NCBI GenBank assembly: GCA_000611775.1
Contig: KK106983.1
Span: 4,779,818-4,843,817 of the forward strand
DNA length: 64,000 bases
From: Umbilicaria muhlenbergii
Lineage: Eukaryota > Ascomycota > Lecanoromycetes > Umbilicariales > Umbilicariaceae
Direction of reading: 5' to 3'
Shown: positions 1 through 64,000 of the stretch, piece by piece
Numbering within the stretch: position 1 is the stretch's first letter
Layout: each line of letters begins with the position of its first letter
The notes under the pieces: generated by a model
The model's database searches: none
Told to the model about the DNA's origin: nothing
What the model saw: the letters and a program-made list of their open reading frames with translations, nothing else
Made by a program: the position numbers and the translations under genes

Positions 1-894
<894 letters not shown>

Positions 895-1345
895 ATGTTT
901 GCCCATGCTTCTGGGGGTCTTGCTCTGCTGGCATTAGGTCACTTTGTGAGGAAAAGGTGTTAAGGTCTTTGGGGTCTTTGGACTGAGCGATTTAATGGAG
1001 AGGCAGTCGGAAACAGCGGTCATTGCAGTTAGCTATCTTCAATTGATAAAATGATCTACAACGGCGACAGCCTATTGAGATGCCCTGCATATTATCGGTG
1101 TCCGTACCTTTTAGCAAGCATGGGAAACCATAAAACTTCAAAGTCCCCTTGGAAAGGGCACGATGGTAAGGTAGATGGACCCTGCAGCAAGCCTGAGGAG
1201 CCCCACTACTGTTGCTCGTTTGCCGGATATCGTACGAGCACTTCATTCAAGACCTGGAATTCAGTTTTCCCAATAAACTTATCACTTGCTCGCTCGTGTC
1301 AATTTCTCCTTCTTAGTTTAGCCTCCAATATATCCTATACACTTC
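895..1345. other. Intergenic, GFA1 3' end and RIB4 promoter
   Basis: 451 bp between two same-strand genes. It must hold the GFA1 3' UTR and the RIB4 promoter. The open frames here have no recognisable similarity. No repeat or RNA gene was seen. Confidence 0.7.
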
Positions 1346-2141
<796 letters not shown>

Positions 2142-2364
2142 AGGTGAGTGAAATGGTCTAGAGGAGGGATGGGTTTAAGGGTGTAAGAGAAGGTGGTCTA
2201 TATGACTAGAATTCGATCCATGGGTTGGCGTATGGGATGGAAAAGGCCTGTTGGTATAGCTGTTCGGTGTTTGGAAAACCTTTTCCTTGGTGGGAACGCT
2301 CTATGCTTGCACGCTGGGAATGTGGTAATACATCATTAGAATGACCTCTCCGACCGCCCACCCA

Positions 2365-3446
2365 TTACTCCTCCATCTTTTCTCCCTCCTCTGCCGGCTT
2401 CTCCTCTTCCTCATCATCCCCCTCCAGTGCCTTCTTAGCGGCCTTCTCTGCTTCCTCAAGTATGTGCTTCGGTACCTCCTCGTGTCTCCCTTTTGTCGGT
2501 CCGTCTAGTGAACTGATCCACGTCATCTCGAGCTCGAAGTCCTTGTCTTTGCTGTCTTCGTGTGCGACATGAATTATTCGGGCAGCTTCCTTGACGCCTT
2601 CGTGGAGCGTAAGGGTGCCGGATGCTAGATCTAACTTCTCGAGTTCTGCTTTCGCGGCCTGTCTACCTTTTCCCGTTGCTGCTCCATAGTAACCCTGTGG
2701 CTCCGTCAGCATGGACGGCTCCTAAGTTGGCGATATTGTGTCAACGGTACCCAGTAGAGACCACTCGGCTCGATCATGTACAAACCTGGTCCGCCTGCTT
2801 TGGCACCCTCGACCTTCCCTCCCGAGCCCACTTTAGGTCCGGTTCCAACTTGTCCATCCACAGGTAGCTCAGCTTCTGAATCCCATGCGCCCACTATCGC
2901 CGTCACACCGAATGGTCGTACACTAGAGTAGAGTGTATACGCCTGAACATAGCCGCCTAATCTGCTAGCCAATGCTGCTATGGGGATGGGATTTTTGTAC
3001 GTTGACCGCCATGATGAAGCTTCGTCGCGAGCTCTGGACACGAAATGGCGACCGTCTGGTATTAAGCCTGATGACACAACGCCGATATTTCTATCCACCG
3101 TCGCTATGCGCTTGTTGGCACCTGGTTTGAGTAGTTTGCTGCTGATGATCTTCTCTACCGCTAGGACCACTCCGTCTTTACACCTTATGCCGACGGATGT
3201 GCCTCCATTCTCTACTGCCTTGACCGCATATTCGACCTATACGCAGGACGACATTAGAACGGTAGACTGCTGACCACCGGAAAAGAACCATCTCACCTGG
3301 AAGTTCCTGCCGTCAGGTGAGAAGACCGAATTGGAGAGATCGTAGCCCGTCCCTATGGATGTCTGCAAAGTAAAGGATTTGGTCAGCCTGCTTAAAATGG
3401 TATAGGTGTGATGATGTACGAAGCTGAAGCGATATATACTGACCAT
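2365..3446 (-). CDS. PRE10: 20S proteasome subunit alpha-7 (alpha type-3)
   Basis: An alpha-ring subunit of the 20S proteasome core. Spliced, it reads [32 protein letters not shown], the hallmark of proteasome alpha subunits (YD-S-FSP-GR--QVEYA-KA). After it come KDGVVLAVEK, the RHFVSRARDEA region, GLYMIEPSGLYWGYYGAATGKG, and an acidic tail (DDEEEEKPAEEGEKMEE) characteristic of the PRE10/PSMA3 subunit. Exons on the minus strand are 3446-3444 (start codon only), 3362-3297, 3236-2751 and 2694-2365. Introns lie at 3363-3443, 3237-3296 and 2695-2750. The start exon holding only ATG is inferred because the intron donor (GTCAGT) follows immediately and the next exon begins with the conserved TSIGTGYD. 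Its promoter region is shared with the divergent gene at 4018. Confidence 0.94.
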
Positions 3447-4017
3447 GATGATCGTAGAGACACTGACTGGATAATGGGGTAGAGGTGATTCTGGGGCGAT
3501 GCTGGGGAGCTGTATTGACTACCTAAGTTGAAGCTCTCAGGCACGGCGACGATGGCGCGTAAGATGCCGCTTAATCCATTGTAGGCTTAGCGCATCTCAG
3601 CCCCCCCATGCCAAATGTGGTGATCACTGCGATCTCTTCTGCCGAGTGACCTTTGCTGCCCGACATCAGCAACTCGACAACCCAATATCAAAGACACTTG
3701 CTAATAGGCCCTCTACACGTTGCAGCAAGTTGCATCCAGTCCTTCCTTATTTGCTCCAGCTCTCTTTTGACTCCTTCGACAGCTTTGACCTTCCTGCTTA
3801 GCTGACTCCAACATCCACATGACCCACTGGATTCCAGCTCAAGCTCGTGACGTATTTTCTATTTGGTCTTCTTAGATTCAAGTACATAGCATAGGCAGTC
3901 ATAATATCCAAACAAGATAGTCCGCGTCGTTATATCTGTCCGAGTCCCTTCTCTGTGCCTTGTCCATGACAATATCTAATTTCTAGCATCATCGATACCA
4001 GGTTCGCTGCTACACTC
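3447..4017. promoter_or_regulatory. Divergent promoter region, PRE10 / unknown gene
   Basis: 571 bp between the PRE10 start (minus) and the start of the unknown gene at 4018 (plus). No coding signal was seen. It probably contains both promoters. No specific operator could be named. Confidence 0.5.
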
Positions 4018-4975
4018 ATGGCATCTTCCATGAACTACCAATGCCAGGGCTGCGGTGCCTTCACAGAAATACAGCAAGCCATGCCAGAGTTTCTGGATCA
4101 CCACAACTGTGCAGCTGTGAGTCACGTCAATATCACTCAGGAGGACTACTGATAATTTGATACAGTGCGGCCTCAGTGCGCAGGAGGGCCATATCAAACT
4201 GCAAACCGAGTTGGCTTCGTTGTTTTCTCGGAACCTCACCATCGCAAATAGTGCTACGGAAGGAGCTAGCACCACTCAAGGACTTAGCCCCCAGACGGGT
4301 AACTCGATCACCTACAGCATAAGTCAACATTATCACCATTCGGCGCATGTCGTACCCTCGAAAACATCCTCGCATACTTCAGACGCTGGTCCCGAATCTT
4401 TGCCTTCCTCCTCAACTCAGGAGTCAGTGCAATACACCCTCTTCCAACACAATATTGATCCCTCGCGTATATCATCCTCGCAGCTGGTGATGCTTGAACA
4501 GGCCGGCCCAGAGGAGCGCGCACGACTACTTGGACTCTGGCGTCTCACTCCTCCGGAAACCTCCTATTTTGGGCTGCACGAGCCCGATCACGATGACAAC
4601 GTGGAGACACAGATGGAAGAAGACTGCGGCGGCAGTTTTACAGCAACGTCAGGTGGGGAGCCAAGACAAGTTGCGGAACCGTACATCATGTCGGGGTACG
4701 AGAGTCTCGCACAGAGAGACTATGAGCAGCAGGCGAACCATGTCTACAACCCTCTCGGTCTATCAAAGACATACTCGCCGCTCATCTCACCAATGGGAGG
4801 TCAGTACAATCGAGCGACGGATCCTATTTACGGCAGCAAAGAGTGGTGGCATCATTCCATGTCACACCTACCCATGGAGCATCAATATGGTATGTTTGAC
4901 CAGATGAATCAATCTCAACATCAGCCGCCAAACTTCGTGGGCATACATGGTCCGGAGGATGAGGAGATGCTCTAG
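4018..4975 (+). CDS. Unknown protein with N-terminal Cys/His cluster
   Basis: I do not recognise this protein. Exon 1 (4018-4116) encodes 33 residues with C-x2-C (CQGC) followed by HHNC, a spacing that could bind one zinc ion. A 49-nt intron (4117-4165) joins in phase 0 to exon 2 (4166-4975). The total is 302 residues. Exon 2 has a short conserved-looking stretch (LVMLEQAGPEERARLLGLWRL) that may form a helix. The rest is rich in Ser, Gln, His and Tyr and probably disordered, ending in an acidic GPEDEEML. There is no signal peptide or membrane segment. A DNA-binding or adaptor role is only a guess from the Cys/His cluster. Confidence 0.75.
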
Positions 4976-6340
4976 GCTAGCTTGCGTGGTTCGTATCGAC
5001 TAGATACCCTCGCTATCCGCGTTCCTTCACAAAGTTCTGCGTTTTGCCTACTTCCATTGACAGACATCGTCATTGTCATGTGCTATTATGGCTGGAGCAG
5101 GTGAGTCGTCCACGCCATACCCATACCTCTCCAAGTCTGCATCGACCTGGCGCTTCGAATCTACCACCTAAACAGCAGTTCGACTTTACGGGTCAGGTCA
5201 GTCATTACTATCCCAGTCATTCTATCGCGGCCCCTGGCCCTAACAGCAGCGCGGCATACTTTTCCCGATACGAGCTCAAGGGTGTCCCACTCTTCGTCAT
5301 CAGCAGCACTACCCTCGGCGGCAAGCACCACATGATACTAGATTCTATCTCTTCGAAGCATCACGAGCTCATGTGAAACCCACAATAAAGCTCTAGTACA
5401 AAATCTCCGCTCCCTACTCCCTGCTCCCTGCTCCTTGCTTCCCTCCCCTTTTTTCGAATTGCTGCTGTGTCCCTGTTTTCGGGACACCTTTCTGCGGCCG
5501 AGGGCGTCACAGCTACCCAGGTGTGTTTTGGCCAATTAATACATGAACAGACGTGGAAGTACCGGGCGAGGAACTTTTAGTGTGTTAGCCTCTGGTGCGC
5601 GCGCAGGTCCGGCACCTTGCCTGTAGCTAGTTGTCCCAGATTCCTACTAAATTGGAACTACAATTATCTTTGACCGCACTGCAGCGCAAGCATAGAAATT
5701 ACATGGGTTTACTAACTGTATTTGGTAACGAACTACGTATGAAAAGTCACCAGCGCGTGTGGACGTCAAAGTTGGCCTGCAGAATGTTTACTAAGACGGA
5801 AAAGTACCAAGCTATCTCCCAGGCTACCCAAGACCTAAGGTCTTACAAATGAAACAAGACATAAATTAACCCCTTCCTCGCCCAAACAGACTCTGGGGTT
5901 CGAAACAAAGGCCGTATGTGAAGAGGAAAGTAAGATCATTAAGGAAAGCTGAGCAGCGAAGCCCAGCGATGGAAGAAAGGTAAGAGTCGTTCAAATCCAC
6001 CCGTCGTTAACGTTCGCTTGTCCTGACTGGTCGATATCTGGCGTACAAATCGTAATTGATGTAGGTATCGATAAGCTGATGACAAAGAGATGGGACTTGT
6101 ACCGTCGAGGAAGGTGGAAACCAGCCATCACCAAGACTGACTGATGATATGTGGCCAGGAGCGAACTCGGAATCGGAAATTGGACTGAAAATGCAGATCT
6201 ATTTCGAAGAGAAAACGCCGTGGGAAAAAGTGTTGCTATCCAAAGAGAAAAGTGAGAAGGGTATCAGCTGTCGTCCCGTACCGTAATTCCAGATGCAGAA
6301 TCCGTTGATTCTGGTTCATCCCGCTGGCCTGGCGATGGGC
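4976..6340. other. Intergenic between unknown gene and pheromone gene
   Basis: About 1.4 kb holding the doubtful ORF above and, near 5405-5440, short pyrimidine-rich direct repeats of the type CTCCCTG. The downstream end must contain the 3' UTR of the minus-strand pheromone gene. A B-box-like GTTCAAATCC at about 5990 has no matching A box or cloverleaf. Nothing else was seen. Confidence 0.5.
5044..5376 (+). CDS. Doubtful short ORF
   Basis: An open frame of 110 codons starts with ATG just downstream of the unknown gene. Its last 60 residues have a balanced composition, but I recognise no family. A GT donor and CAG acceptor inside it (5099 region to about 5173) offer no clearly better model. 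It may simply be 3' UTR of the upstream gene. Confidence 0.15.
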   Translation: MPTSIDRHRHCHVLLWLEQVSRPRHTHTSPSLHRPGASNLPPKQQFDFTGQVSHYYPSHSIAAPGPNSSAAYFSRYELKGVPLFVISSTTLGGKHHMILDSISSKHHELM

Positions 6341-6930
6341 TTAGATCTTCTCCACGGTCGCGGACAAGTCGTCGAGCGCACGCTTGGCCTTGGAGCAGAT
6401 CTCACCCGGGCGGTAGCAGAAGTGGTGGACAGCCGCGGCTTCTGGCTCCGGGGCAGCAACTGGCTCGGCGATGGCTGCGGCAACGGCCTCGGCGGCGCGC
6501 TTGGTCTTGGAGCAGATCTCGCCGGGCCGGTAGCAGAAGTGGTGGACGGCCTCTGTGAGATATGTTAGCATTAGGACGAGGGGGGTGGGGGAAAGGTATG
6601 CTTACCAGGAGCGGGGGCGGGAAGAGCCGCAGCGTGTGCCTCTGCGACGGCTTCCGCGAGGGCGAGAGCGTCACGCTTGGCCTTGGAGCAGATCTCGCCC
6701 GGGCGGTAGCAGAAGTGGTGGACTCTGGCGTCCGCCTCGGCGTTGGCTGCAGGTTCAGCGACGGCCTCAGCGACGGCTTCGGCGGCACGCTTGAGCTTGG
6801 AGCAGATTTCGCCAGGGCGGTAGCAGAAGTGGTGGGCCGCTTCTGCGTTTGCTGCCGGCGCTGGTGCTGCGGCCGCCTCGACGGAGGCAACGGCCACGAG
6901 GGCGGTGAAGATGAGCGAGGTGACCTTCAT
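6341..6930 (-). CDS. Alpha-type peptide pheromone precursor, four repeats
   Basis: Secreted mating-pheromone precursor of the S. cerevisiae alpha-factor / filamentous ppg1 type, 178 residues, the ligand of a Ste2-type receptor. Exons are 6930-6606 and 6552-6341 with a 53-nt phase-1 intron. Residues 1 to about 19 form a signal peptide (MKVTSLIFTALVAVASVEA). Four copies of HHFCYRPGEICSK follow at residues 33-45, 71-83, 112-124 and 151-163. Each ends in a Lys-Arg Kex2 site (SK-L/A/T-KR) and is preceded by X-Ala/X-Pro dipeptides suited to a Ste13-type dipeptidyl peptidase. The C-x3-G-x2-C core equals the known ascomycete core W-C-x3-G-x2-C, but Phe stands in for Trp. An in-frame upstream ATG (7035) would spoil the signal peptide, so I use 6930. 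The mature ends are inferred. Confidence 0.92.
6380..6834 (-). repeat. Four 48-bp pheromone-coding repeats
   Basis: Near-identical coding units lie at 6787-6834, 6673-6720, 6497-6544 and 6380-6427, each encoding the 13-residue core plus X-Lys-Arg. The intron separates units 2 and 3. The amino acids of the core are identical in all four, while spacers differ, which indicates selection or gene conversion on the peptide. Confidence 0.93.
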
Positions 6931-8518
6931 GTTGACGATGTTTGAAGTTTGAAGATGTTTTTGGAAGATGTGATGGTAATGAAAGACTGCTGTAGAGGTT
7001 GAGGCAGTTGATGTGGATGTGGAAGTGAGTTTCAAAGGAGAGACTTTGGGTGAAGAATCTAGGGTTTCAAAGGAAGCTGAGGTTTTATAATCGCCCGATT
7101 CCTGAAAAGTCTCAATAGAATCCGAACAGTGTTCAAACAGTCAGACAGGTATCGATAAAGGATTCCTAGTCAAAAGGAAGCCTATCATCCAATCTCAGGC
7201 GTAGTTGTGTCAATAAAGCGTAATGGGTGACGGATATTTGTCAATAAGGATTCGGCTCTAGAGCAATAGAAAGAACAAGGAGAGGTCTCTGAGAACTCCT
7301 CCGGGAAAGGCGGGACTGAACGAAGATCACTGTAGGGCAAGAGAAAGATGAGCCTGAGCAAACGAGTCTAAGAGTAACATTGCATCAAAGGAACATTATG
7401 GTCGATCACATTCTAGAAATCATGTCCCTTCCAGGAAGGAAACAAAATAGTGCATGACCTTCGCAGACTCAATTCCAATTGCCTGAAACATAGCGCTCCT
7501 GGTAGCCATCTATCCGAGATCAGATATTAAGGCTGGAGACCTGGAGGCGTTGCACCTGGCATGACCAAGAGTCTTCCCAGAACTATGTCTCTTTATGCGT
7601 ATATCAAAGAGAGATTTGTATCAGCAGGACAACTGTGCCTTTGTAGGTGAGCAATATAGCTCTATGTTGTTTAGGTTATTGATACCCTAAAACGGACGAT
7701 GTGGCGCTAAGCCCGATTAGGCGAGCTCGACCTGTTAGCAGCAACGCTGAAGCGCACCGGCAAGGAATAGAAGGAACATAGATAGAACAAGCGATAGAAC
7801 TGTCATGACAGATCTGATAGGTAGTGAAAGCCATATGACGACATATCGTCGAGGTGGTGGGGCCTCTGCCACATGCGGGTTTGACCTACCAAGCCCCATG
7901 ATCAATGAGCCTTGATTGCACACATGAGCACACCCTAAAAAGTATAGCTTCCATGTCACTACTGAAATTAGAAGCCAACACAATGTAGCATTGGTCGTAA
8001 AGCAATAGCTACTCATAGTAGAAACTATGTGGTTTTCACAGAGGTTGGCAGCGTTGGATACGCATCCAGAACATTGAGACCTAAAGCACCGAATGACTCT
8101 AAGAAAAGCAGGAGATTGCAAGTATGTAGAGAATTTCAAAACGTTTATACATGCTTCTTCAACCTTTTTCTCTTATCTTCTGGGGACAGAGCGTGATGCA
8201 ATGAAGGGTCCGCGGCGCCAGGAGTATGACTGGATCATCAATGCCTGTCTCCGCATAGTGAAAAGTCTAATACTCGTGTAGAATGGTGCTTGCCATTCCT
8301 GAGAAGGTCGCCACTGAGAATGGACTATCAGTGCACAGAAGTGCTTTTGGTGTGGTTTAGCGGAGAGAAATGGTGAACGTGGGAATGGTGAGCCCCATTA
8401 TGCGGCTCTGTACTAGCGTGGTTTCCTCGTGGTCAGTGCCCGCCTTGCTTTTTCGAGCTCCAGCATCATCTCCCAAACACTCGTCAAGTCTCTTCCTGTT
8501 CTGCGCAGCTCCTTCACC
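6931..8518. other. Intergenic, pheromone promoter and IDH1 promoter
   Basis: 1.6 kb between two divergent genes. Open frames on both strands (for example 7735-8139 minus) have no recognisable similarity or codon pattern. It should carry the regulatory region of the pheromone gene. No repeat was seen. Confidence 0.55.
7083..7089 (-). promoter_or_regulatory. Possible TATA box of the pheromone gene
   Basis: Read on the minus strand this is TATAAAA, about 155 bp upstream of the chosen ATG. That distance suits the 5' UTR of a strongly regulated fungal gene. No other promoter element is claimed. Confidence 0.45.
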
Positions 8519-9965
8519 ATGCTTGGTCGCACTTCTACTCGCACTGCTCAGGTATGTAGATTGGGACAATATGGTTCTGAATCCTTTACAGCTCGCAAGG
8601 GTAAATTGAAGTGCTAACATATCGCCTTGTTATCAGTGCCTCTTGCGGGCGTCACAACCATGCATTGCCCCGCGGACTGCAGCGAGGAGTATGTGGTATA
8701 GAAAGATTTATTAGCAGCGTATCTCTCTGACTCATCATTACAGCCATGGCCACCGTCCAGTCCGACATTTTCAAACCCACCAAGTACGGAGGGAAGTACA
8801 CTGTGACCCTTATCCCAGGTATGTTGGACGGCCGCTTGACTGCCATATTCTCCCATTGACTGTGGAATATAGGTGACGGTATTGGTGCCGAGGTCGCCGA
8901 GTCCGTGAAGACCGTGTTCAAAGCGGACAATGTACCGATTGAGTGGGAGCAGGTCGATGTCACTGGAGTAGAATCGGGAGACAAGCATTCGGAGGAACTG
9001 TTTCGAGAGTCGATAGCTTCGTTGAAGAGGAATAAACTTGGGCTCAAAGGTATGAGGCACCCAGCTAGTGACGATCACTTCGCTGGAACGACAAAGGTAT
9101 CCTACATACGCCCGTTGAACGGTCCGGTCACCAATCCTTCAACGTCGCATTACGTCAAGAACTCGATATCTACGCCTCTATAGTCCTCATCAAGAACATC
9201 CCTGGCTACAAGACTCGCCACGACAACGTCGATCTATGCATCATCCGTGAAAACACCGAGGGCGAATACTCCGGTCTGGAACACCAATCTGTCGAAGGAG
9301 TCGTTGAGTCACTCAAGATCATCACACGGGCAAAATCTGAGCGCATCGCAAAGTTTGCATTCAGCTTCGCTCTTGCAAACAATAGGAAGAAGGTCACTTG
9401 CATACACAAGGCAAACATTATGAAGCTTGCAGATGGACTTTTTAGGAACACGTTTAAGAAGGTTGCAGAAGATTATCCAACATTGGAGACCAACGATATG
9501 ATCGTAGACAACGCCTCTATGCAGTGTGTTTCAAGGCCGCAACAATTCGACGTTATGGTTATGCCCAATCTGTACGGTGGTATCCTGTCCAATGTAGGAG
9601 CTGCGTTGGTTGGTGGACCTGGTATTGTACCAGGGTGTAACATGGGCCGAGATGTTGCTGTCTTCGAGCCCGGATGTCGACATGTTGGACTCGACATTAA
9701 AGGCAAAGATCAAGCGAACCCAACCGCAATGATCTTGTCTGGCTCAATGCTCTTACGACACCTTGGTTTGGATGAGCATGCGAATCGCATCTCCAAGGCA
9801 GTTTACGACGTTATTAGCGAAGGGTGAGTAGACCCAGCCATCACTCTGGGGCCGAGATGTGACTAACTTTGATTCAGTCAAGCTCGAACTCGGGATATGG
9901 GTGGTAACTCCACTACCCACGAATTTACTCGAGCGGTCTTGGACAAGATGGAAGCTGCGAACTAG
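8519..9965 (+). CDS. IDH1: NAD-dependent isocitrate dehydrogenase, subunit 1
   Basis: Mitochondrial regulatory subunit of NAD-isocitrate dehydrogenase, which oxidises isocitrate to 2-oxoglutarate in the TCA cycle. Exons are 8519-8551, 8637-8688, 8744-8818, 8873-9049, 9097-9823 and 9878-9965. The N-terminus is a basic presequence (MLGRTSTRTAQ then RTAARTMAT). After it come VTLIPGDGIGAEVAESV, DIYASIVLIKNIPGY, the segment DLCIIRENTEGEYSGLEH, and NIMKLADGLF. The C-terminal third has the metal and substrate region (DNASMQ, MPNLYGGILSNVGAALVGG) and ends STTHEFTRAVLDKMEAAN. The exon density at the 5' end is typical for ascomycete IDH1. The splice junctions restore family sequence at every joint, including LKG-ILHTPVERSGHQSFNV. 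Confidence 0.96.
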
Positions 9966-10167
9966 AGTGGACAGATGGTGCTGTACATAATTGAACAAGC
10001 TTCTGTACTCTATTTCTCACATATCGAGCAATGTTCAGGAATGAGTATGGGCTAGCAGCAACAATGTGCAGGGGATCATAGCCCCTGACTGAACGATCAA
10101 AGCGAAACCTCGTAACGCCACGCTAATGCCAGAAGGAAGGACTCCCGTAAGACCATTGAAGACATGC

Positions 10168-11083
10168 CTAGAACGTCGGCCCCCTCTTCCTCCCGGTATA
10201 TTTCGACGAAGCCTTCACCACCTTCCCCTTCCTCTCCATCTGTTCTTTCTTCCTCAAAATCCAAGCCTTCCCCCCTTTCCTCTCCTCCCTCTTCCCCTTC
10301 TCCTTAATCCTCCTCCTCGCATCCACAACATCCACCCCACTCATCCCCTTCACCACCCCCGTAATATCCCCCTGCACATCCCCCCCTCCAACCGTCAAAA
10401 CAAGATACAACTTCCCATTCTTCGTCCCGGGATCATCCTCCAGTATCCCCGCGCCAAACCCGGCCTTGATCGCCGCCCCACTGATCATACTCCTCTGCGC
10501 CTCATTCTTCGGATAAAACTGACACACCGCCCTCCCGCCCCTCCGCAAACTCGCATACAACCCATTGAAAAACCGCGCCAGTCTCCCCGCCGCACTCACT
10601 TCGCTGCTCTCCGCATTACACAACCACTGTATCGCACTGATGCTGATCGCCGCGTCGAACGTCCCCGCCCGAAACGGCACCCCCTGCCCTATATCCGCGA
10701 GCAGCAGATCCCCGTCCACGTCCCGCTGCAGCGCGATATCGAGCATCGAGGCGGATATGTCCATGCCGATCCAGATGTGGGGGCCCCCGGAGGAGGGGTC
10801 GATGCTGGAGAGGATTTCGCCGGAGAGGCCGGAACCGCAGCCGATGTCGAGGATTAGGGAGGGGGTGGGGAGGGAGAGGAGCGAGAGGGCGCGGTGGGTC
10901 ATGGTTGATTGGATGGATTGGATGCGTGAGGAGGTGGTGTATTTACGGGATTCGGCGTCGTTGTAGAAGAGGTCGGGGGGGCTGAGGAAGGGGAGGAGGG
11001 AGGGGTGTTAGTGAGGGTTAAGGGCCGGGAGGGAGGTTTTTGGGGGAGGTGCGGGCTTACAGCGTGTCTTCTGGGCGTGACAT
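10168..11083 (-). CDS. BUD23: 18S rRNA (guanine-N7)-methyltransferase Bud23
   Basis: A nuclear SAM-dependent methyltransferase that modifies a guanine of 18S rRNA (G1575 in yeast) together with Trm112 and supports 40S maturation. Exon 1 (11083-11061) encodes MSRPEDT. After a 79-nt intron, exon 2 (10981-10168) reads PPDLFYNDAESRKYTTSSR, the family start. Motif I is LILDIGCGSGLSGEIL; GMDISASMLDIAL and LLADIGQGVPFRAG follow. The Bud23-type C-terminus is basic (WILRKKEQMERKGKVVKASSKYTGRKRG). The length, 278 residues, is normal for the family. It is divergent from SVP26, so the 255 bp between them (11084-11338) should hold both promoters. Confidence 0.95.
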
Positions 11084-11338
11084 GTTTGCGGATGGGGCTC
11101 CGGTGGGGTGCGATGTGAAACAACGTTCGCTGTAGTTCTCAGAGTGTTATTTCCGCTTTCTGTTGCTTTGATATTTCCCCTGACATGGGGAGTCGTGTTT
11201 GGCCTCGACGCATGGTGTGGGGGAGGGTTTGGAAAAAGTTCTGCCGCGATCCACCGCCTTTCCGTCGCGTGTCCTTGGCTGCCCCCCGGTTGAAGCCTCC
11301 GCATAACTGAGCACACCCACATCTCTTCAGTTTCAAAC

Positions 11339-12093
11339 ATGTGGATCCTCCCTCTCGTTGGGTATATCGGCATTCTTCTAGGCTTCAGCTTCCTCACCCT
11401 CGCTATAGGTACCTATCGCAACATATATCCCTCTCCTTGCCTCGCTAACACTCTGCCCTAGCTTCCGGACTCTACTACCTCTCCGAGCTCGTCGAGGAAC
11501 ACACCGTCCTCGCCAAGAAGCTACTTACCCGCCTCATATACGCCGTCATTGTCATTCAGATCGCTCTCACCCTCGTCGATCGGTTTCCTCCCCTCCTCTC
11601 CGTGCTCAGCATCGTCAGTCATGCTATCTATGCAGGGAACCTACGCCGCTTCCCTATCGTCAAGTTGACGGACCCACTGTTCTTGCTGTCGTGCGTGCTT
11701 GTCCTACTGAACCACTACCTTTGGTTCCGTCACTTCTCGACCCTGCCTAGGATACCGCCGGCAACGAATCCGAGATATGGGTACAAAACTAGTCGGTACG
11801 ACCAATTCGATGTTCCGTCGTTTACGGAAATAGCGTCATATTTTGGGATCTGTGTCTGGCTCGTTCCATTTTCGTTGTTTGTGTCGCTGACCGCGAGTGA
11901 GAACGTCCTGCCGAGTATGGGCAGCGAGTATGCTACGGGGGATACCAGCGGCATTGGAGGTGGAGGGGACGGGAAAGGAAAGAAAGGCGGGAAAGGCTTG
12001 GTGAGAGTCGCGGTGGACGGGGTTCGGGAATGGGTGGGGGAGACGGGCGAGGTGATGGGGTTCTGGAGGGGCGATAGGACCAGGAGGTTTTGA
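11339..12093 (+). CDS. SVP26: Svp26/TEX261-family ER export receptor
   Basis: A membrane protein of the early secretory pathway that in yeast sorts type II Golgi proteins into COPII vesicles. Exon 1 (11339-11408) and exon 2 (11462-12093) are separated by a 53-nt intron with a GCTAAC branch site. The protein has 233 residues and four hydrophobic segments: WILPLVGYIGILLGFSFLTLAI, the LIYAVIVIQIALTLVD region, the LFLLSCVLVLLNHYLWF region and FGICVWLVPFSLFVSLT. The family signature ASGLYYLSELVEEH after the first segment and YFGICVWLVPFSLFVSL near the end are both present. A Gly/Lys-rich cytosolic tail follows. Its 3' end converges on the permease gene at 12420. Confidence 0.93.
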
Positions 12094-12419
12094 GGCATTA
12101 TATTGTATACAAGGCAGGGCGTTGATGCAGCATCTAGTAACCATCGGTGATGGCAGGACTCTAGTTGTTAAGTCCCGTTCCCTCATCTACACGAAAATTA
12201 CCTCCACAACGTCTATGGTTACCGGGTTGTTTACCTTACAATCGCCCGAGGGCGCTGCAGCGACGCTCACTGACATCATATTCGTTGGCAACTGCCTGCG
12301 CCTCCACCGCTTTGTATGAAGTGCCACAGACTCCGACTTGCTGTGTTCACCATCAAAGATCTGCCCCCATTTTGATATGGATCTACATGTTCGGTCGATC
12401 TTGCCAGACATGACATTCC
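12094..12419. other. Convergent 3' ends, SVP26 and permease
   Basis: 326 bp between two tail-to-tail genes. Only 3' UTRs are expected here and nothing else was seen. Confidence 0.7.
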
Positions 12420-14121
12420 TTAGTCTCGCCTTACGAGCACAACCGGCCCATCGAAAGTAACTCTGCCCTTGACCCAATACATCACTAGACTCACGACAAC
12501 AACGCCCATAAAAATTGCCACGCTCCAATTGAACGTGGAAGCATCGACGGGGGTCCCATTTGGCCAGAAACACCAAAAGAATGCAAACACGGCATACACC
12601 AGCCCGCTGATGTTTACGGCCACGCCGAAGCGGCCCAGGCTCCAGCGGCATTGCGGTAGGCTCTTCGGATTGTATAGCCGGCGGTGAAGAACGCAGCTTA
12701 TGGACACAATGTAGGTCAGTAAGATGGCAACAAGCTGAAGGGAAGCCATGGCGTTGAAAGCGACCGAAGAGCCAAGGTTGATAAGGGACAGGAGGATGCT
12801 AATCAAGCAAGAGAGGCCAACGGCATTGGTAGGGATCTGTAAACTAGGGTGGACATATGATATCCACCGAGAAAAGGGAAGGCCGCCGTCGCGCGCAAAG
12901 GACCACGTCTGCCGGGATGTGGAGAGGTTGAAGGAGATGTTGCTCGCAACAAGGAGAAACAGGATGACTGCAGTGAGCGCGTTGACGCCGGCCACGGAGA
13001 CGGCATTGCGGAAGACGTAGAGAAAGGGGTAGGCGGAGGGATCGCTCAATGCGTCGTCGACGGACGGGATGCAAAATATGTAGGCTATGAGGAGGATCAA
13101 GCCCATGACACCATTGAGCAAAAAGCTACCCATTATGGCGCGTGGTACAATGAGGCCAGCATCTTTGATCTCTTCCGACATGTGGGCTGCACCATCAGAG
13201 CCTAGCAATGTCATTAGTATTGGTTGGGCCGAGTAGCTTGCTTTATTCAATAGACCTACAGACAAGACCAAAGATTGCAGATATTTGTCCAACCATAAGA
13301 CTCAAACCCATGTTGCTCCATCCGCCTCCGTTTGAGAATTGAGTGAAGACGACTTTCGCCGGTGTTTTCGGTGCTAGGGCCCACAAGACGATGATTATAG
13401 CCAGGAAACCACCTACGTGGACGACAAGCAACAGGTTTTGAGCGCCGGGCACAGCTCTAGCGCCCCAGATGTTTGAGACAAAAACAAGGGAGACCATCGC
13501 AAAGACAAGCAGCGTTCCTTGCCAATTGGTGGGTTGATAGTTTGGATTATTGACCGTGATCAATCCTTGAACAATGGTTCCACTAAGGAAGGAGCCGGAG
13601 GCATTGCCGGCTTGCCAGGAGAGCGTTGACATCCAACCCGTCATATAACTCATGAATTTCTGGTATTTTGACGGAGCAAATTCAGACACCCAGTGGTATT
13701 GTCCACCGCAAGTGGGAGCCATCGATGCCATCTCGGCCAGTGATGCGCTGATCACGCCGAATCCAAAGAAGGTCCATATGTAGGACCAGAAGAGGCCCGC
13801 TCGTCCCCCATCCACGAGTCCCTGCGTGTTCGCGGTCAGGTAGAACTCCCACGTAGCCTGCAGTAGAATGGTGAAACTCAGTGTAGACAGTGGAAAGAAA
13901 TTCCTGTTCAATTCCTGTTTCTTTCCCATGCGCCGCATCTCTCTCTTATCAAGGAGGGTGGAGCCAGCGCCGTGTGGGAAGCTCTCTGAGACGAGATCAT
14001 CGTCGATGCTGTCGTCAATGCCGTCGACAGTATGATTGGTTGATAGTTCCCTCGACGACTGTTGTAATGGTGTTTGGCCAGAACTGCCATGGTTTGCAGC
14101 GTCAGACGAAGAGGAGAACAA
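12420..14121 (-). CDS. APC-family amino acid/GABA/choline-type permease
   Basis: A plasma-membrane transporter of the fungal amino acid-choline transporter (GABA permease-like) family. Exon 1 (to 13260) and exon 2 (13201-12420) flank a 58-nt intron whose phase-1 joint gives GLVCSDGAAHMSEEIKDA, a family signature. Others visible are GQYHWVSEFAP, ISFNLSTSRQTWSFARDGGLPFS split over membrane segments, and WCFWPNG near the last helices; about 12 hydrophobic segments are present. The model is 547 residues. Oddity: the frame opens with TTG at 14121 and has no in-frame ATG before an upstream stop, so the true start is either the internal ATG at 13938 or lies in an unrecognised upstream exon. The substrate cannot be assigned from sequence. 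Confidence 0.88.
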
Positions 14122-15483
14122 GCTCGCAATTACGGGATACAGTCAAGTTCAACACAAAGAGACTGTCAGTTGGCCTCGAAAGTGGTCATAAGAATGTAAA
14201 TCAAGGGACTGCGGTACCAGTTCTCAATGAGATAGCAGCAAGCAAGGCAATGCAATGCAGAGGTTGGGGGGGACTCGGGAAGGTGACATTGCATGCAAGG
14301 GTACCAATAGCATATTGCATGGGCGGTTCATGATTTCTTTTTTCTTTCATTAGTGACCACATCCGATTTCATGGTGATGAAGAAAATGCAAAGATTGGTT
14401 CGTTGCATGGTGGCACAGGCAGACGGAGTAGATGCCATTGATCTCCGACGTCCCAATGGGCATGTAAGTAAGCACTAATGTACTCCGGATGTGCAAGGGC
14501 GCCATCGGCCCATCGTACGCCGTGGATGCAGGGCTATTTCGTGGTGACTGCTCGTGTGTCTACTACCCGGCTCGTAGATAAGCAGCCGCACGATAGGAGA
14601 GTCGCGTGACCAGAGATGCTGTCGCCGCATGAGTCCCTGAGCATGCGTTCAGGGCTTGTCGAGCGTGCAGTGCCTTCGTCGATAGATCTGAACATTTCTT
14701 GCTCATGCTCTACAGGGAGGCAGGTCCTTCGCCGACCGATCGACTTCCCGGTGAGGCCGCCTTGTCTCCTTGAGGCCAAGCATGTTGTCTGTTCGCCTTT
14801 CGCCATGGAGCCAGCACGTGCCCTCGAGGCTGAACAATGTCCTAGCACACGCTAGCCGTAGTGGTAGCGGCGAGGAGTTCTGTTCTCACCCTCTCACGGC
14901 CGGATGCAGATGGGGGTCCACTCGGCCAGCCTCGATTAGGTACGGAGGCACGCGAGACTACTGAACAAGGTACATGAACACCCGGTCAGATCGCAGAAAC
15001 GTCACAGTCGAGCGATCTAGTCGAACTGGTTCCAATAGGAAGCACATTGACCATGAAGCACAACCCACCGCCATGACAAGCTGGGCCTCGTCAGATCATA
15101 GCGCCCGTGACTGTCCCTGATAGTACCATGCCTTGGGCTCGGTTCAGAAAAGGACGGCGGGAGCCGAGGTCTGAATTCCGACCCAGAGGGGTTGATCGCT
15201 ACCATAGCATCAGGAACTGGAGATCCAGGCCCTTTGGTAGCAGGGAATATATTCAACCATGTGGCGCTGAGCAAGCAGACGGTGACATGCTGTTCTTTCC
15301 GCTACGAGCATTGACACGGTGCCTGGATGTTGCTAGACGTTGATCCTCCAAGTTTTGGCAGATGGTATGGCGCACGGTGCTACCTAGCCCTAGTTTACCT
15401 GGGGCCTCCCCAGCGACCTACATGTCGTTAGTCCTCTGTTACGTATGATCCTCAGCCCGCATGTTCGGCACGAGGGGTGTATC
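14122..15483. other. Intergenic, permease 5' side
   Basis: About 1.4 kb. It may hold a missing first exon of the permease, which needs a start codon, and the promoter of the secreted-protein gene. Open frames on both strands are not convincing. No repeat or RNA gene was seen. Confidence 0.45.
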
Positions 15484-17378
15484 ATGAATCTGTCTCCCAC
15501 TGTTTGGGTGCCATGGCTTTTGCGCCTATCATTCATCACACTCCTTCTCTGCCACTCGCTGTCACCGAGGTTTGAATCCAGCGCTTGTGCAGTTACACCA
15601 TGGGCCTTACCTTTTCTTCTCCAGCGCTCAATGCTGTTAGCACTACCACAGCTCATACATATGCTTTCTCTACTTCGTATGCTTTCAATCCCACCGCGAC
15701 CAACAACTTTGGTATCTATGCAACTGTCAAGTATTATCGTAAGTCAATATCCTCCTTGTGATGTTCAAGGCTTCCATCTCATGTCCCACACAGCGCAGGG
15801 CACTGGGCCCCAATATCAGGTGACCCCGGTGGTTACGGTACCCGACGGCGGGGTCCATACTTGCGACTTGTTCCCGCTTCAGATGAGTCTTGCTTCCATT
15901 GATTGTCCGGATTTACCGGTGACCTCTTTTGGTCCTGGCACTGCCACCATCGCATTCACTTCGAATTATGCCGTTCAGGGTGGTTATGCGTTCTCTATCG
16001 CAGCAGTGACTGGAATCGGCACCACCACAGCAACTACAACAGCAACAGTCACAGATCCGGCATTACCAGTCTCGACTATTACCACTTCATCATCTTTGCC
16101 CGCGTCAACACAGACTAATACTGTCTTCACAACCCTTACAGGCGTGTCGACGATTACCGCAGAAGGCGTTTGCCCTACCTCCAGCACCACTGAGCTCAGC
16201 AGCTCTTCTAGCTCTCCAGTGGCAATCTCTTCCAGCTCCGCAGCAGCAAGCTCTACTACTTCCGAAACGACTCCTCTGACTACTTCTACCTCTGTTGCTA
16301 CCTCTGTTACCCCCTCTTCTTCATCTGTTACCCCCTCTTCTTCATCTGTTACCCCATCTTCTTCATCTGTTACCCCCTCTTCTTCATCTGTGACTACATC
16401 ATCTACATCCGTTGTCACCTCCTCTACGTCTGCAAGCGCTTCTTCGTCCACAATCACCACTACTCCCAATCCGCCTACCACCCTGACTACGAAAATTGCA
16501 TCAACCACAGCCAAGATAGTCTGCAATTCCGGTATGTTGCGTAGTGTATTATACCCCGTACTTGTTACGCTGACCAGTACACAGACAACTGCCTTCGTGG
16601 TTTCCAGAACAATCAAGCCGCTGCGCAAGGCTTCTGCAGCACCTACACGATGGGCACTCAAACCTCACTAGGCCCATCGTATGTTCCAGCAAGCTGCGTT
16701 CCCAGTAGGCTGTCCAGTGCGTGTACTTGTATTGCGCAAACTCCTCTGTCGTCGACGCCAGTTTCTACATCCAACAGTCCCATCACCTCGAGCACTCCAA
16801 CTACAACCTCGAAGACAACGTTCACTACAGCTTCCTCCGTCAAATTAGTCTGCAACGCCGGTATGCTGTTCTTTTCCCCGTAAGCTTCGGCCAGTGCTGA
16901 CTTTACCTAGATAACTGCCTTCGCGCTCTCCAAATTTCCATGAGTGCCGCCGCATCCTTCTGCAGCACTTACACAATGGGCGGCGTAACATCCACCCCAG
17001 CTTTCGTGCCTGCATCATGCACCGCCAGCCGTCTATCCAGTGCATGCAGTTGTATCGCCACAACTGCTGCACCGGCCGCGACGAGACTTGCCAAGCGAGA
17101 CGATGGGTTCGCGGGCCCTGACTTTACACTCTCTGGAGGCAATGGACCCACCATTACATCTTCCACGACCGTGACAACGTAAGTACCTCCTGATCCTGGC
17201 TATACGGTCTATCAGCTAACTAGTGTACAGTTCCGTTGCTGTCATCACCACAACGACGGTGATTGTCCCTGCTGATACTACCACAGTGACAGCGACCTCG
17301 ACGGTTGATGTCATGACTACCTCGACGGTCACGACGCTGCCGGCTAATTGCGCGTCCGGTATTTCTGCAACGCCTTGA
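15484..17378 (+). CDS. Modular secreted Ser/Thr-rich protein with two Cys-rich units
   Basis: Probably an extracellular or wall-attached glycoprotein of unknown function. Secure exons are 15600-15738, 15794-16531, 16585-16860, 16911-17178 and 17231-17378, about 522 residues. Order: an N-terminal beta-rich domain with paired Cys, a long Ser/Thr linker containing four copies of SVTPSSS, and two Cys-rich units that each start DNCLR and run through FCSTYTMG and PASC to LSSAC-C-CI. A dibasic LAKR site and a Thr-rich tail follow. A good signal peptide (MNLSPTVWVPWLLRLSFITL) lies just upstream at 15484 but in another frame. Joining it needs an intron of only 23 or 32 nt, or reflects a frameshift, so the 5' end is uncertain. 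No clear GPI signal is seen. Confidence 0.75.
16303..16386 (+). repeat. Four 21-bp coding repeats (SVTPSSS)
   Basis: Four head-to-tail copies of a 21-nt unit beginning TCTGTTACC lie inside the Ser/Thr linker of the secreted protein, with one visible base difference in the third. Being in frame, copy-number change would only lengthen or shorten the stalk. Confidence 0.93.
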
Positions 17379-17849
17379 GTCGGTGCTACTGGTTTTGAAC
17401 CGTCATTATAACCAAAAATCGATTCGGTATAGACAGGCCGAGGCGATCTCTCAAAGTTAAAAGTCATTTGAGCTGTTAAGTAATGATGCGGATGAATGAT
17501 AGCCATGACAAATCAGAGAACACACCGGTGAAGTGTTTTGGATGGAGGTGTCAGTATACTTCTAATGTATTACTAGATCATGTTCCATTCACTCGTTGTG
17601 CTCATTCCTCACAAATAGAATCACGTAATTTGATGCCAATCAGGCCCAATGCTTTATCACCTATTACGCAAGTCCCAGCATGAATAACAGGAAAACTTCA
17701 TCAAAAGCTCAAAACCAGCGCGGTCTCGGCGCTTCTCAGTCGCGGACAAATAGAAGGCACGTATCGTGCAACAGTCACATCCTCAGAACGCGCACCAACC
17801 CAGCAGCAAGACCCGCCTCGCAAGAACCCAACCAGATCCACCCCCTTGC
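17379..17849. other. Convergent intergenic region
   Basis: 471 bp between the secreted-protein gene (plus) and the DUF7820-like gene (minus). A minus-strand frame at 17701-17886 contains GSCCWVGARSEDVTV and could be an unannotated last exon of the DUF7820-like gene, but no convincing splice joins it. Confidence 0.4.
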
Positions 17850-19050
17850 CTAGACCGCCCCACCATACACCAACCCACACCCACAACCCGCTCCCTCCGC
17901 CGTCGCCGTCGCCGCCGCCGCCCCCCCCTCATCCACCCACTCCACCTCCCCCACCGGCACCACCTCCCCACCCCCCCGCACCTTATACTGCCTACACCAC
18001 GGCCCCCCCGCCCCCTCCCGCTGCCTCTCCAAGACCTTAACCGCCATCGGAAACGGCTGCAGCTCCGCTCCATCCTCTGGCGTGAGATTCGCGCTCTCGG
18101 TCACATAGATGAAGCCAGCTAGAAGAGTGTCGTCCCAGTGGCAGATCCACGGCGTGGCGCCCGCGGGGACGCTTTTGGCGCTGCTGCTGTGGCTGGGATC
18201 GCGGGGTGTGCGTGCTGAGAGGGAGAGGGAGAGGGAGAGGGCGAGGGCGGGTTGGAGGATGACTGTTTTGTTGAAGGGGGCGGAGAAGGTGTAAGCGGGG
18301 CCGGAGGAGGGGGCGTTGGCGTCGGTTTGCGGGACTGGGTTTATGGGGATGTGGGTGAGGTTGAAGGGTTGGGGGCCGTAGGTGAGGTTTGGACTTGCCG
18401 GGGATGGGGAGGTCGTTAGATCGATTGTGAGGGATTCGCTGGCGGGGATGGAGTTGATCTGGATGGTGAATGAGGATGGGTTGGGGACGAAGCAGGCCCA
18501 TGTTTTGGTGGCCGAGTTGTTGAGACAGCTGCTGCTATCGCGGGGGTCGGGTCTGACATCCAAAGCGTATTTGCCCAAGGGAACGGGAGGGAGGTTGGGG
18601 ACTGGAGTGGCGATTGGTACGGCGCCGATAAGACTTGCTGTTTCACTGTCGCTGACTGTTGTGGGAAGGATTGTCGTCGTGACAGTTACAGTTCCCGTCG
18701 CTGCTGAAGAGCGCAATGAAGGTGTAGAACTTAGTGTTGAGCTTGTAGGAAAAGTTCAGTTAGCGATCAGTCTCACTCTGCTGCGAAGGCTCTTACACGT
18801 ATTTATGACCGTAGAGCCCGAAAATGGCTAATGGAATGACAAAAGCTAGAAGCACAAAAATAGTGATCACCAGCCCTAGAATCATCCATGAATGCGGCTT
18901 GGAAAGACCGCAGACATTTGCTGAGGGACGGCGTTCTGCTGCGACAACGTCCAGTCCATCTTCAATCGGAACTGCTTTCAACTCATCATCGTCATGATCG
19001 TCCGGCGAAAAGGTGTCGAATCTTTCAGCAGCGTATCGTTCGTTCTCCAT
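17850..19050 (-). CDS. DUF7820-like single-pass membrane protein
   Basis: A type II-like membrane protein of a fungal family of unknown function. Exon 1 (19050-18797) encodes an acidic cytosolic head and one membrane helix (WMILGLVITIFVLLAFVIPL). A 55-nt intron (18742-18796) joins in phase 2 to exon 2 (18741-17850). The outer part follows: a Thr/Ser stalk, a W-x-C segment (TWACFVPN), LTYGPQPFNLTHIPINP, GPAYTFSAPFNKTV, ATPWICHWDDTLLAGFIYV and AVKVLERQREGAGGPWCRQY. I remember this order as the DUF7820 pattern. The total is 381 residues. The C-terminal 40 residues are low-complexity Gly/Ala and may be mispredicted if another exon exists downstream. It lies next to the secreted Ser/Thr protein, tail to tail. 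Confidence 0.8.
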
Positions 19051-20405
19051 GATGGATTAGTTAGTGTTGTGAGATGCTCCAAAATCCGAAGAATCGTACT
19101 ATGTGAGGGTACTACACGAAGACTGTGCGGATCATCATAGTCTGCAATAAGCCAACATTTAACAACAAGTTGCTGAGCCCCTTTCAAGAGGACAGAGTGC
19201 AGTACACAAAAAAGTATGAGGCACAAGCAGCATTGCAGTACAGATGTTACCTGTGCCTCTGTACGGGTATAACAGCCCCTTCCCGCAGATTGACGGCCCA
19301 GACCACTCGATTTGAGGCATTGTTACTACAATCTACTCTTCCAATTTCTTAGCATAAAGTCGAGTCCCCTCTACAACTATTCCTTTAACAGAGAAGTTTT
19401 TCTTTCCCAAAATGAGTGGCGGAGATCCAGTTAGGCCCGAGACTTGTACTGTCAAGTACAGAATCGCTCAGTTCTCAGCCCCCAATCTTTTTCTCTAGAC
19501 CGTTGGCGAAGCACCGGCCATAACTGAAACTTGGGAGAATCTTGTCGCTTGCCCAACCTGACCACTGCTCTAGACGAGGCGCGACAAGGGTCTTGGTTTG
19601 CGATATATTCTATTTCCGCACCTGTGCGACCACCGCGAGATTGTCAGTCACGGCGCAGAGGTTTCGGGGCGGTGCTTGCAGATACTCCTGACATACCACA
19701 TGAAACAACAATATGCAATCCGCTGTCTATGACCTGATCACAGGCTCCAAAGAATATCGCATCCTATGGCTATCCGAAAAATATGCTTGGGATCTATAGA
19801 TCAGTAGTCAAGGGGCGTCCACCACGGGGTGCCACTTGGGCCTCATATGATTTCCGAATACTTTTCTGTTCGTCAGATCGACCATCAACTTTAATATGCA
19901 GTGAGGTTATTTCGAAGTGCAGCGTGCTGCCCTGTGATCTAGGTGTGCGTGAAATTTGAGCATAGGGTTTGATTTTTAAATGGCCACAAATGAACGAAAC
20001 ACAGATTTCCAAGAAGTTTCAAAATCGCTGCGATCCTTGCCGGTATCAACCTCTGAGACTGTTGGACCTACTCGCAAAATTCTTTGTGGCCAGGAGAAAG
20101 AACGTCGAACCATACCAAAGCCAACGTCCCCCAACTTTCCAATCAAGCTTGCGCGCCGAAATGCCTCAAGAATTCGCTCAATTGAAAAGACCGACCATGC
20201 ATGCATTGTAGGGCCTGCCTGGGGAATCGTGTGATGCGCCTGCAAAGAATCGCCAAGGGGTATAACAGAATGAACGACAGAAATTGGGAAAGATGCTGCA
20301 AAGGGGATAGACATATTAAGATTACATAAGTGTGAAGTATTCAGAGTAGTTGGTCATAAACATCATCATTCAAATGCATTTTGGTCATGCACCATGTCTA
20401 GAGAG
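19051..20405. other. Intergenic, DUF7820-like gene to RhoGAP gene
   Basis: 1.35 kb. A minus-strand frame at 19976-20314 shows IPLGDSLQAHHTIPQAGP, faintly like the GD-A-H--P--G segment of FAD-dependent hydroxylases, but it has no partner domains and may be chance. Nothing else was seen. Confidence 0.35.
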
Positions 20406-23400
20406 TCAGTTCTGTCTTTTCCAGGGCATTCGAAAGCCGGCGGACTCACTCGACATGGTAGGTTTCCGCTGATCAGCTCCCATTAAGAGCATGGAGCTTT
20501 CCCTCCGCCGTGCTTTCATAGCTTGCATGCTGCTGGGTTCCAACGTACTGTTATGGGTGCCATACTCTGGACCCGGCATAGTGACAGACCCACTGTTGGT
20601 CTGGCCGTACATGAGTGCACCAAAAGTGGTGGGAGGCTCGTAAGATGGCTGTAATGGGATGAAACCTGTGTCGTGCTCTGCATGAGATTCACGCAATACT
20701 TGGTCATACGAAGGACCCTGCGCTGGAAATGTAACCTGTGTGTAAGAAGGTGTAGGAATGTCGGAGAATAACTGGCGTCGGGGTGATCTTATTTCCTCAG
20801 GGGTTAATGGCTCGACTGTAGCGATTTCAGTAGGCATTGCCATACCGTCCGCAGGTTTGGCCCCAAAGATGGCGTCGAATTCGGTCAAAAACATTGCGAA
20901 AACCGGGGCGGGGATGTTGAGCGTTGGTGAGAAGACGATGCCAACATTGCGGATCGTCATTTTGTTGACATCAGCATTGTTGACTACTCCGATGAGGAAT
21001 GCAGAGATGGCGCGAACCAGGCAAAAATTGACTTGCGGAAGCTTATGCACGAGGATATTGTAGGCGAGAATCTTTCTGGACTTGTCCTCGAGCTCTGCTT
21101 CAAAGCATGTCAGTATCATCGTTCACTAAACCCCACACGGCTAAGGGGTGCATACCTTGGACTGCCAAGAAATCAAGATGCAGTTCACGAGGCAGTACAG
21201 TACCTGGTAGCTCGCGTAAGTAAAGCTTCAACAGAGACGCGACGGCATGCACATCATAGTATTGGCCGTCGGCCCGGAAATCAAAGTCGCCTTCCGTATT
21301 GAAGCGTTCTCGAAGAGCCCTGATGACCACGTTGGACCCACTCAAACGAAAGATGCCCTCTTCGCTAGCAGCGTCTTCGGCCTCGAGGTATTCAAGGCAG
21401 CGATAAACCACAGCCGGGAGACATATATCAATTCCACGTGGAGGATAGTACTTGACGGCTTCAGCAAGTGGTGCACCAAAGACTGGCCGACCGGTTCCAG
21501 TCCGCTCGTTGTATTGTTGCTGAGCCAGAGTTGTGCTGGACTCGTTTGAGTGAGCCATTGCCACATCAGGCGTGCCTTTATCTCGGAAGCCCCAAATGCC
21601 TCTCTTCTTGTGTTCCTTGTCTTTTGTCTGCGGGCTTGTTGGAGGCTTGTTCCCCCATGCTCCAACATCTTGGATGACTGTAGCGTTAGTTGGACCAGAA
21701 ATGGTTTTTGACGCTTGAGCAGTATTTGTTTGACCTTGAGGAATAGATCCGGTCACGGGAGGTGAGGGAGTATCCGTCAAGTGTCTACTCGGCGCGACCC
21801 TGACCGGCGCCTGACCAGGGACTGTGTCTTCATAACTAACAGTTTGTAGGGCCTCGATGGCTTCAGGTTCCGGACCATCAATCACGACTCCGTCTTTCTT
21901 GTCTAACCTCTTCTTATATTGTGAATGAGACATCTTGCTTGACCCGCCCGAGTCAATTCGTGCAATGGAAGACCTTGACTTCTCGTCTTCAGATGAGTAA
22001 TAGTCTACATATTGAAGAAGTGCTTCGACCCAGTCATCACGCTCGTCATCGCTCTCGGCACATAGGACGTGACGTACGAGACTGGTTGAATCCTTGCGTT
22101 TCGGTTCAAGAATAAGGAATGCATGCCGGTACTGATTGTCGGGGTCCTCAAGGCCACGCGATGGTGAGGGCGATTTCTGGTGTTGGGACTGCTTTCCAAT
22201 CTGCGCATTTTGCAGTTTAATGGTGCCTAAGAGAGGGCCTCCGGGAGACTCATAGTACCGCAAGACTGGCTCATCCAGTACGAAGAATCTTGCTTTCCAG
22301 CCACCAAAATTCTTTCCGCGCTTCGTTAGGTAGCCTTCTTTTCGAAGTCTAGCATCAGGGCCGAGTGTAACGGGAGATCCGGAATGGAGAATGGAGTTGT
22401 TGGCACTGCCCTCATCGCTACTGGACTCTATGGCTTGTGCTGATAGATAATAACAAACAAGCAGTGCTGCCCTTTCATCCATCGGAGTATCCAGGACTGC
22501 CTCAAAGTATGTTTCCAGGGCCTCCCGTCTAGCGTCAATCTTCGCCGGAGCATGCCCATTGAATAAGGCCCGGTCTGGGAGTTTCGCACTCAGTGATGAA
22601 CATTGCTTTAACTGCTGATCTAGTTGGGGTAGTGAGACGAGGGCCTTTTCGAGACGCCATAGCTCCTGTCGATCCGATCTAGTCGAGATACCGAGCGTAA
22701 AGACGGGCTCTTCCTCCGAGCCCCTGGCGGCTAGAGAATAGCGAGATGGTTTCAAGCGCGACGACGTCACCTTAATCGAGATAGAGGGTAAAGCGTTAGG
22801 AGGCAGGAGTAGATTCGGGTATGACTCGGAAACGAAACCTCGATAGATCCCTTTAGACCTTACGTTGTCGCTCAAGTCATCCACACGTGGTTCTGATACT
22901 GAAACGCCATCACCTAAAGGTGCCGACCTCCCATCCTTCGATACTTGCGGCGACGTGATTGTCGCTTGATGAAAACCATCCTTCTGTGGGGCACCTGGTG
23001 AGGCCAATGAAATAGGGGTATGGGGAGGGAGAGGAATAGGATGGCGAGGAGCCCTTGGCGAAAGTGGCAAACCGGGAAAACCACCGCGCGCAGAAGGTGG
23101 GGGAGACGCCAAAGATGCCCCGACCCCATCCCGTGGCATCCTTGGTAGCGGTGAGTTCAATGGGCGATCGCTAGGGCGAGGGCTCATGGGTAAGCCGGGA
23201 CTCATGGGTGGTGGTGAAACAATAATGCGTTCGGTGACGGAAGGTGGAAGGGCAGTTGGCGGACTGAGCACACTTGCTAGTGAGGTTGGCGGATTGAGGT
23301 ACCCAGGGATAGCTGCTGGCTCGGATTCAGGTTGGATAGCTTTGGCCTGGGAGGGCCTTGGTGCCTCTTTCGACGGAGAATCTTCCGTCTTGAAAGCGGC

Positions 23401-25206
23401 CATTGATATGATCGGTGGCGGGGGGCCTTTGGAATGCTTGTCTCGCTTGGAACGGCTACGAGTCTCTTGTTCTTTCAGGGCTGCAGCATCCCGCTCCCTA
23501 TCATCCTCTTCTCTTGTTTTCCTCCTCCCTCTTTCAAAAGCTGGAATCTCGTCCACCTCGAGGACATCGTCGTACTCTGAGCCAGAGTGATCGTCCGGAC
23601 CGTAATGATGTAAATGAGAACTGACACGACCTGGCTTACGGAGATTAAGAGGTGCTGGAGGAGCCTTCCGAGGAACTGGCGCGCCTTTACCGTCCAACCC
23701 AGGCGGAGTAGACGCAGCCGCCTGCAGAGATGACCCTTCAGGTGCATTGTGCGGCGAAGGTAAGGAACGTTTTGCAGTAAAACTACTTGTAGATATGGCT
23801 GTAGCCACAATCGGTGAAACACTCGACGGGCTTTCCATTACCTCTGCCTGATTTGAACTCTTCACACTTGCGGTCCGTGGAGAGTTCATAGTGCCCGCCA
23901 GTTTATCGTCATTCGCGGTGGAAGCGGTGGAAGCAGTGGAAGCGATGTTGCCTGAACTCGACTCCTTAGAGCTTTTCTCGGGTCTCCTTAGGTCAAGAAG
24001 ACGTGATGGTGAATGCTTCTCTCCCACAACCGCAGGTACATCGGCGGTAGACTGCACAATTTCAGGGGGTCTAACAGTGTTCGAAGGAGACTGCAAGTCT
24101 ACCAGCGTAGCACTGGATTCTCGCAAGCCATCGGAGAACAACATATGGCCCTGGATGGGAAGATCATAGTGCGGATCGCCGGGGTTGGGCGATTCACTCG
24201 CTTCCCGCGGCAAGGGTTCAGTCTCCCCGTATCCAGAAGCAGTATCTGGATGAGTTTGACCTGAGACTGGTTGAGCCTGGGCAAGGTGCTCTTTCAATTT
24301 CTTCCGGTATCGTTCCTTGTCTTTCAGAGCACTACCAAGATCTTTGTTCAACCCTAGTACCAAGGCCCTCTGCTTGTCTACCAGCTTCCACAGCTGGGCG
24401 TTTTGGGTTGCCAGATGTATTTTCTCCTTCAGCAAATGATGTATCACCGCCTCGGGCGATCCTGCTGTGGATATGAGGTTCGCGATATCAGCAGGAGTTG
24501 ATATAAAAGAATCTTGTGATGACTTTCGCGACTGCGTGGTGGCTGATGAGATGGAGGAAATTGCAGAATCTATGGACGAAGTGCGGCCTAATGGACGTAG
24601 CTCTGGTCGAACGGTTGAACTGCTTGCTACTGTAGGGGCCGCTGTTGACGGAGACCTTGGAGGAGATTCGGAAGTGGATTGCGAGAACGGTAAGGGTGAC
24701 GAGACGTTCCGCAATTGGCTGTTTACCATTCCCTTAGGGGATGCGACCGTCGTCGTATCAAGAGCATCTGAGTCTTTCGTGCGAGACGCTTCTTCTCGTG
24801 TTGGCAACTCCTCCGTCGCCAACAACTCGTCCAGCCGGTCTCGGGGCGACTTGGGTTGAGAGTGATCAAGTGCTGAATTGTAACGCGGCGATCGAGGAGG
24901 ATGCTTAGAAGCTGCCACGCCTTTTGATATATCCTGTGATCTTGTTTCTTCTTGCGGCGAATACATCACGCCTTCTACCGTTGAACTAGAGCTGACCTGT
25001 AGAGGACTCGGCGCGGCCTTGCGCTGTGTTTGGGCAGAGCGTGGCAGGGGAAGATTGAAGCGATGGCCAAGAAGATCACGAGAGCCAGCGTTGTGTATCT
25101 TCTGCGGTTCAGGTATGGTCTGTCGCACGCCTGGGACTCGCTCTGGGTACTGATCCATCCCACGCCCATCTCCCGACTCCACTCGTTCGGCCCGCGACGG
25201 AGACAT
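20406..25206 (-). CDS. BEM3: Bem3-like RhoGAP with PX and PH domains
   Basis: A GTPase-activating protein for Cdc42/Rho-type GTPases, acting at sites of polarised growth. Exon 1 is 25206-21156 and exon 2 is 21094-20406, with a 61-nt intron inside the RhoGAP domain (FLAVQ-ELEDKSRK). The total is 1579 residues. Order: a disordered N-terminus; a coiled coil near 255-310; a long Pro/Ser-rich segment; a PX domain near 805-935 (SIKVTSSRLKPSRYSL); a PH domain near 950-1090 (KEGYLTKRGKNFGGWKARFF); and RhoGAP near 1240-1440 with the arginine finger in GIFRLSGS (about residue 1288) and the KLYLRELP motif. A disordered tail follows. Domain order matches yeast Bem3. The start ATG at 25206 is the first in frame; an upstream exon cannot be excluded. 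Confidence 0.93.
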
Positions 25207-27660
25207 CGGCCCACCGTGACTTGGACACGCTTGCGGAAGCTCAATCAGACCATTGATGAAGCCTCAATGCCAGCATTGAGGAGCCTCAGAGCACCAGGTG
25301 GCGTATGATGATCTCAGGCGCGAAGGAGGAAGAATGCAGGCATGCAGTCGAGGTTGGCGTGTGCGCTGGCTCAGGCTCACCTCACCCTGTGCTGTGCAAC
25401 TGAACCTTTCGACGTCAGCATCAAACACGGTCGACGACACGAGACCAGCACGACGACCTCGGCGCGGATGACTTCAGAGGACGCAGCTGAAGCTCCACAT
25501 CTAAGGTACATCAGGCACGGGCAGGGCACACATCCCAGGGTTATTGTGGAGAAAGAGAAAGGACGGGGTTCTCTACCGAAGCTTGTGCAGCCGCGAAATG
25601 CACGAGGGACGTCGTTGCAGGGATGATGGTCTCGTTCCGGACACGCTTGCATGGGTGCCTTGCTACGGGGGCGAGGGGGGCTGAGGGGGGCTCGGCCGGC
25701 TTGTCTACAATCATCGAGAGTGTCCGTTGGGCTTGAGGCCTCCGCTTCGGATTGCAGTACGTGGATGTCCTCGTGTAGCTTGGTCCGGTGCAAATGCCCA
25801 TGATGCCGTCCCGCTCGAATTGGTTGGTGGAAGGACTTCACGTGTGCATCATTACAGCGTTGGTGCCATTCCGCTCTGGTTGGAATGATGCAAGTCTTGT
25901 CCGGTCTTGTCCAGTCTTACTCTGATGATAAGCTGGAAACGGCCGTCGCTGCCTGCGATGCACGATGACACTGGGAAGGAGGCATTCATGTTTTCGAGAA
26001 CGATGCACCTGGAGTAGCGGATTGTGGCCCGTTTCCTCTTCACGTGGCCATGGTCACGTCTGGAGCTAGAAGTTCTGCAAGTGTAATTTGTCGGGGATGG
26101 GAAGTGGGTGTGATGGCTCAGCTCTTAACTTCCAGACAGCAAATAAAGTGGCATGTGGATGAACTAGTCTAGGTTCATAGAGCACTATACTTTGCTGCCT
26201 CGACGCCCTACCTACATGGTCGGTACCTTACCGTACTCTGGAGAAGTACTCGTGGAGTCGTAGCCGCCAGAAGCAACCCCCGGGCCGCAAACAGAGCTGA
26301 TACTTTTGCTGATCTTACTTTCGAGCTGGCACTTGCAGATTCCAGGGAAGCAGTATTATGCACTATTCCACACGCTGCGCACCAAACGTTTCATCACTTT
26401 TTGTCGGGAACAACCATTGGGGCAGCTTCGAAGATCCGGATGTGGGGGTCCCCTGATCGCCGAGTCTCAGGGGGAAACATCAAAACAAAGCATCACAAGC
26501 ATCACAAGCATCACAACTTAATTTCAAGTGGGCGGCGAAGGGGCACTGGCGGCCTGGCAGGTGACGAACACATCAACCGGACGGCGTCTGACTGATTGGC
26601 AGACCGGCCGGGCTACTTGACATCGATGATTGACCCCTGAGCGCTGACCGCTGCGTTCCTTGCAGATGACCCGCCTCGGCCGCATCCTAAATTCCCGTCC
26701 CGCGGAGCGGCGCAATAGAACGTGATAGTCGTTCAGGTAGAGCTTGATTGGCCAGTAGCGGCTAAGGGGTGAGATGGCTAAGGGTGATGGGTGATGGCTA
26801 ATGCGTTGCATGGCACCGTTTGCACCGAACCATTCAACGGCAGTCTGATTTGGCAGCAAGTCCTCCTGGATAGGGGTACCGTCTGTTACAAGCACAGCAG
26901 TGCAAGCAACCGGATCAGGCATCATATGACGACGAGTTTGGTTCATGGAATTCGGTCCAAACCCCGTATGAGGTTTGTGCATAAGTTCCACCCACTGTAC
27001 AGACTTCCATGCGTCCCATATGGACAGGATACGTACCGGTCGGGACACCGTATCCACTTGCACAACACCATCGAGCTGTCTGACCTCCAATCAAAGGTAC
27101 GAGTACTCTCAAACGAAATGAACTTCCAGAAGACGTAATATAAGAGTGCCTAGCTGCAAGTGAGCTTAGCTGCAAAGCACGAGTACCAAGTAGGTTGAAG
27201 GTATGACGGGAGAACGTTCCCCACCGGCAGGGCGCAGGGACTGAATGCAGTCGTCCGCTGTCGTTTCCTTCGACGACTGACACATCGAGATAGATGTCGT
27301 GAAACGTTTCATTCGGAAACACGAGAAGCTACTTGTCTCTGCTGTACAGGATCCAATTCTAGGACTCCAGAACGTTGCCCTCGTGGTTGTGAGGGTTCTC
27401 AGCTGGAAACAGTCAACTTAGGAGTAAGCTATCCTGACCGACCCCGCACTTTCCCGTGACTCCTAGATCATACCTTACTACATCCAGTCCTCCGTGCAAC
27501 TACTCTGCACCGTACTTACGCTGTCCCCGCGCTATGTCGCCGCGGCAGCTTTCCGCGGGCATACGAGGAGCTAGAGCAATGGCAAACCAATTCTTCCGTC
27601 GGATCCGTCCCTCTGTATCCTATCGATTACCACCCGATCAGCGACTGTTTTCTTCTGACT
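25207..27660. other. Long intergenic region, RhoGAP to monooxygenase
   Basis: 2.45 kb between divergent genes. Several open frames exist (the longest at 26524-27090 minus) but none has recognisable similarity or a convincing composition. A short tandem repeat is listed separately. The region probably holds two promoters. Confidence 0.5.
26488..26514 (+). repeat. Three copies of a 9-bp repeat
   Basis: Three perfect head-to-tail copies of AAGCATCAC. This is a simple minisatellite with no assigned function. Confidence 0.95.
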
Positions 27661-29975
27661 ATGGGTTCAATTGGCGTGGCGATCCCCGAAGACCGCAATG
27701 GTGGCTCAGATGATGCCCCTGCACCAGAGAGTGCAGCAAACACTCAAGGCTACCGCATCACGGAGCTGCCCCTCGGTACGAAACGGAGGATGAAAGTCAT
27801 AATTCTAGGCGCGGGCGTCTCGGGCATTTCCTTTTTCAAGCGCGCAGAGGACCAGCTTGAGAATGTAGAAATTGTGTGTTACGAGAAGAATCGTGACGTT
27901 GGTGGCACCGTATGCATCCAGAGGAACAACTTGCTTTGCCAATCCTACCTTATGCAGCACTCACGTCTGCATATTGGCTAACTGGACCGCATTGGTGCAA
28001 CAGTGGTTCGAGAACCGATACCCTGGCTGCAAATGCGACATTCCCGCTGTCAATTACCAATACTCATGGAAACCGCAACCCTGGAAACACTACTACGCTG
28101 GAGCATTAGAGATATGGCAGTATATAAAGGAGATCGAACGCGAGAATGGTTTCATCGACAAGTACGTAAAGCTAAGGCACGAGGTTATCCGGGCAGAATG
28201 GGACGAAGACGAGGGTTTGTGGCGGATTCAAGTACGAGACCTGAACACTGGGGAGACCAAAGAAGATGCTGCAGAGATCTTCATTAACGCTGGTGGTGTT
28301 TTGAATCATTGGAAGTGGCCAGACGTCCCAGGTCTCAACAACTTCAAGGGAAGGCTATTACATTCTGCCGCCTATGACGAGTCTATAGACTTGACCGGGA
28401 AGCGAGTCGCAGTTCTTGGGGCTGGGAGCAGTGGGGTCCAGCTCGTAGCGGCCGTGCAAAAACAAGCAAAGGAGCTCTATACGTGGGTTCGAAGCCCTAT
28501 TTGGATTACCGCGGGTAGGTGATTTCTCCATTAGGCCTATGGTCAATAAAGGTGATAGTATCTAGCTGAGACCCTCCCATTACTACAACAACGATACAAA
28601 TGTATACCAGTTTTGAGAGTGGATGTTGTAAAGGTTGATGATGTCTATCATCTCTGCATTAAGAATTCCTTCAGCTCTGTTTTGGTTCCTGAGTGGCTGC
28701 CGGGACCCCCTGCTGAGGACTGCCGCTTCTTTTGTTTATGCACCTGTCGCCTGCAAATAATAATTCATGGATACCTAGAGCATAAGAGGCACCATGGGCT
28801 AATTCCCTATTACAGGATTTGCACAGAAGTTCGCGGGCGAGGACGGCAGCAATTTCGAATGTAGGTTTTCTTCCAGATCAAGAATTCTGGGCCCCCTCCA
28901 AGTGGCATTGCAAAGATACTCAGATCGTACAGACAGCGAAGAGCAAAGACGGCTACTTAAAGAAAACCCAAAGATTTTGCTCGAGTACAGGAAGATGATC
29001 GAGAACGAGCTAAACCAGCGGTTCAAGTTCATCATCAAAGGCACCCAGCAGGCCCTTGAAGCCCGCCAGTATTCCGAGGCAGAGATGCGTCGAAAACTGA
29101 ATGGCGATCCCATTCTCGCGGACAAGATCATACCCAAAGACTTCAATGTTGGTTGCCGCCGGCCAACGCCCGGAAATGGATATTTGGAAGCCCTCGTTGC
29201 CGAGAACACCACATGTTTCACAGACCCTATCGACCGTATAACTCCTGCTGGCTTTGTCGACCACGAAGGCCACGAGCACGAGGTCGATTTCATCATTTGT
29301 GCTACCGGTTTTGATACCTCCTGGTAGGTCATCCCGTAGCACAAATCAAACATGAAGTCCTCTTCCAAATTCAATCTAACGCACTCAAGGGCCCCCCGCT
29401 TTCCCTTCATTTGCCAAGGGCGAGATCTCCGCGACATATGGACCCCTGGTAACGTAACGCCCTACCTCAGCGTCGGAGTACCCGAATTCCCCAACCACTT
29501 TTCCTTCTGCGGGCCCTATGGACCCCTAGCGCACGGCTCTTTCTTCCCTCTTATCGAACAATGGAATGCCTACATGAACAAAGTCATCGTCAAAATGCAA
29601 GTCGAGAATATCAAATCCCTTCGCCCCCGCCAAGCCGCTGCGGACCAATTCCGTCAGCATGCAGATGTTTTCCTACAACGAACGGCGTGGACGGGGCCCT
29701 GTCGATCTTGGTTCAAGAACGGAACGATCGATGGCCAGGTCATGATCTATCCTGGGTCGAGATTGCATTTCATGGAGCTGTTGGAGAACCCGAGATACGA
29801 GGATTATGATATTCGGTATTGGAATGAGAATAAGTTCGCATTTCTGGGAAATGGGTTTACTACTAGGGAAGAAGATGGCAGAGATATCACTTACTACTTG
29901 GGTTTGTTGAACGATGAAGGTATTGATAAGCAGCCAGTGTATAATGAGAGTCTGGTCGATCTATTGTGTAGATAG
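27661..29975 (+). CDS. FAD-dependent Baeyer-Villiger-type monooxygenase
   Basis: A class B flavoprotein monooxygenase, expected to use FAD and NADPH to insert oxygen next to a ketone or oxidise a related substrate; the substrate is unknown. Exons are 27661-27909, 28004-28514, 28816-28860, 28903-29323 and 29390-29975 (603 residues). The FAD motif GAGVSG is at residues 50-55. The family's W-(Y/F)-ENRYPGC motif follows intron 1. The fingerprint F-x-G-x3-H-x3-(W/Y) reads FKGRLLHSAAY at 197-207, with Tyr at the last position. The NADPH-site Rossmann motif GAGSSG is at 222-227. IICATGFDTSW and PNHFSFCGPYGPLAHGS near the end are typical. One intron is long (301 nt) and another short (42 nt). No biosynthetic partner genes are adjacent. 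Confidence 0.92.
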
Positions 29976-30548
29976 ATGAGGGATGTTTCATGACGGTTTT
30001 CCTAACGATGCTCATTCAGCAGCGGGGTGTCCCATCGACAAGCTAAAAAGAATCGTCGCTTTCGGGTTTGGGTCTCATCTCGATTTCATGCCTTCCTAGA
30101 TATTCCGAAACATCTGGTCAACCACGATTCTTCTTGATCCAGTGTGAAAGCAGATTACGGCGACCAGTACACTTGTGTTTGCGATGTGGCTGCCAGTGTT
30201 GCCCCTGCTGCTGCCCATGGAATGTCGTAGAAGGTCCGCGAAGGCAACCGTAGCTTCGCTAATATTCCCTCAGTAAGCGAAACATCGAGAAAGCCCTAGC
30301 AGGTACGAATCGCTTCCTTTGTTTACGTCACGCTGATGTCGCGATACCCCTCGTACTTTCCAGAACCACTGATCTCAAGTATATATACGCATCTTGAGTC
30401 GACCTAATCCCCCTCCTCATCACATCAACCTACAACAAAAACCAAAATTCCTACAAACACTTATATGCAAATATACACAACCACCACCAGCAAGCTTCCA
30501 AAAGTCTTCAAGCTTTCTAAACTCCCAATAACCAAACCCACACGCAAA
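29976..30548. other. Monooxygenase 3' end and HSP20 promoter
   Basis: 573 bp between same-strand genes. The distal part holds the HSP20 promoter elements listed below. An in-frame ATG at 30465 could lengthen the HSP20 protein by 28 residues, but the added stretch is unlike the family. Confidence 0.6.
30347..30387 (+). promoter_or_regulatory. Stress-type promoter elements of HSP20
   Basis: Within 41 bp lie CCCCT (30347-30351, a stress-response element core), an inverted heat-shock half pair TTCCAGAA (30358-30365, TTC-n2-GAA) and a TATATATA box (30380-30387), about 160-200 bp before the ATG. Only two clear heat-shock units are seen; a functional element normally needs three. Confidence 0.5.
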
Positions 30549-31214
30549 ATGTCTTCATTCTTCCAAACCTTCCCCGCCTCCTCGGACTTCGGTCCCCTCT
30601 TCCGCCTCCTCGACGACTACGACGTCCACCGCTCCCAACCCACCCGCGGCCACAGCGGCAGAGGCACCTCCAGCATCCGCGCCTTCCAGCCCCGCTTCGA
30701 CGTCAAGGAGATCAAAGACGCCTACGAACTCCACGGCGAACTCCCCGGCATCGACCAGAAAGACGTCAGCATCGAGTTCACCGACCCCCACACCCTCGTC
30801 ATCAAGGGTCGCACAGAGCGTGAGTACTCATCCGGCTCTCCCTCCGCTGGCGCCATCGAGGACTCCTCTTCCTCCTCTGCCGGTCGTATCACCAACGATG
30901 ATTCCCACTCCTACCACAAAGCCACCGTCGAAGACGAAGAGGGCGCCGACAAATCCTCCGACAAACCCTCGTCGACCGAGCAATCCTCCTCCACAGACGT
31001 AGCCAAGCGCTCCGGTTCCGAAGTCGAGACCCAGAAGGCCCCGCAGCATAAATACTGGGTCAGCGAGCGCATGGTCGGAGAGTTCCATCGCTCGTTCTCA
31101 TTCCCCACTCGTGTGGACCAGGACGCGGTCAAGGCCAGCTTGAAGAATGGGATCTTGAGTATTGTTGTGCCAAAGGCGACGGCGCCGTCGTCGAGAAAAA
31201 TCCAAATTGAGTAG
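30549..31214 (+). CDS. Small heat shock protein, HSP20/alpha-crystallin family
   Basis: An ATP-independent chaperone that holds unfolding proteins in the cytosol, comparable to Hsp30 of filamentous fungi. Single exon, 221 residues from the ATG at 30549 (MSSFFQTFPASSDFGPLFRL). The alpha-crystallin domain starts FQPRFDVKEIKDAYELHGELPG and runs to TLVIKGRTERE. An acidic Ser-rich insertion of about 90 residues follows, then SERMVGEFHRSFSFPTRVD and the A-x3-NGIL-x-I-VP motif (ASLKNGILSIVVPK) before a short tail. Insertions at this place are common in fungal members. Stress-type promoter elements lie upstream. Identification is secure; the start could be the in-frame ATG at 30465. Confidence 0.95.
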   Translation: MSSFFQTFPASSDFGPLFRLLDDYDVHRSQPTRGHSGRGTSSIRAFQPRFDVKEIKDAYELHGELPGIDQKDVSIEFTDPHTLVIKGRTEREYSSGSPSAGAIEDSSSSSAGRITNDDSHSYHKATVEDEEGADKSSDKPSSTEQSSSTDVAKRSGSEVETQKAPQHKYWVSERMVGEFHRSFSFPTRVDQDAVKASLKNGILSIVVPKATAPSSRKIQIE

Positions 31215-31819
31215 GGGGTTCAGCTGAGGGAAGGGAAAGGACACAGGGCATGGAAATAGCAAACTGTTTTCAAAGCATGGCGAAGGATCGAATAGCAAAG
31301 CGATGGTAAGGGGATTCATGCACGGGAACGGACGAAAGTGTACTCATAGTAGCAACACAACATCAAATGAAATGAAACAAATTCACTCATCAAATAGATT
31401 TGTGCTCATAAGGAAATGCAGTGAGAAGATTGTGATAATTAATAAAACTGTGTTCTGGTTTAGTGATGAGATTCCAGTTCGTTGTCCTCGCCTAACCAAG
31501 CCTAACTAAGTGACAGAGAAATAAACGTATCTCGCACGTTTCTAACCAATCGTGTTTATTGTTGGATTCATCCATTGTAATTAACGTACGAGTAGATATG
31601 TTATTGACAACATCTCTGCTAGCCGCCGGGTATCTTCAGACATTATTAACATTAAGTAAGAGTATCAACACGAAAAAAATCCCCAATATCTTCATATATC
31701 TCATCTCGCAACCTTCAAAAACATAATGCCATGATCAAAGTCCCCAGCCCACATGTCCAAAAACTAATCCAATGCCTCATATATACTCATCAACCATACC
31801 AACCCCCTCCCTCCCTCCC
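31215..31819. other. Convergent intergenic region, A+T-richer
   Basis: 605 bp between HSP20 and the minus-strand disordered-protein gene. It is visibly richer in A and T than its neighbours around 31380-31690. Only 3' UTR sequence is expected. Confidence 0.6.
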
Positions 31820-34800
31820 TCAAGAAGTCGGCGCAATAAAAATCGGAATATCACTCAAATCGATCCCAAACCCACGACTCACATCCACACTTTTCCGACT
31901 CGCCCCCGTCTTCCCGTCCCTCGTGCCCGCACTCCCTCCAAGCCCAAACCCAGGTTCATACCCAAATGACAAGCCACCATCATATCGGCCCGAGAGCCGC
32001 TCGAAGGATGCGGTGGCCGCAACGACGTGTCCGCCCTGAGCTGCTGCGAGGACTTTGAGAGAGGTGGTGGATGCGTTTTTCGAGCTGGGCAGAGACTCTG
32101 GTGGGGTCATGGGAAGGTGGAATGATCGGGATGCTTGTTTCGTTACGCCCGAATGCTGGCTGTTGACGGACAAAGGCCTGAGCGCGAGCTGGGTTCCTTT
32201 GGCTTCGGGGTGGGGCTTCAGCCAGTCAGCTGGGGCGGGCGGGGCTGGAGCCTTCCTTGTCGGGGGCGGTGGTGGAGCACTCCCTCCGATTGAAACAGGT
32301 GGTTCGGGCGCCTTTCTTGTAGGCGGCGGTGGCACTACACTTCCATCGACTGACTTTCGTGCGGGCGAATCTGACGACGTCGGGTACGGATGCTCCAAGT
32401 TCTGTTGGAACTGCGCTTCGAACCGATCAACGCTGGGATTGGGTATTTGCGGAATTTGTTCTTTTGGAAGTCCACTGGGCCTCTTGATTTGACAGGGGGA
32501 AGTCGGCACGTGGGAGCCATCGGCGCTCCATCTCAAAAGTCGTCTTTCCGTTTGTTCCACTTGCTCGGGCGTAGGTAAAGCTGGTACAGGCGGTGTGTAA
32601 GCACTGTAGCTCTGCGGTCGAGCCAACTTGCCGGGGATGCCGCCACGATCATCGAAACTATTATGGTACGTTGTCCAAGGTCTTGAAATGCTTCTGCTCT
32701 TTTGCTTACTGCGTACTCTGGCGAATTCGCTGGCTGCCTCACCATCCATACCGAAATTCGATTTCGATCTGGGCAAGGGAGTGTTGAGCTGCGGTCGATA
32801 CGAAAGAAAGCCGTTGCCAGTGCTTTCGGATCCTGTTACTGATCTGCTTCTTGCGATTTCGTACGGGTTTCCACCAAGTGAGTTGGTGAAACCACCGTAC
32901 TCCGCCATCGTTGTCCGAAAATCGCACTGACCTGGAAGACTCTGCTGCCTCGATAATGACTTACTTCTCGCGGTATTTGTGGACTTTTTGTCCTTTTGGG
33001 AACGTGACCGAGGCTTCCAGCTGAAGTTTGGCATGCAGGACGTATTATCATCAGGTGAGCTTGGGGGTGAATCCGCTTCTTCGAACTCATGTGCAGGCGA
33101 AGGAAATCTTATTGGGACAAATTCTGGTTCCGAGTTTGGGGAGGTATTTTCCAGATGAGTGTGGTGCGAGCTTGGAAAGGTGTGCTCGAGTAGTGGAAAG
33201 TCTCGGAGTCTCTCTGCGTGCCTCGTAGTAAGTTCAGAAGGTACCGGAGGAATTTGTGACTGATTCGGCTCTCGATAACTTTGAACGGTGATGGAGGATA
33301 CCGGCAGAGGTGTCAACAACGGCCTCGCTTTCTTTAGAGTCTTGCGCGATCTGACTGGGCTCACAGGCGAAGAGTTAGACGAGGAACCCGTAGTCTTGGT
33401 TATTGGTTCAGGGAGCGCTTGAGCCGTAGAGGCAGATGCTGACTCTATCAAAAGCGGCTTCGAAACGACTGTGAGCGACGTACGAACCAGGATAGACTTT
33501 GGCGTGGCAATGTTCGATTGCGAGCGATCATCGGACTTGGACAACATCGGTTGCGGCATCTCGCACGGTCCTGGAAGACACCGAGACTCCCTTTGAACTG
33601 ACAAGCTGATAGGTCGCGAGTCTTGTTCTCCTACGATTGAGCTTGTACGCTTTCTGCCAGATTTCACGGAGCCGCTGGAGCTATATCCACTATCGGCCTT
33701 ACTGAGAGGTTTGGCAGACAGCTCAGACACAACGTTTGCATGCCTGTCGTTACCGAAAGCTGTGGATGAGATCTTAGGTTGGAGTCCTGACTTCGCAAGT
33801 GGCCTTGGCTCCCCACTGAGGATTTTGAAAGCTTCCTCCCTGGATTCATCAATGGCGTGCCTGGCTTCAGCATCCTCGATAAATGAGTTCCATTTCGTCG
33901 CTCCCGCGCCTCCAAATGGCGAGGCAATGATGTCTTTGTCATCGTGGTTGTCATCTTCAAACTCATGGTTCGGATAGGAGAATGGGCTATTTGGAAGTTC
34001 CAGCATGTACTCTTGCGCTATACTCGAAGCACGGTCTGCGGAGACTACAGACCCTTCGTAGCACGACCCGGACTGCCTGTTCTTCAATGGTGATATTTGA
34101 CAAGGCCTATCATCAACACCCTCGTCCGACGAGACGTCTCGTTCATGTCGCTCAAATTTTAGAGGGCTGCTACTTCCTTGGCATGTTGTTTGCACAGTTA
34201 ATGTAGGTCGTCCAGTCTTCGCGGTTTCCCCAATGCGTCGGTCGACACGGATTGGTTTCTCGGCCAGTGGAATGACCCCGCCACTTTTCCGTGGAGGTCC
34301 TTTGCGAATAGTTTGAATCTCTTCATCATCGCTCGGCCTTCCCTCGGATGCTGTGAAGTAGTCTTCTTCCTTTCTCAATCCCGGTGCAGATAGCATACTG
34401 GTGTTTGACGGAGTTCGGGCGTGCGGTACAGGGGAGTCAGTGCCATTCGTGACACGTAAGGTACCGATCCGAAGCCCTCCAAGGTATGTATAGTCAAGAT
34501 TTACTGGAGTAGAGGCACGCGGAACCGGCGTGCATCTGCCTTCGTCGGCCAAGTCCAAGGCTGCCAACCGTGAGAGTGGTGAAGACTGCGGCAGGGAGGG
34601 ATCAAAGTAGTAATCGCGATTCGCTTGAGACTGCAGTCTTTCCGGTGGTGGAGGCTTGCGTAGTATATCTGTAGGTGTTCGGGTAGCAAGGCCTGGCGTG
34701 AAAAGTGACCTCCTTCTAATCGGTGCCATGATGAATTCGGGTGCGTCTTCATCTACTGGCGTGGACACGTGATTGTATGCCGCCAGACGATCGTTTGATG

Positions 34801-35344
34801 CTTTCTCTTTAATCTCCTCGACAATCCGACTAGTCTCTTCAGGGTCTGGCATCATCGGTTCAGGCGTGAGTGACAATCTGGAACCGGCGGATGAGTTGTG
34901 GTGGTGGATCGAGGATCCTCGGGCACTGGGCAGATGCGACATTGTAGATGCTGTCCTAGACAGACGATCCCTGACGCCGCGAGCGACGTCTGCGATTCCA
35001 CTCCTGGCGCCCTCCTCGCTCCCCTCCGAAGACTCATGTTGGGTAAGGTCAGGGCTTGATCCGAAGATATGGGCCCGCAGCTTATGTCGTGAATTTTGTC
35101 GGCTTCTGCGCTCCAAGTGCTCCCCACGCTGCGATGTCACAACGGTCTCGCCTTCACCAAAGCACGGTGTAGTCTTGTTGGAAGGCGTCAGGGGCGAATT
35201 TGATTCACTCTGCTGACCAGCAAGGAGCAGAAGATCTGAGGAAGAGGTATTTGTCCGTGGCTTCGAAAGCCGTTGAGCTTGTCGTAGTTCCGGTACCGAC
35301 TTCCGGGGTTGGGTAGTCGGTGGGTTGAACATCTGATGTGTCAT
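31820..35344 (-). CDS. Large disordered Ser/Pro-rich protein
   Basis: I do not recognise a family. An uninterrupted frame of 1174 codons starts with ATG at 35344 (MTHQMFNPPTTQPRKSVPEL). It is rich in Ser, Pro, Arg and charged residues throughout, without membrane segments or a signal peptide. Features seen: a possible short helix near residues 190-210 (EETSRIVEEIKEKASNDRLAAYNH); many SP/TP motifs that could be phosphorylated; two proline-rich motifs PPPPTRKAPEPP and PPPPPTRKAPAPP near the C-terminus that look like SH3 ligands; and a C-terminus ending DLSDIPIFIAPTS. A scaffold role in cell polarity or signalling is conceivable but unproven. The intact length argues for a real gene. Confidence 0.82.
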   Translation of the reverse strand: MTHQMFNPPTTQPRKSVPELRQAQRLSKPRTNTSSSDLLLLAGQQSESNSPLTPSNKTTPCFGEGETVVTSQRGEHLERRSRQNSRHKLRAHIFGSSPDLTQHESSEGSEEGARSGIADVARGVRDRLSRTASTMSHLPSARGSSIHHHNSSAGSRLSLTPEPMMPDPEETSRIVEEIKEKASNDRLAAYNHVSTPVDEDAPEFIMAPIRRRSLFTPGLATRTPTDILRKPPPPERLQSQANRDYYFDPSLPQSSPLSRLAALDLADEGRCTPVPRASTPVNLDYTYLGGLRIGTLRVTNGTDSPVPHARTPSNTSMLSAPGLRKEEDYFTASEGRPSDDEEIQTIRKGPPRKSGGVIPLAEKPIRVDRRIGETAKTGRPTLTVQTTCQGSSSPLKFERHERDVSSDEGVDDRPCQISPLKNRQSGSCYEGSVVSADRASSIAQEYMLELPNSPFSYPNHEFEDDNHDDKDIIASPFGGAGATKWNSFIEDAEARHAIDESREEAFKILSGEPRPLAKSGLQPKISSTAFGNDRHANVVSELSAKPLSKADSGYSSSGSVKSGRKRTSSIVGEQDSRPISLSVQRESRCLPGPCEMPQPMLSKSDDRSQSNIATPKSILVRTSLTVVSKPLLIESASASTAQALPEPITKTTGSSSNSSPVSPVRSRKTLKKARPLLTPLPVSSITVQSYREPNQSQIPPVPSELTTRHAERLRDFPLLEHTFPSSHHTHLENTSPNSEPEFVPIRFPSPAHEFEEADSPPSSPDDNTSCMPNFSWKPRSRSQKDKKSTNTARSKSLSRQQSLPGQCDFRTTMAEYGGFTNSLGGNPYEIARSRSVTGSESTGNGFLSYRPQLNTPLPRSKSNFGMDGEAASEFARVRSKQKSRSISRPWTTYHNSFDDRGGIPGKLARPQSYSAYTPPVPALPTPEQVEQTERRLLRWSADGSHVPTSPCQIKRPSGLPKEQIPQIPNPSVDRFEAQFQQNLEHPYPTSSDSPARKSVDGSVVPPPPTRKAPEPPVSIGGSAPPPPPTRKAPAPPAPADWLKPHPEAKGTQLALRPLSVNSQHSGVTKQASRSFHLPMTPPESLPSSKNASTTSLKVLAAAQGGHVVAATASFERLSGRYDGGLSFGYEPGFGLGGSAGTRDGKTGASRKSVDVSRGFGIDLSDIPIFIAPTS

Positions 35345-36499
35345 TGGCCTTCGAAGATCGTCAGGTACGCGAGGTGGTGTAGACGTGTCTATGGTCTTGC
35401 TATCATCGTAATCGTTGCCAATGTGCTTGGATACTTATGAATGGCCGCAGTGACTGCGAAGCAAAGACGAGTCGCCTTTTTGTTTCGTTGCAGAGTCCCG
35501 TTGGGTATTGTGGGATAGCTAGACGCTGTATAGGACAAGGCGTGGGAATCAGAATGAGAAGGACGGGAGGCCGTCAAAGCGGTCTTGTTTCAGATTGGAC
35601 GCTCCGTACCCAAGCAGACAGAGGATCCCCAACAACAGCAAGAACAGAACGAGTGACAGAGTGGGAGAGTAAGAGGAAGCATGGTTGATGCAGGGAGAAG
35701 GGAGTCCCAAGTATGTACTCGTACCAACGCCGAAGTAATTGAAAGGCTGGGCCAGTCTGAGGAGTGTGGCCAGGGTGCCGCAGGTTGGAGCCATCCCCAG
35801 GGCTCGGTTGGCTGGGAAGTGGAAACTGGGAGGCGAGTAAACATGATTTTCAGCCACAATGGCCGGGGTGGTGAAGCACGCTAGCGCCTTTTGCGCTTGA
35901 CTGCATACGCATGGTGAAGTCAATCAGCGCCGGCTTCCAGCCAATCGCGTCGTCTTGATTGCGCCGCTGATTGCGTAAGGGTCTTTAGCGGGCAGGGATA
36001 TAACCGCGCTTGCCTCCGCACTGCCACACTTTAAAAATAAATGCTGAGCCACGCGTTGATCTGGTCTACTGATGATCCTTCCCCAAATCTCAACGCTCTC
36101 TTGTTAGTGACTTTCTTCCTGAAGATCACGGGACGGAGGAGACTACCATTCGGAGATATGTGGGAGATCAGTATGTTCGAGTCGTATGGCGGAGCATGCT
36201 CCGGATTTCGAAGCGGTCAATGAGAGACTCCTTCCAGTAAAGAGGCGTCGTGGGAGACGGTGGGAGTGACATGAGTACGGAAGGGGAATATAATGAAACC
36301 AGAATGGCAATTGAATACTCCTAGAGTAGAAGCACAGTACGCGTACAGTTGGATAAGATGGGGTTCTCCCCCTCTGTGTTATGATTCATGTTATGTGACT
36401 TGACTGTCCAGTCGATTCGGGCTATTACTGTGAACCTAGCCAGCCTTGCCACGAAGCTACAAATGTTGTTACGATGATCATTCTACTGATGCATCACTA
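35345..36499. other. Divergent intergenic region
   Basis: 1.15 kb between the disordered-protein gene (minus) and ATG10 (plus). Frames such as 35549-35923 minus have a hydrophobic stretch but no similarity I can name. The region probably contains two promoters. Confidence 0.5.
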
Positions 36500-37510
36500 A
36501 TGGACACTGCCCATGGACCCGCGCAAACGGCCCTTCAGCTTGTTGAAGCTGCTCCCTTCCTGTCAGGGCTAGAATTCGAGGCCGCATGTGACTCTTTAGC
36601 GGAGAAATATCAGGACGGAGGATGGAACGAGGATGGCTTAGGTCTGCATATACAGGTAAGACCAATCCTGGAGCCTGACCGACCTGAGCTGCACCCCGTT
36701 TTGTCTTCTGATACGCGTGGCATCTTGCGGCTGTCGAGCAACTGTATAGCCGCGCAAGCATACCAGTTGCGTCCCCTTATGAGCGTAGCAATAGACCTGT
36801 TTTCAAGGATCAAAAGAGCAGGCAACTTGGGTTATCCCTAGTGTGTCTTCCAAACCGAACCGCGTTCTCTTCACTGATTTGTACGGCTTTTAGAGAAAGA
36901 CTGGCTACCTTGCGATTACGCGGCCCTTCTCTATAGGATCCGCCAAACCGGATCAGGACGTTGATATGCTTGCGGATGGCATTGAAGATGAAGACGATGT
37001 AGGTATGATTGGTTCTTTTCCATAAACCATCTACCTAATCGAAGCAGGCAGCAATACACCATACTGCGCCCTCAAGCCCAAGCCCCTCCGTAGAGTATAA
37101 CATCCTGCTTTCTACAACATATCGTGTCCCGGTCCTTTACTTTTTCCTCCGTAGCCTGCCAGCGAATGGTCTTCAAGGTGTCGAGGCTGTGCATGAGTAC
37201 CTTGTGCCAAAGCAAATGAAGTCTGCCGTGCGGAATATTGGGGTTATGGGCGGTATCTCAATGGGCGTAAGGCAGAAAACATGCTATCAAAAACGCTGGT
37301 GCTAATTAAACACAGAATCATCCCATCACTGATGTCCCTGCCTTTTTTGTCCACCCTTGCAGCACTGCAGAAGCAATGCAGAACATTATCGGCGGCAGCT
37401 CCATTTCGATACACGCATATCTTCAAATATGGCTTGGTCTGATAGGCGGATGCGTGGGCCTAGCTCTGCCTAGGGACTTGGCTTTAGTCTCCAACTTCGT
37501 GAGGCCTTAA
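36500..37510 (+). CDS. ATG10: Autophagy E2-like enzyme Atg10
   Basis: The E2-like enzyme that transfers Atg12 to Atg5 during autophagosome formation. I infer four exons: 36500-36655, 36894-36998, 37048-37266 and 37316-37510, all joined in phase 0 (224 residues). The N-terminus has FLSGLEFEAACDSLAEKY, like the first helix of the family. RKTGYLAITR forms an early strand. The core reads YNILLSTTYRVPVLYFFLR, then GVEAVHEYLVPKQM, GVMGGISMG-NHPITDVPAFFVHPCSTAEAM with the catalytic Cys in HPC, and IHAYLQIWLGLIGGCVGLALP. The first intron (238 nt) is longer than usual and contains stops. Atg10 diverges fast, so identification rests on the VPVLYF, HP-(I/V)-T and FFVHPC landmarks. It converges on MSL1 169 bp away. 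Confidence 0.87.
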
Positions 37511-37679
37511 ATTCCTAGATATGCTTAGTTCCAGCGTGGCCTTGATACGACGCACACCACTCAAGTGGACTTTTCCCAAACCTCAACATTGGTAGGTATT
37601 ACCATGAACACCCAAACACCACAGAAACGGTTCGCTCAATGACCCTGCAAGTTATGGAGACACTCGATCCAACTCAAGA

Positions 37680-38408
37680 TCACTCCTCCTCAGAAGACGC
37701 TTCCATAGACACATCATCGTCGTCCTCATCCATCGGCGCACCCTCCTCGTCGCTTTCGTCCTCTCTTCCTCGCTTCACCCCTTTTGGCCCCTCAACTTCA
37801 GGGTTTACTCCATTTATGCCGGCCTCTGAAGGCTTCACTGACGTCGTTGTACTCGATGGAGCGGGTGCAATCGCCGAAGGTGGTGCGTTAAAGATTGACT
37901 GCTGTAGCTCTGTCGATGTAACGGCGCCTGTTGCTACAATTGGTAGGCGGTAGGTGCCATCGAGCTTTGCGATGGTATCGGACTTCCCTTTGGCATACTG
38001 GATTTTCTATGTCCATGAAAAGCATTAGCCATTGCACCACCTTCGTAGCTCCCATGCTAGCAGGCCTACCATTTCCTTGCCAAAGAAATCGAATCCTTGC
38101 AATGCCCTTATAGCTTGTGTACTCGCCTGAATATCTCGAAAGACTACGTGGGCCTGACCGCGCATTTTTGCTGTCTTGAGCGCAACGACATCCAGCACTG
38201 GGCCGTAAGTGGAGAAAAGGGTGTAGAGTGAGAGCCGCAAGTCCTGCTTTTGCAGCTTGTCGGGGAGGTTTGTGCAGTATAGGCTAGACGTACATCAGCA
38301 TAGATTCTGCAACCGCCGGAACGTCTCATACCTCTGATTTGGAGCGCCTAAGGATGTGTTTGGCTTTTGGGGCGGCCCATTGTGGGTTGCCGTGGCTCTT
38401 GCAGCCAT
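37680..38408 (-). CDS. MSL1: U2 snRNP B''-like RRM protein
   Basis: A spliceosomal protein that binds stem-loop IV of U2 snRNA with U2A'. Exons on the minus strand are 38408-38332, 38283-38070 and 38006-37680 (205 residues). The single RRM covers about residues 26-110: RNP2 is LYCTNL, RNP1 is RGQAHVVF, and the loop reads LYTLFSTYGPVLDVVALKTAKM. KIQYAKGKSDTIAKLDGTYR follows, which is the U1A/U2B'' signature. The remainder is a disordered acidic tail (DEDDDDVSMEASSEEE). There is no second RRM, so it resembles U2B''/Msl1 of yeast more than animal U1A. Introns are 48 and 63 nt. It shares a 300-bp divergent promoter with ARC40. Confidence 0.94.
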
Positions 38409-38708
38409 ACGGAGCGCTCTAATACGGCTATTTTGAGGTAGAGGAAGTATTGCACATCCTTAGGAGAGCGATGCTTTGGGCGTGCGGCTCTATAGAATTC
38501 AGTCTTGGGAACGCTCGAATACAGAACGTCCAATTGGTGTCAGGGCGTGGATTTTTGAAGCTCAAAGATTAGCCAATCAGAGACGCTCCTCGATTCAGCC
38601 TTACCACCCCACAACCAAGTATCAACGCTGTTGCATTTCCACTCTATCCAGCAGAATTGAATACTTGCGGTAGTAGAGAGCTACTCCTATCGCTTTTGTC
38701 TCTGTAAA
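38409..38708. promoter_or_regulatory. Bidirectional promoter, MSL1 / ARC40
   Basis: Exactly 300 bp separate the two start codons. No coding sequence is needed here by either model, so both promoters and 5' UTRs must fit. No named motif is claimed. Confidence 0.65.
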
Positions 38709-40003
38709 ATGGCAGCCCCCGAAGTCCACCATCTGTTTCACCATCCCATTGCGGATCACTCATTCTCCGCAGACAGGCAGACGCTGGCTGTAGCACGCGA
38801 CAACAATGTGGAGCTCTACAACCGATCAGGGGGAAAGTTCACGTTGCACGATGAGTTGAAGGGGCATGACAAAACTGTTACGGGTGTGGACATTGCACCC
38901 AGTACAGGACGTATTGTGACATGCTCACAGGGTAGGCTACCACCTTTAGATTTACCTTGATCTACCAGTACTCAAGGCCTACGAACAACTTCATGCTAAC
39001 ACCAAGCTTATGTAGATCGCAATGCGTATGTTTGGGAGCCCTCTCCATCTGGTTGGAAGCCGACACTCGTCCTCCTGCGAATCAACCGAGCAGCGACCTT
39101 TGTCCGATGGTCACCTTCGGAGCTCAAATTCGCTGTGGGATCTGGCGCTCGCGTGATCGCGGTGTGCTACTTCGAGGAAGAGAACGACTGGTGGGTTTCG
39201 AAGCAACTGAAGAAGCCAATCCGGAGTACAATCACCACGGTGGCATGGCATCCGAATTCTGTGCTTCTCGCAGCAGGTTCCACAGATGCACACGCCAGAG
39301 TCTTCTCGGCCTTCATCAAGGGAGTCGACGCAAGACCAGAAAGTAGCGTGTGGGGTGAAAGACTACCGTTCAATACAGTATGCGGCGAGTATACGAACAA
39401 TTCAGGTGGTTGGGTTCATGGGTGCGCCTTTTCGCCAAGCGGAAATGCCCTTGCTTTTACGGCGCACGATAGCAGTATCACGGTGGTATATCCAAGCGGC
39501 CCGGAGCAGCCACCGAGTGCTGTGGTCAGCGTCAGCACACAGCTCCTGCCGTTCATGAGCTTGATTTGGAATGGAGAGAGCGAGATCATTGCCGCAGGAT
39601 ATGTAAGTAGATTCTACTTCGTTTGAAGTAGTGTTTAGGCTAATAGCTCGGAAGGACTGCGAAGCTTACCGGTTGCGTGGGAGTGAACAAGGTTGGGAGA
39701 TTGTCGGATCTATGGAATCTAAGGGAAGACCGGGATTGGGGAATCAACGCGAGGAATCTGCTTTAAACATGTTCAGACAGATGGATCTGAAAGGAAAGGC
39801 GAAAGATGACACTGTGTTGAAGACTGTGCATCAAAACACCATTGCCACCATTAGAGCGTATGACGAGTCTGGTGGAGCTGTCAAGAAGTTTAGCAGTAAG
39901 TGCCTTCCGCAATTCTGCCCATATTCCAAAAAGAAAGGGTTCCATTGTCTAACTATTTGCAGCAAGCGGCGTGGACGGAAGAGTTGTCGTATGGTCTGCA
40001 TAG
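38709..40003 (+). CDS. ARC40: Arp2/3 complex subunit 1 (ARPC1, WD40)
   Basis: The WD-repeat subunit of the Arp2/3 actin-nucleating complex, needed for actin patches and endocytosis. Exons are 38709-38931, 39016-39602, 39655-39895 and 39963-40003 (363 residues). The protein reads MAAPEVHHLFHHPIADHSFS, then ELKGHDKTVTGVDIAP, DRNAYVWEP, RINRAATFVRWSPSELKFAVGSGARVI and KKPIRSTITTVAWHPNSVLLAAGSTDAHARVFSAFIKGV, all hallmarks of ARPC1. It continues through the WGERLPFNTVCGEY segment and ends in a final repeat completed by the small last exon (SGVDGRVVVWSA). Each splice joint restores WD-repeat spacing. The length is normal for the subunit. Confidence 0.96.
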
Positions 40004-40439
40004 AAGATGAGAATCGATTCATGACTCACACACTGTGGTAGTCGTTATTTGCTTCACAAAATGAGACACCATACAAACATCAGTCCTTTCATCACCTTGC
40101 TCTAACGCTACGAACTGCTGCAGTGCCTCAAGGAGCTTGGCTCAGCTGATCTCAAATTGATCCGAGCTCTGTGACATATTCAGCTTGTTCCGGAAATTGC
40201 TGGTTGCACAAGGAGCTTATCTCCATAAGCTCCATGGATCTAGAATGCTTCAGCCGCTTTGCGAAAGGTCCTCCATCTGGTGCTAAATCTGATGGATTCT
40301 TTCCAATTCGCAGCGCACGCAACGTGCTATACTATTTGTACATGGCACACCCCTCAGCTCTGATCTTCCTTCTCCAACTTCATCACGAGAGCAATATTAT
40401 TTACCCGCAGATCTTTCGAAAAAGTCGGTCTTCATTACA
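40004..40439. other. Intergenic, ARC40 3' end
   Basis: 436 bp between same-strand genes; ARC40 3' UTR and promoter of the next gene. Nothing else was seen. Confidence 0.6.
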
Positions 40440-41534
40440 ATGCACGAGCAAAAGGAACGCGATAGGCCGGAGGAGCCTCAGGGTTTCCGAAACTACCATC
40501 CCACGCCACCGCCTCGTTATGAGCTACCGATCAGAGCAGCTCAATCAAATGAGAGGGGACAGTCGGTATATGGACACAATATTGGCAGGTCACGCATCGG
40601 TTTAGGTTCTCAATCTCTCCAAAATCCCCAAGGCGCTCCCGACATGCAGGCCAATGACAGTTGGAACCCCTACTCGCAAGAAACCGGTGGGAACCAAGTA
40701 CTCTCCCCACCGGTCTCGCCCAGCACCCAACCCATAGCAGCCACTCCGCGCCGGCGTGACCCTCGTGAACGTTCACCTACCCGTCAACAACCCGTGAAAG
40801 CAGAGCGACACTCACAACAAAACTTCAACACCAGTCCCACTCCCAACCCGGTCATGGAAGACGGAGAGATAACCTCCAGCTCCATGTCCATCACCCCCCG
40901 CCCCGAGGGTCCCAACCGGCAAAATTCCATCATCGACGGTCCTAACTACGTTCTCTACGGCCGCCCCGCCCCCCGAGAAGTCTACACCCCCAACACCATC
41001 GCCGACGTGCTCGCCCGCCAAACCGAGCTCTTCCAAGGCCTCGAACGCATCTGCACCACCGCGGCCCGCACCTACTACCACAGCCAATGCCGCTCCACGC
41101 TCGACCTGCCCCTCCCTCATCGCACCCGATGCCATCGCGGCCGATTCGCCGCCAGCAATCGCCATGACCTATACGACCTACAGCCCCTCCACCGCCGCCC
41201 GCAGCAGCAAATCTCCCTCCTCGACTACCTCATGCGCATCTGCTCTCACCTCTGGACGCGCGCCACATTGAGCAACGAGCACGCCGAGGAGCTGGAGGCG
41301 GTGCACCGGATGGGCAACCTGTATTCGTGGGGGGAGCGGGTGATGGTTGCGGCGAGGGGGGCGGAGCCGGGGGGGCCGCTGTGGGTTGCGGATGAGGAGG
41401 AGGTTTATAGGGTTGTGATGGCGGGGAGGGATTTGTGTGGGTGGTGTCTTTGTGAGGAGGGGAAGAGGGAGATTGATGGGTTGTGGGAGGGGAAATGGGT
41501 TTTTGGGGGGGTGGTGTTGGGGGGCCCGGTTTAG
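40440..41534 (+). CDS. Unknown fungal protein, 364 residues
   Basis: I do not recognise a family. A single open frame starts with ATG at 40440 (MHEQKERDRPEEPQGFRNYH). The first 180 residues are disordered, Pro/Gln/Ser-rich. The rest looks folded and helical: TIADVLARQTELFQGLERIC, ISLLDYLMRICSHLWTRATL and EELEAVHRMGNLYSWGERVM, with four Cys in its last 60 residues including CGWCLCEEG. Codon use becomes extremely G-rich after about 41290, in the last 80 codons, so the very end could be mispredicted. There is no signal peptide or membrane helix. A fungus-specific nuclear or cytosolic protein is plausible. Confidence 0.7.
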   Translation: MHEQKERDRPEEPQGFRNYHPTPPPRYELPIRAAQSNERGQSVYGHNIGRSRIGLGSQSLQNPQGAPDMQANDSWNPYSQETGGNQVLSPPVSPSTQPIAATPRRRDPRERSPTRQQPVKAERHSQQNFNTSPTPNPVMEDGEITSSSMSITPRPEGPNRQNSIIDGPNYVLYGRPAPREVYTPNTIADVLARQTELFQGLERICTTAARTYYHSQCRSTLDLPLPHRTRCHRGRFAASNRHDLYDLQPLHRRPQQQISLLDYLMRICSHLWTRATLSNEHAEELEAVHRMGNLYSWGERVMVAARGAEPGGPLWVADEEEVYRVVMAGRDLCGWCLCEEGKREIDGLWEGKWVFGGVVLGGPV

Positions 41535-42915
41535 GTTGGGGGGGTTGTGGGGACGGAAGTGGGGGATGGCAAGGGAAGGGGGATGGAAGAGGTGGAGGTG
41601 GACTTGGAGGGTGGGTTTTTCGGGTCATGCGGTATTTGGAGTCGTTTGCCTTGTTTGGCTTTTGGTAAGCTGGAGGTGAGATATCGTTGGAAATGCCTAC
41701 CTGATATTTTTATTGCTGGAGGAGATTCATGTGAGCAGTCGCGCTAATGATCAGGGATGCAGCATACTGAAGGTGAAGGTGTGAAGGCCGCAAGTTACAT
41801 CCCCATACTAATTACCCTACGAAACTTCGTTAACGGAGTGGCCTGCAGACCTATGGACAAATTGAGTGGCAGTTCTTAGCGGGGGATTTCCTCGACGATT
41901 GTCTAAATCCTCGGAGTGGACCAACAGCTTTTACCATCTGCATACCCAACGTCCTTCAAGATCTGGATTGGTAGTTGAGCAGTTGAAGGGGCCCTCAGCT
42001 GATGACTGCTAGATATCTTGTTCATATGCCTGCCCTTAAAGCCTCACGCTTTTCAATGTAATAGCCTTAGGGTTCTGTTCTGTTCTCTTGGGCTCTACTA
42101 TAGCAAGGCATGTGCGCAAAGTAAGTGGCAGTCTTTAGCTTGGGGGTCTCCTCAACCACTCAACAAACATGACGGATTTTGAGGACCAAGTTATGCAGAG
42201 ACGGTTGAAGCCATGGAGCTCTACAACATTTACTTCAAAAGTTTAGATATCCGGCTTTTGCTGTGGTAATATCGAGAGGGCTCACGGCCGGAGACTGCCA
42301 CTTGTTTTGTCGCCTCAATATCGAGCGCGTATGGATCAAAACTGATGCCAGAAGGCGCTGTTCTATTTTGGTTACCTCATCTTACTGCAGCCAGGCGTGC
42401 GAGTTTGTATCGTTCATTGAAGTGGTTTGGATTTCGAAACAATCTGCCTACTTTGTTTGTTACTCTTGCATCTGACTGAGCATATCTTATCGATAGAACT
42501 GCTTTGTATCCTCTGCATGTGTTTAGAAGGATGCTCCTTGAGTTCAGATACATATTACTCCGTGCATCTGATTTTCTTATTACTGAGCTCAATCATGTTT
42601 GAGATGAGGCGTACAATGCATGAGACTTGCCCGCTACCCCCTAGAAGTCTAAGATGGCGCAGCCCCGAAGATGACTCTGGGCGGCCCTCTGCTATTCTAG
42701 CATCTACTCCGCAGGACAATAAAAGACGAAGGGCATCGGAGAGTTGCATCGACCAAGGTTTCTTTCACTGGCTGTCCGAGCTAAGGTAAGTACCCATCTC
42801 TGTTTGAGCGCCTCAACTTCCTTTGTCAACAGTTTGCATCAACATAATCGTCTTATATTCGTCTTTCACACAACTACGTACCACAATCCCCAACAGTTCA
42901 GCAGAGACTCCAATC
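41535..42915. other. Intergenic before the P450-like gene
   Basis: 1.4 kb. It contains a near-repeat of a short phrase, AAGTGGCAGT--TTAGC, around 42120 and GAGTGGCAGTTCTTAGC at 41864, each followed by a G-rich run and CTCCTC or TTCCTCG. These may be remnants of a short dispersed repeat. No gene is supported. Confidence 0.4.
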
Positions 42916-44169
42916 ATGATACCTCTGTTGCTTGTATCGGTCTCGATCAGCTTGTGTCTATGTGCACTTTGGCGAAGATATCGAACGCGGAGAGAAGCCA
43001 GCGTCACGGAAGCCTGCGTCCTGCTTCAAGACGTTAGAGTTTGCAAAGCCATTTTGAGCTGTGGGAATCTCCAGGTCCCCGACATCGATAATGTCTTGAC
43101 CTTACTGGAGTCACGAGCTGGCCCCAATCACCGACTTGTCGATGCATTTGGAATCGATAACGCCTTTACGACCACCGATAAATCTTACTACAGGCGTTTC
43201 ATGAGAGGAGCCAGACTTCTTGTGGCGAAGGACGAGCCATCCTGGCGACTGATGAGGGATCTGCTGATGGACCATGTTCACCACGAAAGTCAATCCTCCA
43301 CGAATAATGCAACCTTCCCTTTGGTGCCGCTTGTGCAAGCGGTAGTCTTGAAGATATCCATGTATACGCTCTTTGACTTGCCTGTAGAGAAGCTTGAAGG
43401 CGCCAAGATACGGCTTGTGGCAGAGCGTATCAACCGACTCTGGGTTGATTCGAAATCGACCAACACATCAAGAAGGTCTCGGGAAGATCGGCGCGAGCTG
43501 GGCGAGACGCTGAGGACTTTTTTCCCGGTGACCGAGATGGACAGTCCCAAGAAGAATCCACTCAACCTCATTCTCCCGGCTTACGAGACCCTCTGGCGTG
43601 TTGTTCTGAGAGGCTTCCTGGAGGTGATATTCCGAGGCGGAGAGGCTGGTACGGAATGGCGACAGTTACTCGTGGCATTTCTAGCAGACCCGACATCAAC
43701 CACCTTCAAGCGCATGAACGATCTTACCGGCACATCGGTGGCTTCTATTGTCGCCGAGACGCTGCGCCTGTACCCACCCACCAGACGCATCTACCGTGAC
43801 ATCAAGCGCGAATACACGACAGACCCACCAGAGCACTTCGCCGCCGACATAGAGTTCCTACATCGGGATGCCAACATTTGGGGGGAAGATTCTCTATCCT
43901 TTAACCCGTCACGGTGGAAGGATGTCAGCAGGGAATGCCAAGATGCTTACATGCCTTTCGGGTGGAAATCGTTCACATGTCCGGCAAAAGACGACTTTGG
44001 CCCCAGAATGATCGGGCTCGCGGTTGCGGCCTTGGTGGCCGAGTTCGGTCATGGCTGGAAATGGTGCGCAGCACGTGACGAGGATGAAATTGATGTGGAT
44101 GGGCCCTTGCAAGCTGGCAGGGACAGCTATATTACGCTCAAACTGTTCAAGGAGGAGAGACAGAGTTGA
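42916..44169 (+). CDS. Cytochrome P450-like protein, atypical
   Basis: A membrane-anchored P450-fold protein of 417 residues, shorter than the usual 480-530. The N-terminus is a hydrophobic anchor (MIPLLLVSVSISLCLCALW) followed by basic residues. The K-helix E-x-x-R is present (ETLRLYPP, Glu281 and Arg284). The heme-binding loop is present as MPFGWKSFTCPAK with Cys355. NPSRW matches the PERF region. I see no I-helix A/G-G-x-D/E-T-T motif in the 75 residues before the K-helix; that part reads PTSTTFKRMNDLTGTSVASIV instead. The gene has no introns. It may bind heme yet differ in chemistry, or be a non-catalytic member. Start chosen as the first ATG in frame. Confidence 0.85.
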   Translation: MIPLLLVSVSISLCLCALWRRYRTRREASVTEACVLLQDVRVCKAILSCGNLQVPDIDNVLTLLESRAGPNHRLVDAFGIDNAFTTTDKSYYRRFMRGARLLVAKDEPSWRLMRDLLMDHVHHESQSSTNNATFPLVPLVQAVVLKISMYTLFDLPVEKLEGAKIRLVAERINRLWVDSKSTNTSRRSREDRRELGETLRTFFPVTEMDSPKKNPLNLILPAYETLWRVVLRGFLEVIFRGGEAGTEWRQLLVAFLADPTSTTFKRMNDLTGTSVASIVAETLRLYPPTRRIYRDIKREYTTDPPEHFAADIEFLHRDANIWGEDSLSFNPSRWKDVSRECQDAYMPFGWKSFTCPAKDDFGPRMIGLAVAALVAEFGHGWKWCAARDEDEIDVDGPLQAGRDSYITLKLFKEERQS

Positions 44170-44553
44170 AGATTGGTCGGGTGGGGCCAGGCTTTGGTAT
44201 TTGCTTGTGCCATAGCTTGGGAGGGGAAGGGAGCGGAAAGGTTTTTGATGAAGCGTAGAGTCTACGATGCTGCTCTTCATCAGCAGTGATTGTTTTTCTA
44301 GTCCACTAGAAACGATCAATGCCTGACAGTTTGTAGAGCATGTCAGCGGAATGGGAGAAACGTCTTTGAGTCTTATGAACTATGTGCTATCGTTCCACCA
44401 TAGTCAGTTTCATATCGCTATTTACCCTTGCTGATGGATTGAAGAATCATCACCATTTCCAGAACTCTGCCATTAGTTGCATTTCGCCAAGACACTGTAG
44501 TCAGCCCTACCAACAAATCCAGCCGCTAGCTTCACAACCACCATCCTTCCACC
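44170..44553. other. Intergenic, P450-like gene to MRI1
   Basis: 384 bp between same-strand genes; no feature was seen beyond UTR and promoter. Confidence 0.6.
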
Positions 44554-45836
44554 ATGGTCCTCCAAGCAATCAAATACACCCGTGGCAGCCTCCAAATCCT
44601 CGATCAGTTACAATTACCGCACCGAGATTTCTACGAGGAGATCCGAGACACGAAAGATGCCTGGGATGCTATCAGGCAGATGCGCGTTCGCGGCGCACCC
44701 GCCATAGCAATTATCGCTGCGCTTTCTCTGGCCGTGGAGCTGCAGAATGTTCTCAATGCCAGTGGACAGTCGATGAGTGCCGGGGATATGGTCTCATTCA
44801 TAGGGGAGAAATTAGATTACCTCGTCACAAGCAGACTAACAGCCGTAAATCTGGCCGATGCTGTACGGAAGCTGAAGAGGGTTGTCGGGGATGCACACAG
44901 TCAGGCTGAAAGTTCGAGTATGAGTATCGTGGAGGCCTACAGTACTGCCGCAGAGCGGATGCTCGTCGATGACGTGCAGGATAATGAGAACATCGGCAGG
45001 CACGGTGCCGACTGGATACTTAGGAATACGGTGTGGGGGAAGGAGGGCAATGTCAGTGTGCTGACACATTGCAATACGGGGTTGGTGAAGGCCTTCTGCC
45101 ATAAGGCACAGAAAGTCATGTTGATCTGGAGTCTAGGTCATTAGCCACAGCAGGGTATGGAACGGCATTAGGTGTCATCCGCGCCCTCCATTCCCGGTCG
45201 TCCTTGCATCATGCCTATTGTTGTGAAACCCGGCCGTACAACCAAGGTGCCCGTCTCACAGCATACGAGCTTGTACACGACAAAATACCTGGTACACTCA
45301 TCACCGACTCCATGGCAGCCGCGCTGCTACGGACTGAAGGCCAGGCAAACAGGATCGCAGCGGTCGTGGTGGGAGCCGACCGGGTGGCTGCGAACGGGGA
45401 TACGGCCAACAAAATTGGTACTTATGCTTTGGCGATTCTGGCGCGGTACCATGGGGTGAATTTCTTAGTGGCAGCACCCAGGACCACCGTGGATATCAAT
45501 ACGCTGTCGGGCGACGAGATTATCATCGAACAGCGTCCATCCATTGAGGTTGCTGAGATAACAGGACCACGATTACAGGGTAGCAAGGAGCATCGTACAG
45601 TGGACCTGGACCATGTTGAGACGGTCAGAGTCGCGGCACCGGGAATCAAGATCTGGAACCCGGCATTCGATGTTACTCCGGCGGATCTCATCGATGGCAT
45701 AGTGACGGAGGTCGGGGTTGTGGAAAAGGGAGCAGACGGTAGATTCCACCTAAGCGACATATTTGACGAAGAGGTCAGAGGCGGTCGAGCAGACGGTAGA
45801 CGTAAGCGGACACCGAGCCCTTCGGAGGGTCCCTAG
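44554..45836 (+). CDS. MRI1: Methylthioribose-1-phosphate isomerase
   Basis: Interconverts methylthioribose-1-phosphate and methylthioribulose-1-phosphate in the methionine salvage pathway. Exon 1 (44554-45080) and exon 2 (45137-45836) give 408 residues. The family N-terminus reads [20 protein letters not shown], then [25 protein letters not shown]. The intron interrupts the signature [20 protein letters not shown]; the joint requires a weak GTTGGT donor at 45081. Later motifs are [27 protein letters not shown], the catalytic [18 protein letters not shown] with its Asp, and [22 protein letters not shown] basic disordered tail of about 25 residues follows. The fold is shared with eIF2B subunits, but the motifs here are of the isomerase. 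Confidence 0.95.
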
Positions 45837-46352
45837 ACTCTAGGTCATGTGCTGTGCTGTCGCCTGAGGCCGGAGAGCATGACTCGTCTGAAGGGCCTCA
45901 ATCCATCCGTGCATGCTTAATGCGTTGCACCTTGTGGACGGTGATGGTACTCTCTGCGGTTGCCACTCGTGTGTAACCAGAAGGACCCTGCTCATGATCG
46001 AAGACTCACGGGTCACAATTCTGAAATCTCGCACCTCTGACCTGTGACCTGTCACCTCGTACACGGGCAGGCGGGCGGACCCTTAAAAGCAGGGTCCAGC
46101 GACCAGACTCAGGGTTCATGAAAGATTGCCGACCGATCGCCGATCGAGCACGCTAGGTGTAGATCAGGGTCCAAATCGCTCGATGGGAAACCATCAAATT
46201 CCCGCTCCCTGCGCCATCAGAAGGCACCCGAGGCACCCGAGGCACCCAGCTGATACCATGCACTTGCTATCCACGCCCTCCACACTACCGTATTTGCTAC
46301 ACACCTCATGCTCCTACTCTGACATTTCCCTTCACCAAAGTGCCGTCACAAA
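45837..46352. other. Convergent intergenic region
   Basis: 516 bp between MRI1 and the small minus-strand gene. It contains three tandem copies of GAGGCACCC near 46223-46250. No gene is supported. Confidence 0.55.
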
Positions 46353-46921
46353 CTACTGGCTTTTGTCTTTCGCACCAACAAGGGGGCCAGGCGCAGATCC
46401 AGATCCAGATGCACTTCCAGTGACCACTCTACGTGCTGGGTCGGCACTTTGCTGGCCTGCATCATCGACGCTAGCCAGCAATTCGTCGATCTTCTTCTCC
46501 AATTGCGTCAGTTGGCTCTCCATCGCCGATGCTGTTTTTTCGCCCCTGTGGCGATGAAGCGCCGCACCCAAAGGTCAGCTTGGTAACAGCACGAATCTTG
46601 AAAGGGTAATTGAACGATCAGAATGTAAGCAGGCGCATAGACCAGGGTCCTGCCCAAAGCGAGAGAGACTGTGGGAATGCGCCTAAGCTTCATACGCCGC
46701 GATGGAAACGTACTTTGCCAGGTCCTTGAACGCCTGCGCGGAGGTTGAGATAATCATGCATTAGCTGCGTGTCTGTAAGCGTGTCGCTGGAAACACAGTG
46801 CCGGATTCAGGGTCCTCGGTCATCCCGGTGGGGCTCAGGAGCAGGAAGGAGCAGGAAGGAGCTGGCTCACTTGTGCAAGGTCCGCGTCTGATACATTTGT
46901 AGAGGATGTGGCTTGATCCAT
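46353..46921 (-). CDS. Small coiled-coil protein with a 20-nt microexon
   Basis: A small fungal protein of 87 residues built from three exons: 46921-46871 (51 nt), 46733-46714 (20 nt) and 46545-46353. The spliced product starts MDQATSSTNVSDADLAQ, continues AFKDLAKGEKTASAMESQLTQLEKKIDELLASVDD and ends in a Gly/Ser tail. The middle forms a heptad-like helix, consistent with a coiled coil. The introns (137 and 168 nt) are long for this window. All joints use GT-AG and keep one continuous frame, which argues against chance. The sequence feels like a conserved ascomycete short protein, but I cannot name it or give a function. Confidence 0.72.
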
Positions 46922-46969
46922 GACCACGTTGGGTGAAGTCGAGCAATGGAAGAAAATAGCAGTGGCGCT

Positions 46970-46993
46970 GGCGATGGCGATGGCGATGGCGAT
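46970..46993 (+). repeat. (GGCGAT)4 microsatellite
   Basis: Four perfect copies of GGCGAT plus a partial fifth, in the 5' region of the small coiled-coil gene, about 50 bp before its start codon. Confidence 0.95.
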
Positions 46994-48049
46994 GGCGACG
47001 AGAGCTGTTCAATGTATGGGAGGGATGTGTGGAGGGTAGAGTGCAGCTCAATCCCTGAGATCTTCCAGTGGTGAAGTTGGTAGGAATTGACTGATATTCG
47101 GCTACGGTAGTCGGTCTCTTCACGCATCAGATAAGGCGGGCCCTAAAAGCGGCGTGCTCTTAGCAGAGCCCTACTCTGCCCCGCGCTTAACATTCTCTAC
47201 CCTACCTCATTCGCATCAGACGCTTGTAGATCAGTATCCACGCAACTGCATCGCGACTGGACTAGAATTGAACCGCAGGCCGGCCCAGACCCTGACAGCA
47301 ATGCATTAGAAGTCTCAGAAACTTGCCCCGCATGGACGTTATTGCTGGTCTGGCTCATGGCCGATTCCACAGGGTGGCGAAATCAGCGATCATTGCCCAC
47401 ACGGTATTCTGTCTCAGACCATTGACTGGCTGCTCCTCCCTAGCTAGTTGAATGACACATCAATCATCTTTCAGAGGTGCCGCAACGGAGTACTTGTTTC
47501 CATGGCTCTAAAGACCAACATGTTCAGAATCAATTGGCCGAAGCGAGGCCGCTGACGAGCACGAAGATGGCTTTCTCTGTCTAACCCTAACCTTTAATCT
47601 TTCCTATCCCGAAATTGAGGCTGTGCGACGTTCCCACCCTCTGGGCCGCTGTTTAAATAATATCTGCTAAGGTAGGCCAAGGTCGGTAAGCAAAAGGCGC
47701 ATTGGACGGTGGGAATTGTGAGCACCGATTGACTACGAGTACGAGCGTTGGACCCTGAATCCCTCGGAATGGACCATGCGCAAGTCCTTTTGTGCTTAGC
47801 ATGACGTACACGTGGTTGCTACTTGAGAGTCGGTGATCGAGGATTGCAGGTGAGATCGCCGCTTGACGTTGAAAGAGCGCGGAAGCCCGGCGTAGGTTTC
47901 AGTACGCTTGCGGATTCTGAAGAGCTCAACCAATGAAAGCGGCCGCACGGCAGGAGACATCTGATATGGGAACAGTCGGCGATGAAGACGAGACATCACT
48001 CTTGCCTCACCATGGTCATCGTCTTACCCAATGGGCAATTGCCCGTTCC

Positions 48050-48086
48050 CAGGCCCAGGCCCATGCCCATGCCCATGCCCATTCCC
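48050..48086 (+). repeat. CCCATG-type minisatellite
   Basis: Short tandem units of CCCAGG and CCCATG run head to tail for about 37 bp. No gene overlaps. Confidence 0.85.
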
Positions 48087-49126
48087 CTGCCCTGGCCCCT
48101 GGCGCTACCCATCCAACCCGTCTGTTCTCCCATTCCTCCCCAGTCAGTCGTGTTTGCGGCTACCCGCTTTGCCATGCTGAGTGGATTGCCGACGGCGCAC
48201 ACAGGGCCTGAAGCATAAGGGTGGAACCAAGGCAGGCAACAATGCCATGTACGGGGTCCCAAGTCCCAGGGTTATCTCCCGCAAGAATGGGCATCGAGAT
48301 TGAGCATGTTGCAAAGACGGGCAGGATGATAAGAACCTCATCGGATATCAACTTCACCAATTGTCTTCGCCCTCATCATACCCGGACTTGCGGGCCCACC
48401 ACCTCCCTGCACTGTTATCATCCACCGACCACACTTCCCATCACCCTCACCCTCATGCTCATGCTCATGCTTGGTGGGATGCTTACGAGTTAGAGTAGAA
48501 TAGGTAGGTGAGCACGTTAGTGTGGAAAGCTCCCGTCTAAAGTTGTGCTGTAGGGCCGTCGGTCCTCCCGCACATATCCGCGGTTCTTCTGACTCTACTC
48601 TGTACCTCAGCTTCGATTACATCGTACCTAACCACCCCCCCTTACCGAGTACAGGTGGAGTCCCTCGTCCTTGAGCCTGAGCCTTGGCCGTACTAAAGTA
48701 CCGGGTACCACTTCGCCTTCGTCTAAATTGACTCTGAAGGGGGCCGTTCTCCATGCCTTAACTTCTTCCATCCTTTTTGCCTCCCCCACCCTGAGCGAGC
48801 TGGTTAGGGCCGCGTCTAGAGGGCCGGTAAGGTAGTGCCGTAGCAAGGCGAGCGAGGTGGAGTACCGTACCTGCACCTTGCCCAGTGCGCAGGCCCCAGC
48901 CGCGCAAGCTGCAGGCTAGGGCGGAAGAACCATGGCATGCCTGGATGGCACTTAAGGTTGGCCATGCCGCGATGCTCCCCCAAGCCCCGATCTGAGGTCG
49001 GCGTCTGGAGAATTGCATCTTTTCCTACCGAATACCTGGCGGAAGACGGAGGCACTCGTACATAATATTTATGCCTTGCGGTTAGCCTCTTTTGCCGGCT
49101 GGCCATGTTTCTGTGCATTTTGCATT

Positions 49127-49154
49127 TTGCATCTTGCATCTTGCATCTTGCATC
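49127..49154 (+). repeat. (TTGCATC)4 minisatellite
   Basis: Four perfect 7-bp copies, preceded by two diverged copies (TTGCATT). It lies about 620 bp upstream of the SAM-HMG start codon. Confidence 0.93.
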
Positions 49155-49769
49155 CTTGGAGGGAACAAACATGCAAGAGCACAGGCACAGCATACTTACC
49201 CACAACGCTTCACCTCAATTCGAATACCTACCTGTCCTGCTGTCACCAGCTTCTCGTCGTGCATGCTGACCAGACATAATTCCCGAACTGACAACTACTA
49301 CAATCTTGTTCTGGACAACCACAATCATCTACTCCGTTAACAAGCCCACCTTTGTGGCAACCCCCCCCCCCGCCCACGAACGACTCCCCAGCTTGCCTCC
49401 AGGTCCGTGAGACTTTCCACCATTGGCCTTGATTTAGTGCACATTACTGTCTCGCTCCTCGACGTATCGCCGTCTTCACCCCCGAAGCGGATCTTGCTGG
49501 TACAGACCTATTGGCCCAACCCTCTCTTCACCCACTTAAGCACCACACTTCAGTCGTCAATATAAGTGAATAGGGTAGCGAAGTAAGACCGTCGTCGAGA
49601 TATTTCTGCGAGATCATCTGGTAACGGTTGCTCTAGACCACGGACAACCCATGGGAGAGGCGACTTCTCCCCCCATCAACAAGCGCTGATCTGGCGCCGG
49701 GTGGTTTCGACCCCAATACCAGAAGCAGAATCGTTGGCATACTTGGTGCGCCAAGCACTCTCGGTGTAT

Positions 49770-52054
49770 ATGACTGAACTGGGACCCGTGTTGTCTCGAT
49801 TGGGTCTTTTACAGTATCTCCGGAGCTTCGTGGACGAAGGATTCGACACTTGGGAGACTGTTCTAGAGATCACCGAGTCAGATCTGTGAGATCACCCACT
49901 GCTTATGCGCCCGCATTGGCTGACGATCGATACTTTTACTTTCACAGCGATGTTCTAAACGTCAAGCTCGGTCATAGAAGAGTGAGTCACCCACCATATG
50001 CAGCGCCTTGATCCCGTCCTCTCGGACTGAGGCAGTGTTAACACAGACGAGTAGCGGCTACAACGCGAAATATCGAATACGCGCTGCTTTCTTGCAGAGG
50101 AAGCTACAGCGTCGCCGTCACGAACAACGCCGTATGAGGACATCAATGACGACGTCAGCAACGTCGGCAGATTCGAGCATCTCCAAAGCGGCAGGAGTGG
50201 TAAGAGAAAATACCGGCGTCATCCGAAGGTGCGTAATCTCCGTATCAATCGGCGGGAAGCCTGCTCCACATGTTCTCTTGCGGCATTCGGGGACATCTTC
50301 CTTTTATCTCGTCCTTGAGAACCGAGACCTGACATGGCCTGTTGTGCCGTTTATTAGCCGGACGAAAATGCGCCTGAAAGGCCACCTTCTGCATACGTCA
50401 TCTTTTCAAACAGTACGCCATTCCTGTAACTTCAAGCTTGTATTGTGATTTCGAGTCCTGGACTGAGGAGACTTACTCTTATTGTCCAGAGACTAGAGAG
50501 GATCTGAAACCGCGCAATTTATCCTTCACCGAAATCGCCAAGCGTGTTGGGGAAAACTGGCAGATCCTCAGTCCGGATGAAAAAGAGCCCTATGAGACCC
50601 AAGCCGCAAGGGCGAAGGAAAGGTACAATGCTGAACTGGCGAAATACAAGAAGACGGACAGCTATAGGGAGTACTGCCAATACCTAGCCGAATTCAAAGT
50701 CAAGCATTCGACATCAATTCCAGGTGAGTTTGCCAGGGTCCTTACAAGACCTCAGCATACCCGAATAGCACCCGGGCTAACAGCGTTCAGAAGGAAAGCG
50801 GCCAAAACTGCATAGTGAGCAAAGTGCATCAACAAGCAGCGCGAGCACGAATAGTGCCCACGATGGTTCAGCTTCATCCGGTAGTGCCATCGCCCATGGA
50901 AGGCGCCGGGTCGATTCAGTCAGTTCCATCGGGCAATATTCAATTGCAAGTGGACATCCATCCCCCGCTGGTGTACCGCCGTGTGCCATGATTGGGATTC
51001 ACAATGCAAGGACTGGGACATTGTCACCTGCGCCGATGTCGCCGACGCCACCAGCCGTATACAGGGAGTCGATGTCGCATACGCCATTACCGGCTGCTCA
51101 TATCTATGCTACCTTTGAAGACGCTGCACACGAAAGCAATCATGGAATACTTTCGAGCTCGCACACCCTTCCGAGGATCTTTCCGGTCGAGGGACACGAT
51201 CAAAAGATGGCCCAGGACAAACTTCCTCCACTGATCACCGAGCAAGTTTCAATGGGGGGACGGAACGACCTCCCATCGGGCAATCCGAGGCGATCTCATC
51301 ACATACCTGCCCCATTCATCCAACTAAATACGTCCCAATCATCTCCCACGTCTCGATCATCCTTGTCATCCCAGATTTCCGATGGCAGCACCTCATCCTC
51401 TTATGGGGTCTATACTCCAATGACACCGGTCGAGGAATCTGGAGGCCAACGCTCATTGCCCGCGTTTTCAAGTATGCCCATGGGTGCTCCTTTCGGAAGA
51501 AAAGTGGTCGATCGCATCCAAACTCAATCTCTGCCGGCGCACACATCATCATTGTTGCCCTCATACCCTCCCTTGCATCCCTTGCAATCACAATATCACC
51601 CATCTTCGGGGTCGTCAGGTACGAACATTCATTTTCCTGAGCTCTCTTCCCAGAGTCGATAGTATATGCATTGTCTGTTATTTATCCGCTGACAACTATT
51701 GGCCATCTCAAAGATCTCCCCCACGAGAGGCATTCACTCAAGAACCTATCCCTAGCAGGCACCGCATGCATCCATCCAGAACCTCCACAAAATTTCCGCA
51801 GTCGCTCGCGGGATCTGCCCGACGTGCCGGAACGGGCCCACCACCCACAGCAAATGCCATCGTCTCACTCGTCCTTCTCCTCGCAACACGGCCAAGGATC
51901 CCCGCCAGAAGCACGTCGGAGTCTACTCCGGGAAGATTCTTCTAGCGATACCTATCTTGACTCCCCGACGACGACGGATCCGCTTTCAGTGCTGGCGTAT
52001 GCGGGGAGGCTGGTCGATCGGGACTCTCGCCGATCGCCTCATTCTCCGCAGTAG
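49770..52054 (+). CDS. SAM-domain plus HMG-box regulator
   Basis: Probably a nuclear DNA-binding regulator. Exons: 49770-49885, 49948-49981, 50055-50228, 50358-50412, 50490-50723, 50791-51618 and 51654 (or 51714)-52054. The start MTELGPVLSRLGLLQYL opens a SAM domain (to about residue 65, through TWETVLEITESDL and LGHRRRLQREI). A linker with ATASPSRTTPYEDINDD leads to GKRKYRRHPKPDENAPERPP and the HMG box at about 112-185 (SAYVIFSN-KTREDLKPRNLSFTEIAK-VGENW, ending YAELAKYKK-like). A long Ser/Pro-rich tail ends DPLSVLAYAGRLVDRDSRRSP. Length is 613 or 593 residues depending on the last acceptor. The exon joints at HMG codons restore family sequence, so the model is good although the gene has six introns. 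Confidence 0.88.
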
Positions 52055-53232
52055 GCATTGCAAACATCGCATATGGACGGCGTTACTGGCGTAGGGGGTT
52101 ATGCTAGGGTATAGCAGTCCTCCGAGTTGGACACTCTGCTGCAAGGGCGTTGCCGACGGTTATGCAATGGTACTTGTATCCTGGTTCGCGGCGTCGGGCT
52201 TTGTGGGGGCTATGATTTGGATCCTTAAGATAACAATTGTCATGTCTACCACGGCCATAGAAAGCAGGGCGTCTGGAGTCACAAGTCATGGATTACGGGG
52301 GCTGGGAACGGAGCCTGGGCATGACGGTTTGACTGCCAGCTGTTGCCGCAAAGCGTTTTTGGTCGTTCTGCACCTACTGCATCACAGGGCTGTGCGAGAA
52401 TCAATGCAGTTCTCCGAGCTTGATCATCTTGTCCTCAATGGCTCTATTATGGTCTATTCTGACGGTCTTATGTGACTGACTGACCAAGAAACAAACGTTC
52501 TCACATCTCATCTCTAGCAGGACTTGTCACATCTACATTCTCTATACTGCAGCTCAGTATATGTGTGTCATTGCTCCCTCCATTCGAGCTTGCTGCTGCT
52601 GCAACCTCCAAACCCGCCCATAGACATCCGAGCCGGCCTCACGGGCGCGGTTCTTCATCCTGGCCGTATCTTCAACCAGTTCCCTACTGGTGCTACCATG
52701 CCACGACAGTCCCCAGACAGGAAGAGCATCACCACTCACCACCAAGCAAGCCTAGTCACAAATGCACACTTTGAAAAACAGCCGCAGCGATCCATCCCCA
52801 CTCGTTCATACATCGATCTAACTCATTAAAGCTCTACCCCCCTTTCAAACACAGACAAGGGTTAGAGCCAAGAGAAAATCAAAACATCAAGCCCAACCAA
52901 TGTACAGTCAAGTCAAGGCCAATCCAAGTCCATGGCTCCTATAGTGAAGTTTGGAAAACATGCCATCATCCGCACTACACTATCCCCCAAATTTTTTCCA
53001 AATACCCAGATTAATGCCGCTAATTACTATCCCATCCTGTCTCTCTTTCACAGTGCACAATTCATAAAAAGATGGTCCGGCTCCCCCAAAAACGCCAGGC
53101 TAGTATGCACCACATATCCCTGTCATCTCGGCCGCCAACGTCTTCAGCCCCCCCCCACCGCCCCCCTCCAATTCTCATGATCCTGACCGGGCTTCCCTAG
53201 CCGTCTTCTTCCTCAAGTACAACGCACGCGAA
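52055..53232. other. Convergent intergenic region
   Basis: 1.2 kb between the SAM-HMG gene and the Q/M-rich protein gene, tail to tail. Open frames are short and unconvincing. Only UTRs are expected. Confidence 0.55.
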
Positions 53233-56200
53233 CTATGTACCCTGATAGAGCAACCTCCCGAAATCACCACCACCCGGGGCATCATCCCTCCTCCTCAACC
53301 TCCACGTACTCTTCTTCCTCTCCCGACTCTTCATCATCTCCTCCCAACCCTCGTCGTCGTCCTCGTCGTCAGGCCCCCCATTCCGGGTCTTCTTCCTCCC
53401 GTTCCCGTTCCCGATCCCGGCGCCGGCACTCCTGCCCGCCGCCGAAGAAACATTGTTCGCCGGCTGCTCGTCCAATCCGGGTAAGGTGTTGCTGAACGAG
53501 GATGTGCCCGAGCTTTTCCTGATATTTTTGGTGTCGTCTGTGAGGTCGATGGTGGAGACGGGGCGGTAGCGGGACGGCATTCCGACGTTGCTTCGTTCGG
53601 ACGGCGCAATGGACGGGGTGTAGCCTTGCGCTACTCCCAAGGCACCGGCCATCATGCTGGGCGCATAGCTCGAGGCGCGAGAATTACGTTGCTGGGGCCA
53701 TTGGGTCGACATGCTCGGATCGAGCATGCTCATCGGGCGTTGGTCCCTTTGCATCGTTCCGAAATTATTTGGGACGGGGGGGTGTGCTAGGGACATCGGC
53801 CGAGACATGGGAGCTCCAGGTGGAGTGAGAAGGCCATTGGTGTTTGACATCATGTGTTGGTGCTGAGGAGGCACTGGTGGTCCCTGCTGCTGCCCAGGCT
53901 GGCCACCTTGCATTTGAACCATCTGCTGCATTTGCTGCATCCACTGCATTTGCATCTGCATCATCTGAGCCATTTGCTGCGAGATGTGAACTTGAGCCTG
54001 GTCTCCCGGCGTCATCATTGGCATCCCTGGCGAGGCAGGTATCCCCATTGGACCCATCGCATTCAAATTCCCCATGCTCATGTTCCTGCTCATCCCTGGT
54101 TGCATCTGGGGCATTCCACTTCCGACTATATTGAGATCGCCATATCCGCCCTGTACGTTAGGACTACCCCTTCGTAAAGCTTTGGCACGTTCTTCGCCGG
54201 CAATAACACCAACGAGACCTCCTGGAGGAAGTTGCGGTGGGGTTCCGCCGTAGGTTGAGCGCGCACTGCCACCAAAAGCCAGGGATTCGCGATTTGACGG
54301 GTTTACAAGGCTTGCGCCATAGTAAGGGTCTGGAGGCAGATTCCTTGCGAAGACTGGTAGGCCACTGCGGGGCCTTCCGCTTGTGGATTCGCCTGCTATT
54401 GAGGCAGGAGGTGGTGGATATGTCTCACTCTTGAATCGGATACCAGGAGGAATCCCGGCGGTGCCCATTGCTGTTGGTGATCTGCTCTTACTTGGAAATC
54501 CGTGAGCTGCCAGGATGCCCAACGGTATGTCCTCATCTTCATCGTCACTATTCCTCACACCCTGTACCGGCCTGCCATTACCTAGGTTGATCGATGACAT
54601 CCCAGCGGCGAGATTCGGTGAGCTGAGGCTTGCTCTATGCAACGCCATTCGTGGCTGACTTTGGGAGGGCAAATCGGTGGGCTTTTCTCCAGTGACTTTC
54701 ATCATCTGCTGCCGGTAAACCGCTAGATGGGCTTCTTGCTGCCGCCTTTGTTTTGCGAGCTGCCTGTTACGTTCGGCATCATCTTCGTCCTCGTCATGGT
54801 CACTCTCGTCGTCAGAAGGCTCGCTTCTGGGCGCATTGAATTGCGTACGCCAAGCCTCCTGTTCTTTGCGGTACCGCTCAAACTGCACTGGTGTCATGAC
54901 TTTGGTCGAAGGTCCTTTCTTGATGGCTGCTCGATCACGCTGGTCTTGCTCATCTTGCACATCTCCTTCTTCAAATCGCAAGGCTATTTCCGCGGCCTCT
55001 GTCAGTGACGCATCAGGTAAGGGGGGCTCTTCTAGCTGCACGGGCTGAAGCTTCGTGGGCCTTGGTGTTGTCTCAGCCGATTCCATTGTCCAGCCATCTG
55101 CCGTGACCGGTGCTTCCGAGTCTTGGCTATCGAATAGAGCAACCGGCTTACGGGGGATTTTGGCAACCTTTGAAACCGTACGGAAGTTCGCAACTCCTGA
55201 TGATGAGGCTGGTGCGGTGGATGAATTGTCGGATGACGATATTTGCGAGCGGATTTTTCCTTCTGTGCTCCACTCCTGATTGGCACTTGGTGAGCTCATC
55301 AAGAGTTTCGCGTCTTCATCTTGCATAGGCGATGAGCCTCTTCGTGAGAAATATGTACTGCTTCTTCGCGCAGCTGACCCAGTTGTCGGACCAATTCGGT
55401 CTGGTCCTGGACGGTTCCTAGCGTCATTGCTCTCATTAAGTGGCACATATCTCGACGCCGACACGCCTTGAGTATGGCGTGGCACCGGAGGGCTCTCGCC
55501 GTAATTGAATAAGGATTCTTCTGCAGCTGGTGGACTAAATGAGGTGATCAAGGCGTCCTGTGAGCCGTGGCTGGCTGTTGAATACGGTGACAGTTCGCCC
55601 TCTCGTAGACGAAAGATGTTGGTGGGCGGAGGTGTATAGGGGGAACTTGCGCCTGAGAATTGTCCAGCAAGTCCACCAGGAGGTGCGGGGGATATAGGCT
55701 CCTGTCACGATTTCAGTGAGCTGTTCATCGACATTACGTCCGCAAGAATCTACTTACAGGGCTCGCTGAAGTTATGGCACCCTTACTAGCTTGCTCATCG
55801 TCTTCTTGCCTACTCCCTCTTCTTCCCAAACCTTCAAACATGTTGCCAAAATCGTCAAGATCAGACTCCTCAAAGTCTAGACGTGTGCCCGGGAATTTTG
55901 AAGGCGTGGCTGTACTAGCACTAGCATAACTACTCTCCGTCAAAGCTCGGTCCCGGGGGCCATTGAGCGATTCTTGTGAGTCGATGTATGATGTCTTTGG
56001 ATGGAATATTAACGAGGGTGTGTTTGAGGAAGTGAATGGCTTCCGCCCAAAGGAAAATGTTCTCCCGGCAGCCCGAAGAGAAAAGACTGATTGAGAATGA
56101 GGAACCGTTGGGAAAGGAGCCTTGTACGGATCTTTAGAGTTCGTCAATGAGTCCTCGTCCGGTGTGATATCGTTCGACGACGGGAGGGTGGACGAGGAGC

Positions 56201-56565
56201 TAAAGCGTGCCGACGCTGAAGAGTTGTCGTAAAGACCTCCACTCGAGACCGAATTGTGGGTCCCTCCACTATCACTGTGGCTGTTAATTAGGCAGAACTC
56301 CAGGCAGTCGACGTGCAGCTTACCGATGTCCAGCCTTGAGATTTGTTCCGCTCTTTGCATATGATTGTGTGTCGAGGTCTGGTCCTGCACTCAGAGGTCG
56401 AGCCAGGCTCCTTCGCTTTGACGCGAGTCCTCCGTCGAATGATTTACTCGCCAGTTCTGATCGCTCGATAACACGAAAAGACGGCTCGGGTGGGTTCTCA
56501 ACCTCTCCCAGAACATTTCCAGATGATTTCCGACGTGCAAAACCTTTAGGTATTTTGATCGGCAT
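53233..56565 (-). CDS. Large Ser-rich protein with a Met/Gln-rich tract
   Basis: A fungal protein of unknown function, 1077 residues. Exons on the minus strand are 56565-56324, 56280-55758 and 55701-53233, with introns of 43 and 56 nt. The start MPIKIPKGFARRKSSGN is basic and looks conserved. The middle is Ser-rich and disordered, with LDFEESDLDDFGNMFEGLGRR. A charged helix (QRDRAAIKKGPSTKVMTPVQFERYRKEQEAWR) leads into an acidic DDESDHDEDEDDAERNRQLAKQRRQQEAHLAVYRQQMM stretch, which I give only as separate parts: acidic run, then basic helix. A Met/Gln-rich region (MAQMMQMQMQWMQQMQQ) follows. The C-terminus reads DDEGWEEMMKSRERKKSTWR. The Met/Gln tract resembles prion-like or condensate-forming regions. 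Confidence 0.82.
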
Positions 56566-58311
56566 AGGGAGACCTCCGTAGGTATCCAAAGATGTCCTTC
56601 AGCACCGCTTGCCCAAGCGCAAATGCTAGTATTGGCAAACGCTGTATGGGATGACGGCGCGGAGCGATGGCGTAGGATGTGTGACAACAGGGCTTCTGCT
56701 TAACGAGCGTGATTGCAAAGCGCCCTTGGTCGTAAATTATGGATCAAGGAAGCAGTAGAGGATAGGGCTCTTTTGGCTAACAAGAACGTCACAATTGAGA
56801 TCGTCGGCTTTATCGGACGGTTGAAGGGCGGCTACCTGCAGAATGCACAAATCCGATCAGCAGCAATCCTTCACACATGCACCGCTCGTAGTTCAGATTG
56901 AAGTGGGCATTCATAGAGCCAAGGAATCAATCAACCGGCCATTGTTGAATGAAGATGGTCGTTGAAATGAAGTGATGGTCGGGCTGGAGCCTCGCGGCAA
57001 GTTGGTCGACAATGCATCCAGGACTTGCAACTGCTTGGCAGTGGCGAGAATCCACGCCTGTTGCCCGATGTTGTAGTCGTATGATCTCTGCGAATAGCAG
57101 CAGAGTACGATGCCAGTCGCCACGCCGAGATGCAATGGATGAGGCTTTGGAGTTGGAGTTGGGAGAAGCGGGAATGTTGCAGTTGCAGTTACACCAAATA
57201 TAGAGTGGTTGGTTGGTTGGTCCAGGGGGCCTGGAGAGGTGTTGCATAACAAAAGATCTTCAGGGACAGGACTACTGACCTAGCGACGGAGAGCCTGAGC
57301 CTACAATTCGGCCACGTTTCCGCTTCGACACCACGAAGGACCTGCCAGTCAGGCAGCAAGAACGAAGGAAGGTACGAGTCGGATGTCAATGGGCGTAGGG
57401 GTAAAGGAGTGGAAGAGGAAAGATTGAACGGTGATGTTTCAGGGTCTGAGGGTCCGGCCCAAGGACGAATCGAACGGGACAGCACTACGGAGCACTAGAC
57501 GAGGTCAGGGAGGGAATAGGTCCGACGTGCTGAAGCCAAGCATCGGCAGAGCGAGAGTCGGCGGCCTTCGCTTGAGGCTGCTGCGTGGCAGTCGTAAGTA
57601 CATGTAGAAAGGAGACATCAATAGTGTCCAGACAGTCTACTCGACTCCGAGTAGAGTAAAGACAGTCTCCAGACGACGCTGACCAGTCTGTGTCCGGGTG
57701 CGGAGTGGCCGACCAACCGCGAGGGGCTCTCGGCGCTCTCGGGGCTCTTCAGCAGCGTCACTTGTCTTCAACGCTCGTCAACATGCAATGCCATGCACCT
57801 CCTCATCTCGCATCCCGCCTCATTGCGTCCGCACTCTGCACTCTGCACTCTGCACACTACTGCAAACTGCAGTCCGCGTACAGAATACGAGGCGGGGTTG
57901 GGCGATCACCCGCCATCCATTTGACGCCTTTTCCGACCCCATTTCCTCGTCATGACGGAGCATGGGGTGCGTCATCTACAGGTTCGATGGCTGGGAGTCT
58001 TACCGAGTACGGGGCACGCAGCACTGGACTTCGGAGGTTGCCCCCTCCAGTTAGATGGATTAGATGGATGAGATGGATGAGATGGAGGAGTGGCTAGCCA
58101 GAAGTATATGGTATTTATAGTCGAAATGGAAAAGTATGCGACGATGGACTCCACATCCAACGTCCCGCTCCTTGAAGCTTCAAGTCCGCACGTGATCTTC
58201 CGTGCTGCTCCACGCTCCCCACTCCGAGCAAATAGGAAATCAGGTGCTGTCACCAACTCACAGGTTTTCGGGCCCTGTCCGCAGTATATCTGGACCGCGT
58301 TCGAGGGCGCA
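56566..58311. other. Divergent intergenic region with two minisatellites
   Basis: 1.75 kb between the Q/M-rich protein gene (minus) and the M20 peptidase gene (plus). It contains GCACTCT repeats near 57831-57851 and a 9-bp repeat at 58053-58088. An upstream in-frame ATG at 58090 would add 74 residues to the peptidase but would bury its signal peptide. Confidence 0.55.
58053..58088 (+). repeat. Four copies of a 9-bp repeat
   Basis: AGATGGATT, AGATGGATG twice, then AGATGGAGG, head to tail, about 220 bp before the peptidase start codon. Confidence 0.93.
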
Positions 58312-59565
58312 ATGATGCTGTCTCGATGGCCCCTTCCATACGTCCTGGCAGCTGCGCTGGTCGCTACGGCGGCACATTCCATGGGGTCACAAAAGCCATT
58401 GTTTCAACCCCCCCAAATTGATGCTACCGGGAAGCCGTTGTTCGCCTTGCACCGTGATCTGGTCAAGATCGAGTCCATCTCGGGCAACGAACACCATGTC
58501 GGGGACTACCTCGATCACTACCTGCGAAAGCACAACTTCACCGTGGAGAAGCAATTGGTCGATGCTCTGCATGCGGCGGACGAAGGATTGGGTGTCGCGC
58601 ATGCCCAAAAGCACCCGAGATTCAATCTTCTGGCGTATCCTGGGAAACGACGTAACACACGCATTCTCGTATCCAGTCATATCGACACCGTCCCGCCCTA
58701 CTGGCCCTATGAGGTGCGCAAGCACGGGGACATATGGGGTCGAGGGACTGTGGACGCCAAGGGTAGTGTCGCTACACAAATAACCGCGGTGCAGGAGCTG
58801 CTGGCATCAGACGAGCTTCAAGACGGTGACTTGGCACTCCTGTTCGTCGTCGGAGAGGAAGTCGGTGGCGATGGGATGCGCAAAGCCAATGAACTGGGTC
58901 TGAAATGGGAAACGGCCATCTTCGGCGAGCCGACTGAATTGAAACTGGCTTCAGGACACAAAGGCACACTCGGCTTCACCATCAAAGCCAAGGGCAAAGC
59001 TGGCCACAGCGGATATCCTTGGTTAGGGGAGAATGCCAACTCGATGCTCATTCCCGCCTTGGCTGATTTGGACAAGCTGGAACTGCCAAGTTCAGAAAAG
59101 TATGGAAACTCGACATTGAATATTGGGAGGATGGAAGGAGGCGTTGCGGGCAATGTCATCGCCGAGACTGCCCAAGCTCAGATATTGATCCGGATTGCGG
59201 CCGGAACCGTAGAGGAGAGCAAAAAGGTAGTGCTTGATGCAGTCAGAACAGTCGATGATAGACTGGAAGTAGACTTCCTGAGTGAGGGTTATGGGCCTGT
59301 GTATATTGACAGTGATGTAGAAGGTAGGCAATCTCTTCTCGTTCCGATTTGCTACCCGGCTACAAGCTCACATCTCATAGGTTTCGAGACTATCGTCGTA
59401 AACTACGGCACCGACATCCCAAACCTCAAGGGTGATCACAAGAGATACCTCTACGGGCCCGGGTCGATCCTAGTCGCACATTCAGACCATGAGCACGTCA
59501 GTGCTACCGACCTGTCGCAGGCTGTAGAGGGCTATAAGAAAATCATCAGGCACGCACTCGCGTGA
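58312..59565 (+). CDS. Secreted/vacuolar M20-family metallocarboxypeptidase
   Basis: A zinc-dependent exopeptidase of the M20 (ArgE/carboxypeptidase Ss1) family, probably secreted or vacuolar. Exon 1 (58312-59323) and exon 2 (59381-59565) give 398 residues. Residues 1-23 are a signal peptide (MMLSRWPLPYVLAAALVATA). Zinc ligands and catalytic residues: H123-x-D125 in SSHIDTVPP, D148 in GRGTVDAKGS, E182/E183 in VVGEEVGGDG, Glu in FGEPTE, and the final His in HSDHEHVS. The dimerisation domain is in between. The 57-nt intron (59324-59380) joins DVE to GFETIVVNYGTD; it has no in-frame stop. I chose 58312 because it starts the signal peptide. Its 3' end is only 58 bp from the convergent HAD gene. 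Confidence 0.94.
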   Translation: MMLSRWPLPYVLAAALVATAAHSMGSQKPLFQPPQIDATGKPLFALHRDLVKIESISGNEHHVGDYLDHYLRKHNFTVEKQLVDALHAADEGLGVAHAQKHPRFNLLAYPGKRRNTRILVSSHIDTVPPYWPYEVRKHGDIWGRGTVDAKGSVATQITAVQELLASDELQDGDLALLFVVGEEVGGDGMRKANELGLKWETAIFGEPTELKLASGHKGTLGFTIKAKGKAGHSGYPWLGENANSMLIPALADLDKLELPSSEKYGNSTLNIGRMEGGVAGNVIAETAQAQILIRIAAGTVEESKKVVLDAVRTVDDRLEVDFLSEGYGPVYIDSDVEGRQSLLVPICYPATSSHLIGFETIVVNYGTDIPNLKGDHKRYLYGPGSILVAHSDHEHVSATDLSQAVEGYKKIIRHALA

Positions 59566-59623
59566 CAGTATCCCAAAATAATGATACACTTCAAACCATT
59601 TACAACCCAGTAGCTAGTCCATG

Positions 59624-60802
59624 CTAAGGTTTCAATGCTCTATCACGCAAAGTATTCAACAGCGGACTATCACAAATCTCATCAAAATCCCTCGCCCACC
59701 ACACCCTCCTCTGGCCTCCCCCATCCCCCTCCCTTCCAAACTCTCCAATCCGTCTGCACTCCACCCCGACCCTCTCCAACAACTCCTTCAGCGCCACCTG
59801 CGAACTGCCCATCTGCTCATCCCGAATCACAATCCCCACATCCACCAGCATCAACGCCTCCAAATCCGTCGCACTATCCCCCACATAAACACTCCTACAA
59901 ACCTCTCCCTCATTTCCTTCCCTGCCCACACCAAAGACCTGCCGCAAAACCCTCGCTTTATCCTCACTCGTCCAAATCCCCCCGTCAGCCCCTCCCCAAT
60001 ACCGCCCCATCCCGCCCGCTCCATCGAACTCGAATTCATTCGCCACAACTTCCACCTCTATCTCTTCCACCCTCCCCCTCGTCCTCATCTGCTCCACACG
60101 ACCCACACCCTTTCCCCTCTCCTCCTCCTCCTCTTCCAACCTCCTCTTCCACCCACCCCTCAGCACCCCCCTTACCCACTCCCGACTCCAATTCACACTC
60201 ACAACCCCAAGCTTCACCTCCACTTCCACTTCCCCTCCACCTCCAGCTCCCCCACTTCCCCCCAGTAGCCCTTCTTCACTATCCATCCCCAGCCCCAGCC
60301 TCAGCACCCTCCCCCACCCCCTCCTCAGCACCACCTCCCGCCTCCCTCCCGCCTCCTCCGCCCCCCTCCTCACCTCCCGCCTCCCCACCCCCGCAAACAC
60401 CCCCGCCGCCTCAACCCTCTCCACACTCCTCCTCTCGACCCGCCTCAACCCCCTCAGATACGCCACCTCATCCCGCAACCCCCTCTCCGGCGTCTCGTCT
60501 CCCCCCGCCCCCGCCCTCGCCCTCCCCCTCACCCTCCCCTCTTCCCCCCCCGCCCGGTCCCCATACTCCCGACCATACCCCCCCAAATCATCCAGATACG
60601 CCCCCGTGAAATACGTCCACGGCGGCAGCGGGGCGGGCGACCGGCTCGTCGGGGTGTGCGCGGGTGGGTGCGTGTAGGCGAGAGAGGCGAGGGCGGCGAT
60701 GGTGTCGTGCGTGGTGAGGGTGCCGTCGAAGTCGAGGAGGAGGAGGAGGCGGAGCGTGCGGGTGCGGGTGGGGGTGGGGGTGCGGTGAGGGTGGGGAGGC
60801 AT
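59624..60802 (-). CDS. HAD-superfamily hydrolase, phosphatase-like
   Basis: A haloacid dehalogenase-type phosphatase of unknown substrate. Single exon, 392 residues, ATG at 60802. Motif I is LLLLLDFDGTLTTHDT, giving the nucleophile Asp and acid/base Asp. Motif II is VVSVNWS. A Lys (TSEDKARVL) may be motif III. Motif IV is VYVGDSATDLEALMLVDVGIVI with the metal-binding aspartates. The cap region between motifs I and II is rich in Gly, Arg and Glu, reflecting very high GC content. This resembles fungal phosphoserine-phosphatase-like HAD proteins, longer than the bacterial enzyme. The C-terminus ends with WARDFDEICD, a feature of this subgroup. Convergent with the M20 peptidase. Confidence 0.88.
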   Translation of the reverse strand: MPPHPHRTPTPTRTRTLRLLLLLDFDGTLTTHDTIAALASLAYTHPPAHTPTSRSPAPLPPWTYFTGAYLDDLGGYGREYGDRAGGEEGRVRGRARAGAGGDETPERGLRDEVAYLRGLRRVERRSVERVEAAGVFAGVGRREVRRGAEEAGGRREVVLRRGWGRVLRLGLGMDSEEGLLGGSGGAGGGGEVEVEVKLGVVSVNWSREWVRGVLRGGWKRRLEEEEEERGKGVGRVEQMRTRGRVEEIEVEVVANEFEFDGAGGMGRYWGGADGGIWTSEDKARVLRQVFGVGREGNEGEVCRSVYVGDSATDLEALMLVDVGIVIRDEQMGSSQVALKELLERVGVECRRIGEFGREGDGGGQRRVWWARDFDEICDSPLLNTLRDRALKP

Positions 60803-61196
60803 TTTCGCCGGGGCGGGGCGCCGCGTGGGGGCGGCAGTGGGATAAAAGAGGGGTGGTGCGCCGGAATGGTGAGGAGGAAGAAAGGGGAGAGGGAGGTGGA
60901 GGGAGTGGTGGAGATTTGGATGTTGAATTACTGGGGCGGTTGGTGTAAGAAGACGAGGGGGCCAAGTGAGATGTGCGAGTGTAGATGAGCTGGGGGAGAA
61001 TGGTGTACGTAGTAAGGCTGATTAACTAGGAGCATTCAGTCATAGTGAGAGAGTCGTCATTCAAACACGTAACTACTACAAATCACATCGAACCGAGCTT
61101 GTACATAAATATGTTGAGTGGTAAAGATGCTTTGTTATCTACCTAGGGCCAAGTTTATCCTACTACGTACAAGGAAAGCGAAAGATCGCGCTCAAT
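60803..61196. other. Intergenic, permease 3' end and HAD promoter
   Basis: 394 bp between same-strand (minus) genes. Nothing beyond UTR and promoter was seen. Confidence 0.6.
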
Positions 61197-63085
61197 TTAA
61201 CAAAGGAACTTATACGCCTTCTTCCACTTCGGCCAGCTCGCCCTCTCCGCCCTCTCCTCCGCCACCAGCTCCGCCAGATTCAGTTCCCGAACCCCAGTCT
61301 GCAAATCCATATCGCGAGACCTCAAGAACGGCGTCCTATAATAGATCTTGTAGGGGATGTAGAAGGCGATGACGATCGGAGCGGCGAGATAGGCCTCGAA
61401 GAAATTCTCCGTCAGCGCCGACGCAGACATATTTTTGTATCCGACCGGCGCAAAGCCGGTCCAGAATTGCGCGATCAAGACCAAAACGTTGAGGGTAAAG
61501 CCTAGCCAGGACCCGATAACTCCCGGTTGCGAGCGGAAGGCCAATTCGTCGAGCGAGTGGCCTTGGACTCTCCAGGCTTTACGGAAGCGGATATGCGCAA
61601 GACAAATGGAGCCCCAGGTGAAGATGGAGCTGAGACCACTAAGCGCCAGCATCCAAGTGAAGGCCTGATCTTGTTTCTTCGAGGCGGCGAGGAAGGCCAA
61701 GAAACCCAGGGCGGAAGCGAACAGGATGGCAACGAGAGGTCGGCCGCGACGGTCGATGTAGGCAAAGAACCTGGGGGCCATGCCTTGTTCGGCCAGAGCG
61801 GCGAGCGTACGTGAGGAGCCGAAGATGGAGGAGTTACCGACTGAGAGGACTGCAATCATGATGACGACGTTCATAACCGAATCTAGACCCGAGATACCGG
61901 CGTTGGTGATTGCGATGACGAAAGGCGAAGCTTTGGCGTCGGAGGAGGCAGTGCCGTTAATGAGGCGCGTATCAGTATATGGAACGAGCAGGCCGACGAG
62001 CGTTAGGGAGACGATGTAGAAGAGAGTAATACGCCAGAAGACTTGCTTGACGGCTGTTGGGAGAGACTTGCGAGGGTTGGCTGTCTCGGCAGCGGCAAGG
62101 CCTACCAATTCGGTCCCTGCGAAAGCGAAGGCAGCGGTGACGAAAGTGGAACAAAGACCCTTGAAGCCATGGTTAAAGGCGCCAGGATGGTGCCAGTATT
62201 TCCCGCCGATGTAGCCGCCCTTGGGTCCGCCACCGCAATCGAGGATGATTCCGAGGATGCTGCAGGGTGGATTAGCTACAGGACCGACGCGTCAGGAAAG
62301 ATTTGCTTACATGAACCCGATGACCGCAATGACCTTGATGATCGAGAACACAAACTCTGCTTCACCGTAGCCCTTGACACCGAAGAAATTGATACTGATT
62401 ATGACCACCAAGAATATGGCGACCCACGCGGCGTTAGAGATCGAAGAATTCCAATAGTCAACCGTGATCGACGCAGCGACGATCTCGAGCGGCAAGACAA
62501 CGAGCCATTGCATAGCGTAATTCCAACCCATGGCGAAACCCCAGGCAGGATCCAAGAACCGGGTCGAATATGCGGAGAAGGAGCCAGCGACAGGAAAGAG
62601 CACAGCCATCTCGCCGAGAGCATGGACGGTGCAGTACAGCATGACACCGATCAGACCGAAGGCGATCAGCAACGAAGCCGGACCACCATTCGCCAAAGCC
62701 TTTCCAGATCCAACAAAGAGACCAGTACCTGCGCTGCCGTCAGTATGGTTTCTGAGCATCACGGGTAGAGATATGGCATACCAATAGAACCACCAATGGC
62801 AATCATCTGCAGATGCCTTCCTTTCAACCTCCTGTGCAAAGCTGAGTTCGCAGTCGCATGGGCCGCACCCTCGAGGTCGAAGACCTTTCCATTGGCGCCG
62901 ACGGCACCCTTCGGGGTCGTGCTTGCGTTGGGATCTCGTTTGAAGCCATCCCAGATCCGAGCCGGAAGGCTGCGTTTGGCAACGTCGGACTCTCCATAAT
63001 AGGCTCCACGGCTTGGAGACTCGGGCACTGGCGAAGAGCCAGAGGAATCGTCGGCGGCTTTCTCTGAGAACATTCTCGGAGCCAT
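61197..63085 (-). CDS. General amino acid permease (YAT family)
   Basis: A plasma-membrane proton/amino acid symporter of the yeast amino acid transporter family. Exons on the minus strand are 63085-62782, 62728-62311 and 62259-61197 (594 residues), with introns of 53 and 51 nt. The cytosolic N-terminus ends [31 protein letters not shown], the signature of the family with substrate-binding helix 1. Others: ALGEMAVLFPVAGSFSAYSTRFLDPAWGFAMGWNYAMQW (as separate helices 3-4), FAFAGTELVGLAAAETANPRKSLP, NSSIFGSSRTLAALAEQG, and a C-terminus ending PKWKKAYKFLC. About 12 membrane helices are present. Substrate range cannot be told. The first ATG at 63085 gives MAPRMFSEK. Confidence 0.94.
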
Positions 63086-64000
63086 GGTGAAGTTGTCTTT
63101 TCGCACGTGGCGGGTTTCGTTATGGAGGGGGATCCAAGATAGGCGAGGCCAGCAACGGAAGGGTTGAGCGTTTCCGCCCGTCCTTCAGCTTTGGAGATGT
63201 ACGAGTATGGATGCTGGCTACAAGGTGGCTAACTATAGCAGAGAGACGAGTATGAAGTGCGGCAAGTAAGGGAGCAGACACTGCTCCAGGTGGGGGAGTA
63301 ATTTCACAGAAATGACGGCTGCTGTGTGGGTAATCCGGCGCTTTTTGACCGGCGAGCTTTACCGGCCCACGCCCCGTTGCGGACTAGCTTGACTGATAGA
63401 GTTGGCGGCCAAGATGCGAGGCAGGCAGCAGGCGAGGAGATAAGGCGAGGAGAAAAGGCTAGGAGAAAAAGCACGCCGCTAGGAGCACAGTAAGGCCGGT
63501 CATCTGCACATTCCGTGGCTGATGGCGACAAGACCCTTCCGTGCTGTGCCTCACTGCCAACGGCCTGATCTGCTCCGTGTGGTGGTCTTAAAGGCCTCAC
63601 ACACACCGGCCCATTTCGAGTCATCATACTATCACACGTGCCTCACCGAGACTCAGGGAGCAGGCATCCGCCACCGACGAGAGAATCCATATCTTGATGA
63701 GTCATCTTGATGAGTTATCACACGAGAAGGAATGATTACTGCTAGACAGCCTGAGGCGATTGGGACCTGAGAACGGGGTGCGTACTGATGACCCAAGTAC
63801 GATCGTCTGTGGGATTCTTCTTATCGGGGTCCGAAAAGCCAGTGCTACCTACTCGTACAAACTCGAATACGGAATCCCCGCTCACGTGAGTGCGCAGTGC
63901 GCGACATGCCATCCTGTTGATAATCATTAATCGCTCGATTCTCACAACCCTACCGAACCTATCATTGCCACCCTTGGCGTCTTGTTGGTAGCATTGGCAA
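63086..64000. other. Promoter region of the permease and window end
   Basis: 915 bp upstream of the permease. No gene is supported. The short frames at 63304-63627 and 63742-63945 (minus) show no similarity. Confidence 0.5.

What the first reader, a model, noticed from the sequence alone, without database searches (positions are those of the whole stretch)
6341..6930. Alpha-pheromone precursor with a Phe-Cys core
Seen: four exact copies of HHFCYRPGEICSK with Kex2 sites in a secreted 178-residue precursor. Known: ascomycete alpha-type pheromones share W-C-x3-G-x2-C, as in Neurospora and Fusarium. Here the residue before Cys is Phe and the Trp often found after the last Cys is replaced by Ser-Lys. 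Inferred: this lineage uses a shifted ligand, probably with a co-evolved Ste2 receptor.
Basis: partly seen in the sequence, partly recalled or inferred. Interest (0 to 1): 0.8.

Follow-up and report, generated by a model that had tools for sequence, protein, structure and literature searches.

The report
Ordinary fungal alpha mating pheromone gene
This is a fungal gene for a small secreted mating signal, made as four identical copies in one precursor; its unusual phenylalanine and serine have a close published precedent in another fungus, so it is a new example of a well-known kind.

Summary
On the minus strand, 6930 to 6341, a gene with one predicted 53-nt intron encodes 178 residues with four exact HHFCYRPGEICSK copies, each followed by x-K-R. 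All five minimal nucleotide changes among the copies are synonymous. It is best read as the alpha-type pheromone precursor of a filamentous ascomycete. The same genome holds one Ste2, one Ste3, a MAT1-1-1 gene near an SLA2-like gene, a Kex2-type P-domain and a Ste13-type peptidase. The novelty claim is weak. Xylona heveae is reported with RFCHLPGQGCSK: the same Phe before Cys and Ser-Lys after Cys (PMC6339444). Some Leotiomycete families carry Arg there. Trichoderma reesei WCYRIGEPCW shares C-Y-R-x-G-E-x-C. The Lys does not replace Trp: Fusarium repeats read PCWKAKR, so the change is Trp to Ser before a K-x-K-R tail. Receptor co-evolution was not testable, since no related genome is held. The exact peptide was in no paper of the library searched. 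It is a new member of a known kind, of low interest.

The parts
6606..6930 (-). Exon 1 of the alpha-pheromone precursor: N-terminal signal-like stretch and repeat copies 1 and 2
   Evidence: Spliced open frame of 178 aa
6553..6605 (-). 53-nt intron (GTAAGC...GCTAAC...CAG)
   Evidence: Removing it joins the two open frames in frame, and the repeats continue across it; prediction only, no transcript data
6341..6552 (-). Exon 2: repeat copies 3 and 4 and the C-terminal tail ALDDLSATVEKI
6787..6834 (-). Repeat copy 1, HHFCYRPGEICSK-LKR (residues 33-48)
   Evidence: nucleotide positions worked out from the residue numbers
6673..6720 (-). Repeat copy 2, HHFCYRPGEICSK-AKR (residues 71-86)
6497..6544 (-). 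Repeat copy 3, HHFCYRPGEICSK-TKR (residues 112-127)
6380..6427 (-). Repeat copy 4, HHFCYRPGEICSK-AKR (residues 151-166)
7029..7089 (-). Candidate promoter elements: TATAAA at 7089-7084 and two TTTGAAAC boxes at 7071-7064 and 7036-7029
   Evidence: Script; 2 of the 5 copies of TTTGAAAC on both strands of the window. Chosen after looking; a lead only

Best explanation
This is the alpha-type mating pheromone precursor of a filamentous ascomycete carrying MAT1-1-1. The precursor enters the secretory pathway. A Kex2-type protease cuts after each KR, a Kex1-type carboxypeptidase removes K and R, and a Ste13-type dipeptidyl peptidase trims the X-Ala/X-Pro spacers from the front. This releases four copies of a peptide with the core FCYRPGEIC, which folds around the Pro-Gly turn and is read by Ste2 on a MAT1-2 partner. 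Shown: gene, repeats, dibasic sites, spacer dipeptides, and presence of Ste2, MAT1-1-1 and of the Kex2 and Ste13 families. Inferred: secretion, Kex1 (not searched), cleavage order, exact ends of the mature peptide, expression and receptor binding. By the X-A/X-P rule, trimming would stop at VHHFC in copies 3 and 4, RVHHFC in copy 2 and possibly AHHFC in copy 1. With LKR, TKR and AKR tails the C-termini would be SKL, SKT and SKA. So the four identical cores may leave the cell with slightly different ends.
For: Four exact repeats with dibasic sites in a 178-aa precursor. The 13 core codons vary by a minimum of 5 nucleotide changes, all synonymous; 14 pairwise synonymous and 0 non-synonymous differences over 44.5 synonymous and 189.5 non-synonymous sites; uniform-site chance about 2.5e-4. 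The three spacers between copies are runs of 10, 12 and 11 X-A/X-P dipeptides. Core C-x3-G-x2-C as in published alpha pheromones. PCWKAKR tail in Fusarium matches CS-K-A-K-R. Same genome: one Ste2 match, 350.7 bits unspliced and 362.5 bits to PF02116 once spliced, and E 1.6e-26 to the solved pheromone alpha factor receptor 7ad3; Ste3 in two adjoining matches; MAT1-1-1 alpha domain, 146 bits once spliced, about 2.7 kb from a gene with an I/LWEQ domain, as in SLA2; Kex2-type P-domain; DPPIV/Ste13-type peptidase.
Against: No expression, proteome or mating data. No related genome could be searched, so conservation of the repeat in relatives is untested. Both Trp residues of the W-type consensus are absent. 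Pfam has no pheromone hit for the precursor: of 10 families listed, one is over its cut-off, PF17486 Cys_Knot_tox (29.3 against 27 bits), over 16 residues of a 70-position profile, which I take as chance; the other nine are under theirs. DPPIV and P-domain families are widespread, so their presence is weak support.
Confidence: 0.93

Rival explanations
1. The gene makes a cyclic ribosomal peptide of the ustiloxin/dikaritin type: a secreted precursor with Kex2-cut repeats whose core is cyclised by UstYa-type enzymes, for a secondary metabolite and not for mating.
For: Some Kex2-processed repeat proteins give mycotoxins (PMC6339444 abstract passage); that ustiloxin precursors have this build is recalled. 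The genome has UstYa-family genes.
Against: The five UstYa matches found lie on contigs C1 and C6, none on C3 where the gene lies. X-A/X-P spacers and the two-Cys core are marks of alpha pheromones, although the spacer mark is also reported in some basidiomycete repeat proteins.
Confidence: 0.02
2. A Kex2-processed repeat peptide used for a non-mating purpose, such as autocrine density sensing, cell-wall structure or host interaction, with mating function lost.
For: F. oxysporum alpha pheromone serves as chemoattractant and quorum signal (PMC7289986). Kex2-repeat proteins without mating role exist (PMC6339444).
Against: Only synonymous changes among copies, a full receptor pair and a MAT1-1-1 gene in the same genome suggest an active pheromone system. 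This does not exclude an added role.
Confidence: 0.05
3. The reader's stronger claim, added on top of the pheromone reading: a shifted ligand class whose Phe-for-Trp change is matched by co-evolved residues in Ste2.
For: The change is real in all four copies, and Phe before Cys recurs with Ser-Lys after Cys in Xylona heveae.
Against: No comparative receptor data. The position before Cys varies elsewhere (Arg, or peptide starting at Cys), and a D-Ala1,2 analogue keeps Ste2-dependent chemotropism in F. oxysporum; against this, the same paper reports that it fails to repress germination and its conclusion groups the Ala1,2 form with inactive ones.
Confidence: 0.15

Closest known systems
Xylona heveae putative alpha pheromone, RFCHLPGQGCSK (PMC6339444; sections 8 and 13 and passages read)
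   Same: Phe before the first Cys, C-x3-G-x2-C, Pro-Gly turn, Ser-Lys after the second Cys; 6 of 10 positions from F to S
   Different: H-L for Y-R, Q-G for E-I, and R for H before Phe
Trichoderma reesei PPG1 pheromone, WCYRIGEPCW (PMC3068285; passages read)
   Same: C-Y-R-x-G-E-x-C; four copies in one Kex2-processed precursor with predicted signal; 6 of 10 positions
   Different: Trp at both ends, Ile for Pro before Gly, Pro for Ile before Cys; precursor of 286 aa
Fusarium alpha pheromone precursors (WCTWRGQPCW; repeat text KRWCMWRGQPCWKAKRA) (PMC11124031, PMC10057649; passages read)
   Same: Repeat plan, X-A/X-P spacers, and the K-A-K-R tail after the core
   Different: Trp at both ends; Arg-Gly-Gln turn; 3 of 10 positions
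Leotiomycete alpha pheromones with non-Trp start, RCGHPGQPCG, RCGARGQGCW, CKYVGQGCW (PMC10569646; section 22 and passages read)
   Same: Two-Cys core with G, and no Trp before Cys
   Different: Arg or nothing before Cys; Gln after Gly

Membership tests
Two-cysteine alpha-type mating pheromone precursor of Pezizomycotina | Several near-identical short peptides in one precursor, each followed by a dibasic Kex2 site | tested here: met
   4 of 4 copies exact and followed by x-K-R
Two-cysteine alpha-type mating pheromone precursor of Pezizomycotina | Ste13-type X-A/X-P spacer before each copy | tested here: met
   3 of 3 spacers between copies trim by the X-A/X-P rule to 3 or 4 residues before Phe; for copy 1, 4 of the 9 signal cut points tried give AHHFC and 5 do not
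Two-cysteine alpha-type mating pheromone precursor of Pezizomycotina | Core C-x3-G-x2-C with a turn-forming PG or GQ | tested here: met
   CYRPGEIC has PG; PG or GQ in the vast majority of Leotiomycete repeats (PMC10569646 passage)
Two-cysteine alpha-type mating pheromone precursor of Pezizomycotina | N-terminal secretion signal | tested here: inconclusive
   Hydrophobic start MKVTSLIFTALVAVASVEA seen by eye; no predictor on hand
Two-cysteine alpha-type mating pheromone precursor of Pezizomycotina | Recognised by Ste2 and needed for mating | not testable with these tools
   One Ste2 gene is present; binding and mating need the bench
W-type consensus (WCXXGXXCW as cited in PMC3068285) | Trp before the first and after the second Cys | tested here: not met
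   Phe and Ser in 4 of 4 copies; so filed with the wider two-Cys class and not with the W-type consensus
Dikaritin-type RiPP precursor (ustiloxin-like; definition recalled) | UstYa-family genes next to the precursor | tested here: not met
   5 of 5 matches found lie on other contigs (C1, C6)

The most novel reading that the evidence does not exclude
This fungus and Xylona-like lineages use a separate F-C-x2-P-G-x2-C-S ligand class that replaced the Trp anchors, with matching changes in Ste2 that make it deaf to W-type pheromones; in addition, the four identical cores are released with different ends (VHHF, RVHHF, AHHF; SKL, SKA, SKT) as a small natural ligand series.
Probability: 0.12. Interest if true: 0.45.

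Novelty: new member of a known kind. Interest (0 to 1): 0.2.

Why it matters
It adds one sequence to the catalogue of ascomycete alpha pheromones, with its receptor and mating locus in the same genome, so the ligand-receptor pair can be tested in a yeast reporter. It also corrects the idea that Trp before Cys is universal. It opens no new kind of system.

Tried and rejected
Exact peptide and two sub-strings in the paper library (main texts under open licences only): no paper held any of the three. Variants FCHLPGQ, FCYRPG, PGEICS, WCYRPGE, FCRRPG, FCGRPG: one paper, the Xylona report. Passages of PMC6265332, PMC12582325 and PMC4227064 gave no further peptide with Phe before Cys.

Pfam Cys_Knot_tox match of the precursor: set aside, 16 residues of a 70-position profile. 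UstYa neighbourhood for a RiPP reading: none on C3. Synteny: in one section of PMC13037118 and passages of PMC10569646 and PMC10182648 I found no named gene flanking the alpha-pheromone gene that I could match. HMG-box search for MAT1-2-1: eight matches of 12 candidates scored, none within the MAT stretch of about 19 kb fetched in two overlapping pieces; that none is MAT1-2-1 rests on place and look, not on a test. Locus L022 (left of the window) was fetched and not examined. No structure prediction was run; a single-sequence Ste2 model would not answer the co-evolution question.

Full report
What is there. From ATG at 6930 to the stop ending at 6341 the frame is broken by a predicted 53-nt intron (6605-6553) with normal borders. 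Spliced, it encodes 178 residues with four exact HHFCYRPGEICSK copies at residues 33, 71, 112 and 151, followed by LKR, AKR, TKR and AKR. At the DNA level a 119-nt unit appears four times: the reference copy and three others at 64 to 76% identity to it. In a scan of 961 stop-to-stop frames of the window no other frame held a comparable repeat before dibasic sites. A peptide search of the whole 34.8-Mb genome gave four matches at E 0.001 or better, all four in this gene.

Selection on the peptide. The 13 core codons of the four copies vary at four codons by at least five nucleotide changes, and all are synonymous: 14 synonymous and 0 non-synonymous pairwise differences over 44.5 and 189.5 sites. 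Under uniform change the chance is about 2.5e-4. This ignores codon bias and possible gene conversion between copies. The spacers differ in length (22, 25 and 23 residues between copies) and sequence.

Processing. After each internal KR the spacer is a run of X-Ala/X-Pro dipeptides (10, 12 and 11). Trimming by that rule stops at RVHHFC (copy 2) and VHHFC (copies 3 and 4); copy 1 gives AHHFC for 4 of 9 assumed signal cut points, and other products for the other 5.

The mating system in the same genome. One Ste2 match is on contig C1 (350.7 bits with one in-frame TGA). The TGA falls in a predicted 51-nt intron; a second acceptor, giving a 120-nt intron, was also in frame. With the 51-nt intron removed the protein scores 362.5 bits to PF02116 and E 1.6e-26 to the solved pheromone alpha factor receptor 7ad3. 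Ste3 gives two adjoining matches, read as two exons. There is one MAT1-1-1 alpha domain. About 2.7 kb from it lies a gene with an I/LWEQ domain, as in SLA2. Frames on the other side look like APN2, COX13 and APC5 by eye, recalled and not tested. Eight HMG-box matches were found; none lies in the MAT stretch fetched. MAT1-1 isolates in general express the alpha pheromone (PMC10182648 passage), though in T. reesei ppg1 is transcribed in both mating types. One Kex2-type P-domain and one DPPIV-type peptidase matched; Kex1 was not searched.

How unusual are Phe and Ser? The claimed universal W-C-x3-G-x2-C does not hold in published sets. Xylona heveae is reported with RFCHLPGQGCSK, sharing both oddities (PMC6339444; section 8). 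Leotiomycete families carry RCGHPGQPCG, RCGYPGQPCG, RCGARGQGCW, CKYVGQGCW and CKYAGQGCW (PMC10569646; section 22). Ceratocystidaceae vary further: Huntiella peptides such as NSNGGLPGELL lack Cys and Meredithiella has Trp in place of the central Gly (PMC13037118; section 13). Of 11 published two-Cys forms compared, 5 have Trp before Cys, 3 have Arg, 1 has Phe and 2 start at the Cys (forms taken from the passages I read, not a sample). T. reesei WCYRIGEPCW shares C-Y-R-x-G-E-x-C with the window (PMC3068285; passages). The C-terminal Lys is not part of a Trp replacement: Fusarium repeats read PCWKAKR (PMC10057649; passages), so the tail K-x-K-R is shared and only Trp to Ser differs.

Receptor co-evolution. 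This cannot be tested here: the genome has no relatives in the collection, and no other Ste2 with a two-Cys ligand was to hand. A report on F. oxysporum says that a D-Ala1,2 analogue keeps Ste2-dependent chemotropism but fails to repress germination, and its conclusion groups Ala1,2 forms with inactive ones (PMC7289986; passages).

Promoter lead. A TATAAA box and two TTTGAAAC boxes begin 159, 141 and 106 bases before the ATG; the window holds five TTTGAAAC on both strands. In the 200 bases before the ATG 2 were seen against 0.025 expected, reached by about 1 of 1000 first-order shuffles; the shorter parts CTTTG and TGAAAC are weaker (about 18 and 12 of 1000, and 60 and 58 of 1000 over 500 bases). 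The motif was chosen after looking, so this is only a lead towards pheromone-response or HMG-type control.

Verdict. This is a sound find of an alpha-pheromone gene. The exact peptide was not found in the library searched, but the kind, the plan and both residue changes have precedents. Interest is low.

Noticed in passing
window 7029-7089: Two TTTGAAAC boxes 35 bases apart just below a TATAAA box in front of the pheromone gene; 2 of the 5 copies in the window.
   Followed up: partly
window 50480-50650: An HMG-box exon, the genome's best-scoring PF00505 match (E 1e-10); by eye not of the MAT1-2-1 kind.
   Followed up: partly
L009:3184-3822: An open frame between the APN2-like side and MAT1-1-1 with no Pfam match; it may be an unnamed MAT1-1 gene.
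   Followed up: no
window 1-64000: Of 12 other window frames scanned with Pfam, 11 had a match: SIS domain (1-468), proteasome subunit (2706-3236), isocitrate/isopropylmalate dehydrogenase family (9072-9827), WBS-type methyltransferase (10168-11007), amino acid permeases (12420-13301, 61197-62291), DUF7820 (17850-18755), RhoGAP/PH (21100-25263), HSP20 (30408-31214), P450 (42808-44169), M20 peptidase (58081-59565); 4121-4975 had none.
   Followed up: partly
G000 C1 and C6 (L024-L028): Five UstYa-family matches elsewhere in the genome, three of them within about 4.3 kb on C6, perhaps a RiPP cluster.
   Followed up: no
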